A stretch of DNA of 64,000 bases from Chloroflexi bacterium OLB13 (GTDB lineage: Bacteria; Chloroflexota; Anaerolineae; Aggregatilineales; Phototrophicaceae). The first letter of the stretch is position 1. Every line of letters begins with the position of its first letter. The stretch lies in the NCBI GenBank assembly GCA_001567485.1, contig JZRA01000047.1, positions 1 to 64,000 on the forward strand, read 5' to 3'. Both the position numbers and the translations under genes were made by a program. Below are positions 1-64,000 of this stretch, in pieces. A model generated the notes under the pieces. That model had not been told where the DNA came from, searched no databases, and was given only the letters and a program-made list of their open reading frames with translations.

Positions 1-1580
1 TGGTTGGCGTATCGGTGCTGGTAGGCCGTGGCCGTGTAGGTCGGTGTGTCGGTTGCCGTAGGCGACGGCGTCACCGATGGTGTGTAGGTGGGAGTGCTCG
101 TCGCGGTGTACGACGGCGTCGGCGTGTGGGTGGCAGTCGGTGGACGGTGCGTCGCCGTCTCGGTCAGCGCCTCGAGATACACGTTGGTGATCTCCGCCCG
201 GATCGTGGCTTCGAAGTCCTCGGTTGGCGTCAGGGCGCGCTGCGTTTCGGTCAGCGCCGGCGCGGCATTGACGGTCGCCAGTGCGGCTTCGCGGGCACTC
301 AGGGTCGATGTCGCCGTCGGCGGAATGGTCTGCGTGGCGGTACGCGTCGCGCTGGGCATGTCCGTGATCGTCGGCTCAGGCGTGTCGGTCACAAGGACCT
401 CGATCCCGCTCCGCTGGGTGGCCGCGCTGTCGGTCGACAGGCCGCCGGCGATCAGTGTCAGGTGCTGGGCGGTCACGGTCATCTCCACGTCGCCGGTACC
501 ACGTCCACCGAGCAGCAAGGCGGCCACGATCGCCGCGGTCGCGACGATGCCGATCACCCCGATCAGCAGGCCGCGCGAACGCTGCGCCGGTCGCGCTGTG
601 GGAAGCGCCTGCATCGACGGACTGCTGACGGGTGTGGGCGTCGCCGGTGGCGGTTGGCTTGGTGTCGGTGTGTAAGGCAGCCCGGACGGTTTCGCTGCCG
701 CCAGCTTGAACGTAAAGTATTCGGTGCTGCCCGCCTGTGTTCCACTCACCGCGGCGCCGAAGGCCTGCGCGAACTGCGTGCAGTTGGGGAATCGCTGGTG
801 ATAGTCTTTGGACAGCGCGCGGTCGATCACGAGCAGGAGCGCCGGCGGGATGTCGGGCCGGAAGGTGCTGATCGGCGTCGGCTGATCGTTCATGTGCTTG
901 TACATGACCTGCAGCGGCGTCTCCGCCTCAAACGGCAGGCGACCGGAGAGAAGCTGGTAGGTCATGATGCCGAGGGCGTACTGGTCAGCCGCGGGTGTGA
1001 GTTCCTTGCTCGCCCACTGCTCGGGCGGCATGTAGCTCGGTGTCCCCATCGCCATGCCGGAGTGGGTCAGGTTAGTCGATCCGGAGATCAGCTTGGCAAT
1101 GCCGAAGTCGACGATGAACGCCTGTCCCTGATTGTTGAACATGACGTTCTGCGGCTTGATGTCGCGGTGGATCACCCCTTGGGCATGGGCGTAGTCGAGC
1201 GCGCTGGCGAGCTGGTCCAGCAGTAACGATACTTCGCTCAGGCTGGCGAGCGGGCGACCCTGCCGCACCGCCTGCTTGATACGCTCGGACAGCGATCCGC
1301 CGGTCAAATGCTGCATCACGACATAGCTGATCTCGCGGTCGATGCCGTAATCGTAGACGCGGACAATGTGGCTGTGCTCAAGTGCGGCGGCGGTCTGCGC
1401 TTCGCGGATGAAGCGGGCCTGCAGTTCGGGGTCGTTCTTGGCGAGGCTGATGACCTTGACGGCCACCTGCCGGTTCAGGCTGTGGTCATAGGCACGATAG
1501 ACCGCGCCCATTCCGCCTTCGCCCAGCAGGTCGCGCAGTTCGTATTTGCCGAGGGTTTGGCCTGCCAGGTTGTTCGACAT
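1..1580 (-). CDS. Membrane-anchored Hanks-type Ser/Thr protein kinase (partial, C-terminus off the left edge)
   Basis: About 526 codons are visible, read from the ATG at 1580. The kinase domain (roughly residues 10-275) shows the glycine loop LGEGGMGAVYRA, the lysine in VAVKV, the catalytic loop HRDIKPQN, DFG, and the activation end MGTPSYMPPEQ, so all catalytic residues are present. A Pro/Thr linker, one hydrophobic membrane segment near residue 340 and a Thr/Ala/Pro-rich tail follow; the tail runs off the window. This is the usual layout of bacterial PknB-like receptor kinases that phosphorylate cytoplasmic targets, but here the outer part is low-complexity rather than PASTA repeats. Substrate unknown. 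The family call is firm; the length is not known. Confidence 0.93.
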   Translation of the reverse strand, partial: MSNNLAGQTLGKYELRDLLGEGGMGAVYRAYDHSLNRQVAVKVISLAKNDPELQARFIREAQTAAALEHSHIVRVYDYGIDREISYVVMQHLTGGSLSERIKQAVRQGRPLASLSEVSLLLDQLASALDYAHAQGVIHRDIKPQNVMFNNQGQAFIVDFGIAKLISGSTNLTHSGMAMGTPSYMPPEQWASKELTPAADQYALGIMTYQLLSGRLPFEAETPLQVMYKHMNDQPTPISTFRPDIPPALLLVIDRALSKDYHQRFPNCTQFAQAFGAAVSGTQAGSTEYFTFKLAAAKPSGLPYTPTPSQPPPATPTPVSSPSMQALPTARPAQRSRGLLIGVIGIVATAAIVAALLLGGRGTGDVEMTVTAQHLTLIAGGLSTDSAATQRSGIEVLVTDTPEPTITDMPSATRTATQTIPPTATSTLSAREAALATVNAAPALTETQRALTPTEDFEATIRAEITNVYLEALTETATHRPPTATHTPTPSYTATSTPTYTPSVTPSPTATDTPTYTATAYQHRYAN

Positions 1581-1726
1581 GAGGGCAGCAACAACAGCTT
1601 GCAATAACAACTCTATACTATAGCCCGTAAGTACCACTGCACCAATAAGGCTTGCTTCGGGAATCCTGCGCGGCGTGTAATGAAAGAAGACGGCACAGCC
1701 GGTGACCGACTGCGCCGTTCGCGTGT

Positions 1727-1867
1727 CTAGAACTCGATTTCGGCCCGCGAGGGCTCAGGCGGATACTCGTGCGCATACACCTGCGTCAAGTCGTCGCGCA
1801 TCTCGGTCCGGCGAGCCTGCACGTGCGCAAACAGCAGTGGATGAGGGTCCGTCCAAGAGACGAGATG
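1727..1867 (-). pseudogene. Protein-like C-terminal fragment, unrecognised
   Basis: One minus-strand frame stays open for 46 codons from just after a TAA (1868-1870) to a TAG at 1727. It reads like a real protein end (WTDPHPLLFAHVQARR, then EYPPEPSRAEIEF). There is no start codon with a ribosome site and no family I recognise. It could be the tail of a lost gene next to the nucleotidyltransferase fragment, or chance. Confidence 0.25.
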
Positions 1868-1924
1868 TTACAATCAACTTGTCCCGGTCGCGCGGCAGGC
1901 CCAACCACCAGGGAGGTCTCGGTC

Positions 1925-2122
1925 ATGAACCCCCCATCGTCGGTCTTGCTTGACCTTCCGCTCGATGAGATCCGAGCGTTTTGCCAATGCGATCTCATTC
2001 GGCGAATGGCCTTGTTCGGCTCAGCCCTGCGGTCCGACTATGTGGCCAAGTCTGACATTGACCTGCTCGTGGAGCATAAGCTGCGACGGAAGAGTACGAT
2101 CAATACGCCGTGGCCGTCGTGA
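1925..2122 (+). pseudogene. Truncated MNT-type minimal nucleotidyltransferase
   Basis: Starts at ATG 1925 behind a good ribosome site (GGGAGG, 8 nt away) and encodes 65 residues. The polymerase-beta-like motif is clear: FGSALRSDYVAKSDIDLLV, i.e. GS followed by the paired aspartates (DID) that bind metal. Such proteins normally run to about 100 residues and act as the antitoxin partner of HEPN (HepT) toxins, AMPylating them. Here the reading frame ends 14 residues after the second aspartate, so the C-terminal strand with the third carboxylate is missing and no HepT follows. Most likely a broken antitoxin left in an island. Confidence 0.6.
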
Positions 2123-2313
2123 CCGGGTTCAGGATCGACGACAGGGACACGTTGATTCGCGCGGGATTCGTGCCGCGGCTTCTGAAACGAGCAGCCCATG
2201 GCTGTGTCGTGATGTCGATTGAGGACGTCGTGACGAGCAACACGTCCGAGACAGCATTACGCCTCGTACGTTTGATTCGTTTGCACTACGCGCTTGGGTC
2301 TCCAGGTGACTGA
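2110..2313 (+). other. Short open frame after the nucleotidyltransferase fragment, unrecognised
   Basis: A frame beginning at GTG 2110 (overlapping the previous fragment by 13 nt) encodes 67 residues, including RAGFVPRLLKRA and VVMSIEDVVTSN. I do not recognise it. It may be a remnant of a second gene joined to the nucleotidyltransferase by a deletion. No ribosome site is obvious. Confidence 0.22.
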
Positions 2314-2373
2314 CTTGTCACGATATAGCCTACAATGTAGGAGTGTGAGCCGTACGCAGCTGAAAGGATTGGC

Positions 2374-3348
2374 ATGAACCTCGGGTCATTACGACGCGTA
2401 CCGTTACGGGAAGTCTGGAGCAGCGAGTCAGCCGACTTCACGCCGTGGCTGGCGCAAGAAGAAAACCTCAAACTTCTCGGCGACACCCTCGGGCTCGATT
2501 TGGCGCTGGAGGCGACCGAGCAGCAGGTCGGGCCGTTCCGCGCCGACATCGTCGCCAAAGACACCACGGACGGAAGCTTCGTCCTGATCGAAAACCAGCT
2601 TGAACGGACGGATCACAGCCATCTCGGCCAACTGCTCACGTACGCGGCGGGGCTGTCGACGGTCACGATCGTGTGGATCGCCGAACGGTTCACCGACGAA
2701 CACCGGGCGGCACTCGACTGGCTGAACGAGGTCACGGCGCAGGACATCGGCTTCTTCGGGCTGGAGATCGAACTGTGGCGCATCGGAAACTCGCCCGCCG
2801 CGCCGAAGTTCAACATCGTCAGTCAGCCGAACGAGTGGGTAAAGACGGTATCCAAGGCGCGGTCGGAGACCCCCTTGTCTGACATTCAGCAGCTTCAGCT
2901 TGAGTTCTGGACGGCATTCAAGGAATACTTGCTTGAACAACGGTCGCCCCTCAAAGTCTTGAAGCCGGCAGCTCAGAGCTGGACATCAATCCCGATTGGC
3001 CGATCGAATTTCTATGTGGAGGCTGTCATCAGAGCCAAGGAATCGATGGTCACGGTTCAGCTTGACCTTTACGGATCAGACGCGAAAGGGCACTTCCGTA
3101 GACTGCTGCAGAATCGAACGGCCATTGAGAGTGCAATTGGACAGCCCCTGGCGTGGAACGAGAGGCCAGATAGGAAGACGAGTGCAATTGCACTGGATAT
3201 GCACAACGTCGATGCGTCGGATCACAGTCGATGGCCGGAGATCTTTGCGTGGTTCCACACATATCTTGCAGTGTTTGAGAAAACCTTCCGGCCGATCGTG
3301 AAATTGCTAACGCCGCTTCCACCGCCTGACGACGAGAGCGACGCATGA
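2374..3348 (+). CDS. DUF4268 protein with PD-(D/E)XK-like N-terminal domain
   Basis: 324 residues from ATG 2374, with AAAGGA 6 nt upstream. The N-terminal half (about 45-160) holds a nuclease-like core: FRADIVAKD, then VLIENQLERTDHSHLGQLL, matching the D...E-x-Q pattern and the DHSHLGQLLTYA signature of DUF4268 proteins. The C-terminal half (about 165-310) is the DUF4268 domain. These proteins are often found near type I restriction genes and mobile elements; their activity is not established. Its stop overlaps (ATGA, 3345-3348) a stub resembling the start of an HsdR gene, which fits that context. Family call good, function unknown. Confidence 0.8.
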   Translation: MNLGSLRRVPLREVWSSESADFTPWLAQEENLKLLGDTLGLDLALEATEQQVGPFRADIVAKDTTDGSFVLIENQLERTDHSHLGQLLTYAAGLSTVTIVWIAERFTDEHRAALDWLNEVTAQDIGFFGLEIELWRIGNSPAAPKFNIVSQPNEWVKTVSKARSETPLSDIQQLQLEFWTAFKEYLLEQRSPLKVLKPAAQSWTSIPIGRSNFYVEAVIRAKESMVTVQLDLYGSDAKGHFRRLLQNRTAIESAIGQPLAWNERPDRKTSAIALDMHNVDASDHSRWPEIFAWFHTYLAVFEKTFRPIVKLLTPLPPPDDESDA

Positions 3349-3401
3349 AAGTGTTCAACTAGGACACGGTCGAAACCCCGGCGATCGACTGGCTGCGATA
3401 G
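3345..3401 (+). pseudogene. Possible N-terminal stub of a type I restriction HsdR subunit
   Basis: The frame opened by the ATG overlapping the DUF4268 stop reads MKVFN, stop, DTVETPAIDWLR, stop. HsdR proteins commonly begin with an FNEDTVE..A..WL pattern, so this looks like 18 codons of an hsdR start with GAG changed to TAG and the rest deleted. The match is short and made by eye. Confidence 0.4.
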
Positions 3402-3698
3402 TGTCAGGCGGTTGAACTTAACCTGCGATACACTGATTGACGCAAGCTGATTCTGCGGTCACACCCGAACGCGCTCATGAGGCCATATCGATCCCATGGC
3501 AAGGAGTGGTCTGACAGGTTCCTGTCTCGCACGGCTGGGCGATGTAGGCCAACTGACTGCCTACCGAATCGTGTGCTACAACCACGACCCATTGCGTGAC
3601 ACGCGCACCACGGGCCAATTTCTGCTCAGTCTGTCTCCTTTTTTGCCGTGCTTGCCCGCCTCTGATCAGAAGTAGTCTTGGGTGGCCACTCTACCACC
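3402..3698. other. Intergenic stretch with no feature recognised
   Basis: No convincing reading frame, hairpin terminator or repeat was seen on either strand. It separates the plus-strand restriction-like remnants from the minus-strand helicase cluster. Confidence 0.5.
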
Positions 3699-3926
3699 TC
3701 AGAAGTCATCATCGGAATCATCGTCGAAAATCGGTTCATCATCATCCCAGGAAATGATGGTTCTTGATCCGTCGAGCCCGGCAATTCGGTCTTCGTCGGG
3801 ATCTTCGCCGAGTCCGTAGTAATTTTCGTCGTCGTCCTCGTATTCGTCGAAGAAGTCGTCCTCTTCGTCGAGGTCGTAGTCGTCGTCTTCAAATTCGTCG
3901 TCTTCGTCATTGCTGTAGTCGCTCAT
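3699..3926 (-). CDS. Highly acidic small protein
   Basis: 75 residues from ATG 3926, chosen because AAGGA lies about 10 nt upstream; an in-frame ATG at 3959 would add 11 residues without a better site. About half of the residues are Asp or Glu, in long runs with scattered Phe/Tyr/Trp, and only two Arg and no Lys are present after the chosen start. It follows the UvrD-type helicase by 99 bp on the same strand. The composition is like DNA-mimic proteins or acidic tails that occupy basic DNA-binding surfaces, but no family is recognised, and a DNA-mimic role is only an inference. Confidence 0.6.
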   Translation of the reverse strand: MSDYSNDEDDEFEDDDYDLDEEDDFFDEYEDDDENYYGLGEDPDEDRIAGLDGSRTIISWDDDEPIFDDDSDDDF

Positions 3927-4025
3927 TGTCGTCAAGTCCTTCGAAAATGCTGTCGTCAACTACGAAAACCGGAGCTAATGAAGCAATAGGGGGTGGCCTG
4001 GCTGACTTTGCCTACACGGGTTTAT

Positions 4026-6323
4026 CTACTCGTCCCACCACTCCTTTGGTGGTGGTGTTGTACGCCGGCTTTCGGAACTCGCTACCGCGGATTCGCCAAG
4101 CGAAGACGGTGGGGGGACATACCTAGGGGGCGGCAACTCGGGTACGCCACGAATGCTGTTCAGAAGCCCCTCCGGTAAGCTGTGTCCCGTTGATGGCAAG
4201 TACTCTTCCACGAGATTCGTTATGATCGGTCGCCTTCCCGCGTGCGTCACCGCGGCAGCAGACAACTTGACGAGGGCGGATCTGTCCCCTGCAGCAAGTC
4301 GCTGGAATGCCCCCATCACCTCGACTGTAGGATTGAGCAGCATCTCCGCAATAAAGCGCGAGGCAGCAGCTGGCTGACCTTCACTTGCATTTGCGCTCGG
4401 TTTCTGTGTCGTGGCGCCAATGAAGACCGACTTACGCGCCCGCGTCAGCGCAACATAGAAGAGTCGTCTCTCATTACTTATTGCGTCTGACGACGGAGGC
4501 GAAGTGATTAGCCCCCGGGTATCGAAGATCTCCTCTTCGCTCGTGAAAAGGCAGGGCATATAGCCCTCCTCACAATCTGGAATGAACACATAATCGAATT
4601 CCTCACCCTTCACCCGGAAGACGGTGGTCATCAGAATGACCTTCTCGTCAGGCAATCCTTGTGCCGGATCCAAGCGGTGAATGTGGCGCAGGAAGTCCTG
4701 TGGTGTCATCCTGAGCGACTCCGCATAGGAGCAGAACGTAGCCACGGCCAGTTTGCGATCCTCTGAATGCTCACCCGCACCGTAAAAGTTGTTGAAGTGC
4801 TCGTAGTAATCAACCATCTTCACAAGCCACTGAAGGAGGTTGCCGGCATTCAGAGATGGCTCCGTCAGAATTCGTTCATGGAGACGTTCGAGTAACGTCT
4901 TCAACTCACCAATTCGTTCGCGCGATTGCCGGGTCAATGGGGAATCATTGGAAGACTCGACATAGTTCATGAATTCATGCAATGAACGAGAACCGGCCCA
5001 AGATCGCGCCTTGTCCAGATGATCTCTCGAGATCCGGCGATTTGGCACATTGACGATGCTCATGAGACGCTTGAACTTGGCATCGTCATCAAGCGGCGCG
5101 TCGAGATCGATCGACACCCGGAGGTATTCGAGCAGAACCTCGATCTCGCGTCGCTTGAAGAACGGTGCGCGACCAAGAACACGGTACGGTATCTTGTTAG
5201 CAAGGAACGCTGCTTCAAGTCCAATGGACTGTGCATACATCCGGAACAGGACTGCGATGTTGGCAGGATCGATAGTCTGTTTGGCGAGTGCTTTGACTTG
5301 TTGCGCCAACTCGTTGTTGACGTCAACCTGGTTCGCGGCGTCACTGTGGTGGAGGCTTATTCCTGTATGGAGTGCTGCCTTGTGCGCAATCAAGCGCTTA
5401 TCGACCCGAGTCGGGTTCAGAGAGATTACGTTTTGCGATACCTGAGCGAGCACAGGGCCGAACCTGAATGTTCGGGACAGTGTGTAATCCACGACGGGCT
5501 TGTTTGAGAACGCCTTGCCAAACTCCTTTATGATGTAGTTCGGCCGCGCGCCACGCCATTCGTAGATGGTTTGGTCGTCATCACCGACAACCATGACGTC
5601 GGCAGTATCGCCTGCGATGAGTTCGATCAGCCTTTGCTGGCCGTAATTCACATCCTGATACTCATCCACGATAACGACCGAGGACCGGCTCAGGAGCTGG
5701 TCGCCCAACCCGGATTTTCTTTCCAGCAGGCCGACGGCGTAAGGCACAAAATCGTCGAATGTGAGGGCATTCTTCTCGAGACGTAGCCGTTCGAACTCAG
5801 TGTATACCGATGGCAAATACTGATTTCGTCGATGCCCAGCACGTTCAGGCGTGATGAGCGAACCCTTCCACAAGCTGATGCTCTCGAGCGCATCATCTGG
5901 ATCTACCATCTCGGGCGGACCTGCGCGCTGTTTCTCGAGATTCTGTATGGCTCGGTGAACTGTCCTTCGGACCAGTTCCTCCTTGTCGTCGCCCCATACC
6001 TCGCTCATGGACGCCATCCACCCACGTTGTGACGCAGTCGAAAGGAGTCTGTATGCGAACGAATGAAATGAATCGACGCTAGGGCGCCGATTCTCTGGCA
6101 GAACTGCCGAGAGTTTATCTCTGAACTGCGCTCGCGCTCTCTTGTTGAACATTAAGATCCGGATCGAAGCAGGTGCCATGCCGAGCGCGTCGACGAGGTA
6201 CTTGACTCGCTGCACCATCGTCGTTGTCTTGCCAGATCCCGCGACAGCCAGTACCCGGGCATGCCGACCAAGCGGGTGCTTTACAACGCGCTCCTGTTCC
6301 GGGGTCAATGTTTCCGAACTCAA
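4026..6323 (-). CDS. UvrD/PcrA-type superfamily 1 DNA helicase
   Basis: 765 residues from ATG 6323. Visible SF1A motifs: Q-motif region LTPEQERVV, Walker A AGSGKT (residues 28-33), motif II VDEYQDVN (Walker B with DEYQ), motif III GDDDQTIYEWRGA, motif V FRVKGEEFDYVF, motif VI ERRLFYVALTRAR. The family translocates 3'-5' on single-stranded DNA using ATP, in repair or, in islands, in defence. The length is typical of UvrD-like helicases, without an extra nuclease domain. The start overlaps the stop of the HIRAN gene (ATGA, 6320-6323), so the two are probably translationally coupled and work together. Confidence 0.93.
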   Translation of the reverse strand: MSSETLTPEQERVVKHPLGRHARVLAVAGSGKTTTMVQRVKYLVDALGMAPASIRILMFNKRARAQFRDKLSAVLPENRRPSVDSFHSFAYRLLSTASQRGWMASMSEVWGDDKEELVRRTVHRAIQNLEKQRAGPPEMVDPDDALESISLWKGSLITPERAGHRRNQYLPSVYTEFERLRLEKNALTFDDFVPYAVGLLERKSGLGDQLLSRSSVVIVDEYQDVNYGQQRLIELIAGDTADVMVVGDDDQTIYEWRGARPNYIIKEFGKAFSNKPVVDYTLSRTFRFGPVLAQVSQNVISLNPTRVDKRLIAHKAALHTGISLHHSDAANQVDVNNELAQQVKALAKQTIDPANIAVLFRMYAQSIGLEAAFLANKIPYRVLGRAPFFKRREIEVLLEYLRVSIDLDAPLDDDAKFKRLMSIVNVPNRRISRDHLDKARSWAGSRSLHEFMNYVESSNDSPLTRQSRERIGELKTLLERLHERILTEPSLNAGNLLQWLVKMVDYYEHFNNFYGAGEHSEDRKLAVATFCSYAESLRMTPQDFLRHIHRLDPAQGLPDEKVILMTTVFRVKGEEFDYVFIPDCEEGYMPCLFTSEEEIFDTRGLITSPPSSDAISNERRLFYVALTRARKSVFIGATTQKPSANASEGQPAAASRFIAEMLLNPTVEVMGAFQRLAAGDRSALVKLSAAAVTHAGRRPIITNLVEEYLPSTGHSLPEGLLNSIRGVPELPPPRYVPPPSSLGESAVASSESRRTTPPPKEWWDE

Positions 6324-6742
6324 AGCTCATCCTCCAGGTTCGGCATGGCTTTCGCCGCGGTGTTGGACTGGGCAGGCAGCTGAAACCGTATCTTCAGACC
6401 ATGAGAGTAGTCGGGATTGTCACCGCCCAGATGAGCGATGACGATCGCATTGACGGGTGCGCCGAGTTGGTCAAACCGCGAAGCGAGTTGTGCAGCAAGG
6501 TCTTTCGCCAGAAACCCAACCTGAACCCCATTGAGGGTTTCGACCCGAATCGCGTTACGATCGTAGCGGTTCGCTGGATCGCGTCGCAACAGCAGCCGGT
6601 CGTTTGCCTGGATACTCCTGACAACCTGCTGGCGCCCCTCGAACGTGACGCCAACCACGTGAACATCATATGTGTCCACGCCTGTCGATTGCTGCTTAGC
6701 CAGCCTCTGATGTCTCTGAAAGAACGACTCGCCACCGTCCAT
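6320..6742 (-). CDS. HIRAN domain protein
   Basis: 140 residues from ATG 6742. Residues 20-120 carry a HIRAN domain: VVGVTFEGRQQVV, LLLRRDPANRYDRNAIRVE and GVQVGFLAKDLAAQLA are the conserved blocks (the RxPxNxYDxNAI segment is diagnostic). HIRAN domains bind 3' ends of single-stranded DNA and are usually fused to Rad5/HLTF helicases; here it is a separate protein whose stop overlaps the helicase start by 4 nt. The likely role is to guide the helicase to DNA ends. The role is inferred from the fold and the gene overlap. Confidence 0.85.
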   Translation of the reverse strand: MDGGESFFQRHQRLAKQQSTGVDTYDVHVVGVTFEGRQQVVRSIQANDRLLLRRDPANRYDRNAIRVETLNGVQVGFLAKDLAAQLASRFDQLGAPVNAIVIAHLGGDNPDYSHGLKIRFQLPAQSNTAAKAMPNLEDEL

Positions 6743-6863
6743 GATCCGTTACAGCTTCCGCAGACCGTGTTGATAGAGTATCGACATACTAGCACATTTG
6801 TCGGGTCGCTTCCCGCTGCCTCGCTTACCCGTAACTGCTGCAAGGCAACGTTATGATCTGTGC

Positions 6864-7535
6864 CTAGTCCTCGAACCCGTAGTGCTTGAACTTCAGCGTG
6901 CGGCTATTTTCACTCACTGTGCGAATCGTCCCGTCGTCGAGGCCGGTCGGGCGATCGGCGCTGATCTCGACCGTGATCCGCACATTCGTCCCGGTCAGGC
7001 TAATCAGCCGCTGAATGACCTCGTCGACGATCGTCGCCATATCCTTATTGCCACGCCGCGGATCAAGCGTCACCGTGCCGTGATAGCGCGTGGTCAGCTG
7101 GGCCTCGGTCTCGACCAGAGCCGCCGGTGTCTCTCCACCGCCGAATAGCGGAGTTGGTCGCTCGGTGGGTTCTGGCGCGCGTTCGTTCGCTTCGCGTTCC
7201 AATTGATCACGCGCCGCGTCCGGTCGGACGATCACCGACCTGTCGTCGAAGTACACGCGGGCCGGGTTATCGAATGCCAAACCCTTATGATTGCCCTGCG
7301 CATCAACCATGGTCGCGTAGCCGAACGGCGCATCCCAGCGCACGACGCCGTCGGCGATGGTGTCGATCAGCACGTTCTCGTCGTATAGACGCGGCAGGTA
7401 GCAGTAGGACTTCAAGTACTCCCACAGCTTCTTGATCGAAAGGTGCGGATTGCTGACTAGGTTGATAGCGTGTTCCTTGGGGACTTGAGTATAAGGATGA
7501 GTGATACCCACAGGAGTCAGGGGCCAAGCATACAT
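6864..7535 (-). pseudogene. C-terminal remnant of a DUF499 (PglY/BrxC-like) ATPase
   Basis: 223 codons from ATG 7535. The final 60 residues (TLDPRRGNKDMATIVDEVIQ, later VRTVSENSRTLKFKHYGFED) match the characteristic C-terminus of DUF499 proteins as I know it, and the middle part (LWEYLKSYCYLPRL...ADGV) fits their last ordered domain. Full DUF499 proteins are near 1000 residues with a P-loop ATPase core, none of which is present. The upstream neighbour starts with the Swt1-type HEPN domain that normally forms the DUF499 N-terminus, so this looks like the tail of a gene whose centre was replaced. It may still be translated. Confidence 0.65.
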
Positions 7536-7561
7536 AGTGAGACGAGTGCACCCGTGTCCTG

Positions 7562-8869
7562 CTACCGTGTGGGCGTGACGCCGGACATGACGAATGCCAT
7601 TTCGATCATCTTCGAGTCGTTGCCGGCAAACAGCATGCGCGCTTCATCGCGCCAGTTGTGGTATCCAAACTCGCGGAAGATACCCGCATACCTGGTCGGC
7701 AGCACGGAGGACATCCGGAACAATTCCTGGACGAACGGGTTTGAAATCTCGCTCTCGGAGGTGAGCCCCGTCCAACTCGTCGGATCGGTCACCGTCTGGC
7801 CGAGTGGATTTGGCCCGATGTAGATGTTCTCCACCAGCACGTTGCCGTCCGGCGTCGACATGTTCATGATGCCCTGCGCCACCGGGCCCGGATCGCCGCC
7901 GTTGTATTCCCCGTCGGTCAGGTGACAGACCATCGGTGCCGGGCTGTTGGGCGGCAGATTGGGGATCTCCGCCAACAGAATGCGTTCCGCTTCCAGGAAG
8001 GCCGACTCGGTGTTCGTCATGTTCTGCGGCGAGAGATTCGGGACGCCCTGCTGCGCGAACTCGTCCACGGTCTTGATTCCGCCGAGCACATCCCACACCT
8101 GACCGGAATAGGCGAGCAGCGCGATGCGATATCGCGGCTGGATCGACGTGCCGCGCGTTGACCGTGCAACCATCGATATCGCGACGTCTTCGAGGCACTT
8201 CGACACGAGTTCGATCCTACTGATTCGGTTGCCTTCGGGCATTACGATATCCGGTGTGCCCATGGAACCGCTTACGTCGAGCAGATAAATGATGAGGGCC
8301 GGAGTCTTGCTGGTCGCTGCGGCGGTGTACGACCCGGGTCTCGGCGTAGGCGCGGTGGTCGTCGGTGCGCCGCCGAGGTTACCGGTGTTCGACCGCTTCA
8401 CCGACTGCTTCTGCTCGGCCTCAAAGCGCAGGCGCAACAGGTCAGTGGCGATGTCATGGCAGATAGCCGCTTCCTTCGAAGCGCCGACCGCTTCGAGCAG
8501 CCGCGTGGCGATGGAGGCCGCTTCATACGCCTGATCGTTCGTGAACGGCTTCTGGTGCGCCCAATTGTTGCGCGCGTCTGAGAGGATACCGACGTAGCCG
8601 CGCTCTGACTTGCCGAGCGTTGCCTTGAACACCTGCTCCCAGCGCCGGCTCATGGCATTGAGACAAGCCTGCACGTCCATCTCGCTGACCGCGTCCTCGG
8701 CGGTGCGTGCCGCCAGCCCGCCGTGGGTGCCGGAGGTCAGCGCGTCGCTGATCTCGGCGAGCATCGTGCTCTTAAAGACCCGCTCGTATTCGGTGACGAT
8801 GTACGGCGCCAGCCCGGCCTTCAGGGCATCCAGCAGTTCACTGACACGATCACGATTTGATTTGGCCAT
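7562..8869 (-). CDS. Swt1-type HEPN domain fused to a vWA (TerY-like) domain
   Basis: 435 residues from ATG 8869; GTG 8878 would add 3 residues. Residues 1-155 resemble the Swt1-like HEPN domain that begins DUF499 proteins, with a HEPN motif R100-NNWA-H105 (R-x4-H), the residues that cut RNA in active members. A Thr/Pro linker (160-179) leads to a vWA domain (180-435) with an intact MIDAS D198-x-S200-x-S202 (DVSGS) and the later TDGEYNGGD site. The vWA half differs from the separate vWA gene at 15546-16334 at only 9 of 256 positions by eye. It follows the nuclease gene with 8 bp between stop and start. It is a chimera: an RNase-like head on a metal-binding signalling module. Confidence 0.85.
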   Translation of the reverse strand: MAKSNRDRVSELLDALKAGLAPYIVTEYERVFKSTMLAEISDALTSGTHGGLAARTAEDAVSEMDVQACLNAMSRRWEQVFKATLGKSERGYVGILSDARNNWAHQKPFTNDQAYEAASIATRLLEAVGASKEAAICHDIATDLLRLRFEAEQKQSVKRSNTGNLGGAPTTTAPTPRPGSYTAAATSKTPALIIYLLDVSGSMGTPDIVMPEGNRISRIELVSKCLEDVAISMVARSTRGTSIQPRYRIALLAYSGQVWDVLGGIKTVDEFAQQGVPNLSPQNMTNTESAFLEAERILLAEIPNLPPNSPAPMVCHLTDGEYNGGDPGPVAQGIMNMSTPDGNVLVENIYIGPNPLGQTVTDPTSWTGLTSESEISNPFVQELFRMSSVLPTRYAGIFREFGYHNWRDEARMLFAGNDSKMIEMAFVMSGVTPTR

Positions 8870-8877
8870 GACTGACA

Positions 8878-10083
8878 CTACTCTTTCGGGCTTACGTTTG
8901 TCGCTTCAAGCCCGAGTGTCTCTAGGAACTTGAAGAGGTCGTTGATGCCGCCCTCACGGGATTTGTGCGCTTCCATGTAAACTCCGTCAATTTTGACTGG
9001 TTTCAGGAATGCATTGCCTCGCGGATGTATCGGCTCAGCGGCAATGAGATGTCGCCCATAACCAGTGGACATCGGAAGCTGTAAGTTCTGGAGGTAATCG
9101 CCCTCCTTCAGGAACTCAAGCGTCTTTGTATATAGCTCCGGAATTGATGTCGCTTCGATTGTCTTGCCATCGATCTTTATCCTAATGATTGGTTTCTTTC
9201 GCTGGATTCGTCTTCCAGTTGTGCTCGGCTCACTAAGATCTACGTCCAACCGTAGCAATTCAATTAGCGCATCGATTGCGTTGCCGTGTTTGCCGTAGAT
9301 CTTGTGAGCAAGTTCGACTTCCCTGTCCGTTGTTGCCATGCGTCGGTTACCTTTCTTTGGATTGGGATACTTCAATGTCTTCGTATACTCATCAAGAAAG
9401 ACCCTGCCGAACTCAGAGAGCCTGCCACTCTGCATGCACGGTGCAATCAAATCATCGTAAAGTGTCTGAAAATCGATAACGATCCACTGATTGCTACCAA
9501 AAAGATGGAAGCGATTGTCACCAAGATTCCAGTCAGGCGACACAAACACCGGATACAATACTTCACGGTTCTTCTTGTCCTGTTCCCTTTCCCGAATATA
9601 CGCGATGTATTTCGCGCATTGATCCTGATCGATCTTTGAATTCACCTTCATCTCAATAAGGATCTTCACCGACATTCGCAAGTGGACAATACCTTCGACG
9701 AACACATCGATCTTACCTCTGTTGTTCTTTCCTGATGCTATCGACGAAATTGTGACCTCTTGCAGGTCAGACTCATTGGGTCTAGCTCGCGCGGCGGATA
9801 GATCACCGTCTATGGTGATATCGCTGAGCGAAACCTTGCGATTTGCCTTGGGGTCTTCTTTGTTCATCATGGTTAAGATGAACCGGCGAAGCGGGAAGTC
9901 GCCCAAGCCGTGGTTGCTCGAGGGATTTAGCAACCAACCTAGCGTAGCGCTATGCCACGTCTCTGTATGAGTTCGCCCTACAACGTTGAAGAAGCTTGTC
10001 TCTGCTTGCATATCCTCAAAATCGGCAAAGAGAGGATCGTTGATGAGATGCATTATCGCACTGTGGCGATTGACTTCGGACAT
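8878..10083 (-). CDS. PD-(D/E)XK nuclease superfamily protein (PDDEXK_4-like)
   Basis: 401 residues from ATG 10083, behind a strong ribosome site (GGAGGAG). The N-terminal ETWHSATLGWLLNP block and the catalytic series D126 (GKIDVFVEG), E144-x-K146 (LIEMKVNS) and Q155 (DQDQCAKYI) are those of PD-(D/E)XK nucleases of the PDDEXK_4 type, which occur singly in defence islands. The C-terminal 150 residues form a second region (RIKIDGKTIEA...) I do not recognise. It lies 18 bp after the DUF1156 remnant and directly before the HEPN-vWA gene, so the two are probably cotranscribed. The catalytic residues are intact, so an active DNase is plausible. Confidence 0.8.
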   Translation of the reverse strand: MSEVNRHSAIMHLINDPLFADFEDMQAETSFFNVVGRTHTETWHSATLGWLLNPSSNHGLGDFPLRRFILTMMNKEDPKANRKVSLSDITIDGDLSAARARPNESDLQEVTISSIASGKNNRGKIDVFVEGIVHLRMSVKILIEMKVNSKIDQDQCAKYIAYIREREQDKKNREVLYPVFVSPDWNLGDNRFHLFGSNQWIVIDFQTLYDDLIAPCMQSGRLSEFGRVFLDEYTKTLKYPNPKKGNRRMATTDREVELAHKIYGKHGNAIDALIELLRLDVDLSEPSTTGRRIQRKKPIIRIKIDGKTIEATSIPELYTKTLEFLKEGDYLQNLQLPMSTGYGRHLIAAEPIHPRGNAFLKPVKIDGVYMEAHKSREGGINDLFKFLETLGLEATNVSPKE

Positions 10084-10101
10084 TGTCTATCTCCTCCTAC
10101 T

Positions 10102-10310
10102 CTACTCAAACAACCCCGGCTGCCGGCGCGCATCGCCGGACTCGGCGGCGGTGCGCTGCTGGGCCGCGACCTCGTCGATGCCCGACCAGCTCACCACCAG
10201 CGCGTTGTAGTCCCGCGCATGATCCGCCCAGCCCTTTGGCTTGCTACACTAATAACTTCCAGCGGCAGCGCGACTTCGATCAGCTTCTTGCGGGGGGCAC
10301 TCGATGGCAT
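10102..10310 (-). pseudogene. Gutted DUF1156 DNA methylase gene (N- and C-terminal ends only)
   Basis: From ATG 10310 the minus strand encodes MPSSAPRKKLIEVALPLEVI, the typical start of DUF1156 adenine methylases (RKKLIEVALPLEAI). The similarity stops after about 22 codons. In another frame, 10245 to 10105 encodes KPKGWADHARDYNALVVSW...RRQPGLFE and a TAG at 10102, which fits a DUF1156 C-terminus. Some 900 internal codons are therefore missing and the frames no longer join. The last 117 bp (10120-10236) recur at 16584-16699. Known context: DUF1156 and DUF499 genes are neighbours in anti-phage islands, and a DUF499 stub lies 2.5 kb downstream. Confidence 0.7.
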
Positions 10311-10357
10311 GAAATTACCTGTTCATTCAATTCGGCTGAAGGTATCTGGGGCGAATA

Positions 10358-11683
10358 CTACCATTGAACGGTTGGTCCCCACTCGCTGGTCACATGATCG
10401 CCAACGGCTCGGACTCGGAAGTAGTATGCCGTATTCGGTCGGAGAGTCGTGATGTCGAGGGATGACGATTGTGACTCCACGATCCACGATTGATCGAAAT
10501 CCGGATCGGCACTGTACTCCACTTCGTATAGCTGGGCGCCTTCAACCGGCAGCCAACGCAGCGAGGCCCTAGTGCTGCCAGCCATGCGGAACGGCGGATT
10601 AATCGGCATCAGGCGTGGTGCGCGCAGTACCGTCGGTGCGCTTTGCCCTCCAAGCGATCGAAATGCTGTGAACGGATTGGAGGGTGTCACGATGGTAAGC
10701 GGGCGCCAGCCGGACACGGGCCAGGCGATGTCGGCATCGGTGAGCTTCAAGCGGGTACCGGCTCGTGAGACGGCGCTGAGCGCGGCATGCCAGTCGGCAA
10801 ATGTCGGGCAGTCGGCCAAGGTCGCGGATTGCCATGCCGCGGTAAACAGATCGACCAACTGCTTCGCCACGTGTGCGGGTACATCGGGCATCTTCGACAG
10901 GACTTGGGTCGCCAGAGCATACACCGGACTCTTCGCGTCCTGCAGCGTATCGGCGTCGAATACGTGCCCGTCTTCCGAGGCGGCATCACGTGTGCGATCA
11001 TCGTGCCACAACAGCGCCTCGACGATCAGTATGGCGCCGGCGAAACGATCCGCATCGGCTGACCAGAGGCCCGAACCAGCCGTCTGATGGGCGTAACCTG
11101 CCGTTCCGGCGGGTACCTGCGCCGGTCGTGGGAGCCCCGGCGCGTAGATGTCTTCTACGTCGATGAGCTGGAAATCCAGCGTATCGGGATCAATCAGGAC
11201 GTTGCCACACGCGATGTCGCAGTGCGCAATCGATCGCTTCTCGAGCTCGACCATGACCTCAACGATGTTGCGGGCGACCTCGACACTCACGCGGGGAACG
11301 ACCGGCGCCTTGTTCTGCACGATATCCGCCCACGTGCGCCCCTGTGACCACGGCATCAATACCGCGAACTCGAGATCGGGTTCCTGTTTGACAGCGTCAG
11401 CGCCGTACCCGGTCTTTTCGAGAACTTGTCGTTCGCACACCTCCATGCCTTTGATCGACGCAAACTGACGAAGCTCCTTGGTGTTGTTGACGAGCTCGGG
11501 CTTGCGATGGCCGGGCTTGAACACCTTAAGCGCAAACGGCTGCGCGTTCGATTTCTGCTCAATCTTGAACACCATGCCTTTGGCGCCTTCTTGTTGGAAG
11601 GGCATCTTGGGTGCCGCCGGATGCGGCGCAACCGTGAATATCTCACCGGCAATGGTTAAGGTGTCGTGGGGCCTAACCTTCAT
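10358..11683 (-). CDS. Cytoplasmic protein kinase with C-terminal FN3 domain (kinase 2 of cassette)
   Basis: 441 residues from ATG 11683. Kinase domain about 10-300: ALKVF lysine K53, catalytic loop HCDIACGN (D156, N161), and a DVED sequence (175-178) in place of DFG, followed by PAGTAGYAHQT as the activation-loop end. Residues 355-441 form one fibronectin type III domain (LRWLPVEGAQLYEVEYS...YYFRVRAVG). No signal peptide or membrane segment is seen. The gene overlaps kinase 1 by 11 nt, so it is translated in step with it. It belongs to the family in TerY-P triads, where kinase, PP2C and vWA protein act together; the partners are inferred from gene order. Confidence 0.85.
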   Translation of the reverse strand: MKVRPHDTLTIAGEIFTVAPHPAAPKMPFQQEGAKGMVFKIEQKSNAQPFALKVFKPGHRKPELVNNTKELRQFASIKGMEVCERQVLEKTGYGADAVKQEPDLEFAVLMPWSQGRTWADIVQNKAPVVPRVSVEVARNIVEVMVELEKRSIAHCDIACGNVLIDPDTLDFQLIDVEDIYAPGLPRPAQVPAGTAGYAHQTAGSGLWSADADRFAGAILIVEALLWHDDRTRDAASEDGHVFDADTLQDAKSPVYALATQVLSKMPDVPAHVAKQLVDLFTAAWQSATLADCPTFADWHAALSAVSRAGTRLKLTDADIAWPVSGWRPLTIVTPSNPFTAFRSLGGQSAPTVLRAPRLMPINPPFRMAGSTRASLRWLPVEGAQLYEVEYSADPDFDQSWIVESQSSSLDITTLRPNTAYYFRVRAVGDHVTSEWGPTVQW

Positions 11684-14675
11684 TCTGATTGCCTTCGGTC
11701 TCTGTATTGATGATCACGGTGTTCGATTTCCGACCAGCCTGCGCCTCGATCTCGGAGTACGGCGTAACGGACACGCTGTACACGCCGCCAACAACATCCG
11801 AGTCGCTCAGCGTGAATTCGTTCGTGTCCCCATCGAGTCGAACCGTGTTGGAGAAGGGCCCACGAATCGACAAGTCGTAGTGCGTGGCGCCCGAAACGCT
11901 CGACCACGCGATGTACCAGCCCCCCGCGATGCGTTCAACGTTCAGTGTTGGCGTCGACTTCGGATTCCAGACTATGTACCTTCGACTGTCGTGCCTGGCC
12001 GTCTTCGGTTCAACGACTCTGGGCTCGTCGATTGGATGCTCGGGTCTCTCGGCGGCTTCGCTGACCGGTGGTGCCTCCGTGGCGGGTTTTTCGAACCGGA
12101 TTTCGTGCATGTCGCTGAGGTCGCCGGCGAAGTCGTTGCTGTCGAATGGCTCCACCTGAAACACGTGTACGGTGTCCCAGCTGCGCTCGCTGATGAACGT
12201 GCGCCACGGTTGGGCACACGCCCATTTGTTGAGCGGCGTCAACGTGTTGTCATCTCTGCGGAGTTCATGCAATACATAGCGACTGGCGCCTTCGACTTCC
12301 TCCCACTCCAGCGTGAACTTCGCGCCAGCGGCAACCGTGTCCGGTGCGTGCTTGAACGACGGTTTCTGCAGGGCAAGGCGTATGGTGGTGCCCTGTGACG
12401 ATGCGATGGTTCCCTGGTCGCTTTCCGCGTCGACGTAGACCTCATACGTGCCTGGCGCGAAGGTTTTCGAGAAACGGGTGTCTGTCACCGTTTCGATGTG
12501 GGAATGCTCGCCGGCATCTTCAGTGTTACCGACCAGCACCGTGTATTTCGTGGCGCCCAGAACAGGCTGCCATGTCACGTCCAAGCGGAGTCCAGTCGTC
12601 GAGACACCCAGCTGGAGACTGCCCGCAGGGATCTCCACTTCATATTCAGCGCTTGGCGCGCTGTGTTGATTTTTCCGCACCGCCTGAACCGTGAATACGT
12701 ACCGACCGGCTGGAAGGTACAGGACGGCCTTCTCCGTAAACGACGCAACGGTGCCAGACTTCTTCGCGCTCCGCCACTCGATCATGTAGCTATCGGCTTC
12801 GGACACCTTATTCCAACGGAGCGTTACCGAGCCGGGAGCCACCTCGATCTTCTTGCGTGCCCACTGCGGACTCTTGGGCGCAAGCTTGAAGTCGTCGACG
12901 ATCGGTTTGCCCGTCACGCTGTGCGTGGGGTCCACTCCCGACACTTTGGCAGTGAAATGGTCGAAGTCGAGCGAAATGTGCAGTCGCGCCAGGTCCAGCC
13001 GCGTATCGGTCGTGACTTGCTGGTAGCTCGTACCGTCGGGGAGGGCGATGTCGACCTGATAGGAACGGGCATTGGGAACGGATGACCACACCAACGTGCC
13101 ATCCTCAAACGCGATCTGCTTGGGTGCGGGCAATGGAACACGAACGTCAAACGCGGACGTGCGGGTAACGAGGTTGACGGAGCCGAAGCCACCGACCTGC
13201 GACTGCTTAAGGTGCAGCCTGTACGCGCCGGACTTTAGCGCACTGTAGGGAAGCGACAGAATGTACACGGTTTGCTCGCTTCCACCGCTCGCGCTACTCA
13301 TGGATACCTTGACGCTCTCTTGACTTCCGCCTGAGCTGAACACTTGGGGTTCGGAGAATCCGACTTTGCTATCGCATTCCCATCGTAGGCTGAAGGCGTC
13401 GCTGTTGCTTAACCGTTGGAAGTTCGGCGGGTATGCGACCATGACGGCGAACGGCTCGCCCCACCGGCCGCCCAACGATAGTGCCGCCGGCCGAAGTCGA
13501 ATGTGATGGACCACCCCCGGCTTGGCATCCTCAACCCAAGTGAACTGCCCGTCTTGCGTCCGGCCACTGGCGACCAGATCGCTGAATGTCAGCGCTTTTG
13601 CGACCTGATACTCAATGTCAGCATTTTTGGCATCCGGAGTCAGCGTAACCACAAATGTGTTGTCCACGTACTCCACGTCGACGATCTTGGGCACACCAAC
13701 AAGCGGCGTCCGCGGTATCGATGTAATGGTCGATAGTCCGCGCGCAGTCATAGCGTGGATTGCCGTGTGCCATTCGGCGATAGACGGGCATGCGTCGAGT
13801 GTCTCTGCGCGCCACGCTCGGGCAAACAGATCCGCGACGTCAGGCGAGCCAACCCTGAGGGCCGCCAGTAGGAGGCGGTACTTCTCATTCTGCTCGGAGG
13901 GGGACGCGAGATCGTTGTCATCAAAGTATGACGATGCGCCGTCGCCGGCCGCAGCACGAACTTCACCGAGATGCCAGGTGAGCATCTCAGCGAGCAATAT
14001 GGCGCTGGCAAACCGATCACCGTGCGGGCTCCACTGTCCCTGTTGTCGGCTGGTGCGATGCTGATAGCCCGACGTGCCTGCGGGTATTTCGCCGGCTTCG
14101 GGACTGGGCAAATATGGGACGAAGCAGTCCTCGATATCGATTAGCTCCACACCACCTCGCTGCAAGTCATTGAGGTCGATCATGATGTTCGAGCCTGCGA
14201 TGTCACAATGTGCGAAGCCGGCCATCTCCAACTCGAGCAGCGTCTGGCTCGTTCGACGGGCGACCTGCAATCCCGTATCAGCCTTATATGGGCGTTCTTC
14301 ACCTTTGGTCCAGAAATTCTCCCAGTTGTCACCAGATATCCACGGCATCAAGACCGAATGATCGAGATCAGGATACTCGGTCACTAGCCTCGCTTGTGTC
14401 ATCCTATATATCGCGATGCGCTGGGCAACCAGTATGCCTTCGACTTTCCAGTCGTTCAGGACACCACTGACGACCGATACTCGGCCGCTCCGATGTCCGG
14501 GTGCGAAGACCTTCAGCGCCCAGTCCTGCCCCTTCGGATCCTTAAGGTGGTAGACCGTGCCCTTCTTGCCTTGCGCCTGATAGACCATCTTCAGCCGCAC
14601 TTGCTGCGGGTGCGGCTGAAATCTATAGACTTGGCTGTTGATCTCTATCGAGTCGCCGACCTGGGGTTTGAACAT
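11673..14675 (-). CDS. Protein kinase with a long tail of FN3-like repeats (kinase 1 of cassette)
   Basis: 1000 residues from ATG 14675 with AGGTGG upstream. Kinase domain about 15-320: ALKVF K55, catalytic loop HCDIAGSN (D158, N163), DIED (180-183) replacing DFG, then PAGTSGYQHRTSRQ. The remaining ~680 residues contain at least five FN3-like units, each with a W-x5-A-x-x-Y core: WSSVPNARSYQVDI, WNKVSEADSYMIEW, WQPVLGATKYTVLV, WEEVEGASRYVLHE and WSSVSGATHYDLSI. No signal peptide is present, so these act inside the cell, probably as a scaffold. It lies 11 bp after PP2C and overlaps kinase 2. Both kinases share the same altered DFG, so this is a family trait, not decay. Confidence 0.87.
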   Translation of the reverse strand: MFKPQVGDSIEINSQVYRFQPHPQQVRLKMVYQAQGKKGTVYHLKDPKGQDWALKVFAPGHRSGRVSVVSGVLNDWKVEGILVAQRIAIYRMTQARLVTEYPDLDHSVLMPWISGDNWENFWTKGEERPYKADTGLQVARRTSQTLLELEMAGFAHCDIAGSNIMIDLNDLQRGGVELIDIEDCFVPYLPSPEAGEIPAGTSGYQHRTSRQQGQWSPHGDRFASAILLAEMLTWHLGEVRAAAGDGASSYFDDNDLASPSEQNEKYRLLLAALRVGSPDVADLFARAWRAETLDACPSIAEWHTAIHAMTARGLSTITSIPRTPLVGVPKIVDVEYVDNTFVVTLTPDAKNADIEYQVAKALTFSDLVASGRTQDGQFTWVEDAKPGVVHHIRLRPAALSLGGRWGEPFAVMVAYPPNFQRLSNSDAFSLRWECDSKVGFSEPQVFSSGGSQESVKVSMSSASGGSEQTVYILSLPYSALKSGAYRLHLKQSQVGGFGSVNLVTRTSAFDVRVPLPAPKQIAFEDGTLVWSSVPNARSYQVDIALPDGTSYQQVTTDTRLDLARLHISLDFDHFTAKVSGVDPTHSVTGKPIVDDFKLAPKSPQWARKKIEVAPGSVTLRWNKVSEADSYMIEWRSAKKSGTVASFTEKAVLYLPAGRYVFTVQAVRKNQHSAPSAEYEVEIPAGSLQLGVSTTGLRLDVTWQPVLGATKYTVLVGNTEDAGEHSHIETVTDTRFSKTFAPGTYEVYVDAESDQGTIASSQGTTIRLALQKPSFKHAPDTVAAGAKFTLEWEEVEGASRYVLHELRRDDNTLTPLNKWACAQPWRTFISERSWDTVHVFQVEPFDSNDFAGDLSDMHEIRFEKPATEAPPVSEAAERPEHPIDEPRVVEPKTARHDSRRYIVWNPKSTPTLNVERIAGGWYIAWSSVSGATHYDLSIRGPFSNTVRLDGDTNEFTLSDSDVVGGVYSVSVTPYSEIEAQAGRKSNTVIINTETEGNQNEG

Positions 14676-14686
14676 AGACCCACCTG

Positions 14687-15526
14687 CTAAAGCAGTTGCG
14701 GTTGACCCAGATCATTGGTGAACTCGATCTGGATGTACGTGATGTCGTCGGAATCTTCGCGCTTCTGCAGCATCTCGATGTGTTCCTGCAATTCGGCATC
14801 GGACAGCCACCATAGCTCGGCATCCTTCAGTCCATCTGAGTGCGCGATGATGTGCCTGACGCGGTTCATGGTCTCCGGATCGTCGATGACGTGGGGGACG
14901 ATTTCACCGATCACGCCGCGTTTGGACGACCAACGAGAGTCGGTGTCTGGTCGGTAGGTGTAGAGCGAGTTGAAGTCGCCATCCAGCACAGAAAGGCGGA
15001 GGTCGCCACAGCTGGCAAAGGACAACTTGCCTTGCGTCATACGACCCCCAATGAACATGGTCTGGCTGCCGACTTCGCGCTGACGGTTCAGCGCGCTTCG
15101 CATAAGTGATGGAATGTCGTCGGGGATCGGTTCGTCATCGATTGGGTTGACGACTTCAGGCGGCATTTCCTTGAGCCGCTTCCACAGGTTATCGCCGAGC
15201 TGTACCGCGGAAATCGTGTCTCCCCATTTGCCCCACATCGTATTGCAGAGCCAATCGCCCATCGTTCGGGCGGCAACATCGCCGCGGTACGAGCTCCCGA
15301 CGCCATCGCAGATCGCAAACACGAACTTCGGATGTCGTTTGCTGTCTACGCCAAAGCGGAGCTCCAGGTAGTCCTGTCCGTTTTGCTGCGTGGTCAACGA
15401 TTCTGTAGAAGGCACGTACCCGAGGCGATACCGCCAATACATTGACGGCAGATCGGTCCACGGGCGTACATCTAAATGAGACTGTCGGAATTTGATCGTG
15501 TCGGTTAACGCCGTCGAGGGTGCCAT
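14687..15526 (-). CDS. PP2C-type Ser/Thr protein phosphatase
   Basis: 279 residues from ATG 15526 (a TTG at 15535 would add 3). PP2C motifs in order: AICDGVGSSYRGD (D74-G75 metal site), MGGRM/ASCGDLRL (GDxR), IAHSDGLKD (SDG) and DSDDITYIQ (final DD). These metal ligands predict an active Mn/Mg-dependent phosphatase. It lies 19 bp after the vWA gene and 11 bp before kinase 1 on the same strand. In the TerY-P triad a phosphatase of this type opposes the kinase, and the same role is likely here. An RDGVGGG-like motif of classical PP2Cs is replaced by DGVGSS. Confidence 0.88.
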   Translation of the reverse strand: MAPSTALTDTIKFRQSHLDVRPWTDLPSMYWRYRLGYVPSTESLTTQQNGQDYLELRFGVDSKRHPKFVFAICDGVGSSYRGDVAARTMGDWLCNTMWGKWGDTISAVQLGDNLWKRLKEMPPEVVNPIDDEPIPDDIPSLMRSALNRQREVGSQTMFIGGRMTQGKLSFASCGDLRLSVLDGDFNSLYTYRPDTDSRWSSKRGVIGEIVPHVIDDPETMNRVRHIIAHSDGLKDAELWWLSDAELQEHIEMLQKREDSDDITYIQIEFTNDLGQPQLL

Positions 15527-15545
15527 GGATGGCAACTCTGTCCGT

Positions 15546-16334
15546 TTACCGGGTCGGCGTGACGCCGGACATGACGTACGCCATCTCGATCATTTTCGAG
15601 TCGTTGCCGGCGAACAGCATGCGCGCTTCATCGCGCCAGTTGTGGTATCCGAACTCCCGGAAGATGCCCACGTAGTTGGGCGGCAGTACGGAGGACATCC
15701 GGAACAGCTCCTTGACGAACTGGTTTGAAATCTCGCTCTCGGAGGTCAGCCCCGTCCAACTCGTCGGATCGGCCACCGTCTGGCCGAGCGGATTCGGCCC
15801 GATGTAGATGTTCTCTACCAGGACGTTGCCGTCCGGCGTCGACATGTTCATGATGCGCTGGGCAACGGGCCCCGGATCGCCGCCGTTGTATTCCCCGTCG
15901 GTCAGGTGACAGACCATCGGCGCGGGGCTGTTGGGCGGCAGATTCGGGATCTCCGCCAACAGGATGCGCTCCGCCTCAAGGAAGGCTGACTCCGTGTTGG
16001 TCATGTTCTGCGGCGAGAGGTTCGGGACGCCCTGCTGGGCGAACTCATCCACGGTCTTGATTCCGCCGAGCACATCCCAGACCTGGCCGGAATAGGCGAG
16101 CAGCGCGATGCGATAGCGCGGCTGGATCGACGTGCCGCGCGTCGACCGTGCGACCATCGATATCGCGACGTCCTCGAGGCACTTCGACACAAGCTCGATC
16201 CGACTGGTACGGTTGCCTTCGGGCATCACAATGTCGGGTGTGCCCATCGAACCGCTGACGTCAAGCAAATAGATAATGAGGGCCGGAGTCTTGCTAGTAG
16301 CCGCTGCCGTGTACGACATGGACTTTAATCCCAT
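15546..16334 (-). CDS. vWA domain protein (TerY-like), first gene of the kinase cassette
   Basis: 262 residues from ATG 16334; ATG 16319 (MSYTAAATS) is an equally possible start, since neither has a strong ribosome site. It is almost entirely one vWA domain with MIDAS DVSGSMG, a later conserved Thr/Asp in LTDGEYNGGD, and no signal peptide. It lacks the HEPN head of its near-identical copy at 7562-8869 (9 differences in 256 residues, counted by eye). It heads the vWA-PP2C-kinase-kinase series with short gaps. In TerY-type systems the vWA protein binds metal and scaffolds the phosphatase and kinase. Confidence 0.87.
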   Translation of the reverse strand: MGLKSMSYTAAATSKTPALIIYLLDVSGSMGTPDIVMPEGNRTSRIELVSKCLEDVAISMVARSTRGTSIQPRYRIALLAYSGQVWDVLGGIKTVDEFAQQGVPNLSPQNMTNTESAFLEAERILLAEIPNLPPNSPAPMVCHLTDGEYNGGDPGPVAQRIMNMSTPDGNVLVENIYIGPNPLGQTVADPTSWTGLTSESEISNQFVKELFRMSSVLPPNYVGIFREFGYHNWRDEARMLFAGNDSKMIEMAYVMSGVTPTR

Positions 16335-16556
16335 CTGTTCAGGGTAATCTCAGAATAACTATACATAACGTCGTCCCATATTTACATTAACGTGGTGACC
16401 ACCTGGATACAAGCGCTCGGCTGCAGATGACAAATCGCACGATTTATGGGATGTATGTCACGCCGTGTTCGAGTGCATCCACGGTGTGAATCCACAGATC
16501 GGTATGGGAATCGGATGCTTAGACGCAGAGCCGAGACGCTGACCGCTGTGCGCCGC
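16335..16556 (-). promoter_or_regulatory. Probable promoter region of the vWA-PP2C-kinase cassette
   Basis: A 222-bp AT-richer gap upstream of the cassette, without a credible reading frame. On the minus strand TATGTATAGTTAT near 16360 could serve as a -10 region, but no good -35 was found, so the exact promoter is not settled. Confidence 0.35.
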
Positions 16557-16706
16557 TCATTCCCCGTCCCCGAACATGCGCGTCTGCCGGCGTGCCTCGC
16601 CGGACTCGGCCGCCGCGCGCTGCTGGGCTGCGACCTGCCGATGCCCGACCAGCCCACCACCAGCGCGTTGTAGTCCCGCGCATGATCCGCCCAGCCCTTG
16701 CGCTCG
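16557..16706 (-). pseudogene. Second DUF1156 C-terminal fragment, frameshifted
   Basis: The minus strand encodes RKGWADHARDYNALVVGWS, then needs a one-base correction to read AAESGEARRQTRMFGDGE before TGA at 16557-16559. It matches the fragment at 10102-10245; the shared DNA is 117 bp (10120-10236) against 116 bp (16584-16699), with one indel. Together the two copies form direct repeats around the kinase cassette. The junction with the plus-strand TPR-like gene is at about 16706. Confidence 0.65.
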
Positions 16707-16709
16707 CAG

Positions 16710-17673
16710 ATGTTGTACAGACAAACCGATCTACAACTGCTGGAACAGCGATGGTCACGGGAGTTCCAGCCTTTACCTGATAGTGCCGCATTACGGGGCA
16801 GTCAGCTGGTCCATCTCGTGTGTTCGCTCGTTCACTTCTTTGATGCGGTGCGGCTCAATCGGGCACGCGACCGCTATGTGCGTCTCGCCATCAACGAGGC
16901 AACCCACCTCCGGAGATTCGCTATACGGTCTGGGCGGATTGGAGAAGCAAGCTACTGGCTGAAACTCGAGATGCTGCTACGAGTCGACGGTTTCGGATTT
17001 AACCTAGTGAAGCTGCAGGATCGGACAAGTTCTCAGACTGTGCTCGAACAAGCGGGCCGCGACATTGAGGAGCAAGGTGGATTGCAAGACAGCGATCTAC
17101 TTAGCACTTGGGTGCTCGCTCATCTCCATCTCGTGCCAGTCCGTCTCGAAGACAATGCGCAGGCTGGGCGTGATCGCGCGCAATCCGTTATGGACTCGGT
17201 CGCCAAATACGAGGAACAAGTCAATCCGTTTGTTCGCATCCGCTATCTGAATCAGCGTGCCCAACTCGAGCTATTACAGGGAAGACCCGATACCTCTCTG
17301 GCTTGGCTCAATCGCGGCGAGCGACTGTTGGTCACCATGCCCGTTATCTCCCACACTGAACAGATCGACCACTATTTCGCCCGACGCATAGGAAGTCCCG
17401 CACTGTTTAGGCTACTCGGCGGACTCTCCGGAAGTTACGACACTGTTCGACAAGCTCTCCCAACGTCACATTAACTCGCATTCGATTGGCGGCACCTGGA
17501 TGGACGGCTATCTCATCCTCGCCCGGATGTTGAAGGAGTGCGGGCGCAACCTTGAAGCCGTTCAACGTGCTCGTAAGGTAGAAGATGCGCTGAACCGTTT
17601 CCGGGACCACGATCGTGAGCTAGAAAGCGATGGTCCGAGACGGACCGTGATCGCCTCAATCGTCGGCGCGTAG
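16710..17673 (+). pseudogene. TPR-like helical protein, 5'-truncated and frameshifted
   Basis: From ATG 16710 a frame runs to TAA near 17472 (MLYRQTDLQLLEQRW...). A second frame then continues the same kind of sequence from about 17440 (FDKLSQRHINSHSIGGTW...ARMLKECGRNLEAVQRARK) to TAG 17671, so one base has been lost or gained near 17450. The protein is rich in helices with an A-x-x-x-G-R-x-x-E periodicity like the TPR tails of regulators or of XRE-type proteins. The N-terminus appears cut off at the DUF1156 junction. I cannot name the family. Confidence 0.5.
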
Positions 17674-17960
17674 TGCTTCGGTCACTGTCAGACTATCCAG
17701 CACAAGTGTCAAGCGCCGGCAACCCATAGGGGCACAACCAACTCCTCTGGTCGTGCGACGCGGACTAGGTCGCCAATATTGCCTCGTGGGACGAACCCGC
17801 ACTACGGCGCTTCTCCACTACCCGTGGCACCTCGCCTACGTCGAAGGGGAACAGCCCCTGCGTGATGCGTGTGGCAACTAAACCCCGCAAGGTATGTTGC
17901 CCGCTTTGTGTGCAACAGGATGGAGGTGCGGTAACGTCCCGCCTCACGCCCTCGTTTCGG
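17674..17960. other. Intergenic stretch with no feature recognised
   Basis: It lies between the TPR pseudogene and the rep gene, whose 3' ends converge. A 60-codon minus-strand frame (17765-17947) has no ribosome site or known similarity, and no terminator hairpin stood out. Confidence 0.4.
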
Positions 17961-19061
17961 CTAACATCCAGCAGCGCCGAGCCTGTGCTCGACCTTCGTC
18001 ACCGCAACCGATCCTTCGTTGCCAAGAACCTCGCGGCTTGCGAACGCCACCAGATGCCGCTGTGTGCTGGTGAGGACCGAATACGTGCGCGGATCCCCGA
18101 CCTCGATTGTCAGAACACCGTCCTCGAGACTGACGGCGGTCGCCATCCGGCTGAGTCGGCCCAGCTGCGGCATCCGGTCGCAGATTGTCCGCCACGCGAC
18201 CGCCGCGGGATCCGACCTGTTCGGTGCTGCGCCAGCGTCGCGCACAAGATCGGGCGGCGGCCAGACGATGTCCGTCGCTGTGTGAGCGGCTTCGCTCTGC
18301 GGGACAGGAATCGGTTCAAACCTGATCGGCAAGATCTTCCGTTCGCCGGCGCGACCAGTCTGCTTCCACGCGCGCAGGATCCGGCGCACGTAAGCGAGGC
18401 TGCGCTTCTCGTAGATCACCGCTTCTTGAATCGCGTCGCGAACCCATCCGGAACCGCAGTCCTTGACCAGGTCTGTGACGACCTGCATGGCCATTGCAGT
18501 CAGCGCGCCGATGTTTTCCTGATAGTCACTAAGCACGGATTGAAGCTCAGGATCGGCGGATGCGGGCGCGGGCGCGGGCTCGCGCGCGTTCTGGATCTCT
18601 TGAGTCTTATTTCTCTGAGTCTGATTCTTTGATTCTGGTTCGGGTCCAAAATCTGCACCACCGTGGTTCAGAATTTGCACCACCGGTAGTGCAGGATCTT
18701 TACTACCGTGGTCCAAACCGTGTACCAGGGGTGGTACAGCAATTGCACCACGTGGTGCATAGATTTGACTCCCCTCGCCGCAGATCGTGTACCGGTTGCT
18801 AGTCAGATCGCCCTGACCGCTCGGCTGCGCCTGCTTGCACAGATAGCCGAGCTCGATGAGCGCCTTCACTGCGCTGATCGCCGACGTACGGCTGGTGTTG
18901 GCGTCGCGAGCGATCGTGGCATAGCTCGGGAATGCGGACGCGGTGTCGCTGCCGAGGCGTCGGGCGATGACGGCATAGATGCGCAGCTGGACCGCGGTCA
19001 GCCGCGGATCGAGCAGGACGGAATCCGGGATGCGCGTGAACGGAATGGTCGTCGCGCTCAT
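17961..19061 (-). CDS. Plasmid-type replication initiator: N-terminal winged HTH plus DnaD-like domain
   Basis: 366 residues from ATG 19061. Residues 5-95 form a winged helix (LTAVQLRIYAVIARR, then SYATIARDANTSRTSAISAV) of the HTH_36 type found in plasmid and element replication proteins. After a low-complexity linker, residues about 180-240 (YQENIGALTAMAMQVVTDLV...VRRILRAWKQ) look like a DnaD/DnaB-like domain that loads helicase. The last 80 residues (WRTICDRMPQLGRL...GVLTIEVGDPRTY) resemble the DnaA N-terminal domain, an unusual addition. Its ATG overlaps the stop of a 44-residue ORF. With parAB 0.4 kb upstream it forms a replicon-like unit. Confidence 0.7.
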   Translation of the reverse strand: MSATTIPFTRIPDSVLLDPRLTAVQLRIYAVIARRLGSDTASAFPSYATIARDANTSRTSAISAVKALIELGYLCKQAQPSGQGDLTSNRYTICGEGSQIYAPRGAIAVPPLVHGLDHGSKDPALPVVQILNHGGADFGPEPESKNQTQRNKTQEIQNAREPAPAPASADPELQSVLSDYQENIGALTAMAMQVVTDLVKDCGSGWVRDAIQEAVIYEKRSLAYVRRILRAWKQTGRAGERKILPIRFEPIPVPQSEAAHTATDIVWPPPDLVRDAGAAPNRSDPAAVAWRTICDRMPQLGRLSRMATAVSLEDGVLTIEVGDPRTYSVLTSTQRHLVAFASREVLGNEGSVAVTKVEHRLGAAGC

Positions 19062-19192
19062 GACGCACCGCCGATCGGCGCGGTGTTCTCAGATCGATCG
19101 TGGCGAGCGTTCGGTTCGCGATTCGTCCAGTTCGGCACGATCGGACCATCAGATGGCAAACAGGCACGGGGCAGTAGCAGGTCGACGGACAT
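19058..19192 (-). CDS. Small protein upstream of rep, translationally coupled
   Basis: 44 codons from ATG 19192, with an excellent ribosome site (GGAGGG, 5 nt before the ATG) and a TGA that overlaps the rep start as ATGA. The peptide begins MSVDLLLPRACLPSDGPIV and has no recognised domain. The strong site and exact overlap suggest a leader peptide whose translation lets ribosomes start on rep, as seen in several plasmid copy-control circuits. The peptide itself may have no function. The coupling is visible; the role is inferred. Confidence 0.6.
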   Translation of the reverse strand: MSVDLLLPRACLPSDGPIVPNWTNREPNARHDRSENTAPIGGAS

Positions 19193-19266
19193 GTCAATCC
19201 CTCCAGCAGCAGGCAATGTGGAATAGGGGCCGCGTCGAAAAAACGCAGCGCGAATTCGGATGTCAG

Positions 19267-19295
19267 TTGCAGGAGGACAGGGGCTGTGCTACAGT
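19267..19295 (+). promoter_or_regulatory. Candidate promoter for a short antisense RNA
   Basis: TTGCAG (19267-19272), a 17-bp spacer, and TACAGT (19290-19295) on the plus strand fit a sigma-70-type promoter. It points away from rep, and a terminator ends about 70 nt downstream. Confidence 0.5.
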
Positions 19296-19322
19296 GTGAT
19301 TGTCTAGGTCACATGTAGCACA
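19285..19322. repeat. Inverted repeat over the antisense promoter
   Basis: TGTGCTACAGTGTGA (19285-19299) and TCACATGTAGCACA (19309-19322) are inverted copies with one base missing in the second. The repeat covers the -10 of the candidate antisense promoter, so it could be an operator for Rep or ParB, or a stem in a transcript. Confidence 0.55.
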
Positions 19323-19368
19323 GTGTTTCCCTGCCCACCTGCTTTCCTGCATGTGGGCCTTTTGTTTG
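19302..19368 (+). ncRNA. Candidate countertranscribed copy-control RNA
   Basis: A predicted transcript of about 67 nt begins some 7 nt after the TACAGT -10 box and ends in a strong intrinsic terminator. It contains no ORF and is antisense to the leader expected ahead of the small ORF and rep. This is the classic place for an antisense RNA that limits plasmid replication. It rests on promoter, length, terminator and position only; no homology is claimed. Confidence 0.45.
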
Positions 19369-19370
19369 TT
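19333..19370 (+). terminator. Intrinsic terminator of the candidate antisense RNA
   Basis: GCCCACCTGC (19333-19342) pairs with GCATGTGGGC (19349-19358), one mismatch in ten, 6-nt loop, followed by CTTTTGTTTG. It is a good rho-independent terminator for plus-strand transcription. Confidence 0.75.
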
Positions 19371-19412
19371 CAGGGCGGATCGCGTGCTCGTTTCATGCCG
19401 TTGCCTCCATAA

Positions 19413-19430
19413 TGTTTGCGCGCGCAAACA
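19413..19430. promoter_or_regulatory. Candidate parS (ParB binding) palindrome
   Basis: TGTTTGCGCGCGCAAACA is a perfect 18-bp palindrome just beyond the parB stop codon (19435). It keeps the outer TGTTT/AAACA halves of the chromosomal parS consensus around a GCGC core. No T-run follows on either strand, so it is not a terminator. Confidence 0.5.
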
Positions 19431-19434
19431 ATTT

Positions 19435-20628
19435 CTATTTCGCCGACAGAACCTGCAGCGCTTCCGAGATCACTCGCTGCAGCGCCTGCAATCGTGCGTA
19501 GGCAATATCCGCATCGCCCTCCTGCCGTATCAGCGCTCGCGCTACATCGTTCGCGGACATCGCCGTGACAGTCTGCGTTAGACGGGCCATCTTGACCGCC
19601 AAAGCCGGCAGCTTCTCCAAGAACTCATCGTTGTTGTCGCTCATATCGTTGGCCTCACACAGCTCCTTGACTTGCTTGCTGGATAGATTGTGGTCGATGA
19701 TCTGACGGACGACTTCTGCGTGATACTCGGGCGCCAAGCTCAAGACATGTCTCAGCTTGAACTCCTCGATGTTGTGCCGGTCTGCCAGCTCCAGCGCATC
19801 GTCTGACAATCGCAGAAGGTTCTTTGTCTGGCTGAAGTACGCTCTCTTCATCCCTCCCATGGCAGTGAGGATCACCTCAGAGAACTCACGTTTAGTGCGC
19901 AGGTCGAGGTCGAGTGCCTGCCGGTAGAATTCGTTGGTGACGGCGCCGTCCGGGATCTCGTAGCCATGCACGGTGAGCAGCAGAAGCGCGGCTTGCCTCG
20001 CCATGGCGACCGCCGAAAGCCCGCTGCGCGCCGTGTTCTCGCGTGCCTGCCGGAACACCGATGTGTTCTCGGTCGGGATCACGATGCATGGGATCATGCC
20101 GTCGCCGGAGTAGTTCGGGATGAAGTCGCGCAGCAGCCAGCTCGCCCAGTAGCGCCGCTCTCCGGTCTCGATCCGGAACTGCTGCACCACACCGTGCGAC
20201 ACATCGACCACGGTCAACGGATTGACCTGGCCGTCGTCGCGGATCGTGACGGCGAGGTTGACCAGATCGTGCAACAACTGTTCCTCCGGAGAGAGGAGGA
20301 CATCCGCGTCGTCGGGTGCGTCGTCATCGGGATTTGGCAGCAGCTCCAGCACATTGCTGAACGGCCGTCCGCGCTGCCGCGCCGAGACCTGTACCAGCTG
20401 AACCAGTCCGCGCAGGGCTTGAGTCGGGGTCATGCGTCCGGCGTGGAAGTCGAAGTGCAGATGCTCGGGCAGCACGCGCCGTGGCTGAATGGGATCTGGT
20501 CGCACCATCTCGAGCAACAATCGCTCGACGCGAAGGCCCGTATCGGTGAACTGTGGTTGTCCGCCTGCCAGCATGTCGGCGGTGACGCTGTCGAGGAGTT
20601 CGTCGATGCGGTGGCTCTGGCGTTTCAT
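19435..20628 (-). CDS. parB: ParB-like partition protein
   Basis: 397 residues from ATG 20628, which overlaps the parA stop (ATGA); upstream in-frame codons are ignored for that reason. Residues about 60-220 carry the ParB/Srx domain, with VRPDPIQPRRVLPE, INPLTVVD-like VNPLTVVDV and the CTPase/DNA-contact block IETGERRYWASWLL (the GERR box). A central helix-turn-helix region and a C-terminal dimerisation part follow. ParB loads at parS and, with ParA, separates sister copies. An insert of about 60 residues (RGRPFSNVLELLPNPDDD) makes it longer than chromosomal ParB and typical of plasmid or element versions. Confidence 0.85.
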   Translation of the reverse strand: MKRQSHRIDELLDSVTADMLAGGQPQFTDTGLRVERLLLEMVRPDPIQPRRVLPEHLHFDFHAGRMTPTQALRGLVQLVQVSARQRGRPFSNVLELLPNPDDDAPDDADVLLSPEEQLLHDLVNLAVTIRDDGQVNPLTVVDVSHGVVQQFRIETGERRYWASWLLRDFIPNYSGDGMIPCIVIPTENTSVFRQARENTARSGLSAVAMARQAALLLLTVHGYEIPDGAVTNEFYRQALDLDLRTKREFSEVILTAMGGMKRAYFSQTKNLLRLSDDALELADRHNIEEFKLRHVLSLAPEYHAEVVRQIIDHNLSSKQVKELCEANDMSDNNDEFLEKLPALAVKMARLTQTVTAMSANDVARALIRQEGDADIAYARLQALQRVISEALQVLSAK

Positions 20629-21452
20629 GCCGCACCGCCTGGCACAAGTGAATGAACGAGCTTGGCGATCACTGCCATATAGGCTTTGCTGGCGGGCGCG
20701 TTCGGATCGTACGTGAAGATGCTCTGATGGCACTGATGCGCGTACGAGATCGCCTCATTGACCGGCACGACGCCGAGCAGCAGCGGCCCCAGAACGCTGT
20801 GGGCCTTGAGCTCGTCAAGCAGGTACTTGTGTCCACGCACACGCGTGTTCATCTTGGTGACCAGGATGCCGCTGACGCGCAGATTGGGTTGCCGCCATCC
20901 GTCACGGATCTCGTTGATCTTGCCGATGACGCTCATCAGGCCGACCGTCTCAAGGTAGCGCGGTTCGACCGGCACGATCGCGTCGGTCGCGGTGATCAGA
21001 CCCATCTCCGTCATCAGCGAAAACGACGGCCGCGTGTCGATGACGATCGCGGCGTAGCGATTCGCGATCTGGTTGAGCGGGTCGGCGAGGCGGTACGGTG
21101 CGCCGGCCAGCCCGTTCAGTTCGCGTTCGGCGCCTTCCAGCATTGTTGAGGCCGGCAGGACGTGCAGGTCCGCGTCCCACGTCGACGGCACGATCGACCG
21201 CAGCAGCGTCTGCGCCGCGTTCTGCCGGTCGGCCATCAGGACGGTGTACAGGCTGTTGTCCGCGCCGTAGTCTTTGGTGCCGGTGGTGACCAGCGTGGCA
21301 TGCGCCTGGCTGTCGGTGTCGATCAGCAGCACGCGCGGGTTGGGTGCGCCGGCGTGTCGCAGCATCGAGACGATGCCGTAAGCCGTGTTGGTGGCGGATG
21401 TGGACTTCCCGACGCCACCCTTGTGGTTGGTAAATACGAAAACGCGAGTCAT
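20625..21452 (-). CDS. parA: ParA-type partition ATPase
   Basis: 275 residues from ATG 21452. Deviant Walker A KGGVGKST (residues 11-18), Walker A' VLLIDTDSQAHAT and Walker B-like VIDTRPSFSLMTEMG define the ParA/MinD family. There is no N-terminal HTH, so it is a type Ib-sized ParA that cannot regulate its own promoter by an added domain. It overlaps parB by 4 nt in one operon. It positions the DNA to which ParB is bound by forming ATP-dependent gradients on the nucleoid. Confidence 0.92.
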   Translation of the reverse strand: MTRVFVFTNHKGGVGKSTSATNTAYGIVSMLRHAGAPNPRVLLIDTDSQAHATLVTTGTKDYGADNSLYTVLMADRQNAAQTLLRSIVPSTWDADLHVLPASTMLEGAERELNGLAGAPYRLADPLNQIANRYAAIVIDTRPSFSLMTEMGLITATDAIVPVEPRYLETVGLMSVIGKINEIRDGWRQPNLRVSGILVTKMNTRVRGHKYLLDELKAHSVLGPLLLGVVPVNEAISYAHQCHQSIFTYDPNAPASKAYMAVIAKLVHSLVPGGAA

Positions 21453-21516
21453 GTGCTATACCTCTCGAACCCAACATCCTGTCGATTTCGCTGCGGCTGG
21501 CGAGTGCTTCCCGGAC

Positions 21517-21602
21517 CTGTGGTACAGTGGCATCCGGAAGCCTTGCTGACGCGAGCAGCGAGCTTCAAGGTGGGTGGGGGAGGGGCACCTCCTCCGCTCA
21601 CC
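21517..21602 (+). promoter_or_regulatory. Repeat of the TACAGT motif and strong hairpin ahead of parA
   Basis: CTGTGGTACAGTG (21517-21529) matches CTGTGCTACAGTG at 19284-19296 in 12 of 13 positions and the same orientation. Some 40 bp downstream, 21569-21602 folds into a long GC-rich hairpin (GGTGGGTGGGGGAGG against CCTCCTCCGCTCACC). It has no T-run. It may belong to the parA leader or to a second antisense RNA. Confidence 0.4.
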
Positions 21603-21650
21603 GCTAAAGCCGATTTTCGTTAGGGCAGACAGGAAAGCGGTTGTTGACGC

Positions 21651-22064
21651 TTATGGTAGGCAATTGAGGCGAGGAATTGAGCGAGGCTCAGACGCGTGTT
21701 GCGTTCGGATTGACTCCAGGCTGTGGAGCATGCGAAATCCGGCGTTCACACGAGCGCCGGATTTTTTTATTCCCTCGCGCCCGTAAGCGATCAGCGCGAC
21801 GGCACGCGCAAAATCCACAACGGATAGTGGCACGAACTGCGGCGCTTGCGTGACGAGTAGGTTTGAGAACCGAACCATCGCAGCCGTTCCACCCAACCGT
21901 TGGAGGTTGTAGATCGCCTCAACGAGGACAACATCCGGGATGAGCAATCCCGTTTTATGGATGGTGGCGAATGTTTTTGCCTTCTCATGGTTGCGGTCGT
22001 GCGGATAACCCAATGCAACGAGATAGCTGGCATCAACGAGAATCCCGGTCGTCTCGTTAGGCAT
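21651..22064 (-). CDS. VapC-like PIN toxin with altered C-terminus
   Basis: 137 residues from ATG 22064; an in-frame GTG at 22076 is less likely. The N-terminal PIN core is present: ILVDASYLVAL (first Asp), VVLVEAIYNLQR (Glu), and FVPLSVVDFARAVALIAYG. At the point where PIN domains continue with a D-x-x-I-x-A-x-A helix, the sequence changes to GREGIKKSGARVNAG. That stretch lies on the intrinsic terminator at 21736-21768. The third and fourth acidic ligands seem lost, so the RNase is probably inactive or the end was replaced. The start overlaps the antitoxin by 8 nt. Confidence 0.6.
   Translation of the reverse strand: MPNETTGILVDASYLVALGYPHDRNHEKAKTFATIHKTGLLIPDVVLVEAIYNLQRLGGTAAMVRFSNLLVTQAPQFVPLSVVDFARAVALIAYGREGIKKSGARVNAGFRMLHSLESIRTQHASEPRSIPRLNCLP
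21736..21768 (+). terminator. Strong intrinsic terminator
   Basis: AATCCGGCG (21736-21744) and CGCCGGATT (21755-21763) form a perfect 9-bp stem with a 10-nt loop, followed by a run of T. It would end a plus-strand transcript from around 21600-21730, where no gene was seen; direct repeats of ATTGAG and CGAGG lie at about 21663-21690. Confidence 0.75.
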
Positions 22065-22341
22065 CGCCCCCACCACTACTTTGCATGCGTTCCCACTTTT
22101 CGCGCAGGTGCTGCTGGAAATACGCGCGGCTGTTCAGTGATGCGTCGTCGTCGTCGATCCAGTCGATATCGGCGGCTTCCATACCCTCCGCGACCGTCAG
22201 CGCCCAGTGTCCGCTTGCTGCCGGCGCATAAGTATTGAGCAGCTCGCTGAATACGTCGTCCAGCGACCGACCCTGCCGTTCAGCCAGTGTTTCTAAACGC
22301 TCCACCAGATCGGAGCGCAGCGTAATTGTTCGGTCAGTCAT
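22057..22341 (-). CDS. Ribbon-helix-helix antitoxin partner of the VapC-like gene
   Basis: 94 residues from ATG 22341, with GGAGA upstream. Residues 3-40 (RTITLRSDLVERLETLAERQGRSLDDVFSE, read in two parts) look like a CopG/Arc-type ribbon-helix-helix. The acidic, helical C-terminus (DWIDDDDASLNSRAYFQQHL) is the usual toxin-wrapping part. The gene precedes and overlaps the PIN toxin gene on the same strand, the standard order of autoregulated VapBC operons. Confidence 0.72.
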   Translation of the reverse strand: MTDRTITLRSDLVERLETLAERQGRSLDDVFSELLNTYAPAASGHWALTVAEGMEAADIDWIDDDDASLNSRAYFQQHLREKWERMQSSGGGDA

Positions 22342-22505
22342 TAAGCTGGGTCTCCATCTCGTTTGGTTTCTATTATAGTGCATTTACGGCAGCGCGATGA
22401 TTTTCAGTTCAAATCCGCCGGTGATGAGTCGCGTCCACGCATTCACATCCAGATCGATCCTCAAAAGGGCAGTCCCACCTGCCGAGCGAAGCTTGCGATC
22501 GGACA

Positions 22506-22746
22506 TTACCCACTACATGCACGGCCCGCTGGGGATGTTCGCCCAGCGCAACCCGGACGCCTCATGGGACTGGATGCTGCACGATGGGCTGGGGAGCGTG
22601 CGCGGCGTGTTCGACGGGACGCTGCAAAGTGCGGCAGAGTACGATCCGTTTGGCGACCCGATTGTCGCGTCCAGCGGCACCGCCTACGGCTTCACCGGCG
22701 CGCTGACCGACGGCAGCGGGCTGGTGTACCTACGCGCGCGGTATAC
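22506..22746 (+). pseudogene. RHS core fragment 1
   Basis: About 80 codons read as RHS repeat-associated core: DWMLHDGLGSVRGVFDG, AEYDPFGDPIVASSG, TAYGFTGALTDGSGLVYLRARY. RHS proteins carry variable toxin tips just after the YLRARY segment; here the frame leaves the family at that point. No start or full protein is present. The last 110 bp are repeated at 23561-23672. Confidence 0.65.
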
Positions 22747-22818
22747 CTGTCCAAAACCTGCGCTACAATTGGAGTCAGACCAGAAGCCAGCGATCCGTTG
22801 CGAAAAGGCAGGCACATC

Positions 22819-23061
22819 ATGGACACCATCGGAGAGATGACATACGCCGAACTCCAGCGCCTGATTGACGAGCGGGTCAAGGCGCGCATAGCCGAAGTGA
22901 TCGGTCGGTTTGACGTGTCCGAGTCGGAGGTCGTGGCTGAAGGCGAGCCAGACCCTCACGCGTGGGAACAGGTCAAGCACGACATCGAGCAGGATCGGTG
23001 GATTCCGCCGCCCGGCGCAAAGTCGTCACTGCAGCTCCTCCGCGAAGATCGCGATCACTGA
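22819..23061 (+). CDS. Antitoxin of a VapBC-type pair
   Basis: 80 residues from ATG 22819. The short acidic protein (MTYAELQRLIDERVKARIAE, later WEQVKHDIEQDRWIPPPGA) has the length, position and proline/trypto-rich tail of VapB-like antitoxins that precede PIN toxins; the fold of its DNA-binding part is not clear. Its TGA overlaps the toxin ATG at 23061. The call rests mainly on the partner gene. Confidence 0.65.
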   Translation: MDTIGEMTYAELQRLIDERVKARIAEVIGRFDVSESEVVAEGEPDPHAWEQVKHDIEQDRWIPPPGAKSSLQLLREDRDH

Positions 23062-23483
23062 TGACGCTGTTGGTTGTCGACGCGAGCGTTGTCATTGAAT
23101 ACCTTATTCAGGGGCCGTACACGGATAGCGTGCGGGATTTCTTCGCGCATGTGGCAGCGGATGATCGGCTGCTAATCCCCGAGTTCGGGCTGCTTGAATG
23201 TACGAACGTGATTTGGAAACAGATCCGATTCAATCAGATGCCGGTGGACAATGCACAGACACTGGTCGGGCACCTGAGGCGGATGCCGCTCCAGCGCGTG
23301 CCGCTCAAATCAAGCCTCGATACGGCGCTCACTTTAGCGATCAGGCATACACTGTCGGTGTATGACTCGGCATACATTGCGATCGCCCAGCGAGCGGACG
23401 CGCCGCTTGTAAGTCTTGACCAATCCCAACGGCGTGCAGCCACGGCTGAAGGGGTATTGCTCGCTCCGGTTGGCGATCTCTAG
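23061..23483 (+). CDS. VapC-type PIN domain RNase toxin
   Basis: 140 residues from ATG 23061. All PIN acidic residues are visible: D7 (LLVVDASVV), the Glu in FGLLECTNVIWK, the Asp in VYDSAYIAIAQ and the final Asp in LVSLDQSQRR. It is therefore likely an active Mg-dependent RNase of the kind that cuts tRNA or rRNA loops. It overlaps its antitoxin gene by one base. The pair sits between two RHS fragments that share about 110 bp of direct repeat. Confidence 0.85.
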   Translation: MTLLVVDASVVIEYLIQGPYTDSVRDFFAHVAADDRLLIPEFGLLECTNVIWKQIRFNQMPVDNAQTLVGHLRRMPLQRVPLKSSLDTALTLAIRHTLSVYDSAYIAIAQRADAPLVSLDQSQRRAATAEGVLLAPVGDL

Positions 23484-23517
23484 TTGCATGTTGCATATTG
23501 CACTTCCACACGAGACA

Positions 23518-23677
23518 GTCTACAACCCGGCGGGCCGCGTGACGACGATTCACCACCACAGCGCGGCAGAGTACGATCCGTTTGGCGAGCCGATTATCGC
23601 GCCCATCGGCACCGCCTACGGCTTCACCGGCGAGCTGACTGACGGCAGCGGGCTGGTGTATCTGCGCGATCCGCGGA
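23518..23677 (+). pseudogene. RHS core fragment 2
   Basis: Encodes YNPAGRVTTI, then SAAEYDPFGEPIIAPIG and TAYGFTGELTDGSGLVYL, so it is the same part of an RHS core as fragment 1. It has no start codon and ends in unrelated sequence before the sensor kinase gene. Confidence 0.6.
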
Positions 23678-23789
23678 CGTGGAACGGCTGCGCGTGGGTC
23701 GAGGGGAATGTGATCGCACGAATCGCCATGTCGAGGCTCGCTATCACATCCTCCAGCGTTACGTCAAGCATGTGAGACGGTTTGCGAAC

Positions 23790-26700
23790 CTAAGAATTCA
23801 GCTTGACGTCCTCGGTGATGGGCGAAGACGCCGAGGGATATCCCCGCTTAGCGCTGGCCGCAGCTTTCTTCTGCCGCGCAAGTTCGACGGTGAACACACT
23901 GCCCTGCCCGAATGCACTGTCAACGCGAATTGTGCCGTTGTGCAGGTCAATGATCCGTTTGGTGATGGGAAGCCCCATGCCCAATCCGCTGGCATTGCTA
24001 GAACGCGCTTTGTCGACTTTGTAGAGTCGTTCGAAAATGCGGGTATGTTCGGACGGATCGATGCCGATGCCCGTATCGTGCACGTTAATCCGAACGGTGT
24101 CCTCGTCTGCGACGACCTCCACGGTAATTGTGCCGCCGTGAGGGGTGAAGGTAATCGCGTTGTCGATCAGATTTGACAAGGCCTTGAGCATGGAGCCTTC
24201 TTCGCCGTTGATATACACCGGCTCATCAGACGCCTTCAACACTATCTCGAGACCGGCCTGCTGCACAGACTCGATGGCACGGTCGACAGCGTTGCGCACG
24301 AGCACGTTAACGTCGATGATGCCCATACTCGGCGTCGATTTGTCGAGCTCGAGCATCGTCAGCAAGCCGTCGATCAGGCGGCTCAGCCGCTGCGCCTGCT
24401 CGCCGACCGTCTCCAACCTGCTGATCTGATCAGGCGATTCAGCCTTGCGCTTGAGCAGATACACACTGGTTTGAATAATCGACAGCGGCGTGCGGAAATC
24501 GTGGCTGGCGTCGCGGATGAAGTCCGACAAGATGCGCATTTGCTCCCGTTCGAGCGAGAGCCTCAACTCACGCTGTTCGAGATGGCGGCGTTCGGTGATG
24601 TCGGTCAGCACTGCATACGAGCCGTCGGGTTGACCGTCCACTACCCGCGTGACGCCGGTAATGATGACATCGCGCAGGCCGCCATCGGCACGGCGCAGGC
24701 GGGCGGTGTAGGTCGATGCGTGCCCAAGCCGGCGCAGCGCGAAATTTATGTCATATTGCGGGGCCGTCGCCTCGTCGTAGTACTGGCGCGCCATCTGGCC
24801 GACCAGATCGTCACGTTCGACGCCGATCAGTTCTGCCATCGCCGGGTTGACGAACAACAGCCGTCCCGTTCCGTCAACCACCGCGACCCCCTGACCGAGG
24901 TTATCCATGATGGTGGTCAGGAAGTCGTGGTTCGTCTCCAGTTCACGCTCGACCCGTTCGCGATGGATGGCCGCGCCGAGGTTATCTGCGGCCAACTGGA
25001 GCGCGTCGATCTCCGAATCGCCCCACAAGCGCGCGTTCACGCAGTCATCAAAGCCGATCATGCCCCACCACTCGTCCTGCACGTAAATCGGCATGATCGC
25101 CAACGAACGGATGTCTTGGGTGGAGAGGAATTCGCGCTCGCTGTCCGGGAACTCGTCGATCAAGCCATATACCGCAAGGCGCTGCGACATCCGTTCATGC
25201 CACCGCGCGAATCCGACCTCATGCACATCGAGGTTCTGCAAGTCGGGATTATCCACCTCCGGGACGATGCCGGGCGCGCACCACTCGTACAGCTGCGACC
25301 ACAGCAAGCGTCCAAATGGGCTGTAATGAACCCGGAACACATAGACCCGGCTTACGTCCACGGCTTCGCCTAACAATCGCAGCAGTGTCTCAACTTGAAG
25401 CTGCCAGCTGCCGGAGTGTAAAAACGCTTCCGAGGTCAAGGTGACAGCACGCAGCACCGCGTCGCGCCGCGCCAGCTCGATCTCGGCGCGCTTGCGCCGT
25501 GTGATGTCCATATACGTCCCGATCAAGCGGGAACTGTTGGCGTCCAACATCGCGCCTCGGGCCATCATCCAGCGCGGGCCGTCGTCCGAATTGACGCGGA
25601 ACTCAACCTCAAACTGGCTGCGCGCCCCCCTGCGGTATTCATCCAGCGCGGCCGTGATCCTTCGGGCGTCGTCGTCGGATACAATCCGTGCATAATCGTC
25701 GTAGTGGGTAAACAACTCGATTCCGGCCGTTCTCAGGATTTCGCGTGTGAGTTCATCCGTGGTCACCACGCCGCTTGCCATATCGTATTCAAATACACCG
25801 ATATGGCTGAACAGGATCGCTTGGCTGAAGCGCGCGTTGATCTGGCTTAACTGCGCGCGTGCTTGTTCAAGCTCGGTCAAGTCCTGCGCGACCAGAATCA
25901 TGCCGGTCGTCTCGCCGCTGCTGTCCGTCAGCGGTGACGTGGACAACGACACCGACAGCAAGCGGCCGTCTTTGGTCTTAAGGCAGCGGTTCGCTTGCGC
26001 TTCCGAGCGCCGCACCCCGATCAGCGTTTCGATACCGGCCTGATCTTCGGCGCCCTCCATCAGCATCTTGAGCGGTTCGCCATACAGCTCGCCTTCGGTA
26101 TAGCCGAGCACCGCCTGCGCAGCGGAATTGGTGCGCAGAATCGTGCCGTCGAGATTGACCACGATCAGCAGGTCGGCCATCGAACTGAGGATCGCCGCAA
26201 GCTGGCGCTCGCCGTACTGCACGACCTCAAGCGCCTCGGCAGTGACCTTGCCGATCTCCGTGCGCCGCTGCGTATTGAAGACGAGCAGCACCGTCAGCAC
26301 CAGCATCAACGCATACAGCGCCATCTCGATCACAAGGATCTGCGTGTCGTTGAGCAGCAGCAGCGGGCCGGTGTTCATGTCAGCGATGATCTGCGAATGC
26401 TGGAGGAACAGATACACGAACCCGCCCAGTCCGAGCGTTAACGCGCCGGCCCATCCCAACAGCGCGCCGACGCAAATCGCCAGCGCGACGTGGTTGGCGG
26501 CGATGATATACAGGTTGACGCCCATCAGGTCGGGACACGTCGTCAGCGCCAGCCACAGCGAGAAGATTTGCAGGGTGCTGCCGAGACGCAGGTTTCTATG
26601 CGAGAGAAGATAGAGGCTCCAAACACAAAGAAATAGGTTAATCGTAAGAACTAGGCGCTGGACGTTGACGAGCGTCGCCTGATACTCAGGAAACGGCACA

Positions 26701-26885
26701 ATAAAGAGCGCGGCGAGAAAGGCCGCGGTTGCAAGTAACCCTGCGTAGGCAAGCGCCCGCAGCACATAGAGCAGATGTTTGGATTGCTCATCCTCGATGG
26801 GAGGAGGAACAGGAAGATGTTTGAGGAGAAATGCCATCAGTAAGATCGCTCGGCCTAGTTCGTGCATGCGGAGATGATCCAACAT
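23790..26885 (-). CDS. Membrane-bound sensor histidine kinase with PAS, PAS, GAF and PAS domains
   Basis: 1031 residues from an ATG at 26885; ATG 26867 is an alternative. About residues 35-205 hold several membrane segments. Then come PAS (about 230-345), PAS (350-470), GAF (490-640, SLAIMPIYVQDEWWGMIGF), PAS (655-770), HisKA with phosphoacceptor His in DASHDFRTPL (near 795), and HATPase with N-box NLIDNAITFTP, DTGIGIDPSEHTRIFERLY and GLGMGLPITKRI. It has no receiver domain and no response regulator next to it, so its target is encoded elsewhere. The large cytoplasmic sensory part suggests several ligands or redox cues. It converges with the RHS remnants. Confidence 0.93.
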   Translation of the reverse strand: MLDHLRMHELGRAILLMAFLLKHLPVPPPIEDEQSKHLLYVLRALAYAGLLATAAFLAALFIVPFPEYQATLVNVQRLVLTINLFLCVWSLYLLSHRNLRLGSTLQIFSLWLALTTCPDLMGVNLYIIAANHVALAICVGALLGWAGALTLGLGGFVYLFLQHSQIIADMNTGPLLLLNDTQILVIEMALYALMLVLTVLLVFNTQRRTEIGKVTAEALEVVQYGERQLAAILSSMADLLIVVNLDGTILRTNSAAQAVLGYTEGELYGEPLKMLMEGAEDQAGIETLIGVRRSEAQANRCLKTKDGRLLSVSLSTSPLTDSSGETTGMILVAQDLTELEQARAQLSQINARFSQAILFSHIGVFEYDMASGVVTTDELTREILRTAGIELFTHYDDYARIVSDDDARRITAALDEYRRGARSQFEVEFRVNSDDGPRWMMARGAMLDANSSRLIGTYMDITRRKRAEIELARRDAVLRAVTLTSEAFLHSGSWQLQVETLLRLLGEAVDVSRVYVFRVHYSPFGRLLWSQLYEWCAPGIVPEVDNPDLQNLDVHEVGFARWHERMSQRLAVYGLIDEFPDSEREFLSTQDIRSLAIMPIYVQDEWWGMIGFDDCVNARLWGDSEIDALQLAADNLGAAIHRERVERELETNHDFLTTIMDNLGQGVAVVDGTGRLLFVNPAMAELIGVERDDLVGQMARQYYDEATAPQYDINFALRRLGHASTYTARLRRADGGLRDVIITGVTRVVDGQPDGSYAVLTDITERRHLEQRELRLSLEREQMRILSDFIRDASHDFRTPLSIIQTSVYLLKRKAESPDQISRLETVGEQAQRLSRLIDGLLTMLELDKSTPSMGIIDVNVLVRNAVDRAIESVQQAGLEIVLKASDEPVYINGEEGSMLKALSNLIDNAITFTPHGGTITVEVVADEDTVRINVHDTGIGIDPSEHTRIFERLYKVDKARSSNASGLGMGLPITKRIIDLHNGTIRVDSAFGQGSVFTVELARQKKAAASAKRGYPSASSPITEDVKLNS

Positions 26886-26965
26886 CCCAGTGTACAGTGC
26901 TTTTCTCTGTGATAAATCAGTGCTGCCTTAATGCTTCTGCGCCTGCCCCCGTATTCATCAACGCG

Positions 26966-26995
26966 CTGACAAATGATGGGCGAAACGTCTATAAT
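26966..26995 (+). promoter_or_regulatory. Promoter placing the start of transcription at the ATG (leaderless)
   Basis: CTGACA (26966-26971), an 18-bp spacer and a perfect TATAAT (26990-26995). The expected start of transcription is about 27002-27003, the ATG of the next gene, so the mRNA should have almost no leader. Confidence 0.65.
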
Positions 26996-27002
26996 TCGTG
27001 CT

Positions 27003-27398
27003 ATGGTGACCGACGACCGCCGCCGTGCGCGGCCCCGCTGGCTTGCCGCCACGAGCCTTGCGGCCGCGCTGGTTCTCGCGGTGCTGGCCGGTCGTGCGGG
27101 AACCACCGTCTTCGGCCCACCGCCGATATTTGAGTTCGTATTCGGCGTAGTGGGCGCGGTGGCGATGCTGCTGCTGACAGCGGTACTGTGGCGGATGCGG
27201 CGTGGGAGTGCGGCATGGGCGCTGGCGTTGGCGGGATGGAGCGGGCTAGCCGCCGCCGTGACAGTGCGTCTGGCGTTGTTTGCCCGCGCCGATTACGATC
27301 GTGCCCGCTTGCCGTTCTTTAGCGTAGTGACTGTGGCGCTGTTGGCGGCCGCTGGGGTGACCGTATTGTGGCGCCGTCACCGAGGGCGGCCGTCTTGA
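27003..27398 (+). CDS. Small integral membrane protein, unknown
   Basis: 131 residues from ATG 27003, chosen because of the promoter just upstream. Four hydrophobic segments are apparent ([70 protein letters not shown]) with Arg-rich ends. No domain is recognised. It ends 13 bp before the carboxyltransferase gene and may be cotranscribed with it. Confidence 0.65.
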
Positions 27399-27411
27399 TG
27401 GGAGTATGTTT

Positions 27412-28989
27412 ATGACCTTGGTTGAGAAGGACAGCATCCAGCACGCCGATCCGAAGGTCGAGGCCCTGCGCGCCAAGCGTGCGCGGGCGCTGGCGGGCGG
27501 TGGTGAGGAACGGATCAAGCGGCAGCACGAAAGCGGCCGCAATACCGCGCGTGAACGCCTCGACATCCTGCTTGACGCCGGCAGTTTCCGCGAGATCGGC
27601 GCGTTTGTCGAACACCGTTCCAGCAACTTCGGCATGGACAAGCAGCGCATCCCCGGCGACGGGGTCGTGACGGGCTGGGGGACGATCGACGGCCGGCTCG
27701 TCTACGTCTACTCGCAGGATTTCACGGTCGTCGGTGGCTCAGTCAGCGAAACGCACGCGCAGAAGATCTGCCACCTGCTCGAAATGGCGATGCGCAACGG
27801 CGCGCCGGTGATTGGCCTCAACGACAGCGGCGGCGCGCGCATTCACGAAGGCGTCGAATCGCTCGCCGGTTATGCCGACATCTTCCTGCGCAATACGATG
27901 GCGTCGGGCGTGATCCCGCAGCTCTCCGTCATTATGGGGCCGTGCGCGGGCGGGTCGGTGTATTCCCCGGCGCTCACCGACTTCATCTTCATGGTCAAGA
28001 ACACCAGCTATATGTTCATCACCGGGCCGGACGTGGTCAAGCAGGTCACGCACGAGGAGGTCTCGTTCGAGGATCTCGGCGGCGCGAGTGTGCACAGCAC
28101 CCGAAGCGGCGTGTGCCATTTCGTCGGCGAGAACGAGACCGAAACGCTGTTGATGCTGCGCCAACTGCTGAGCTACATGCCGCAGAACAACATGGAAGAC
28201 CCGTTGTTCGTGGCGACGCCCGACGACCCGCTGCGATCTGACCCGGCGCTCGACACGCTGGTGCCGGACAGCCCGAACAAGCCCTACGACATCAAAGACG
28301 CGGTCGACCGCATCGTCGATCACGGCACGTTCTTTGAGATTCAACCGGACTACGCGGCCAACATTGTGGTCGGGTTCGCGCGCCTCGGCGGGCACAGCGT
28401 CGGCATCGTCGCTAATCAGCCGATGGTGCTGGCCGGTGTGCTTGATATCCCGGCCAGCGAGAAGGCCGCGCGTTTCGTGCGCTTCTGCGACTGCTTTAAC
28501 ATCCCGCTGATCACCTTCGTCGATGTGCCCGGCTACCTGCCCGGCACCGATCAGGAGCATCACGGCATCATCACCAGCGGGGCCAAGCTGCTGTACGCCT
28601 ACTGTGAAGCGACCGTGCCCAAGCTCACCGTCACCACGCGCAAGGCGTACGGCGGCGCGTACTGCGTCATGTCCAGCAAGCACATCCGCAGCGACATCAA
28701 TCTGGCATGGCCGACGGCAGAGATCGCCGTGATGGGGCCGGAGGGCGCGGTCGAGATCATCTATCGTCGTGAGCTGCAAAAGGCGGAAGACCCGGCAGCG
28801 CTCAAGGCCAAGCTGGCGGCCGAGTACCGTGAGAAGTTCGCCAATCCGTATATCGCCGCGAGCCGTGGTTTTGTAGACGACGTGATCGAGCCGCGTGACA
28901 CACGCGCCCGCCTGATCAACGCGCTGGGCGTGCTGCAGAACAAGCGCGACGAAAACCCGCCCAAGAAGCACGGCAACATCCCGCTCTAA
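27412..28989 (+). CDS. Acyl-CoA (propionyl-CoA-type) carboxylase, carboxyltransferase subunit
   Basis: 525 residues from ATG 27412; GGGAG at 7 nt supports this ATG over the one at 27406. The crotonase-fold carboxyltransferase spans the full length, with [17 protein letters not shown] (acyl-CoA site) and [17 protein letters not shown] in the first half and [31 protein letters not shown] and [13 protein letters not shown] in the second. Length and motifs fit the PccB/MmdA group that uses propionyl- or related CoA esters rather than the AccA/AccD split form. It works with the biotin carboxylase and biotin carrier encoded 3-6 kb downstream. Substrate cannot be fixed from sequence. Confidence 0.93.
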
Positions 28990-29166
28990 GCGCGAAGTTG
29001 AAAGTGATGAGTGATGAGAAAACGCCGCACCGTAAAGCTCAACTAACGCTGCAAGATGGGAGACCGAATCTCTCGACTTACGAACACCGGCTTAGGATAG
29101 TGCTGAGGGCCGGGTGCTGAGTGATGAGGGATACGGGCCGGCGCGAGGGGTGGGTAAGGTACGGAG
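28990..29166. repeat. Intergenic region with heptad repeats
   Basis: AAAGTGATGAGTGATGAG near 29001 and GTGCTGAGTGATGAGG near 29114 are copies of a TGATGAG/TGCTGAG heptad seen elsewhere in the window (33481-33510, 33896-33927, 53928). No gene is seen in between. Confidence 0.5.
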
Positions 29167-29415
29167 ATGAGCACGCAGGATCTTGAACTGTCAATCGATA
29201 TCGACGATGAGCAGGTCGGGTCATTCTGCCAGCGCTATCTCAAGGCGGGAACGGGGCTTGTGTGGGTGTTATACCCTGAAACGCGAACTGTTTACGAGTT
29301 TGGGCCGGCCGGTGCTGGTCAATTACTCAAAGTAAATGACGCATTTAACGGAGGCCCCGTACTGCCGGGATTGTACATTCCGATCGCTGATCTCTTCGCA
29401 ATTTTGGACGGATAG
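29167..29415 (+). pseudogene. C-terminal fragment of a Uma2-family (DUF820) protein
   Basis: 82 codons from ATG 29167. The sequence KAGTGLVWVLYPETRTVYEF, then GPVLPGLYIPIADLF, matches the C-terminal third of Uma2-family PD-(D/E)XK-like proteins (usually 180-200 residues). The N-terminal two-thirds, including part of the catalytic region, is missing. The short GGAG before ATG is weak. Uma2 genes are multi-copy in Chloroflexota, and this looks like a decayed one. Confidence 0.55.
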
Positions 29416-29423
29416 TCTACGCG

Positions 29424-30232
29424 ATGACCAAGTTTCAAGACCGTGCCTACCTCACCGGCCAGCAGTACAGCGGCGCGAACAATCTTTCCGCGCGCATCCG
29501 CCTTCACGAGCAGTTCACCGTCACTGATGTCGATCTGCATCGCTATCTGTTCGACCTGCTGCTGGCGGCCGCCGGCTCTCACGCCGGTGTGTTGGAGGTC
29601 GGGGCGGGCCGTGGCGATCTGTGGCGTAAGAACAGCGACCGTGTGCCTGCTGGTTGGAACGTTACGCTGACTGATCTTTCCGACGGGATGCTGGTCGATA
29701 ACCGCGCCTACATGGGCGAATTGGCCGCGCGTTTCACCTATCAGCAAGCCGATGCCGCCGCGCTGCCGTTCCCTGATGCCGCGTTTGACGTCGTGATCGC
29801 CAACTATATGCTGTATCACGTGCCTGACCTGCCGGGGACGGTGCGCGAGCTGCGGCGTGTCTTGCGACCCGGCGGTGTGCTGATGGCGGCGACCAACGGC
29901 CACAACCACATGACCGAGATGAACGCATTGGCCGTCCGCGCGGGCATAATCGCTGAGACGGAAGCGTCCGGCCTCATGGGTGTCCATCTCGTGTTTACCT
30001 TGCAAGACGGCGCGCAGACGCTGGGCGCCGCGTTCGATGACGTGGCACGGCTGGATTACCCGACGCATCTCCGCGTGACCGAAGCACAGCCGTTGATCGA
30101 CTATATGCTGTCGATGGTCGATCGGGCTGCGCCAGAGAAGATCACTGCGCTGCGGGCGTGATCGAGGCGGAAATCGCGGCCAACGGCGCGATTCACATCC
30201 GCAAAGAGACCGGTGTGTTCTTGGCGCGCTGA
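29424..30232 (+). CDS. SAM-dependent methyltransferase, class I (apparent frameshift near the 3' end)
   Basis: From ATG 29424 the first frame gives 245 residues with the Rossmann motifs VLEVGAGRGDLWRK, DAAALPFPDAAFDVVIANYMLYHV and LRRVLRPGGVLMAATNG, typical of Methyltransf_11 enzymes. It stops at 30161, but the next frame continues VIEAEIAANGAIHIRKETG to TGA at 30230, the usual end of this family. One G missing in the GGGCG run near 30155 would join them. The gene may be intact in the organism. Substrate unknown. Confidence 0.8.
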
Positions 30233-30283
30233 GCGCGGTAAAGTGTGTCGGCGTATCGTGTATACGTTGTTTTGGAGTTGACG

Positions 30284-31906
30284 ATGTTTGGCTTGATGCA
30301 AGATTATCCGCTGACAATCGACCGCATCTTGGAACACGCCCGGCACGTTCACAGCCGCCAGCGCGTGATGACCCTGCTGCCCGATGGGTCGCTGCACACC
30401 ACCACCTACGGCGAGATGTACCCGCGCATCAAGCGGCTGGCGAAGGCGTTGGTCAAGCTCGGCGTCGAGCCGGGCGACCGCGTGGCGACCTTCGCGTGGA
30501 ATACGTACCAGCATTTTGAACTGTATTACGCGATCCCCGGCGCGGGCGCGGTGTGCCACACCCTCAACCTGCGCCTGTTCCCCGACCAGCTCGCGTACAT
30601 CGTCAACCACGCCGACGACAAGATCGTGTTCATCGACGGCACGCTGATCCCGCTTTATGAGCGCTTCGCCGACCAGACGCCCAACGTTCAGCACTACGTG
30701 TTGATGAACGCGCCGAAGGGCGTCGAGACCAAGCTGCCCAACGTGCTGTATTACGAGGACTTGATCGCCGGCAGCGACGACGACTTTGAATGGCGCTCGA
30801 CCGACGAACGGATGGCCGCCGGCATGTGCTACACCAGCGGAACCACCGGCGACCCGAAAGGCGCGCTCTACTCGCATCGTTCGACCGTGCTGCACGCGAT
30901 GGCCGCCAATCAAATGTCGGTGCTGGGCATCGGCGAGCGTGACGTCATCCTGCCGGTCGTGCCGATGTTCCACGTGATGGCATGGGGCATCCCCTACGCC
31001 GCGCCAATGGCCGGGGCGGCGCTCGCCATGCCCGGCCCACATCTCAAGCCGGAGCCGCTGGCGAACTTGATCGAGTCGCAGCGCGTCACGATTGCGGCCG
31101 GTGTGCCGACCATCTGGAACGCGCTGTATCAAGAGGTCAAGGCGCACGCACGCGACATCAGCTGTGTGCGCAGCTTGGTCGTCGGCGGATCGGCCATGCC
31201 GCGCTCGCTGACCGCCGCCTATGAAAGCGAGCTGGGCGTCAACGTCCTGCACGCGTGGGGCATGACCGAGATGTCCCCGATCGGCACGGTCAATATCCTG
31301 CGCGCGGAACAGGAATCGCTCGATCAAGAGGCGCGGTGGGACATCAAGGCGTCACAGGGCATCCCGGTCTTCGGCGTCGAGGTGCGCATCGTCGACGAGG
31401 AAGGCCGCGAGCTGCCGTGGGACGGGCAGAGTATGGGCGAGCTGCAAGTGCGCGGCCCGTGGATCATCAAGCAGTACTTCAAGCGGGACGTCGCGCCGGA
31501 GAGCTTCACCGCCGACGGATGGTTCCGCACCGGCGACGTCGTGACGCTTGACCCCGACGGCCTGATGACGATCAAAGACCGCACCAAAGACCTCGTCAAA
31601 AGCGGCGGCGAGTGGATCAGCACGGTCGAGTTGGAAAGCGCGATCATGGGCCACCCCGACGTGTTGGAAGCCGCCGTGATCGCAGTGCCGGACGCGCGCT
31701 GGTCGGAACGTCCGCTGGCGGCAGTCGTCGCGCGGCCGGGGTCGAACTTGACCGAACAGGCTATCATGGAGTATCTCAGCACACGGGTCGCCAAGTTCTG
31801 GCTGCCGGATCGCGTGCTGTTCGTGACCGAAATCCCGAAAACCAGTGTCGGCAAGTTCGACAAGAAAACCCTGCGCCGCCGCTACGCCGAGGGCGAATTG
31901 AGCTAG
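30284..31906 (+). CDS. AMP-forming acyl-CoA synthetase (fatty-acid CoA ligase family)
   Basis: 540 residues from ATG 30284 (GGAG 7 nt upstream). ANL-family motifs: [19 protein letters not shown] (P-loop, A3), [12 protein letters not shown] (A5), [15 protein letters not shown] (A7), KSGGEWIS hinge (A8) and a C-terminal [10 protein letters not shown] with the catalytic lysine. It activates a carboxylic acid to its acyl-adenylate and then to the CoA thioester; the chain length is not predictable, though it resembles medium/long-chain ligases. It lies between the carboxyltransferase and biotin carboxylase genes, which suggests that its product feeds CoA esters into the carboxylase. Confidence 0.93.
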
Positions 31907-31938
31907 CCTGCGGCCCATCAGCCCAAAGGAACCCGTGC

Positions 31939-33462
31939 ATGAGCGAGACCCTGAGCATCAACAAGATATTGATCGCCAACCGCGGTGAGATCGCCGTCCG
32001 TGTGATCCGCGCCTGCCGCGACCTCGGCATCCCGAACGTCGCGGTCTACAGCGACGCCGACCGCGCCGCGCTGCACGTGCGTTTCGCCGACGAGGCCGTG
32101 CACATCGGGCCGCCGCCCGTGCGCGAGAGCTATCTCGACATCGACCGCATCATCGCGGCCGCCAAGAAAACCGGCGCTGACGCGATTCATCCCGGCTACG
32201 GCTTGCTCTCCGAGCGTGAGGCGTTCGCGCAAGCGTGCGCCGACGCAGGCATCGTGTTCATCGGCCCGCCGCCCGCCGCGATCCGCACCATGGGCGACAA
32301 GCAGGCCGCGCGTGAGGCGGTCAAGAAATACGGCGTGCCGGTCGTGCCGGGGACGGAACCGGGCATGCACGACGAGGACATCATCACCTACGCCGCCAAG
32401 CACATCGGCTTTCCGCTGATCGTCAAGGCGGCGGCCGGCGGCGGTGGCAAAGGGATGCGCGCCGTCTATTCTCTCGACGATCTGCCGGCCGCATTGGCGA
32501 CTGCCCGCCGCGAGGCCGAGAGCGCTTTCGGTGACGGCCGCGTGTACGTCGAAAAACTGCTGGTCGGCGCGCGCCACATCGAATTCCAGATCCTCGCCGA
32601 CATGCACGGCAACACGATCCACCTCGGCGAGCGCGAATGCAGCATCCAGCGCCGGCATCAAAAGCTGGTCGAAGAAGCGCCGTCGCCGTTCATGGATGAC
32701 GAACTGCGCAAGCGCATGGGCGACATGGCGATCGCCGCGGCGCAGTCGGTCGGCTATGTCAACGCCGGCACCATCGAGTGCCTTGTCGACAAGGATCGCA
32801 ACTACTACTTCCTTGAGATGAACACGCGCTTGCAGGTCGAGCATCCGGTCACCGAGTTGGTCACCGGCGTCGATCTGGTCAAAGAGCAGATTCGCATCGC
32901 GCGCGGCCGGCGCATGGGGCCGACCGAGAGCGTGCTCGACCCGAAGGGCTGGGCGATCGAGTGCCGCATCAACGCGGAAGACCCGTACAACGGGTTCATC
33001 CCGTCGGTCGGCAAGATCAACACGCTGATTACGCCGACCGGCCCCGGCGTGCGCGTCGATCACGGCGTGTACAGCGGCTACGAGATCACGCCGTACTACG
33101 ACAGCATGATCGCCAAGTTGATCTGCTTCGGCGAGACGCGCAGCGAGGCGATGTTACGGATGCGCCGCGCGCTCAACGAGTACACGATCATGGGCGTCAA
33201 GCACAACATCCCGTTCCACATCAACCTGCTGAACTCGTTCAGTTTCATCGCCGGACAGTTCGATACCAAGTTCGTCGAGGAGCGCTTCTCGATGACGACT
33301 TACGAATCCGACCCGAGCGAGGAGGAGATCGAGCACGCCGCCATCGCCGCGACGCTCGTCGCACACCGCAATCAACAACTGGCCGCGCAGGTGGTCGCCC
33401 CTGCCAAGCGCGACGCCAGCAACTGGAAGTGGTTCACCCGCTACGAGCGTATGCACCGCTAG
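31939..33462 (+). CDS. accC: Biotin carboxylase subunit of acetyl/propionyl-CoA carboxylase
   Basis: 507 residues from ATG 31939, with AAAGGA upstream. N-terminal INKILIANRGEIAVRVIRACRDLGI, ATP-grasp loop KAAAGGGGKGMR, VEKLLVGARHIEFQILAD, the catalytic ERECSIQRRHQKLVEEAPSP segment, EMNTRLQVEHPVTELVTG and the C-terminal biotin carboxylase domain are all present. It carboxylates biotin on the carrier protein using ATP and bicarbonate. It lies 32 bp after the ligase gene and is separated from the carrier gene by an inserted IVS-like element. At about 507 residues it is a single-domain biotin carboxylase, not a fused alpha subunit. Confidence 0.95.
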   Translation: MSETLSINKILIANRGEIAVRVIRACRDLGIPNVAVYSDADRAALHVRFADEAVHIGPPPVRESYLDIDRIIAAAKKTGADAIHPGYGLLSEREAFAQACADAGIVFIGPPPAAIRTMGDKQAAREAVKKYGVPVVPGTEPGMHDEDIITYAAKHIGFPLIVKAAAGGGGKGMRAVYSLDDLPAALATARREAESAFGDGRVYVEKLLVGARHIEFQILADMHGNTIHLGERECSIQRRHQKLVEEAPSPFMDDELRKRMGDMAIAAAQSVGYVNAGTIECLVDKDRNYYFLEMNTRLQVEHPVTELVTGVDLVKEQIRIARGRRMGPTESVLDPKGWAIECRINAEDPYNGFIPSVGKINTLITPTGPGVRVDHGVYSGYEITPYYDSMIAKLICFGETRSEAMLRMRRALNEYTIMGVKHNIPFHINLLNSFSFIAGQFDTKFVEERFSMTTYESDPSEEEIEHAAIAATLVAHRNQQLAAQVVAPAKRDASNWKWFTRYERMHR

Positions 33463-33480
33463 CGCTCCGCGCTAGCGGAA

Positions 33481-33927
33481 GTGACGAGTGATGAGTGATG
33501 AGTGATGAGTGGGGTTGATCGTGGCGGGGGTTGACGGATTTGAGGAGTTGATCGCATGGCAGAAAGCGCGTGAATTGACAAAACGTGTGTATCAGGTCAC
33601 ACGCGAGGGCGCGTGGGCGCGTGATTTCGGGTTAGGCGGTCAAATTCAGCGCGCCGCAGTATCGATCATGTCCAACATCGCGGAAGGAAGCGAACGCGGA
33701 TCGAAGGAGTTTCACCAGTATCTCGTGACCGCGAAGGCTTCCGCGGCCGAAGTTCGCTCGCAGTTGTTCGTCGCGCTGGATATCGGGTATATCGATCAGA
33801 ACACGTTCAATGAACTTTATGACCTCTCTGTAGAGGTCGGGCGCATCACCGGTGCGCTTCGCGCATCCGTCGCACGCAGGCTTGCGCAGTAGTACACTCA
33901 GCACTCAGTACTCAGGACTCATCACTT
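33481..33927 (+). mobile_element. IVS-like insertion carrying an S23-type gene, ends made of heptad repeats
   Basis: A four-helix gene sits between GTGATGAGTGATGAGTG-type heptads (33481-33510) and the inverted form CACTCAGCACTCAGTACTCA (33897-33916, continuing to 33927). The ends are imperfect inverted repeats with a GAGT core every 7 bp. The insertion separates accC from the biotin carrier gene. The structure resembles rRNA intervening sequences, which encode S23 proteins between complementary ends. Confidence 0.5.
33521..33892 (+). CDS. S23-type four-helix bundle protein
   Basis: 123 residues from GTG 33521 (GGGG 5-9 nt upstream); a GTG at 33509 is possible. FEELIAWQKARELTKRVYQVT, DFGLGGQIQRAAVSIMSNIAEGSERGS, EFHQYLVTAKASAAEVRSQL and LYDLSVEVGRITGAL (given in parts) are the conserved blocks of the S23/Avd-like four-helix bundle family. 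Members are encoded in 23S rRNA intervening sequences and as free genes; they form pentamers that bind nucleic acid. Here it is within an insertion between carboxylase genes and is probably not part of the pathway. Confidence 0.85.
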   Translation: MAGVDGFEELIAWQKARELTKRVYQVTREGAWARDFGLGGQIQRAAVSIMSNIAEGSERGSKEFHQYLVTAKASAAEVRSQLFVALDIGYIDQNTFNELYDLSVEVGRITGALRASVARRLAQ

Positions 33928-34422
33928 ATGAAATATGTGACGACCATCAACGGCAAGAAGTTCGAGATCGACATCCGCAACGACGGCTCGGTGTGGGTCG
34001 ACGGCAAACAGCGCGAGGTCGATTTTCTGGCGCTCGGCCCGACGCTGTACTCCGTCATTATGGACACCGTACAGCACGAGGTGGTGGTCGAGGGGCAGGA
34101 CGAGGACGTCGAAGTCCTGCTCAACGGCCGGCTGTACAGCGGCACCGTGCTGGACGAGCGCACCCAGCTCATGCTCTCGCGGCGCGGCGGCCCGGCGGCA
34201 GACAGCGGCGAGGTCACGCTGCGCGCGCCGATGCCCGGCCTGATCGTCAGCATCCTGTGTGCCGAAGGTCATGCGGTCGAGACAGGGCAAACGCTCGTGA
34301 TCCTCGAGTCGATGAAGATGCAGAACGAACTGAAAGCGCCGCGCGCCGGCACCGTTCAGCGCATCCATGTCGCGGAAGGCACAACCGTCGAACAGCGCAA
34401 AGTCCTCGTCACCCTCACGTAG
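33928..34422 (+). CDS. Biotin carboxyl carrier protein (biotinyl domain)
   Basis: 164 residues from ATG 33928. The C-terminal ~75 residues form a biotinyl domain (LRAPMPGLIVSILCAEG... VILESMKMQNELKAP). The biotinylated lysine is K130 in ESMKM, a tolerated variant of AMKM. The N-terminal half (MKYVTTINGKKFEIDI...) is a small beta domain seen in carriers of decarboxylases and propionyl-CoA-type carboxylases. It swings carboxybiotin between the biotin carboxylase and the carboxyltransferase encoded upstream. Confidence 0.93.
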   Translation: MKYVTTINGKKFEIDIRNDGSVWVDGKQREVDFLALGPTLYSVIMDTVQHEVVVEGQDEDVEVLLNGRLYSGTVLDERTQLMLSRRGGPAADSGEVTLRAPMPGLIVSILCAEGHAVETGQTLVILESMKMQNELKAPRAGTVQRIHVAEGTTVEQRKVLVTLT

Positions 34423-34794
34423 GGGTCAGGGATCAGGATTCAGGGGTCAGAGCATGTGTTGACCTATCCCCAATGCAACGGACGGTCAGAATGTCAGGGA
34501 CAAGCAAGCTGCTCGAATTCGGCCGGACGGAGATAGCCCACAAGGCGGAATGCTGCCGCGAAAATACGTCGTGAATGCCCGCCGGGTCGCCCCTACGACT
34601 CCATCCCGTTGTGTCCTTTGCGATCTTTGTGGTTCCATCGGTGTGCCCGTCCCGCCCTTGCCCTTCTCTCATCACGTTCCACTCAGCACCCGGCACTCCA
34701 CTTTTGGGGCGTAGCCACACGCCCCAGCGCGCGCTATGCTGATGTGATGCGCCGCCCCGTTCGCTGATCGACACCACCGAGGATACCCCCTCAC
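34423..34794. repeat. Intergenic region of 370 bp with several short repeats
   Basis: It contains GGGGTCA-like heptads (34424-34450), one copy of a 58-bp dispersed repeat (34460-34517), a sequence like AACCACAAAG...GGACACAA on the minus strand (about 34610-34638) and CACTCAGCACCCGGCACTC (34677-34696). No gene was recognised. Confidence 0.55.
34460..34517 (-). repeat. 58-bp dispersed repeat, copy 1
   Basis: Read on the minus strand it runs from TTCGAGCAGCTTGCTTG to GGGGATAGGTCA and matches 53743-53800 (plus strand) with 7 mismatches in 58. Confidence 0.8.
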
Positions 34795-35577
34795 ATGGCT
34801 TACTTTGACGAAGCCGAGCTGTACTCTGGATTTGCGGCCGAAATGTGGGCCGCGTATGACGAAAAAGGCTGGGATCACGCGTACTACAAGGCGGTGATCC
34901 TCGCCAACGGCGGCCCCGCGCTCGACATCGGATGCGGTACCGGACGCCTGCTGCGCAGCTACCTTCAAGCCGGCATGGACGTCGATGGCGTCGACATCTC
35001 CGCCGACATGCTCGCCCACTGCAAACGCCTCGCCGCCGAACAGGACCTGCGCGCGCCGACCCTCTATCATCAACCGATGCAGGCGCTCGACATCCCACGC
35101 CGGTACACGACGATCTACATCCCGTGCGGAAGCCTCGCCTGCGTGATGAAGCGCGACGAGGTACGCGAGACACTGTGCCGATTCCACCGGCATCTCGAAC
35201 CGGACGGCGAGCTGGTGTTCAACCTGTTCATCGAGGAGGAGCAGACGGCCGGCAAGACCTTCCCCTCCGAGTGGGTGGGCTGGTCAAAGGCCGACCTGCC
35301 GGATGGTCGCAAACTGCAAGTCGACCGCCGCGTGATGAAGGCCGACCGCATCGATCAAGCCGTGACCGAGCACCGGCGCTATCGCATCTACGACGGCGAG
35401 GCGCTCGTCCATGAGGAGATACGCACCGGCGGCTATCGCTGGTATACACACAACGAGGCGCTGTGGATGCTGGAAGCCACCGGCTTTCGCGTCGAGAAGG
35501 TCAACGGCGACTACAAAGACGAACCGTTCAGCGAGAAGCACACCGGCACAATGGTGATCCATGCGCGGCGGGTGTGA
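34795..35577 (+). CDS. Class I SAM-dependent methyltransferase
   Basis: 260 residues from ATG 34795. Motif I is ALDIGCGTGRLLRSYL, followed by VDGVDISADMLAHCKRLA (acidic end of strand 2), TIYIPCGSLACVM and LEPDGELVFNLF. The C-terminal part (YRIYDGEALVHEEIRTGGYRWYTHNEALWMLEATGF) matches small-molecule methyltransferases of the Methyltransf_25 kind. It stands alone, with weak ribosome-site signals. Substrate cannot be predicted. Confidence 0.87.
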   Translation: MAYFDEAELYSGFAAEMWAAYDEKGWDHAYYKAVILANGGPALDIGCGTGRLLRSYLQAGMDVDGVDISADMLAHCKRLAAEQDLRAPTLYHQPMQALDIPRRYTTIYIPCGSLACVMKRDEVRETLCRFHRHLEPDGELVFNLFIEEEQTAGKTFPSEWVGWSKADLPDGRKLQVDRRVMKADRIDQAVTEHRRYRIYDGEALVHEEIRTGGYRWYTHNEALWMLEATGFRVEKVNGDYKDEPFSEKHTGTMVIHARRV

Positions 35578-35798
35578 GCCGTCTGTGCCTCTTTGCGATA
35601 CGACAAAAAGCGGAAGCATCCACACGTCGTTCGCTTCAAGCGGCGGCGCATCAACGCCGGTATTCAACAGTGTGGAATGCCCCCGAACGTCGCGAAGTCA
35701 TCCACGACATCCGAGGCTTCGAGTATCATCGAACACACGTGATACGCTGACAGATGACCGCCGGATCCTGCCCCCCAATATCTCACCCGGAGGACGCC

Positions 35799-36563
35799 AT
35801 GTCGATCGATTTTGGGAAAACTGCGTCGGATTACGCCAAGCACCGGCAGGGATTTCCGCCGTCATTCTTCGAACGCCTGACGTCGCTGAGGTTGATCGGC
35901 CCCGGCGTGCGCGTACTTGACCTCGGAACCGGAACCGGCACGGTCGCGCGCGGATGTGCGCTAGCAGGCTGTACCGTCACGGGCATCGATATCGCAGAGC
36001 CGCTGTTGAAACAGGCCGCGCAGTTGGATCACGAGGCGGGCGTGCATGTGACGTATCGCGTCGCGCCGGCGGAGGCCACCGGCCAAGCCGATGCCGCGTT
36101 CGATGGGGTCACTGCCGGCCAGTGCTGGCACTGGTTCGACCGGCCCAAGGCGGCGCAAGAGGCCCGGCGCGTGCTGGTTCATGGCGGCGCGCTGGTGATC
36201 GCGCACCTCGACTGGATTCCCCTGCCCGGCAACCTCGTCGAGATGACCGAGGCGCTCATCGTTAAGCACAACCCGGCGTGGACGATGGGCGGTGGAACTG
36301 GTTTACATCCGGCGTGGCTGGCCGATCTGGCGACCGCGGGATTTACCGGGATCGAGACGTTCTCGTACGACATCGACTTGATGTACACGCCTGAGGCATG
36401 GCGCGGGCGCATCCGGGCCAGCGCGGGCATCGCGGCATCGCTTCCGCCGGACGCCGTGCAGCGCTTCGACGACGAACACGCCGCGCTCATCGCCGCGCGG
36501 TTCCCCGGCGACGTGCTGCGCGCGCATCATCGCGTTTGGGCGGTCTACGGGCGCAAGCCGTAA
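35799..36563 (+). CDS. Class I SAM-dependent methyltransferase
   Basis: 254 residues from ATG 35799, with GGAGG 5 nt upstream. FGKTASDYAKHRQGFPPSFF at the start and VRVLDLGTGTGTVARGCA, VTGIDIAEPLLKQA, and VTAGQCWHWFDRPKAAQEARRVL are the hallmarks of the Methyltransf_11 family with the GQAxHWF segment. It is unrelated in detail to the previous methyltransferase. It converges with the large membrane protein gene, 22 bp apart. Confidence 0.88.
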   Translation: MSIDFGKTASDYAKHRQGFPPSFFERLTSLRLIGPGVRVLDLGTGTGTVARGCALAGCTVTGIDIAEPLLKQAAQLDHEAGVHVTYRVAPAEATGQADAAFDGVTAGQCWHWFDRPKAAQEARRVLVHGGALVIAHLDWIPLPGNLVEMTEALIVKHNPAWTMGGGTGLHPAWLADLATAGFTGIETFSYDIDLMYTPEAWRGRIRASAGIAASLPPDAVQRFDDEHAALIAARFPGDVLRAHHRVWAVYGRKP

Positions 36564-36585
36564 TGCGCGCGCTGGGCCGCCGCAA

Positions 36586-39008
36586 TCACCGCACGCGGAC
36601 GATTCCCAGCGTGATCAGCCTGTCCTGCGCGCGCGGGCCGTCGGAGATGACAGCGAGGCGCGTCACATCCGGCAGGCGATACCACCCGGCGACCAGTTCA
36701 TAATCCCCCGGCGGCAGATCGGCGGGCAGGGCGAGCGATACGCGATCGGCGCGGACGGACTGCGCCGGGATCGGCCCAAGCGCGACATCCTGCCCGGCGA
36801 CCTCACTGCCTTCGGCGTCGAGCAGTTTGACGAAGCGCACGGTCTGAGCATCCAGCGCCGCGCCGAACGCCCACCACAGCGCCACGTCGAGCGATCCGCC
36901 CGCCTGCGCGTCGTCGGGAAGGCGCGCGGCGTGCAGCGTGATTCCCTGCTCCAGCGCGGCCGTCGTGGGCGGCGCGTCAAGCAGGGCGATGCCCAGATCG
37001 AGATTGCTGGCGCCAAGCGAACTGCACGAGAGATAGGCGCTGGGGAACACCGTCGGGCAGTCCGGCGACAAGGCCAGCGTCACCGTATGGAAACCGGCGT
37101 CCGCCGCGTACAGATCGACGTTCAGCCTATCGCGGCCGTTCAGCGTGCGCGTCTGCACAGGGACGTCGTCCAGCGCGATGGTGAACGCGCGCGCGGTTGA
37201 TGTGCGCACCTCGCCGGTGAGCGTCATCCAACCGGGTTCGGTCAGGTAAGCGTACACGGTGACGCGCGTCCCATCCGCCGATGTCGGGCCGACGACGGCG
37301 CCGGACGTCGCGGCATGAGCCGGTTCCGGGACTTCAAACATCGCGAACTGCGCATCCTCATACGCGGGCGGGCCGAACACGTCGGAGATCCGGCCGAACA
37401 GAACGCCGCCGGAGTCATACGCCCGATGCACGATCACGACGTCAACGCCCACCGCGTCGAACAGCGCCGGATCGACCCACGTCTCAAGCAGGTCGAGCTT
37501 AGCCGGGCTTACCGGCGTGCGGCGCGTGACCTGCCCGGCGATCAGCGGCTTTTCGTGTCCGGTCTGCAAATACATGCCGTGTTTCGCCGCCAGTAGGTTG
37601 CCCCACGGCATATCCATCACGGCGCGCACGTCGGCGCGGTCGCGCAGGGCGAGGATCGGCGCGGGGATGGTCGCGTCGAGGGTCGGCATCGGCCAGAACG
37701 ATTGGTATTCGGCGACGATCAGCACGCCAAGCAGGACGGCCAGAACCCGCCAACGCCCCTGCCACAGCACCATCGTCCCCATGCCGATCAGCACCGCCGC
37801 CGCAAGCGCCACGGTGAAGCTGAAGCGCCCCGGCGTGCGCGCAAGGCTGAACCCCGGCAGGTTATAGGCGAAGCCCCACGGCAGTGTCACGAAGCTGTCG
37901 ACCGTGTCGAGGCGCAGCGTCGCCGGTCGGCCGAGGATGTTCACGACCGGGCCGAGCGCCAGCACCGCCGCGATCACCGCCAGCAGCAGCCACCAGCGCG
38001 ATTCACGCAGCCGCCAAACCGCCAGCGCGGTCAGCCCCGCCGCGATCAAGCCGTAGTACGTCAGGCCTTCGATCAGATTCGTCCCCAGCACCGCGCGAGA
38101 CCACGACGCGCCGCCCAGCAGCGGACTCTCGAACGACGGCGTGACCAGTCCAAGCAGGTCGGCGCTGAACGCGACATAGCCCTGATCGCCGCTGTACGTC
38201 TCGCTGAACGCGTCGGCGGCGACCGGCAGCGCGAACACCGCGACCAAGATCACCGCGCCGAGCGCTGCGGCGGCAGTCACGCGCACGGCCGCCCGCCACT
38301 GCCGCGCCGCGATCAACGCCAGCACGAATAGGCCGGTCAGCGGCAGCAGCACGTAGATCGCTTGCAGCATGTGTCCCCACGGGCTGACGACGAACCACAG
38401 CACGGCCGCGCTGAAGCGCCGCCGCGTGAATCCGTCGCGCAGCGCAAGCAGGGTGGCGGCGTACAGCGGAACCGGCCACATCACCATCAGGCCGCCGTGC
38501 CCGCCGAATAGATGGCCTTGAAACACGGGAAACGTCAGGAACGCCGTGCCAGCGATCAACGCAGGGCCGCTGAGCAGACGATCCGCGCACGTCCAGCCGG
38601 CGCGCTGGCCGATCCGCGATAGCAGATACGCCATCGTCACGCCGTTGAGCGCCATCGTCAGCAGCACTTGCAGGTTATACGCCAGCGCCACCGGCAGGGC
38701 CATCGAGAACAGCCACGCCGGGAAGAACTGCAGCGGGTTGCTCCACAGGCTGATCCCGCCGATGCCGTCCGGATATCCGAGCAGGGTTTGCGTGAACACC
38801 GGCTGGCCGGTCTTGAGCGCGTAGCCCATCCACCACAGATGATGGCCCATCTCGTAGGCGTCGCCGGTGTGATGCCCGATAAACGCGCCGGAAAGGTTAG
38901 TCACGCCGGCCATGTAACGAGGCATGCCAGCGCGAGGTACAGCGCGCAGGCGATCAGCGGCGGGCGGACGGCGCGCAGAAGCGATGCGGAGCGTGAATGA
39001 GTCGTCAT
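36586..39008 (-). CDS. Large multi-spanning membrane protein, glycosyltransferase/YfhO-like (one frameshift)
   Basis: The N-terminus MTTHSRSASLLRAVRPPLIA, with a membrane segment ending LACLVTWP, lies in one frame (from ATG 39008). The rest, from GVTNLSGAFIGHHTGDAYEMG, lies in another, and a single missing base in GGCCGGCG near 38905 would join them; ATG 38913 could otherwise start a shorter form. The first 500 residues have about ten membrane segments, with a first loop containing HHTGDAYEMGHHLWW as in GT-C-like transferases. The last 300 residues form exported beta domains (YAYLTEPGWMTLTG..., ALWWAFGAALDAQTV). It may transfer or handle lipid-linked sugars. Confidence 0.7.
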
Positions 39009-39227
39009 GCCGCGCATTGTGGATGAGGATTCGGCGCGGCGCAAGGCAGCGGCGGGGACACGCCGAACACGCATCGACGCCGGGCCGGTTCGCCCCATTC
39101 GGATCGGTGATACGCCGGAGCAGCGACGCCAAGTGTTGATGAACAATTGAGGCGTGTAGACAAAATCTATACAAGGTTAAGTGTTACGATGTCGGTGTGA
39201 ACCGTTCGAGCAGTCATCGGGGCAGCC

Positions 39228-41204
39228 ATGCCGAAGTCTCGCACCACCGCACTCCTTCCCTTCACCCTTCTCAGCGCGTTATTGATTCTCATCACCGGTT
39301 CGCTGTCGGCGCAGGGCGCTGGCGGGCCGCTGGCCGGATTCATCGGCGTGCGTTACTGGGACGCGCCCGATCCTGCCCTGCACAAGACCAGCTACACCTT
39401 GACTACGTTTAGCGGCGAAACCCTTCCGCTTGAGATCCCCGACGACGTGATCCACGCGGCAGGGGGACTCATGGCGCTGCGCAGCACGCCGTTCGAGGTC
39501 GTCCTCGGCGTTCCGACCCGCAGCGGTGGGGTCACGGCCGCCGCGCTCGTCCCGACCACTGCGCCGCGCTGGTTCAACGCTGACCCAACCGGCACGCAGC
39601 ATTGGGACATCCTGCTGTGTAAGTTCAGCTCCGGCGGCACATCGACGCTGCCCACCAAGGCGGACGTCGAGACGATGACCAGCGGCACTTTCCCCGGCCT
39701 CGCCAGCTATTGGTCGACGGTCAGCCGGGGCGCAAGCACGATGACGCGCACGGTGTACGGCTGGAAGACGCTGGCAAATTCACAGGCGTATTATCACGGC
39801 CTCGGCGATTACGCTGCCAATGCTTATGTCAACGACTGCGCCGCCGCGCACGGGAAGTCCACCAGCGGCGCATACAACTACGTGATCGCTTTGAACGGGC
39901 AGATGTTCAACTATGACTACGCGCTCGGCGGCTACAGCACTGGTTATGGCGGCACACAGCGCGTCGCGTGGCTGCCGTTGTGGGCGCTGAAAGATCAGAC
40001 GTACTTCGCGCATGAGATGGGCCACGGCTACGGGATGCCCCACAGCAACAACAGCGACGGTGACACCGATTCGTACGACAACCCGTGGGACGTGATGAGC
40101 GATGCGTTCTACAACTACTCGATCTCGCCTTACGGTTATCTCGCCACGCCGAGCAACCTGTGGTACCTGCGCCAAATCGGGCTGCTGCCGGCCGGCGAGG
40201 TCTACACTTTGCCCAACAACCGCGCCGAGACGCTGGTGATCGACGATTGGCTGGCGTCCGAAAGCGGCAGCTACAGCGCGATCTTCATCCCGATCCCCGG
40301 CACGTCACGCCTGTATGTGGTCGAAGTCCACAAAAAGAGCCTCGGCGGGTTCAACAGCGATTACGATACCGATGCGGTGGTGATCTACGACATCAACCCG
40401 AATCGCACCACCCAACCTGCGTGGTTGGTGGGCAGTGACAGTTACGGCCCCGGCGCGCAGTGGGTTCCCGGCGAAACCTACACCAACAGCGCCGACGACG
40501 TGACGATCAGCGTGCTGGGCGCCACTCCCAACGGCTATCAGGTGCGCGTTGAACTGGGTACTCCGATCAACGTGTTTGACCTGATCTCGCCGGCGAACGA
40601 CTCTACCATCGCTGAGTTCAACCCGACGTTCAGTTGGAACGCAGAAGCCGGCGCAGCGTCGTACAAGCTCAAGCTCAAGAACACGGTGAGCGGCGCGAAG
40701 ATCAAGATCACGGTGGGCAGCGCCGCATGCAGCGGGACGTGCAGCGTCACGCCCGACCTGTCCGGGCTGGGCTGGACGTGGCAGGAAGGCACGCTGCACA
40801 AGTGGTCGGTGAAAGCCTACAACGGAAACGGCCTCATGATCGCCAAAGGCAGCAGCAAGCACCGGATCACGCCCGACCTGATCCCGTCGTCACTGACACT
40901 CAACAATCCGATCCAGAACGCCACGGTCAACGTGAACGAACTGACCGTGCAGTTCACCGGCGACACACGCCTGACCGAGTACAAGTTCAAGTTCAAGACG
41001 GTCGATGGCTCGGTATCGGCCACCATCAGCTGGACGCCTGCGGGCAGCATCTGCAGCGGAACAAGCTGCACGTTGGATGTCAGCCCGAGCCTGTTCCCCG
41101 GCGGCGCACCATCCAACCCAATGACCGTCAAGATCGAGGGGCGGCGTGCGGGCGTCGGCGGCAAGGCCAAGTCCGTAAAGCAGACCTTCACGCTGGTCGA
41201 TTAA
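39228..41204 (+). CDS. Secreted zinc metallopeptidase (metzincin-like) with C-terminal beta domains
   Basis: 658 residues from ATG 39228. A signal peptide (TTALLPFTLLSALLILITG, cut near SAQG) leads to an M6-like catalytic region with the zinc motif HEMGHGYGMPH (His262, Glu263, His266, His272) and a likely Met-turn WDVMSD 30 residues later. From about 450, two Fn3/PKD-like modules follow (FDLISPANDSTIAEFNPTFSW and LTLNNPIQNATVNVNELTVQF), each with a disulphide-like CSGTC pair. It is exported; no sorting tail is seen. A role in digesting external protein is an inference. Confidence 0.85.
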   Translation: MPKSRTTALLPFTLLSALLILITGSLSAQGAGGPLAGFIGVRYWDAPDPALHKTSYTLTTFSGETLPLEIPDDVIHAAGGLMALRSTPFEVVLGVPTRSGGVTAAALVPTTAPRWFNADPTGTQHWDILLCKFSSGGTSTLPTKADVETMTSGTFPGLASYWSTVSRGASTMTRTVYGWKTLANSQAYYHGLGDYAANAYVNDCAAAHGKSTSGAYNYVIALNGQMFNYDYALGGYSTGYGGTQRVAWLPLWALKDQTYFAHEMGHGYGMPHSNNSDGDTDSYDNPWDVMSDAFYNYSISPYGYLATPSNLWYLRQIGLLPAGEVYTLPNNRAETLVIDDWLASESGSYSAIFIPIPGTSRLYVVEVHKKSLGGFNSDYDTDAVVIYDINPNRTTQPAWLVGSDSYGPGAQWVPGETYTNSADDVTISVLGATPNGYQVRVELGTPINVFDLISPANDSTIAEFNPTFSWNAEAGAASYKLKLKNTVSGAKIKITVGSAACSGTCSVTPDLSGLGWTWQEGTLHKWSVKAYNGNGLMIAKGSSKHRITPDLIPSSLTLNNPIQNATVNVNELTVQFTGDTRLTEYKFKFKTVDGSVSATISWTPAGSICSGTSCTLDVSPSLFPGGAPSNPMTVKIEGRRAGVGGKAKSVKQTFTLVD

Positions 41205-41233
41205 CCGGCCAGCACAACCCAACGCGTTTGAGG

Positions 41234-41260
41234 CGGGCGCATCCTTTCTGAATGCGCCCG
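41234..41260 (+). terminator. Hairpin after the metallopeptidase gene
   Basis: CGGGCGCAT (41234-41242) and ATGCGCCCG (41252-41260) form a perfect 9-bp stem with a 9-nt loop, 30 bp after the stop. There is no T-run, so termination is probable, not certain. Confidence 0.45.
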
Positions 41261-41343
41261 TCGCGCTGCATGGATGGGGAGAATATTGGCGCTGTGCGCA
41301 TTCTCTGGGTAGAGTTACTCACACGCTAATTTCGACCCATTTT

Positions 41344-42117
41344 ATGTCATCACTCATCCGCGTCACGGTCACGCAGCTGCACGACAGCCCCCATCGACTC
41401 ACGACGGACTGGGCCGCGTTGGTGGAGCATGTACGGGAGAATCAGCCCGACCTCGTGCTGCTGCCGGAGTTTCCGTTCTCGCGCTGGTTCTTCCAAACGC
41501 GCCGGTTCCAACAGGCGGTCTGGAACGACTCGGTGAAAGAGCACGAACGCTGGCTTGGCCGCCTGCCTGAGCTGGGGCGCGCGGCGGTGCTGGGATCACG
41601 CCCCGTCAACGATGGTGCATCCCGCTACAACGAAGGTTTCGTGTGGGATGCCGCGCGCGGATACCGCAGCGCTCATCGCAAGTGTTACCTGCCCGATGAA
41701 GACGGGTTCTGGGAAGCGTCGTGGTATCACCGTGGCCCGCGCGAGTTCAACCTGATCGACGTCGGCCCGGTCAAAGTCGGCTTCTTGATCTGCACCGAGA
41801 TGTGGTTCACCGAACACGCCCGCGCTTACGGACGGCAGGGCGCCCATCTGATCTATACGCCGCGCATGAACGAGCCGGCGACCGTCAGCCGCTGGCAGAC
41901 CGGCGCGCAGGCCCTCTCGATGGTCAGCGGCGCGTATGTCGCGTCGTCGGCGCGATATGGCACTCCATCGTCCGGCGGGGTCGGCTGGATGATCGCACCC
42001 GATGGCGATGTGATGGCGACGACCAGCGAAGATCAGCGGTTCCGCACCGTGACGATTGATCTGGCGGTGGCCGACGCGGCCAAGCGCACCTATCCGCGTT
42101 ACGTCGATGACGCATAA
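41344..42117 (+). CDS. Carbon-nitrogen hydrolase (nitrilase superfamily)
   Basis: 257 residues from ATG 41344. The Glu-Lys-Cys triad is visible: Glu in LVLLPEFPFSRWF, Lys in RSAHRKCYLPDEDGFWE and Cys in VGFLICTEMWFTEH. The length fits a single-domain amidase such as N-carbamoylputrescine or omega-amidase-like enzymes, but the substrate-determining loops do not give a clear match. It probably cleaves an amide. It stands alone, convergent with the MetE-like gene. Confidence 0.88.
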   Translation: MSSLIRVTVTQLHDSPHRLTTDWAALVEHVRENQPDLVLLPEFPFSRWFFQTRRFQQAVWNDSVKEHERWLGRLPELGRAAVLGSRPVNDGASRYNEGFVWDAARGYRSAHRKCYLPDEDGFWEASWYHRGPREFNLIDVGPVKVGFLICTEMWFTEHARAYGRQGAHLIYTPRMNEPATVSRWQTGAQALSMVSGAYVASSARYGTPSSGGVGWMIAPDGDVMATTSEDQRFRTVTIDLAVADAAKRTYPRYVDDA

Positions 42118-42136
42118 CCGCAGACTCTGGCTGTAT

Positions 42137-42157
42137 CCTTCTCCATGAGGGAGAAGG
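42137..42157. terminator. Hairpin between convergent genes
   Basis: CCTTCTCC, 4-nt loop ATGA, GGGAGAAGG: an almost perfect stem between the convergent nitrilase and MetE-like genes. No strong T-run; it may end transcription from both sides. Confidence 0.45.
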
Positions 42158-42176
42158 GCAAAGTGCATAACACCCT

Positions 42177-43208
42177 CTAACCGCCGGCTAACTCACGGCG
42201 GACGATGGCGGCGCCTTCAGCCATCGCCTTGAGCTTGCGTTGGGCGGCCCAGCGGGCGGTCTGGCTGAATCCGCAGTCCGGCGTCACGCTCAGCTTGTCC
42301 GCGCTGACGTACTTGAGCGCCGTGCGAATCCGCGCCGCCACGTCCTCGGCGGTCTCGCAGTAGTAGTTCTTGACATCCACGAGGCCGGCCGCCAGCTCTT
42401 TATCGTTCGGGAACTGCTGCCATAGGTCGATCTCGGACAGCTCGCGGTTGGCGAACTCCAGCGCGAATTGGCTGGCGTGCATGTCGAGGATGTACGGAAA
42501 CAGCGGATGATACGTGCGCTTGGCGACTGGCCGGCCGACGAAGTTGCCGAAGCACAGATGCACGCCGATCTTCGCGTTCACGCCAGCGACGGTCTGGTTG
42601 AACAGGTCGACGAACTCGCGCGGAGTCGTGGCGTGCACGGCGTAGGACGGCTCGTCCAACTGGATCAGCGTCGCGCCTGCGGCCACGAGCGCCTTGAGTT
42701 CCGCGTTAATCAGCGCCGACAGCGCGTAGGCGACTTCGAGGCGATCCTTGTACACCGCGCCCGGCTTGATACGCCCGGCCAGCGTGTACGGCCCCGGAAT
42801 CGGCATCTTGACCGGCTTTGCGGTGCGTGTGCGTACGTAATGATATTCCTCGACCAGCCCCATGCCGTGCGGCGCGGCGAGCGATTCGACGGCTTCGTAG
42901 CTCTCGCGTTGATCGTGGCCGGGGATGCCGATCTTGCGCTGAGGTGGCAGTTCCTTCAGGCCGGTGAACTTGCTGTAGAAGTCGGCGGTGAAGAAGCCGA
43001 TACGGCGCATCTCGCCGTCGGTCACGATGTCGATCCCGGCGTCCTCTTGGTCTCGCAAGGCGAGGTCAACGGCGTCGTTCTGCGTTTCGAGCCAATCACG
43101 CGGGCCGTACTCGCCGCGCTGCATCGCCTCCAGCGCGCTGAACAACCATGCAGGCCATGCGTGTGAGCCGATGGTGTGGGTCGGTATAATGGGCAGTGCG
43201 TCCGGCAT
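42177..43208 (-). CDS. Cobalamin-independent methionine synthase-like protein (MetE C-terminal family)
   Basis: 343 residues from ATG 43208, chosen over ATG 43229 because AGGAG lies 6 nt upstream. It is a single TIM-barrel of the Meth_synt_2 family. The zinc ligands are present: His and Cys in GVHLCFGN, Glu in FALEFANRE and the final Cys in TPDCGFSQT. IQLDEPSYAVH is the substrate-side aspartate block. Such short proteins lack the N-terminal folate domain of true MetE and may use another methyl donor, as in archaeal-type enzymes, or act on another thiol. It is divergent from the next gene with only 22 bp between start codons. Confidence 0.85.
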   Translation of the reverse strand: MPDALPIIPTHTIGSHAWPAWLFSALEAMQRGEYGPRDWLETQNDAVDLALRDQEDAGIDIVTDGEMRRIGFFTADFYSKFTGLKELPPQRKIGIPGHDQRESYEAVESLAAPHGMGLVEEYHYVRTRTAKPVKMPIPGPYTLAGRIKPGAVYKDRLEVAYALSALINAELKALVAAGATLIQLDEPSYAVHATTPREFVDLFNQTVAGVNAKIGVHLCFGNFVGRPVAKRTYHPLFPYILDMHASQFALEFANRELSEIDLWQQFPNDKELAAGLVDVKNYYCETAEDVAARIRTALKYVSADKLSVTPDCGFSQTARWAAQRKLKAMAEGAAIVRRELAGG

Positions 43209-43230
43209 AACGTCTCCTAGAAGTGACACA

Positions 43231-44070
43231 ATGATCGAACCGATCTTGAAAGGCGCGGCTCTGCTGCGCGATATTGAATCGGCAGCGCCCGGCCCGCGCG
43301 AACTGGCGATTTGGTGGCTGGGCCAAAGCGGTTTCGCGCTTAAGTCCGCCGCCGGGTTGGTCTACGCTGATTTATACCTCTCTGAGCACCTTACCGCGAA
43401 GTACGCCAATTCGCCAAAACCCCATATCCGCATGACGACCGCGCCCATCCGCGGCAGCGAGATCGACAACGCGCGCATTGTGCTGGCGAGCCACAAACAC
43501 AGCGATCACCTTGATCCCGGCACGCTGCCCGGCCTGTTCGCCGCGTCGCCGCAGGCCAAACTCGTGCTGCCCGCCGCGCTGATCGAACACGCCGTGGGGC
43601 TGGGGCTGGATCGTGACCGCCTGCTGCCCATGTGCGGTGACGATTCGCTGGAAGTCGACGGCATCCAGATCAGCGCCCTGCCCGCCGCCCATCCTGAGTT
43701 CGAGAAATCGCCCGACCACGGCCACGCCTTCTTGGGCTTCGTGATCGACCTCGGCGGCATTCGCGTGTATCACAGCGGCGATACCGTGGTCTACGCCGGC
43801 CTCCGCGACCGGTTGATCGCCCTCTCGCCGCATGTCGCGCTGCTGCCGATCAACGGGCGCGCCGGCGGCGAAGGAACCCCGCCCAACATGAACGCATTCG
43901 AGGCCATCGCGCTCGCCCGCGAAGCCAAAATCCCGCTCGTCATCCCGCACCACTACGATATGTTCACGTTCAACACCGCCGACCCCGCTAAGTTCAGCCA
44001 GCTCGCCGAGGACGCTGGTCAAGCCGCTTACGTCCTGCGTCCCGGCGAACGTTTTACTTGGCGCGTGTAG
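43231..44070 (+). CDS. UlaG-like metallo-beta-lactamase-fold hydrolase
   Basis: 279 residues from ATG 43231. LAIWWLGQSGFALKSAAG at the start, zinc motif LASHKHSDHLDPGTLPGL (HxHxDH with the usual Lys variant), AHPEF, YHSGDTVVY and a final PHHYDMF define the UlaG group, whose best-known member opens L-ascorbate-6-phosphate lactone. No ascorbate uptake genes lie nearby, so the real substrate is unknown. It is divergent from the MetE-like gene. Confidence 0.87.
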   Translation: MIEPILKGAALLRDIESAAPGPRELAIWWLGQSGFALKSAAGLVYADLYLSEHLTAKYANSPKPHIRMTTAPIRGSEIDNARIVLASHKHSDHLDPGTLPGLFAASPQAKLVLPAALIEHAVGLGLDRDRLLPMCGDDSLEVDGIQISALPAAHPEFEKSPDHGHAFLGFVIDLGGIRVYHSGDTVVYAGLRDRLIALSPHVALLPINGRAGGEGTPPNMNAFEAIALAREAKIPLVIPHHYDMFTFNTADPAKFSQLAEDAGQAAYVLRPGERFTWRV

Positions 44071-44273
44071 GGCATCGAGACGAGATCGCTTCGGCCCCGT
44101 CCGCGTGATGAGCGTCCATCGACATCATCCCGTCATACTGGTGGCACGACTCTGGCCGCCCCACGCTCGCGCAAGTGTGCCGCGTGCCGCGCGATTACGC
44201 AGAGATGGGAGTCCAGAGGGCGCAAGCCCTTTGAAAATCCCTTCGCCCCCTCTTTTTCTCTGCGCTTGCTGCT
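44071..44273. other. Intergenic stretch between convergent genes
   Basis: The only structure seen is a small hairpin GAGGGC-GCAA-GCCCTTT near 44216. No gene was recognised. Confidence 0.4.
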
Positions 44274-45110
44274 CTACGCACGGCGACGGGCACGGATACG
44301 CTCGGTCATCCATGCGTCGCCGGCCCATGCGCGGACGAGCGCGGCGAGGTCTTCGTAGGCGACATCGGGCCACACGTCGGCGGAAGCGAGGGTATCGGGA
44401 GTGGTGACGCCGCTGAGGACAAGCGCCGTTTTCATGCCGACCGCCTGCGCGCCAGCGATATCGGTGTCGAGCCGGTCGCCCACCATGAGGACGTGCGCGG
44501 GATCGGCGTTGAGCGCGTCGATGGCCGCGTCGAACATGGCGCGATGCGGCTTGCCGATCACCGTCGGGGCGACGCCGGCAGCCGTTTCGATCAGCGCGAG
44601 GATGCTGCCCGCGCCGGGGCCAATGCCGTCCGCATCGGGGAATGTCTTGTCGGCGTTGGTGCCGAAGAACGCCGCGCCGCCGTGGATCAGGCGCACAGCG
44701 TGGCGGGCTTTGGCGTATGTCAGGTCACGGTCGATGCCCACCACGACCAGCTCGGCGGGCTGTCCCTCGCCCACGACGTCGAAGCCAGAGTCGTCGAGCG
44801 CCTCGCGGATGCCGGTCATGCCGATGACGTAGACGGTCGTGCCGGCGGGATAGCGCTTGCCGAGCCACTGCGCCGTCGCGATGGCCGACGACAAGATGCG
44901 ATCAGCCGGCACGTCCGGCACGCCCAACGCCGCCAGCTTTTCTTGATACTGGACGGCAGTCTTGCCGCTGTTGTTGGTCGCCAGTAAGTACGGCATCTGT
45001 TTTTCGGCAAGCCATGCGAAGATGTCGGCAAAGCCGGGCAGTGCGACATCGCCGCGCCACAGCACGCCGTCCATATCGAGGATCACGCCGCGGAGTTCGT
45101 GAAATTTCAT
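44274..45110 (-). CDS. HAD superfamily class IIA phosphatase (NagD-like)
   Basis: 278 residues from ATG 45110. Motif I is VILDMDGVLWRGD, motif II LLATNNSGKT, and motif III/IV GKPHRAMFDAAID ... VLMVGDRLDTDIAGAQAVGM. The C2-type cap lies between. These phosphatases act on small phosphates (nucleotides, sugar phosphates, 4-nitrophenyl phosphate); several remove damaged metabolites such as phosphoglycolate. It starts 10 bp after the stop of the exported protein gene on the same strand, so both may share an mRNA. Confidence 0.92.
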   Translation of the reverse strand: MKFHELRGVILDMDGVLWRGDVALPGFADIFAWLAEKQMPYLLATNNSGKTAVQYQEKLAALGVPDVPADRILSSAIATAQWLGKRYPAGTTVYVIGMTGIREALDDSGFDVVGEGQPAELVVVGIDRDLTYAKARHAVRLIHGGAAFFGTNADKTFPDADGIGPGAGSILALIETAAGVAPTVIGKPHRAMFDAAIDALNADPAHVLMVGDRLDTDIAGAQAVGMKTALVLSGVTTPDTLASADVWPDVAYEDLAALVRAWAGDAWMTERIRARRRA

Positions 45111-45120
45111 CCTTGCGACC

Positions 45121-46461
45121 TCATCGTGTGCACGCCGCGTACTGCGTCAGGTCAATCAGCCACAAGCCGCCATGACGCCCCTCGGCGGCCAGCGCCAGCA
45201 AACGACCGTCGGGCGAGATGGCCGACCAGCCCGATTCATCCGGCGCGAGGCGAAGCGGAAGAACTGTCAGGCTGTTGAGTGTCTCAGCCCGCAGATCATA
45301 GCACTGCAAGCGCGCTTGGCCGTCGATGTCGCGGATGACGAAGATGTCCACGCCGCCGTCGGGTGCAGGCGCGTAGACCGGCGCCGGGTAGTTGTTGCCC
45401 GGTGCGCTGCCTTCAAATAAGCGGATCACCGCGCCGCCGGTGGTCGATGCCAGATCGTAGCCGACCACGCCGTCGACCTCACGCGCGATCACCACCCGCC
45501 CGCCGTCTGGAGTCGACCCCGGCACGATCAGCGACGGGATGACCTCAGGCGGCGCCACGCTGATCTTCTGCCCGGCGATGCTGCCCGTGTAGTAGATGAC
45601 CGGATCGCCGAACGCGCCGAAATAGTAAGCCAGATAGCGCTCCTCCGGCAGCCAGAGGTACCCGGCGAGGCTGTAACGCGAAAGCGCGTCCCATAAAAGG
45701 CGCTGGAACGTCCCGTCCGGCTCGGCGGTCAGCGCGGTGTTGATGCGATCTTGAAAGACGAACCGGCGCGAGTCCGGGTGAAAGGCAATGCGTGCGTTAC
45801 GGATTTCCTGCGGCGTCTCCAGCGCGAGGCGGTCGAGGATCTCCGGCGTGTAGACATCGGGATACGGCAGATCGATGGCGGACGCCTCGCCGGTCTCGGT
45901 ATCGACCGTGTACCACTGCCACGTCGTGTAGAGATCGCTCTCGCAGCCGGTGGCGAAGCGCAGTTCGCCGCGCCGCGTCCATTCCACACGGGCCACGTCA
46001 CCTTGATAGACGGTCGTGATGTCGGCGTAGGTCAGGAACGGGTTGACCGGCGCAGCGGGGATGCTGGTGGCGGTCACGTCGATGTCAAGCGCCGCCGGCA
46101 CGAACTCCTCGTCGTCCAGTTCAATCGTCAGCAGATAGCGCGACGAATCGCCGGGTTCCAGCGGACGGTCGGGCGGCGCGCCTAATCCGCACGCATCGAC
46201 CAGCACGCCGAACGCAAACCCGATCGCTTCGCCGTCGGCGTCGCGCACCTCGCCGCTGAGGTTGATGTCGACGGCCGCGGTGTCGCCCTCGTTGATGAGG
46301 ATCCCTTGCGCGACCCATTCCTCGAATCCGAACGGGCTGGCCCGCCGCGAAAACTCCGGCTCGCTTACCGTGAGCGTGAGCTGATCTTGGGATAAAACTT
46401 GGGATAATCCAAGCAGCAGATACGCCGCAAGGACTGCGACGACTGCAAAACGACGGATCAC
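45121..46461 (-). CDS. Exported protein with propeller-like repeats, unknown function
   Basis: 446 residues from ATG 46461. A signal peptide (FAVVAVLAAYLLLGLSQVLS) is followed by an all-beta N-terminal region (about 30-140) and WD40/TolB-like blades in which P-D-x-R or S-P-D-G-R turns recur (FHPDSRRFVFQD, GSTPDGGRVVIA, ISPDGRLLALAA). A conserved Cys near the end may pair with others. No enzyme motif is seen. It lies 15 bp after the phosphohexomutase gene, so it is likely in one operon with it and the HAD gene. Confidence 0.75.
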   Translation of the reverse strand: MIRRFAVVAVLAAYLLLGLSQVLSQDQLTLTVSEPEFSRRASPFGFEEWVAQGILINEGDTAAVDINLSGEVRDADGEAIGFAFGVLVDACGLGAPPDRPLEPGDSSRYLLTIELDDEEFVPAALDIDVTATSIPAAPVNPFLTYADITTVYQGDVARVEWTRRGELRFATGCESDLYTTWQWYTVDTETGEASAIDLPYPDVYTPEILDRLALETPQEIRNARIAFHPDSRRFVFQDRINTALTAEPDGTFQRLLWDALSRYSLAGYLWLPEERYLAYYFGAFGDPVIYYTGSIAGQKISVAPPEVIPSLIVPGSTPDGGRVVIAREVDGVVGYDLASTTGGAVIRLFEGSAPGNNYPAPVYAPAPDGGVDIFVIRDIDGQARLQCYDLRAETLNSLTVLPLRLAPDESGWSAISPDGRLLALAAEGRHGGLWLIDLTQYAACTR

Positions 46462-46476
46462 CAGCCGGCTGCCTCT

Positions 46477-47919
46477 CTACTCGCCCAAGACGATACTCGT
46501 CCCTAAGTCGATCCCGGCGACAAGCAGAGCCTTCACCGCCTCAGTGGTCGGCGCTTCGGCGTAACAGCGCAGCACAGGCTCTGTCCCGCTGGGACGTAAG
46601 AGCAGCCAGCCGCCGTCGGCCAGCTTGAACTTGACGCCGTCGAGCGTGTCGATCTTGACGACCGTCTCGCCAGCCAGCGCCGTCGGGGCGGACTGGACGA
46701 GTCGTTCGCGTATTTCGGCTTTGGGCAGGGTATGCGTCAAACGCGTATCGATGCGCCCGTACAGCGCGGGGCCAGTCTTCTTCTGCAAGTCTTCGACGAT
46801 CTCGTGCAAAGGCGCGCGGGCCGCCGCCATCACCTCCAGCAGCAGCAGGCCCATCAGCACGCCATCGCCTTCGGGGATATGTCCGCGCACGCTGATCCCG
46901 CCGCTTTCCTCGCCGCCGATCAACACGTCGTTGCGGGTCATCAAGTCGGCGATGTGGTTGAACCCGACCGGCGTTTCGTGCAAGGTCAGGCCGTGCTGTT
47001 CGCACAGGCGGTCGATCATGGTAGTGGTGCTGATGGTCTTGACGACATCGCCGCGCAGGCCGCGCTTTTCGACCAGATGGCGCAGGGTCAGCGCGAAAAT
47101 GTGGTGTGGGTCGATGAAGTTGCCCAGCGCGTCTACGGCCCCGATCCGGTCGGCATCTCCGTCGGTCGCAAGGCCGACATCGGCCTGCCGGTTCTTGACC
47201 GCCGCCACCAGCGCTGTCAGGTTCTTGAGGATCGGCTCAGGGTGAATGCCGCCGAAGCCCGGATTGAGGTCGGAACGGATATCCGTGATCGAGCAGCGCG
47301 ACCGGCGCAGAAAGCCGCTGAACGCGCCCCGCCCCGCGCCCCACATCGCGTCGGACACGATATGCAGCTCGGCCCCGCTGATGAGGTCGATGTCCACCAG
47401 CGTGCCGAGATGCTCAAAGTACGTCCAGTTCGGGTCAAAGCGCGTGATGGCGCCGCTTTCGACCGCTGCGTCGTAATCCACAGTGTTCGGCGTGACGCCT
47501 GCCGCGAGGTTCGCTTGCAGCCGCGCCTCGATGCGTTTGCATGCGTCGTTGGTGGCGCTGCCGCCGTAGCTCGACTTGACCTTGTAACCGTTGTAACGGG
47601 GCGGGTTGTGGCTGGCGGTGATGACGACGCCGGCCGCCGCGCCCTTCGCGACGACGTTGTAGCTCACCGACGGGGTCGGCGTGTCGGAACGGGTCAGCAA
47701 GACCGGCAGCCCGTTGGCCGCCAGCACGCATGCCGCTTCATTGGCGAAGCGGTCACTCAAGAAGCGCGTGTCATAGCCGATGACAACTGAGGGCGCGGTG
47801 TCGCCTGCTGCGTCGGCTAACAACGTGTCGGCCAGCGCCTGCGTGACGTGGCGCACGTTCTCGAAGGTGAAGGTGTCGGCGATGACGGCACGCCAGCCGT
47901 CTGTTCCAAAATGGATCAT
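46477..47919 (-). CDS. Phosphoglucomutase/phosphomannomutase (alpha-D-phosphohexomutase)
   Basis: 480 residues from ATG 47919. All four signature loops are present: catalytic serine GVVITASHNPPRYNG, metal loop ATDGDADRIGAVD, sugar-binding loop GGEESGGISV, and phosphate-binding loop RPSGTEPVLRCYAE. It interconverts hexose 1- and 6-phosphates for polysaccharide and nucleotide-sugar synthesis. The first gene of a minus-strand run with the exported protein and the HAD phosphatase. Confidence 0.94.
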   Translation of the reverse strand: MIHFGTDGWRAVIADTFTFENVRHVTQALADTLLADAAGDTAPSVVIGYDTRFLSDRFANEAACVLAANGLPVLLTRSDTPTPSVSYNVVAKGAAAGVVITASHNPPRYNGYKVKSSYGGSATNDACKRIEARLQANLAAGVTPNTVDYDAAVESGAITRFDPNWTYFEHLGTLVDIDLISGAELHIVSDAMWGAGRGAFSGFLRRSRCSITDIRSDLNPGFGGIHPEPILKNLTALVAAVKNRQADVGLATDGDADRIGAVDALGNFIDPHHIFALTLRHLVEKRGLRGDVVKTISTTTMIDRLCEQHGLTLHETPVGFNHIADLMTRNDVLIGGEESGGISVRGHIPEGDGVLMGLLLLEVMAAARAPLHEIVEDLQKKTGPALYGRIDTRLTHTLPKAEIRERLVQSAPTALAGETVVKIDTLDGVKFKLADGGWLLLRPSGTEPVLRCYAEAPTTEAVKALLVAGIDLGTSIVLGE

Positions 47920-48048
47920 GTGGCCCTGCCTATAAGGTCGGAAGATAAGCGTGTTCCTGCATGATACAGGCGTTTAGGTGGCAAGCATACCAACCGGCCT
48001 ACCCATTGGGCAGGGCTGGATTATCCACCCAGAATCGCGATCAGGACG

Positions 48049-48327
48049 TCAACCGCCCGCTGCACAGCGCGCCACGCTGCCGCCAATCCGGTCGGCGTGC
48101 TCGGCCAAAACGTTGTCCAGAATCCGCTGATTGTGCGATTCTAGCAGATCAATCGACGAGAGGATCACCGACAGCGGATCACGCAGGTCGTGCAGCAGGG
48201 CGCGAGGATCGTATCCAGCGGCGGATCGTTCAATCCTCAGGATAGCCCAAAGTGGCGGGGCCGGGATAGAACCACTGCTGTGCGATGGTGTGATGCAACC
48301 GGCGTTCCCCGCGTGTGGATGACCCAC
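48049..48327 (-). pseudogene. Fragment of a histidine kinase dimerisation domain
   Basis: In a frame from 48327 to 48049 the segment RALLHDLRDPLSVILSSIDL looks like a HisKA H-box (H-D-L-R-x-P-L), followed by helical sequence. There is no catalytic domain and no proper start. The rest of 47920-48532 shows no gene; it is probably a decayed kinase locus. Confidence 0.35.
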
Positions 48328-48532
48328 TGCGCCGCACGTCCGGCGTAAACCGCATGGTCTATCCGTCCCGTCTGTTTGTGCCTAATTGAAGCTCAGCGCC
48401 TATACTTGAGCATAGACATCACGCGTGTGTGTCCGGCATCACGCGGGGATAACTTAGGATCGGCCTCAACCGGAAACCACTGAGCGCTGTGACACTCCAG
48501 TTGAATCGAACACAGGCAAAGGACAGTACAAG

Positions 48533-48928
48533 ATGGATATTCAGCGCAGCGGCACGCAGCCCTCGGCCAAAGGCTCCGCGGACTGGTTTACCGGAACCGT
48601 GCGCATCGATCCGCTGTTCCACGTGCATGAGCCGGCACGAACCAGCGCGGCGTATGTCACGTTTGAACCCGGCGCGCGCACGGCATGGCACAGCCACCCG
48701 CTCGGCCAGTCGCTGGTGGTGACGGCGGGATGCGGGCGCGTGCAGCGCTGGGGTGGGCCGATCGAGGAGATCCATCCCGGCGATGTGGTGTGGATCCCGG
48801 CCGGCGAGAAACACTGGCACGGCGCGGCCCCTACGACCGCCGTAACACACATCGCTATTCAAGAGAGCGTCGAGGGCCAAGCCGTGCATTGGATGGAACA
48901 CGTCAGCGATGCGCAGTATCAGGGGTAG
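48533..48928 (+). CDS. Cupin domain protein
   Basis: 131 residues from ATG 48533, with AGGA 8 nt upstream. A single cupin barrel with motif 1 [20 protein letters not shown] (His, His and Gln in place of Glu) and motif 2 [16 protein letters not shown]. It resembles small metal-binding cupins such as hydroxynitrile lyase-type and carboxymuconolactone-associated proteins. The exact reaction is not predictable. Confidence 0.88.
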
Positions 48929-49078
48929 CGGCACACAGGCCATCCTCCAGACCGCCGACCTGTAGAAAACGCGAGTGGGGGTTGCAGCGCAGTGTGAAAC
49001 GCGACCCTCGTGCTTTTCAGCCAAGACCGCCAGCGGACGCGTTACAAAAACGGTAGGAAAGGCCGGAAACAGCCGCAC

Positions 49079-50017
49079 ATGAAGTCATTGAGCGCGAACG
49101 TACAGGGAATCCTCTATCTCGCCACGGCGATGTTCATCCTCTCGCTGCAAGGGGTGGTGGTGAAGTGGATCGGCGGCGACTACTCGATTATCGAGATGGT
49201 GCTGCTGAGAAGTATCGTCGCCATGCCGCTTACCCTGCTGCTCTTTCGGCTGGAAGGCGGCCGCGGACTGCCCACGACACAGCGTCATGTGCTCGAATAT
49301 CTGCGCGGTGTCTTCCTGTTTCTCTCGTATACGACCGCCTTTATGGCGTTCGCGGCGCTTCCGCTGGCGGAGGCCGACGCGATCCGGTTCTCCGGCCCGA
49401 TGATGATTACGATCCTCTCGGTCGTCGTCTTGGGCGAGAAGGTCAAGGTGTACCGTTGGGTGGCGCTGATCGTCGGGTTCGCCGGCGTCCTTTTCATGGT
49501 GCGGCCCGGCACGGCGACCTTCAACCTCGGGTCGGTGTTTGCGTTGATCTCCGTGTTGTTTTACGCCCTGTCGGTCATACTCACACGCAAGCTGCAGCAC
49601 ACCGACAGCAGCGCGACTCAGACGTACTACAGCTCACTGGTGTATCTGATCGCGGCGGTCGTCTTAGCGCCGCTGTCACTGCTGATCGCCGAGACGCCCG
49701 ATACCCACCCCAGCATCGCGTTTCTGCTGCGCGCATGGAAAACGCCCACCCTGATCGACGCGCTGGTCATGTTCGGGTTGGGGTTTGCGTGGGCGGGTGG
49801 CATGTACTTCGTGGCGCGTGCTTACAGCGCAGCGCCGGCCTCGGTGGTGGCCCCGTTCGAGTATGTGTCGCTGCCGATCAACGTGATGTGGGGACTGCTG
49901 TTTTGGCAGGAGATTCCGGTGCTGGCGACGTGGATTGGCGCGCTGCTGACGGTTGGCAGCGGCTTGTATATCCTCTATCACGAACGGCAGCGCAGGCCCG
50001 CAGTGAAGCCATCGTGA
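49079..50017 (+). CDS. EamA/DMT-family transporter
   Basis: 312 residues from ATG 49079. Ten hydrophobic segments are arranged as two EamA repeats (ATAMFILSLQGVVVKWI at the start; SLLIAETPD then FGLGFAWAGGMYFVARAYSAAP in the second). The typical ASVVAPFEYVSLPINVMWGLLFWQE segment (in two parts) is that of the RhaT/EamA exporters of metabolites. Substrate unknown. Ribosome site weak. Confidence 0.9.
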   Translation: MKSLSANVQGILYLATAMFILSLQGVVVKWIGGDYSIIEMVLLRSIVAMPLTLLLFRLEGGRGLPTTQRHVLEYLRGVFLFLSYTTAFMAFAALPLAEADAIRFSGPMMITILSVVVLGEKVKVYRWVALIVGFAGVLFMVRPGTATFNLGSVFALISVLFYALSVILTRKLQHTDSSATQTYYSSLVYLIAAVVLAPLSLLIAETPDTHPSIAFLLRAWKTPTLIDALVMFGLGFAWAGGMYFVARAYSAAPASVVAPFEYVSLPINVMWGLLFWQEIPVLATWIGALLTVGSGLYILYHERQRRPAVKPS

Positions 50018-50064
50018 CCTATTGCGCAAAGGAGAACCCCTCATGCAGAAGCGGACATTAGTTC

Positions 50065-50208
50065 GTGGACGCTGCGGACAGTGATCTCAACGACCGGATC
50101 GACGCCGCGCACAGCCTCAAGTACCGGCATTATCCGTCTATCACGCCGTCGATGTTGGTTCCCGATGTGCGCGCCACGACGATCAAGCTGATACCGCGCG
50201 ACGGGTAG
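50065..50208 (+). pseudogene. C-terminal remnant of a DUF2255-family protein
   Basis: From GTG 50065 to TAG 50206 the frame reads VDAADSDLNDRIDAAHSLKY, then SMLVPDVRATTIKLIP, the characteristic end of DUF2255 proteins (related to nitroreductase-like F420/FMN folds). The first two-thirds of the gene is absent. It follows the EamA gene directly. Confidence 0.5.
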
Positions 50209-50320
50209 CTTCCCGCTGCACAGCGCGACCATTGGGGCGGTCAACGCGCTCGACGATCTACCGCTGTTCAGGGATAGCGGTGAGTCGGACGTGCTGCGTG
50301 CCGAGAGAAGGGTAAACCGA

Positions 50321-50406
50321 TTGAACCACAGAGGACACGGAGGACACAAAGGAAAGGAGTCGTAGGGGCGATCCATTCCGTGTGCTCTGCGTCGTTTGTG
50401 GTTCAA
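50321..50406. repeat. Inverted-repeat element with TTGAACCAC ends
   Basis: TTGAACCACAGAGGACACGG (50321-50340) is matched in inverse by GTGTGCTCTGCGTCGTTTGTGGTTCAA at the other end (to 50406). The left arm has a 9-bp period (AGGACAC-based). The element is about 86 bp, MITE-like, upstream of carB. Confidence 0.55.
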
Positions 50407-50523
50407 TCTTCCCCACCACCGCGGCCTTACACCACATCAACAGCATGGATTGACAGGGTTTGACCCTCGCCCGAGTCTGTGCGAGAATCGCACACGACCA
50501 TCACGAGGGACATCGACCCGCAC

Positions 50524-53500
50524 ATGCCAAAACGCACCGACATCCAGAGCATCATGATCATCGGCTCCGGCCCCATCGTCATCGGGCAGGGCTGTGAATT
50601 CGACTACAGCGGCGTGCAGGCCTGCAAGGCGCTGCGCGCGCAGGGCTACCGTATCATCCTCGTCAACAGCAACCCGGCAACGATCATGACCGACCCGGAG
50701 TTCGCCGACGCCACCTACATCGAACCGCTGACGCCCGAAATCTGCGAACAGATCATCGCCGTCGAAAAGCCCGACGCCCTGCTGCCGACGGTCGGCGGCC
50801 AGACCGCGCTCAACCTCGCGCTGGCGCTGTCTGAGCGCGGCGTGCTGGAGCGTCACAACGTCGAGCTGATCGGCGCGTCGATGACCAGCATCCAGCTGGC
50901 CGAAGACCGCCAGTTGTTCAAAGACGCCATGACCGAGATCGGCCTCAAGTCGCCGGCCTCGGAGGTCGTTAAGTCGGTGCCGGATGCCCTGCGCGCGGCC
51001 GCCACCATCGGCTATCCGGTGCTGGTGCGGCCCAGCTTCACGCTCGGCGGGTCGGGCGGCGGCGTGGCCTATACGCCCGACGAACTGCGGCAGATCGCCG
51101 AGCGCGGCTTGCAGGCCAGCCCCGTCCACTCCGTGCTGATCGACTACAGCTTGATCGGCTGGAAGGAGTACGAGCTGGAGGTCATGCGCGACGCGATAGG
51201 CAACTTCGTGATCGTCTGCACGATTGAGAACCTCGATCCGATGGGCGTCCACACCGGCGATTCGATCACCGTGGCCCCGGCGCAGACCTTGACCGACAAA
51301 GAAGTCCAGCGCCTGCGCGACATGGCCCGTATGATCTTCGACAAGGTGGGGCTGGCGACCGGCGGCGCGAACGTCCAGTTCGCCATCGGCCCGGATGACG
51401 GCGACGTGTACGTGATCGAGATGAACCCGCGCGTGTCGCGCTCGTCGGCGCTGGCGAGCAAGGCCACCGGATTCCCCATCGCCAAGATCGCCGCGCTGGT
51501 GGCGGTCGGCTACACGCTCGACGAAATCTCCAACGACATCACGCGTGTGACGCCCGCCAGCTTCGAGCCGTCGCTGGATTACGTGATCGTCAAGATTCCG
51601 CGCTGGGACTTCGAAAAGTTCGAGGGAGCGGACACGGTGCTCGGCCCGCAGATGAAGGCCGTCGGCGAAGTGATGGCGATTGGCCGCACCTTCCCCGAAG
51701 CGCTGCAGAAGGCCGTGCGCGCGCTCGACATCAAGATCGACGGGTTCGGCAGCAAGCTCGACCATGTGCCGTCCACCGCCCTACACGTTCCGACCGCGCG
51801 CCGCTTGTTTCAAGTCGCCGCTGCGCTGATGGACGGCGCGTCGTCCGATGAAGTGATCGCGCAGACTCAGTTCGACCCGTGGTTCGTGCGTCAAATGGTC
51901 GACAGCATCGGCCTGCACCAATCGCTCAAGGCGCGTGGAGCGACGCTCGACAGCCTGACCGCCGACGACTTCCGCCAGCTCAAAACGATGGGCTTCGCCG
52001 ACTCGTACATCGCGCAGATCGTCGGCGCGACCGAACGCGGCGTGCGTGACCGGCGCAAGGCGTTGGGCGTCGCGGCGAATTTCTATCGTGTCGATACGTG
52101 CGCGGCCGAGTTCGAGGCGCACACGCCTTACCTGTATTCGACCTATGAAGCGGACGACGAGGCGTTTCCAACTGACCGGCGCAAAGTCGTCGTATTGGGC
52201 GGCGGGCCGAATCGCATCGGGCAGGGCATCGAATTTGATTACTGCTGCGTGCATGCGTGTTTCGCGCTCTCCGAGATGGGCTTCGAGACCATCATGGTCA
52301 ACTGCAACCCGGAGACGGTCAGCACCGACTACGACACCGCTGACCGGCTGTACTTCGAGCCGCTGACCGCCGAGGACGTGCTGAACATCATCGACCGTGA
52401 GAAGCCCGACGGCGTGCTGGTGCAGTTCGGCGGCCAAACGCCGCTCAACATCGCGGGCAAGCTGGCCGATGCTGGCGCGCCGATCTGGGGCACGTCGGTC
52501 GATACGATTGACCTTGCCGAAGACCGCAAGCGGTTCAACAAGCTGATGGCCGATCTCGACATCACTCAGCCGTTGGGCGCAACCGCCAGCAGCATCGAGG
52601 AGGCGTTAGCCGCCGCCAACCAGATCGGCTATCCGGTGCTGGTGCGGCCAAGCTACGTGCTGGGTGGGCGCGGCATGGGCATCGTGTTCGACGACGTCTC
52701 GCTCGTGGACTGGCTCGAACGGCACATCACCTGGGGCGAGCATCCGGTGCTGATCGACCAGTTCCTCGACGACGCTTTCGAGGTCGACGTCGATGCGCTG
52801 TGCGATGGGCAGAACGTCACCATCGGCGGCATCATGCAGCACATCGAGGAGGCCGGCGTCCACAGCGGTGACAGCGCGTGTGTGCTGCCGCCGTATAAGA
52901 TCAGCCAGTATCACCTCGAGATCATCCGCGACGACACGCGCCGGATCGGCTTGGCGCTGGGCGTGCGCGGATGCTTCAACATCCAGTTCGCCGTGAAGGA
53001 CGACGTGGTGTACGTGCTGGAGGTCAACCCGCGCGCCAGCCGCACCGTGCCGTTCGTCAGCAAAGCGACCGGCCGGCCGCTGGCCCGCTATGCCGCGATG
53101 ATCGCCGCCGGCAAGACGCTGGAGGAGATCGGCTTCACCGAGGAGCCGCACGTCGACGGGTTCTTCGTCAAAGAGGCCGTGCTGCCGTTCCAGAAGTTCC
53201 CCGGCGTCGATGCGCGCTTGGGGCCGGAGATGCGCTCGACCGGCGAGGTCATGGGGCACGCCAGCAACTTCGGCCACGCGTTCGTCAAAGCGCAGATGTC
53301 GACCAATGTCTCCCTGCCGCAGTCTGGCACGGTGATGATCTCGGTCAACGACTATGACAAGGGCGCCGGCGCTAAGATCGCGCGCGACCTGCATCTGCTC
53401 GGCTTCAAGCTGATGGCGACGGAAGGCACGGCGAATTATCTCAAGCACGTCGGCCTACCGGTGGAGCGCGTGAACAAGATTTCGGACGGTTCGCCGCATG

Positions 53501-53724
53501 TGGTCGATATGATGACCGCCGGCCGAATCGACCTGCTCATCAACACGCCGTTAGGCGGTCAGGCGCACGAAGAAGGCGCGGTGATCCGCGCGGCGGCGGT
53601 GTCGCTCAACATCCCGATCATCACGACGATGAGCGCGGCGGCGGCCAGCGTGCAAGGCATGAAGGCGCTCAAGAGCAAGCCGCTGAAGGTGCGCAGTTTG
53701 CAGCGGCATCATCATCCGGTGTAA
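50524..53724 (+). CDS. carB: Carbamoyl-phosphate synthase large subunit
   Basis: 1066 residues from ATG 50524; an upstream GTG at 50479 has no better support. The two homologous halves are clear: [22 protein letters not shown] and [11 protein letters not shown] in the carboxyphosphate half; [20 protein letters not shown] and [14 protein letters not shown] in the carbamoyl-phosphate half. The helical oligomerisation domain (about 400-545) and C-terminal MGS-like domain ([20 protein letters not shown]) complete the enzyme. It makes carbamoyl phosphate from bicarbonate, ammonia and 2 ATP for pyrimidines and arginine. No carA is next to it. Confidence 0.97.
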
Positions 53725-53742
53725 GCAGAGACGCCGGCAGGG

Positions 53743-53800
53743 TTCGAGCAGCTCGCTTGCCCCTGACATCCTAACTGTCCGTTGAATCGGGGATAGGTCA
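53743..53800 (+). repeat. 58-bp dispersed repeat, copy 2
   Basis: Begins TTCGAGCAGCTCGCTTG and ends GGGGATAGGTCA; inverted relative to 34460-34517 with 7 mismatches. It starts 19 bp after the carB stop. Confidence 0.8.
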
Positions 53801-53832
53801 TGGTGTCACGATTCGGACGGTCTTACCCACCG

Positions 53833-53870
53833 ACTTTCGATAACCTACTTTGAAGTAGGTTATCGAAAGT
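53833..53870. repeat. Perfect 18-bp inverted repeat with 2-nt spacer
   Basis: ACTTTCGATAACCTACTT (53833-53850), TG, AAGTAGGTTATCGAAAGT (53853-53870). It is AT-rich in a GC-rich region and has no T-run. It could end transcription of carB as a strong hairpin or be the core of a small mobile element. Confidence 0.8.
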
Positions 53871-53958
53871 TAACAGACTCAATCCTCTGCTTCAGAGGGT
53901 TCCACGAGCGGTGAAGGCTGGTAGTCACTCAGCACTCAGCACCTTCAACTTCTTACAT

Positions 53959-54450
53959 TTAGAAAAGATTGAGCTGTGTGAACCCATCAGGGTCTTGGCG
54001 CGGATAGTCCTCGTCGGGCGTCTCGTCGGGCGCGGCGCTGTCCAGTTCGTCGGCGATGGTCGGCGTGGCGACCAGCATGCGCGAGCGTTCCGCCGCCCAA
54101 CGCGCCTCCTCCTCAGCCGCTTGCAGCGCATCGCCGGTGAGGGGTTGGCCGTCGGCGTCGTGTGGCACGAGGTTCTCGCCCACGCACGACGGACACTGAC
54201 ATTCGGCCGGGTGCCGGTTCTCCATCTGCGGCGTCAGGATGTCGAGGTTCGGCACGAAGTCGTCAGCGACGTCCTCAGCGCGCATCGTCGCTTCGAGGGT
54301 CAAGGCGCGCAGTTCGTCCTCGCGAAAGCCCACGTTGGTCAGCACGCCGGTCAGGGTCGTTAGGGTCGCGTGATCGTTTTCACGCACGGTCTGTTTGTAG
54401 TGCTCGCGCAGGCAGGCGCGCCACTCGTCAGCGAAGGGACTGCGGCTCAT
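53959..54450 (-). CDS. Conserved-looking small protein with C-terminal beta-clamp-binding motif
   Basis: 163 residues from ATG 54450, whose ATGA overlaps the RNase D stop; GGAG upstream supports it. The helical N-terminus (SPFADEWRACLREHYKQTVRE) is followed by a CxCxxC group (ECQCPSCVGEN) and an acidic linker, and the protein ends FTQLNLF. QLNLF fits the bacterial sliding-clamp motif QL(S/D)LF at a free C-terminus. No family is recognised. The motif and coupling to RNase D suggest a DNA replication or repair link, which is an inference. Confidence 0.7.
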   Translation of the reverse strand: MSRSPFADEWRACLREHYKQTVRENDHATLTTLTGVLTNVGFREDELRALTLEATMRAEDVADDFVPNLDILTPQMENRHPAECQCPSCVGENLVPHDADGQPLTGDALQAAEEEARWAAERSRMLVATPTIADELDSAAPDETPDEDYPRQDPDGFTQLNLF

Positions 54451-55610
54451 GACTTCGCTCCGTTCTCGTGTTTGGCGATGACGGACAGGATTTCGGGGCC
54501 ATAGGTGCGCGTGCGCCACGGCCCGAGTCCTTCGATGTCGTCGAGGTCTTCGAGGGTCGCCGGTGTCCTGTAGGCCAGCGACCATAACGTCTGCTTGGTG
54601 ACGATCACGTCCGATTCGACGCCGCGTTCTTCGGCGCGTTTCTTGCGCCACGCGTGCAGCGCGGTATAGCGGTCGGCGATATCCGGCGGAGTTTGGGTGA
54701 TGGCTGGAGCGCTCGGCGTCTCGGCATGTTTGCCGCGCGCGATGGCCGCCAGCAGCGCGTCGCCCCAGCGCCGAACGCCGTGGTTCGATAGGCCGAAGAT
54801 ACCGCGCAGCGCGTCGCGGTTCGTGGGCTGTTCCCGCGCCAATTCCACCAGCGTGCGGTTCTGCACAACGTTCATGGGGGGGATGTTGGCGCGTTCGGCA
54901 AGCGCCTCGCGGGCTAGGTACAGCTCACGCAGCACGGCCATCTGGCGCGGGGTCAGGCGGGCCGGATAGCCGATCCGCCAGTAGCCGTCGGGATCGAAAC
55001 TGCGGCCCTCGTGCGGCGGGGTCATGCGGCCCATGTCGTCAAACGTCTCGCGCGCTTCCTCTAAATGCCCGCGCGCTTCCAACTCGGCCAGCAGTTGATC
55101 GTGCAATTCGGGCAGGTAGTGCGTATCGAACTGAGCATAGCGCAAGCTGGAGTGCGGCAGCGGACGCCTGCCCCAGTTGTCGCGCTGATGGCTCTTGTCA
55201 AGGTCAATACCCAGATAGTCGTGCACAAGATGATTCAGCCCGACCTGTCGCAAGCCGCAAATCCGCGCCGCGATCATCGTGTCGAACAGGCTTGAAAACG
55301 TGAACTGATAATCGCGCTTGAGGCACATCAGGTCGTATTCCGAGGCGTGAAACACCTTCTCAATGCGTGGGTCGGCAAACAGCGTGCCGAGCGCGTTCAG
55401 TTTCGGCAGCGCCAGCGGATCGACGATGTAATCGGCGCTGCGGCTCGAAATCTGAATCAGACACACCCGCTCGTGATAGGCATGCAGGCTGTTGGACTCC
55501 GTGTCGATTGCGAGCAGTGATTCGTGCTGCAGCGCATCTACCATCGCGTCGAGCTTGCGTGGATGATCGACATAGGTGGCGGCGGGGATGTTTGCGGGAT
55601 GTGGCATCAC
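54447..55610 (-). CDS. rnd: Ribonuclease D
   Basis: 387 residues from ATG 55610 (or the next codon, also ATG). DEDDy exonuclease motifs: LLAIDTESNSLHAY (Exo I, D-x-E), FHASEYDLMCLKR (Exo II, Asp), YAQFDTHYLPELHD (Exo III, Tyr and Asp). HRDC-type domains occupy about 205-380 (VLRELYLAREALAERANIPP and AWRKKRAEERGVESDV). It trims 3' ends of tRNA and other RNAs. It overlaps the downstream clamp-motif gene by 4 nt. Confidence 0.93.
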   Translation of the reverse strand: MMPHPANIPAATYVDHPRKLDAMVDALQHESLLAIDTESNSLHAYHERVCLIQISSRSADYIVDPLALPKLNALGTLFADPRIEKVFHASEYDLMCLKRDYQFTFSSLFDTMIAARICGLRQVGLNHLVHDYLGIDLDKSHQRDNWGRRPLPHSSLRYAQFDTHYLPELHDQLLAELEARGHLEEARETFDDMGRMTPPHEGRSFDPDGYWRIGYPARLTPRQMAVLRELYLAREALAERANIPPMNVVQNRTLVELAREQPTNRDALRGIFGLSNHGVRRWGDALLAAIARGKHAETPSAPAITQTPPDIADRYTALHAWRKKRAEERGVESDVIVTKQTLWSLAYRTPATLEDLDDIEGLGPWRTRTYGPEILSVIAKHENGAKS

Positions 55611-55708
55611 TCTAATGTACGGGATCGTTGCGAATTTCGTTTCTGCGAGTCATGATCTAGGCGCATTATAGCGCGACACAGGAACTCTGTTGAGACGGAG
55701 TCTGAGTT

Positions 55709-55738
55709 TTGACATGCCTCTCGCGCTTGTGATAAAAT
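55709..55738 (+). promoter_or_regulatory. Promoter of the Rieske/cytochrome b operon
   Basis: TTGACA (55709-55714), 18-bp spacer, TAAAAT (55733-55738). With a start near 55745 the leader of the Rieske mRNA is about 85 nt. The -35 is a perfect consensus match. Confidence 0.7.
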
Positions 55739-55830
55739 CCACACAGTCAGGTCGAGCGGAGGCAGCCGAGGGATTGGCGATCCATTTTCCCATCTGCGGC
55801 CTTGGGCAATGAGTGAAGGATATCCAGCGT

Positions 55831-56457
55831 ATGGCGACAGCAACACCGGCGCAAGGCGCGGCATCAACCGCACCTACCAAAGCGCAAGCCGTCGAAGTTA
55901 GTGCAGTTAGCCGCCGCGAGTTTCTGTACTACATTTGGGGCGCCAGCATTGTGCTGCTGCTTGGAGAGGTCGGGGCGGCCACGATCTGGTACGCTCTCCC
56001 TCGTTTCCGTGAGGGAGAATTCGGCGGCACCTTCCGCTATACGCCGTCGGATGTCGTGCCAGCCGCAGGCGAAGCGCCGATCACCGTGCCGGCGGGCCGG
56101 TTTCACATCGCGCACATGGCCGACGGCGGCCTCGTGGTGCTCTATCAGGTCTGCACGCATTTGGGCTGCCTGCCGAAGTGGGAGCCGGTCAATACGCGTT
56201 TCGCCTGCCCGTGTCACGGCTCGCAGTATCACCTCGACGGCCGCTGGATCACCGGCCCGGCCCCGCGCGGCCTAGATCGCTTCCCGCTGACGGTCGTTCT
56301 CCATAACGGGGAGACTCGCAGCAACGGCGTCGATGGCTGGCCGATCGACATCTCGGACATCACGCTTGACGACATCGCGCAAATCGTCGTCGATACCGGC
56401 GCCCGTGTCACCGGCCCTGCGCATGGTGCGGAAGCCCGGTTTACCGGTAGTGCGTAA
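55831..56457 (+). CDS. Rieske iron-sulphur protein
   Basis: 208 residues from ATG 55831 (AAGGA about 10 nt upstream); a GTG at 55813 would add 6. A membrane anchor (about 32-52: LYYIWGASIVLLLGEVG) follows a SRREFL sequence that resembles a twin-Arg region with one Arg pair. The [2Fe-2S] ligands are C108 and H110 (CTHLGC) and C126 and H129 (CPCHGS), with C113 and C128 forming the disulphide. It takes electrons from quinol to the c-type cytochromes. It is the first gene of the operon, followed by cytochrome b 23 bp downstream. Confidence 0.95.
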   Translation: MATATPAQGAASTAPTKAQAVEVSAVSRREFLYYIWGASIVLLLGEVGAATIWYALPRFREGEFGGTFRYTPSDVVPAAGEAPITVPAGRFHIAHMADGGLVVLYQVCTHLGCLPKWEPVNTRFACPCHGSQYHLDGRWITGPAPRGLDRFPLTVVLHNGETRSNGVDGWPIDISDITLDDIAQIVVDTGARVTGPAHGAEARFTGSA

Positions 56458-56480
56458 GTAGAGAGTCGAGGAGCGCTTTA

Positions 56481-58283
56481 ATGTCAGTTCTTCCGTTTCC
56501 GTCCTTCCTAGATGACATCAAAGAGAAGGGCTTGAAAAAGGCGATCTTCGAGGGCGTCGACAACATCGTCGAGCGCGTTACGTCGGGCATGAACATTCAG
56601 GATGTCCGTGAAGCGCTGCGCGGTGAAACCCCGACACGCCGCCCGAACCCGCGCCTGCAGCCCCATGCCGACGGCTTTTGGCTGCACATGCGGCCCTCGT
56701 TCTTCCATCGTGATATGACCGGCCTCTACCCGACCTTCCGGTTGGGCTGGCTTTCGACGTATCTCGTCGCTTTCGAGACGATCACCGGTCTGATCCTGAT
56801 GGTGTGGTATACGCCGTCGCCGGAGATCGCCTACGGCAACATGCTCAACATCCTCGGTAACGTGCCGCTCGGCCAGCTCATGCGCGACCTGCACCGCCTC
56901 GGCGCGGAAGCGATGGTGCTGATCGTCACGCTGCACATGCTCCGAACATTCTTGACGGGCAGTTATAAGAAGCCGAGACAGTTCACGTGGTTTACCGGCG
57001 TCGTGCTGCTGTTCGTCACGCTGTTCCTCAGCTTCTCCGGCTACCTGCTGCCGTGGGATCAGTTGAGCTTGTGGGCGGTCACCATCGGCGCGTCGATGGT
57101 CGAGGCGACCCCGCCCAAGATCGTCGGCGATAACCTGAACCTGCTGCTGCGCGGCGGCCCTGAAATGGGCGCCAACGGTCTGCTTCGCTTCTACCTGCTG
57201 CATGTGCTGCTGGTTCCGGCGGTGCTGTTCATCTTCACCGGCGTTCACTACTACAAGGTGATCGTACACGGCCACAGCCTGCCGCCGAAGTCCGAGAACA
57301 TCGGCGAGGACACCGCCAAGCGCGTGCCGTTGGACAAGCGCGTGTACTTCATCCCTGACGTGCTGACCAGCGAGATCATGTGGATCGCTGTCACGACGCT
57401 GGTGCTGGTCATCCTGTGCGTGTGGTTCTATCACGCGCCGCTTGAGAACCACGCCGACCCGCAGATCACACCGATCGGCACAACCGCGCCGTGGTACTTC
57501 CTGTGGATTCAAGGCGCGCTGAAACTCGGCGACAAGGTGTTCTGGGGCGTGATCTTCCCCGGCGTTTACCTCGTCTTCCTGATGGTCATGCCGTACCTCG
57601 ACACGACCAAGAGCCGCCGCTACGCCGACCGCCGCTTCGCGCTCAGCGTGGGCTTCGTGCTAACGTCGTTCACGGTGATCCTGAGCTACATGGGCCTGCC
57701 GGAATACGGCGTGGCGACCTCGGCCGACGCGCGCGTCATCCACGAGATGACGATGGAGCCTGCTCACAATCACATGGGCAAGCTGCTGCCGGTGCCATAC
57801 GCCGAGCTTGCGCCGGGAGCGTATACCACCGCGCAGTTCGAAAGCGACTCGCCGGACATGGACGTGGCCGAGTTCAACACGCTGATCGACGAGACCAGCA
57901 TCCGCACGGATCTGATCGCCCAGCTTAACCTCGCGCATCTGAACAACGCCCAGAGCTATGAACGGATCCCGTTCGTGGTCATTCCGGACTCGTCACCGAC
58001 CCTCAACGCAGCCATCGAGGAGTTCCATCATCTGCTCGAAATCGAGAGTATGGAACTCTACAACGCACATGGCATGGTGATCGTGACCGACAATCAGGCG
58101 GGCTTGAAGCGCCTCGACGTGCTGATCCAGTGGGAAGAGGTCGAGCTGAACGAGACCGGCGGTGTTATCGTTGACGATCAGGGCAACCCGATCCCGGTGT
58201 TGAAGGATGACGGCACGCCAGTGTATCGCTGGAGTTCCGATCACATCTTCATCCACGAGAACAGCGCCTACTTCCAGAACTAA
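56481..58283 (+). CDS. Cytochrome b (bc-complex), full-length with C-terminal extension
   Basis: 600 residues from ATG 56481. The N-terminal cytochrome b domain has the four-helix haem core with paired His residues in LMRDLHRLGAEAMVL / TLHMLRTFL and LLHVLLVPAV / GVHYYKVIV. A PEWY-like loop may be near TAPWYFLWIQGALKL. Subunit IV-like helices run to about residue 410. The last ~190 residues (AHNHMGKLLPVP...FHHLLEIESMELYNAHGMVIV) are hydrophilic and I do not recognise them. It follows the Rieske gene in the operon. Confidence 0.93.
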   Translation: MSVLPFPSFLDDIKEKGLKKAIFEGVDNIVERVTSGMNIQDVREALRGETPTRRPNPRLQPHADGFWLHMRPSFFHRDMTGLYPTFRLGWLSTYLVAFETITGLILMVWYTPSPEIAYGNMLNILGNVPLGQLMRDLHRLGAEAMVLIVTLHMLRTFLTGSYKKPRQFTWFTGVVLLFVTLFLSFSGYLLPWDQLSLWAVTIGASMVEATPPKIVGDNLNLLLRGGPEMGANGLLRFYLLHVLLVPAVLFIFTGVHYYKVIVHGHSLPPKSENIGEDTAKRVPLDKRVYFIPDVLTSEIMWIAVTTLVLVILCVWFYHAPLENHADPQITPIGTTAPWYFLWIQGALKLGDKVFWGVIFPGVYLVFLMVMPYLDTTKSRRYADRRFALSVGFVLTSFTVILSYMGLPEYGVATSADARVIHEMTMEPAHNHMGKLLPVPYAELAPGAYTTAQFESDSPDMDVAEFNTLIDETSIRTDLIAQLNLAHLNNAQSYERIPFVVIPDSSPTLNAAIEEFHHLLEIESMELYNAHGMVIVTDNQAGLKRLDVLIQWEEVELNETGGVIVDDQGNPIPVLKDDGTPVYRWSSDHIFIHENSAYFQN

Positions 58284-58430
58284 CGTGGAACCGCCCCTCT
58301 CCCTGAGCAGCGCGCTGCCCCGTCCCGCAGGGCGAGGGGATACACCAACAATAAGCCCCCGGCTTCGCACAGCAGCGATGCCGGGGGAATGGGTCGAGGG
58401 GCATCGATTGAGCACTAAAGGGACTCGCTA
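58284..58430 (+). other. Spacer in the operon with strong hairpin
   Basis: CCCCCGGC (58357-58364) and GCCGGGGG (58379-58387) form a long stem; a CCCTCTCCCTGAG sequence precedes it. No T-run. It may adjust stability of the cytochrome b part of the mRNA. Confidence 0.4.
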
Positions 58431-59649
58431 ATGCATCTATTCGGACGAATGCTCATTGAGCGCATCGAGAACCGCATTCTGGTCGGGACCATCGCCTTTG
58501 TCGGCATCATGGTCTTGGTCGGATGGGTTGCGATCAACGAGAACGCGCGTATGGCCTCGTTCACCCGCCAGTACAGCGCCCGGTCGATCGAGCGCGGCGC
58601 CGAATTGTTCGCGGCCAACTGCTCGACCTGCCACGGCACCGACGGCCGGGGCGCACAGCTTCGCGCGCCAGCCCTCAACAGCCCGCATCTGTTCGGGTTC
58701 GACTACCTCGCCCAGTGGGATGACGAGATCGACACGCTCAACCGCGAGGTCGAGACGCTGGAAGCCGAGAAGCTCACGCTTCAGGACGAGCTGGCTGGCG
58801 AGGGCGTGACCGAACGCCGCCGCGAAGCAATCGAGACCCGCATCGCCGAGATCGACGCCGAGATCGCCAATCCAGAGCGTCAGGCCCGCATCGAGGAGCT
58901 TCAGTCCGAACGGGAGCAGCAGATCAGCGCCATGTCGGCGGCTATCGATCTGGGCTACGACCCCGACGTGCCCTCGCGCCTCGACCAGCTCGGTTGGGGC
59001 GGCACCCGTGAAAGCTTCATCCAGACCACCCTGATCCACGGCCGGCGACCAGTATCAGCTATTGGCCCGCGCCGATGGTGTCATGGAGCCAACGCAGCGG
59101 CGGGCCACTGCGCGACGACCAGATCAACGACATCGTGAACTACATCATGAACTGGGATAAAGGCAGCGACTGGACGCTAGACGATCTTCTCGCTGTCAAG
59201 CAGTTCGCGATCGTTCCGGGCGTCGGCGGCGGTGACAGCGGCGAGGTCACTGCCGAAGCGGTCGGCACCGACGTCGATGCCGTGCTCGCGCAGTTGGAGA
59301 CGGTCGTCGGCGATCCGGCGCATGGTCAGCAGCTGTACGAGGGCAAAGAGCAAACCCAGCTCGCTCAGCGGCTCAGCTGCTCGGGCTGCCACTACAACGG
59401 CGTACTCGGCCCGAACTACGACGGGATGTGGCCGCGCATCGTCAACGAACGGCTGACCGATCCGGCGCTGGCAGCTTTACGCCAGAGAAGTACGTGGTCG
59501 ACAGCATTCTGCTGCCCAGCGACTACGTCGTGTCCGGGTATCAGGCCGGGCAGATGCTGACCATCTATCCGCAGCAGCTTGGCATTCAGGATCTCGCGGA
59601 CATCATCGAGTACATCAAGTCCACGGATCCGAACTACGTCGCGCCGTAA
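58431..59649 (+). CDS. Membrane-anchored di-haem cytochrome c with internal coiled coil (two apparent frameshifts)
   Basis: From ATG 58431: an anchor helix (ILVGTIAFVGIMVLVGWVAI), first haem site CSTCHG, then a long charged helix (EIDTLNREVETLEAEKLTLQ... to about residue 175) that looks like a coiled coil. The frame must shift near 59050 to reach YWPAPMVSWSQRSGGPLRDD and the second haem site CSGCHY, and again near 59465 to reach FTPEKYVVDSILLPSDYVVS and the stop at 59647. Each needs one added base in a GGCCGG or TGGC context. It likely accepts electrons from the Rieske protein. The two shifts in an otherwise conserved operon suggest sequence errors. Confidence 0.75.
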
Positions 59650-59728
59650 CGGCCGGCAGAGGTCGGCTAGAGCGGATCGCACCCAGACGTTGACGTTTAC
59701 GGTGCGCCACTGCAAATGATGCGAGACC

Positions 59729-59763
59729 AGCCCCCATGACGCGATGTTGTGGGGGCTTTTTGT
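59729..59763 (+). terminator. Intrinsic terminator after the di-haem cytochrome c gene
   Basis: AGCCCCCA (59729-59736) pairs with TGGGGGCT (59750-59757), followed by TTTTTGT. The 13-nt loop is larger than usual, but the stem is strong. Confidence 0.75.
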
Positions 59764-59805
59764 CGGGTTGTGCCGGGTTCGCGGCCAATGGGAAAGGACA
59801 ACAAG

Positions 59806-60483
59806 GTGTACCGCACACTGATCGTTTTCGCCGGCCTGCTGCTGTTGATCGCCGGCCTTGTGCTCGCGCAGGAGCCGGCAGCGACCGAAACACCCGCTGC
59901 GGCGGTCTCGTGTGATCCTGCTGACCTCCATGCCTACACAACGGAACGCGTCGCTGATGCGCAGGCCGCGCTCGCTGAAAGCACCGACCCCGAAGCGATC
60001 AACGCCGCGCTGGGGCAGCTGTATCTTATCGGCGAGGAGTTCAAGGCGCGCGCGCTGACGTGCGGGTACATCCCCGAAAATATCGGCCAAATGCCGATCG
60101 ACGAGGATACGTCCATCGAGCGCGTGATCGAGGTGATGGACACGCTCACCGGCGATCCTCTGCGCGGTCAGCTCTTGTATCTTGGACAGGAACGCAGCAC
60201 ACAGAACGCGACGCTCGGCTGTTCGGGCTGTCACGCGACGGGCGATGTCGCGCCGATCACCGAAGGCACATGGACACGCTGGGACGAGGAACGCCGCCTG
60301 CTGCCCGAATACGCCGAGCAAGACTTCGCGCATTACGCCGCCGAGGCGATTCTGCACCCCAACGTGTATGTCGTGCCGCCCTACGGCGAAAACCTCATGC
60401 CGGCCATTTACACGCTGGCGCTCGGTTATCAAGATCTGCTCGACCTGATCCGCTTCCTCGAAAGCCAAGATCAACTTCCGTAA
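59806..60483 (+). CDS. Exported mono-haem cytochrome c
   Basis: 225 residues from GTG 59806, preferred because GGAAAGGA lies 7 nt upstream; ATG 59788 would add 6 residues. A signal peptide or anchor (RTLIVFAGLLLLIAGLVLAQ) is followed by a helical region and one haem site CSGCHATG (about residue 140). The Met ligand may be in GENLMPAIYT. It has its own position after a terminator, so it may be partly separately expressed. It is likely the soluble or tethered electron carrier for the bc complex. Confidence 0.85.
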   Translation: MYRTLIVFAGLLLLIAGLVLAQEPAATETPAAAVSCDPADLHAYTTERVADAQAALAESTDPEAINAALGQLYLIGEEFKARALTCGYIPENIGQMPIDEDTSIERVIEVMDTLTGDPLRGQLLYLGQERSTQNATLGCSGCHATGDVAPITEGTWTRWDEERRLLPEYAEQDFAHYAAEAILHPNVYVVPPYGENLMPAIYTLALGYQDLLDLIRFLESQDQLP

Positions 60484-60634
60484 GGGCGGGGAGGGAGACA
60501 GCAGGCGCAATCGCGCGCCACATTCCTCCGGCCTGCGCCGGGGTGCTAGTATCACATGTGATCGTTGGTGTTATCATCTGGCGGGTTCTTCGCGCATCGA
60601 TGACGACTATGGCTTGTTAGCTCAGAGCTATATC

Positions 60635-61549
60635 CTAGCACAGTGTTTCATCAAATGAGTCTTGGTTCGGTGCAGCTTCGCGGCCTACTCGGATGAACTG
60701 TTGAACAACGGAGGCAACCGTGTCTTCGTGCCAAACCATGGCGAGCTGTGATGAACCGGCTGCAGGTAGCTTCATGTAACTTACCTCGGCGTGAGGCAGG
60801 GCCATAACCGAAGCAGGCAGTAGTGAAACACCCAATCCGGCCGCGACAAGGCCGACGATGGTTGTCATCTGGACGGCTTCTTGCGTGATGTTCGGCGTAA
60901 ATCCTGCCTCTTGACAGGCTCTGATAATGTGCCTGAACAGTGCTGTTCCAAACTGTCGGGGAAACAGAATAAACGACTCATCAGCCAACTGGTGAAGTTG
61001 TAGGGTGTCTTGCTGCGCTAGTGGGTGACAACGTGGCAATACCGCACAAAAGGTCTCGGTGAGGACGGCTTCTATGTGTAGAGCCTTGTCAACCTCATCA
61101 TCTACTACCCGACAAAAACCAACGTCGATACGTGCTTCGATCAACGCGTTCAATTGTTCGTTCGAAGTCATGCTGCTCAATGTCAATTCAACCTTAGGAT
61201 ACTTGATGCGGAACGCCCGAATGATCGCTGGAAGGAGCCGATAGGCGGCGCTCTCGACAAATCCGATGTGAAGATGTCCGATTTCGCCTCTGGCGACCTG
61301 CTGGACGCGCTTAACACCGCCATCGACCCGATCGAGAATGCGGTAGGCCTCGGTCAGAAAGACTTCCCCTGCGACCGTTAAGGTAATCGAGCGTCCTTGC
61401 CGGTGAAATAATTCCAAGCCAAGCTCGATTTCTAACCGCTGAATCTGCTGACTCAGAGGAGGCTGCGTCATATTGAGAGCCTCTGCCGCCCTTCGAAAGT
61501 TCATCGCTTCTGCCACGGCGACGAAGTAGCGCAGGTGTCGCAGTTCCAT
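60635..61549 (-). CDS. LysR-family transcriptional regulator
   Basis: 304 residues from ATG 61549 (MELRHLRYFVAVAEAMNFRR), the standard LysR start; ATG 61567 is possible. The winged HTH (AAEALNMTQPPLSQQIQRLE) occupies residues 18-37, and a periplasmic-binding-type sensor domain spans about 90-300 (LHIGFVESAAYRLLPAIIRAF; VGLVAAGLGVSLLPASV). It is divergent from an SDR gene, the usual target of such a regulator. An inverted repeat between them is the probable binding site. Confidence 0.92.
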   Translation of the reverse strand: MELRHLRYFVAVAEAMNFRRAAEALNMTQPPLSQQIQRLEIELGLELFHRQGRSITLTVAGEVFLTEAYRILDRVDGGVKRVQQVARGEIGHLHIGFVESAAYRLLPAIIRAFRIKYPKVELTLSSMTSNEQLNALIEARIDVGFCRVVDDEVDKALHIEAVLTETFCAVLPRCHPLAQQDTLQLHQLADESFILFPRQFGTALFRHIIRACQEAGFTPNITQEAVQMTTIVGLVAAGLGVSLLPASVMALPHAEVSYMKLPAAGSSQLAMVWHEDTVASVVQQFIRVGREAAPNQDSFDETLC

Positions 61550-61588
61550 AATTGATACGTTCTCCATATCAGAACCTATAAAACAATA

Positions 61589-61616
61589 TATTGGACATCT
61601 CAAGGATTGTCCAATA
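61589..61616. promoter_or_regulatory. Inverted repeat, probable LysR operator
   Basis: TATTGGACA (61589-61597) and TGTCCAATA (61608-61616), a perfect 9-bp inverted repeat with a 10-bp spacer, in the gap between the divergent LysR and SDR genes. It overlaps possible -35/-10 elements (TTGGAC, TAGAGT, 18 bp apart) for the SDR. Confidence 0.65.
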
Positions 61617-61651
61617 GAGTCGATCATAAACAGCAGAGAGGAACAACGCTG

Positions 61652-62404
61652 ATGCAGGCTGACCGCGTCATCGTCGTCACCGGGGGTGGTAGTGGGATCG
61701 GGCAAGCGATTGCAGGGGCATTTGCTGCTCGCGGCGATCATGTAGTCATTCTAGGACGCACAGAAGTGAAACTGCGCACGACTATGGATAATCTCGGCGA
61801 CCGAGTTTCGTTCCAAGTCACCGATGTAAGCCAGCGTGAGCAGGTCGAGTCCGCTGTCCGTTCAATCATTCAACGATTTGACCGAGTCAATGTATTAGTG
61901 AATAACGCGGGTTTGGTTAAAGGTATCACTACCGATATGCCTCTACCTGAAGCAGAAATTGTGTGGGAACAAGAGATCGGCTCAAACCTGAAAGGAGCTT
62001 TCTTGATGAGCGTCGGCCTTGCGCCGTATCTGGTGCGTCCTGGCGGTCGTATCATCAATATCGGCTCCATTGCAGCCTACACGGGCGGTAGCCGGGGCGG
62101 AGTGATCGGTTACGGCACGGCAAAAGCAGGACTACATGGCCTGACCTGCGCACTTGCCAGAGAACTTAGCCCACAGGGAATTACGGTCAACACCGTCGCT
62201 CCGGGATTCATCGCCGAAACGGACTTTTTCGGCGGCCCTTTAACTGTTGAACAGGTTCAGAGCAAAACGATGCATATTCCAATGAGGCGTGCCGGAAAAC
62301 CCGAAGATGTGTCACATGTCGTGTGTTTTCTAGCGTCTGAATCCGCATCATACATCACAGGTGAGGTTATCCACGTTAACGGAGGATGGCTGTTTGGACG
62401 GTAA
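61652..62404 (+). CDS. Short-chain dehydrogenase/reductase
   Basis: 250 residues from ATG 61652, with GAGAGGAA upstream. Classical SDR motifs: TGGGSGIG (residues 10-17), NNAG, the catalytic Ser in INIGSIAAYTG, Y-x3-K in IGYGTAKAG, and the C-terminal HVNGGWLFGR. It reduces or oxidises a hydroxyl/ketone with NAD(P)H; the FabG-like form gives no substrate. Divergent from its likely LysR regulator. Confidence 0.93.
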   Translation: MQADRVIVVTGGGSGIGQAIAGAFAARGDHVVILGRTEVKLRTTMDNLGDRVSFQVTDVSQREQVESAVRSIIQRFDRVNVLVNNAGLVKGITTDMPLPEAEIVWEQEIGSNLKGAFLMSVGLAPYLVRPGGRIINIGSIAAYTGGSRGGVIGYGTAKAGLHGLTCALARELSPQGITVNTVAPGFIAETDFFGGPLTVEQVQSKTMHIPMRRAGKPEDVSHVVCFLASESASYITGEVIHVNGGWLFGR

Positions 62405-62489
62405 TCGGCACCCTCGCGTTCTACGCTGCGCAGTGACGCTGACGAACGGTAAAGTATATCCGACAAAATAGCGGATTTAAGGTACGACA

Positions 62490-62702
62490 ATGACTAATCT
62501 CGGAGTACGCAGATCTCAAGACGTACAACAGTCTGAAACGGATGCTTGCCATATCGAACAACCTTGTCGATTACTGCGCAGTTGGAATGAGCGCGAGTCG
62601 ATCTTCACCGAAGGACTCGACGCGCGGCCGTTGGTTTTCCCAGTACTTGTCACAGATCGGATGCCTTATCCGTCTTATCTCTTAGATCTTGAAACACCCT
62701 GA
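62490..62702 (+). CDS. Short ORF of unknown function
   Basis: 70 residues from ATG 62490, with TAAGGT upstream. No domain is recognised (WNERESIFTEGLDARPLVFP). It lies between the SDR and the membrane protein on the same strand. It may be chance or the end of a decayed gene. Confidence 0.3.
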   Translation: MTNLGVRRSQDVQQSETDACHIEQPCRLLRSWNERESIFTEGLDARPLVFPVLVTDRMPYPSYLLDLETP

Positions 62703-62722
62703 GGTAAGCGAAGGAGTATTCG

Positions 62723-63142
62723 ATGTCCCTCCATCCCGCGATACAGCGTGCCGCCGCCGGAATTGTCGTTCTGCACGCGGCAATCGGCTTTCTGCACGCG
62801 ATGACTCACCTGCTCATCCCGGTTCCCCTCGATTTGTGGGGATATGTGTACGTTGCGCTGGTCATCGGCGTCGCGCCGCTGCTCGGCGTGTGGCTGATGC
62901 GTCCGCCGCACGTTCGACTCGGCGCGTGGCTGCTGCTTGTCGGCATGGCCGGGGCGCTCGTGTTCGGGCTGCTCGAACACTTCATGCTGCCCGGCGCGGA
63001 TAACATCGCACACGTTTCGTCCGGTGTATGGCAGGGGACGTTTCAGTGGACAGCAGCAGCGCTGCTCGTGATTGAAGCGCTCGGAACGCTGGTTGGCCTG
63101 ATCGCTGTCCAGCCGCGCCTGATGAAGAAAGGAGCGCAGTGA
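62723..63142 (+). CDS. Small integral membrane protein, unknown
   Basis: 139 residues from ATG 62723, with AAGGAG upstream. Four membrane segments are seen (AAAGIVVLHAAIGFLHAMTH, YVYVALVIGVAPLLGVWL, WLLLVGMAGALVFGLLEHF, WTAAALLVIEALGTLVGLI). His residues occur in the first and third helix ends. Its TGA overlaps the start of the next gene, so the two are coupled. Confidence 0.8.
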   Translation: MSLHPAIQRAAAGIVVLHAAIGFLHAMTHLLIPVPLDLWGYVYVALVIGVAPLLGVWLMRPPHVRLGAWLLLVGMAGALVFGLLEHFMLPGADNIAHVSSGVWQGTFQWTAAALLVIEALGTLVGLIAVQPRLMKKGAQ

Positions 63143-63936
63143 TGACGCGCGTATTGGTAACCGGAGGAGCCGGAACGTTAGGCACAGAAGTGGTCAAGGA
63201 ACTGCTCACCAGCGGATGCTGCGCCCGTGTGATGAGCCGCAAACCCGCGCCGGCGACACTGCCGGAAGGGGTCGAGTGGGCGCAGGCGGATGTGCTGACC
63301 GGTGACGGTGTGATGCAGGCCGCGCAGGGCGCAGACGTGATCGTCCATGCCGCGACGAATGCGATGCGCAAAAACGCTTATGACACCGAGGTCGAGGGCA
63401 CACGCCGGATGCTCGATGCAGCGCAGGCCGCCGGAGTCAGGCACTTCATCTACATCTCGATTGTGGGGATTGATCGGGTGCCATTCCCGTACTACAAGGC
63501 GAAACTGGCCGCCGAACACGTCATCAAGGACGGCGCGACGCCGTACTCGATTGTGCGCATCACGCAGTTTCACACGCTGATCGACCTGCTGCTTGGCGCT
63601 GTGACGCTGCTGCCGGGGGTCTCTCTGACGCCGATGGATTTCCAGTTCCAAACGATTGCCCCGCACGACGCGGCCCAGTCTGTCGCGCAGGTGGTCTGTG
63701 GACGGCCGGGGGGCCTGCTGCCGGACATCGGTGGGCCGGAGGTGATGACACTGGGCGCGATGGCTCCGGCATGGCTAAAGGCACGCCGCAGACGCCGCCT
63801 GATCGTCCCACTCTGGATGCCGGGCGCGGTCGCGCGGGGGTATCGGGCGGGGCATAATACCTGTCCAGATCGCCGTGTTGGTCGGCAGACATGGCAGGAA
63901 TGGCTTGCCCAAACCTATCCCAACGGGTGGACATGA
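63142..63936 (+). CDS. NmrA/SDR-type NAD(P)-binding reductase
   Basis: 264 residues from ATG 63142, overlapping the stop of the membrane protein gene. TRVLVTGGAGTLGTEVVKEL is the nucleotide-binding fold with TGGxGxxG, and VEGTRRMLDAAQAAGVRHFIYIS is the atypical SDR active-site region. Such proteins bind or reduce quinone-like or aldehyde compounds with NADPH. Its stop overlaps (ATGA) the start of the ECF sigma factor, so it is in an ECF sigma operon. Confidence 0.9.
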   Translation: MTRVLVTGGAGTLGTEVVKELLTSGCCARVMSRKPAPATLPEGVEWAQADVLTGDGVMQAAQGADVIVHAATNAMRKNAYDTEVEGTRRMLDAAQAAGVRHFIYISIVGIDRVPFPYYKAKLAAEHVIKDGATPYSIVRITQFHTLIDLLLGAVTLLPGVSLTPMDFQFQTIAPHDAAQSVAQVVCGRPGGLLPDIGGPEVMTLGAMAPAWLKARRRRRLIVPLWMPGAVARGYRAGHNTCPDRRVGRQTWQEWLAQTYPNGWT

Positions 63937-64000
63937 CACAGGCACAACTCACCCTTTTCGACCGTTATCGGCCGCTGCTGTTCTCGATTGCTTACCGGAT
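63933..64000 (+). CDS. ECF sigma factor, SigJ-like (partial)
   Basis: From ATG 63933, 22 codons are visible before the right edge: MTQAQLTLFDRYRPLLFSIA then YR. The pattern F-x-x-x-R-P-L-L-F-x-I-A-Y-R is the start of region 2 of SigJ/ECF41-type sigma factors. Those genes are typically adjacent to oxidoreductase, epimerase or carboxymuconolactone decarboxylase genes, as here. The call is by motif on a short stretch. Confidence 0.6.
   Translation, partial: MTQAQLTLFDRYRPLLFSIAYR

Follow-up and report, generated by a model that had tools for sequence, protein, structure and literature searches.

A HEPN-vWA gene fusion formed inside a Hma (Type-1 BREX-related) locus of a Chloroflexota genome

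In the genome of Chloroflexi bacterium OLB13, a gene fusion has been made within a locus related to the Hma, or Type-1 BREX-related (BR), systems. The HEPN_Swt1 head and linker of the ATPase HmaC have been retained, the AAA+ core has given way to an entire copy of the vWA gene from an adjacent TerY-P-type triad, and the HmaC C-terminus has been stranded as a separate ORF. The window analysed here is a stretch of 64,000 nucleotides (contig JZRA01000047.1, positions 1 to 64,000), and coordinates refer to it unless another locus is named. Hma/BR systems are composed of a HEPN-DUF499 ATPase (HmaC), a DUF1156 methylase (HmaB), and a helicase (HmaA) (PMC3710099, PMC8565338, PMC12839542), and the HEPN domain of HEPN-DUF499 proteins has been proposed to serve as a last-resort suicide effector or RNase (PMC12839542, PMC3710099). 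TerY-P triads are formed by a TerY-like vWA protein, a PP2C phosphatase, and a Ser/Thr kinase, STK_OB systems included, and are proposed to act as phosphorylation-dependent switches, often alongside restriction systems (PMC11090510). The locus in the window is a gutted Hma operon that has been reoccupied by a TerY-P-type triad comprising a vWA protein, a PP2C, and two fn3 kinases.

The fusion ORF (7562-8869, minus strand) encodes 435 aa from an ATG at 8869, with no stop codon interrupting the 435 codons; an alternative GTG start at 8878 would give a 438-aa version. Homology to HmaC extends to residue 178 and homology to the vWA protein begins at residue 179, the frame being read through the junction. 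At the joint, the HmaC side ends in PTPRP and the vWA side starts with SYTAAATSK, which in the standalone vWA gene begins at codon 2. The copied segment extends to the stop codon, past which the resemblance between the copies is brief. In terms of the 1,100-aa HmaC, a complete vWA ORF minus its start codon has taken the place of residues from about 179 to 905. In an AlphaFold2 model of the fusion, a helical head (residues 1-159) is joined to a vWA fold by a linker (156-179) that is disordered, with pLDDT <50. A first-pass annotation of this DNA, made from the sequence alone, had claimed that the ATPase core was swapped for a copy of the cassette vWA, and the alignments bear this out.

The head and linker derived from HmaC/DUF499 (8336-8869, minus strand; residues 1-178) are recognized by profile, by identity to intact HmaC, and by structural alignment with VIA-align. 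Residues 12-129 match the Pfam family HEPN_Swt1 (PF18731) with E=3.4e-25 and 89 bits, against a curated cut-off of 27.5, and over residues 1-178 the fusion shares 65% identity with the N-termini of 1,100-aa HEPN-DUF499 proteins of other Chloroflexota, the comparison set (L004-L006) being Aggregatilineales/Anaerolineae MAGs. The annotation had described the first 155 residues as the Swt1-type HEPN head of a DUF499 protein; both the family and the DUF499 N-terminus proved correct, but the DUF499-derived part measures 178 rather than 155 residues once the linker is included. The R-x4-H motif that it pointed out is present as R100-NNWA-H105, in agreement with the R-x4-6-H pattern, and both columns are invariant in 23 HEPN heads; M1, D65, F81, and L124 are likewise invariant in these heads and kept in the fusion. 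The distance of the fusion head to outgroup HmaCs is no greater than that of intact heads. Modelled alone, the head adopts an all-helical HEPN fold of seven helices (pLDDT 92). The top VIA-align row is AbiF bound to its ncRNA (Z 7.7, rmsd 3.5, 143 aligned residues), and the yeast Swt1 C-terminal domain (Z 7.5, rmsd 3.7, 126 aligned) and an archaeal HEPN protein (Z 6.8, rmsd 3.2, 95 aligned) are also matched. These Z values are moderate, and a Z below 8 is by itself weak for a helical bundle, but HEPN or Abi2/Swt1 proteins fill all three top rows, concordant with the Pfam match. Foldseek alone gave nothing significant with the head model, and a sequence search of the PDB gave no usable match.

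The vWA part (7562-8333, minus strand) is identical to window positions 15547-16317 at 701 of 771 nucleotides, without gaps (91% in DNA, 96% in protein). It matches PADLOC TerY (E=1e-21) and Pfam VWA_2 (E=1.6e-5), finds vWA structures in the PDB, and keeps the motifs of the MIDAS, with DxSxS from residue 198, NMTNTE at 283, and LTDGE at 317. The donor-type copy is the standalone TerY-like vWA gene of the triad (15546-16319, minus strand; PADLOC TerY E=5e-25), whose orthologues in other families of the order are 50-57% identical and begin at the same residue. Differences between the two copies fall at first, second, and third codon positions in the proportion 7/5/58, so that 58 of the 70 substitutions are at third positions, and 9 amino-acid changes are observed where about 48 would be expected under neutrality. 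By the NG86 method dN is 0.017 and dS 0.42; the resulting dN/dS of about 0.04 spans the entire history of both copies, part of which may predate the fusion, and it gives no date for the fusion. Since some of the divergence between the copies may be older than the fusion, the low ratio was rejected as proof of a functional fusion.

Downstream of the fusion lies the orphan C-terminal piece of HmaC (6864-7535, minus strand), an ORF of 223 aa that covers HmaC from about residue 905 to its end. It matches PADLOC HmaC, a DUF499-type AAA+ ATPase, over profile positions 734-940 of 941 (E=6e-36), and from residue 29-31 onwards it is 55-57% identical to the C-termini of the DUF499 proteins of L004-L007. 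Its first 28 codons or so show no convincing alignment to DUF499, and no obvious ribosome-binding site was found for it. The ORF is still open, and its distance to outgroup HmaCs is no greater than for intact tails. That this neighbouring fragment is a DUF499 C-terminus, as had been claimed, holds from residue 29 onwards and against the same proteins that match the head. A head belonging to no HEPN family, or a fragment unlike DUF499 C-termini, would have spoken against the annotation by its own account; both points were examined and neither was the case. The AAA+ core (about 179-905) is missing from the locus, and the single PF04465 match of the genome lies elsewhere (C50:100226); one other DUF499-family gene is present in the genome, on a different contig, and is not close to the gene in the window.

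Further remains of the Hma operon are found upstream. In the intact relatives L005 and L006 the gene order is helicase, DUF1156 methylase, at least one variable spacer gene, and HEPN-DUF499. In the window, a collapsed HmaB gene (10105-10310, minus strand) has its first ~25 codons joined to its last ~44; tblastn with intact HmaB places the N-terminus at 10295-10220 and residues ~918-962 at 10236-10105. A second C-terminal scar of HmaB (16568-16720, minus strand) is frameshifted and 92% identical in nucleotides to the first over 120 nt. Only these ends remain, a complete DUF1156-type methylase being absent from the window, and queries with the HmaA helicases of L005 and L006 gave no above-chance match in it. 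The spacer position, between methylase scar and HEPN head, is occupied by a PDDEXK_4 nuclease-like gene (8878-10083, minus strand; PF14281 E=1.5e-15; PADLOC PDC-S26), which has a lower GC content (about 0.48) and stands directly before the HEPN start. Compared with Hma/BR systems, the locus preserves, in order and orientation, the HEPN head, the linker, the C-terminus of HmaC, and the two HmaB ends; on the other hand, the helicase, the methylase core, and the ATPase core are lacking, and a vWA ORF stands in place of the last. A single tandem duplication could plausibly account for the vWA copies and the methylase tails alike but is not demonstrated, the third-position divergence of the vWA copies (58/256) being greater than that of the methylase tails overall (14/128). 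The methylase tails (10105-10236 and 16581-16699) are thus less diverged than the vWA third positions, and the pair of vWA copies may predate the methylase duplication or have an origin foreign to it.

The triad itself sits between the two methylase tails, in adjacent genes on the same strand. Its vWA gene is followed by a PP2C-type phosphatase (14687-15535, minus strand), which has a weak PF13672 match, aligns to the PP2C proteins of other triads, and keeps the motifs CDGVG, SDG, and DDIT. Pfam and alignment identify a 1000-aa Ser/Thr kinase with fn3-like repeats (11673-14675, minus strand), with the catalytic K, HCD..N, and D kept, and a 441-aa Ser/Thr kinase with one fn3 domain (10358-11683, minus strand; Pkinase E=3e-8, fn3 E=1e-7). 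PADLOC matches in the triad are TerY and STK_OB. The kinases carry fn3 domains instead of a C-terminal zinc ribbon or OB-fold, and the triad is for this reason regarded as a TerY-P variant. All cassette genes follow one another closely on a single strand, terminator-like sites are no commoner than expected by chance, and no Rfam match was found in 1-22 kb of the window. The same triad is found in other families of the order without HEPN, and no HEPN gene adjoins the triad in the other triad loci read. Related families harbour an enlarged triad with a PP2C-like protein of ~930 aa (L077:10092-12878, plus strand; L079:7807-10611, plus strand), the C-terminal part of which resembles the fn3 region of the large kinase of the window.

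Three further arrangements invite comparison. Like TerY-P triads, the vWA, PP2C, and kinase genes of the window are adjacent on one strand, but there are two kinases with fn3-like repeats, and the vWA exists in a second copy, joined to HEPN. Type II/III-A CoCoNuTs comprise a HEPN protein, CnuE, together with TerY-P, and their vWA is duplicated in III-A (PMC11090510). The locus in the window also combines a HEPN domain with TerY-P and has a duplicated vWA; however, its HEPN is of the Swt1/HmaC type, with the vWA itself as its fusion partner, and a Pfam and PADLOC scan of part of the ORFs found no McrB-type GTPase or McrC-type partner (CnuB/CnuC) domain. Finally, in the same GTDB family, two genomes encode proteins of ~300 aa in which a HEPN_Swt1 head is fused to an FHA domain (L028:1501-2412, plus strand; L029:1024-1914, minus strand). 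In these a Swt1-type head is likewise joined to a phospho-signalling domain, with FHA in place of vWA and heads that are only ~28-33% identical. FHA reads phosphothreonine, and the HEPN_Swt1-FHA proteins are a parallel phospho-reader fusion. In the same family, a 503-aa protein (L023:1141-2649, minus strand) has HSDR_N, of Type I restriction, ahead of a Swt1-type HEPN head.

The check for homologues of the chimera with the same fusion point, which had been suggested with the annotation, returned none. A full-protein search of 98 genomes of the family and 154 of the order found no other HEPN-vWA fusion, and none was apparent from the vWA side in 400 genomes of the phylum and 396 of the class, where the profile comprised 247 vWA columns and fusions were detectable only through the length of the open frame. 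Peptide patterns run against GTDB contigs returned 7 loci, all of them head-only matches read as full DUF499 ORFs. Among plasmids no record covered 80% of the query and no fusion was found, nor was a HEPN-vWA fusion found in phages or IMG/VR. The fusion is so far unique to one Chloroflexota genome, and no description of HEPN-vWA or HEPN-FHA fusions was found in the literature searched, which covered few subscription papers.

In HmaC, the ATPase complex would hold and release the HEPN RNase, and the simplest reading is that the vWA takes over this role, holding HEPN and then releasing it on a signal. Through its MIDAS face, the vWA would bind a component of the triad (the kinases, the PP2C, or the standalone vWA) and this binding would keep the HEPN domains apart or inactive. 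Upon infection, a change in phosphorylation would allow HEPN domains to pair and cut RNA, leading to dormancy or death, and the flexible linker (156-179) would permit the switch. RNase activity, triad binding, phospho-gating, and an antiphage role are predicted properties of the fusion, and the prospect that it is a rewired, phospho-gated suicide RNase under triad control is considered about even. The annotation had held that an RNase-like effector was linked to the phospho-signalling module; the link is real as covalent fusion and gene adjacency, while a phospho-gated circuit is a prediction. As a matter of judgement, the fusion is somewhat more likely than not to be in use by the cell. The in-frame junction, the HEPN fold, the unaccelerated head, the intact HEPN and MIDAS residues, the catalytic motifs of the triad, the selection signal in the vWA, and the neighbourhood count in favour of the gated-RNase reading, as do the precedents of HEPN-DUF499, of CnuE with TerY-P and duplicated vWA genes in CoCoNuTs, and of the Swt1-HEPN-FHA proteins; the occurrence of the fusion in one genome only, the wrecked operon, the possibility that part of the selection signal predates the fusion, and the lack of HEPN beside the triad in the other triad loci read count against it.

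The main rival to a phospho-gated RNase is that a dying Hma locus was rearranged and by chance left open a HEPN-vWA frame that the cell does not use or has ceased to use. This stays alive because methylase and helicase, whose loss the annotation had not noticed, are gone and the host gene lies in a wrecked operon: the methylase is scarred twice, with one copy frameshifted, the HmaC tail is stranded with no obvious ribosome-binding site, and a single genome is concerned. An unused frame would not be expected to run for 435 codons without a stop, to retain all the invariant HEPN and MIDAS residues, to show a strong purifying signature across the vWA copies, or to carry a head that is not accelerated; a very recent fusion would, however, be compatible with all of these. 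A mere relic is a serious possibility, yet one that is doubted rather than favoured.

The fusion might also work otherwise than as a triad-gated killer, either as a decoy or dominant-negative HEPN subunit tuning another system or with its vWA targeting HEPN to another ligand. vWA domains are general protein-binding modules, HEPN acts as a dimer, so a mixed dimer could block, and the HmaC tail ORF is also open and not accelerated. Such a role is nevertheless held to be unlikely, as the fusion gene lies in one gene train with the triad to which the vWA belongs, and the intact R-x4-H would be dispensable for a decoy. Two sequences misjoined in a draft assembly of 148 contigs would be a trivial explanation, and the 91% identical vWA copies share exact runs of up to 50 nt, such that their 3' parts could be swapped; any such swap would leave the fusion in place. 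No 12-mer at the HEPN/vWA joint is shared elsewhere in the window, which makes a repeat-driven misjoin there unlikely, the frame is preserved exactly, and the head, the tail, and the ends of the methylase all derive from a single Hma operon and keep its order, as a genuine locus would. An assembly artefact is regarded as very improbable.

On a wider scale, and with a little less than even confidence, Swt1-type HEPN heads may be cargo for varied control modules: the AAA+ ATPase in Hma/BR, FHA in related Chloroflexota, and here, in place of the ATPase core, the triad vWA, giving a phosphorylation-gated suicide RNase. If true, a defence system would have been caught mid-conversion into another through replacement of its control domain. 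With both ends of the old gene in place, the locus is a record of a defence ATPase that was gutted and whose probable toxic head was passed to another regulator. TerY-P triads adjoin many defence systems and their output is mostly unknown; the fusion to HEPN names a candidate output, which is open to test with one protein and two point mutants.

Other genes of the window lie on both sides of the cassette. Just downstream of the HmaC tail, a UvrD-type helicase and a HIRAN-domain gene overlap by 4 nt (4026-6742, minus strand), the helicase resembling RT-associated and GajB helicases in PADLOC. A DUF4268 protein (2374-3348, plus strand) is a strong candidate for PADLOC PDC-S11 (E=2e-122). A DnaD/HTH_36 replication-type gene, ParB, and ParA follow one another next to the defence cluster (17961-21452, minus strand); they form a plasmid-like backbone, and perhaps an integrated element, adjacent to housekeeping genes of the chromosome. 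A 112-bp direct repeat (22625-22736 and 23557-23668, 91% identical) lies near ORFs resembling PIN-type toxins.
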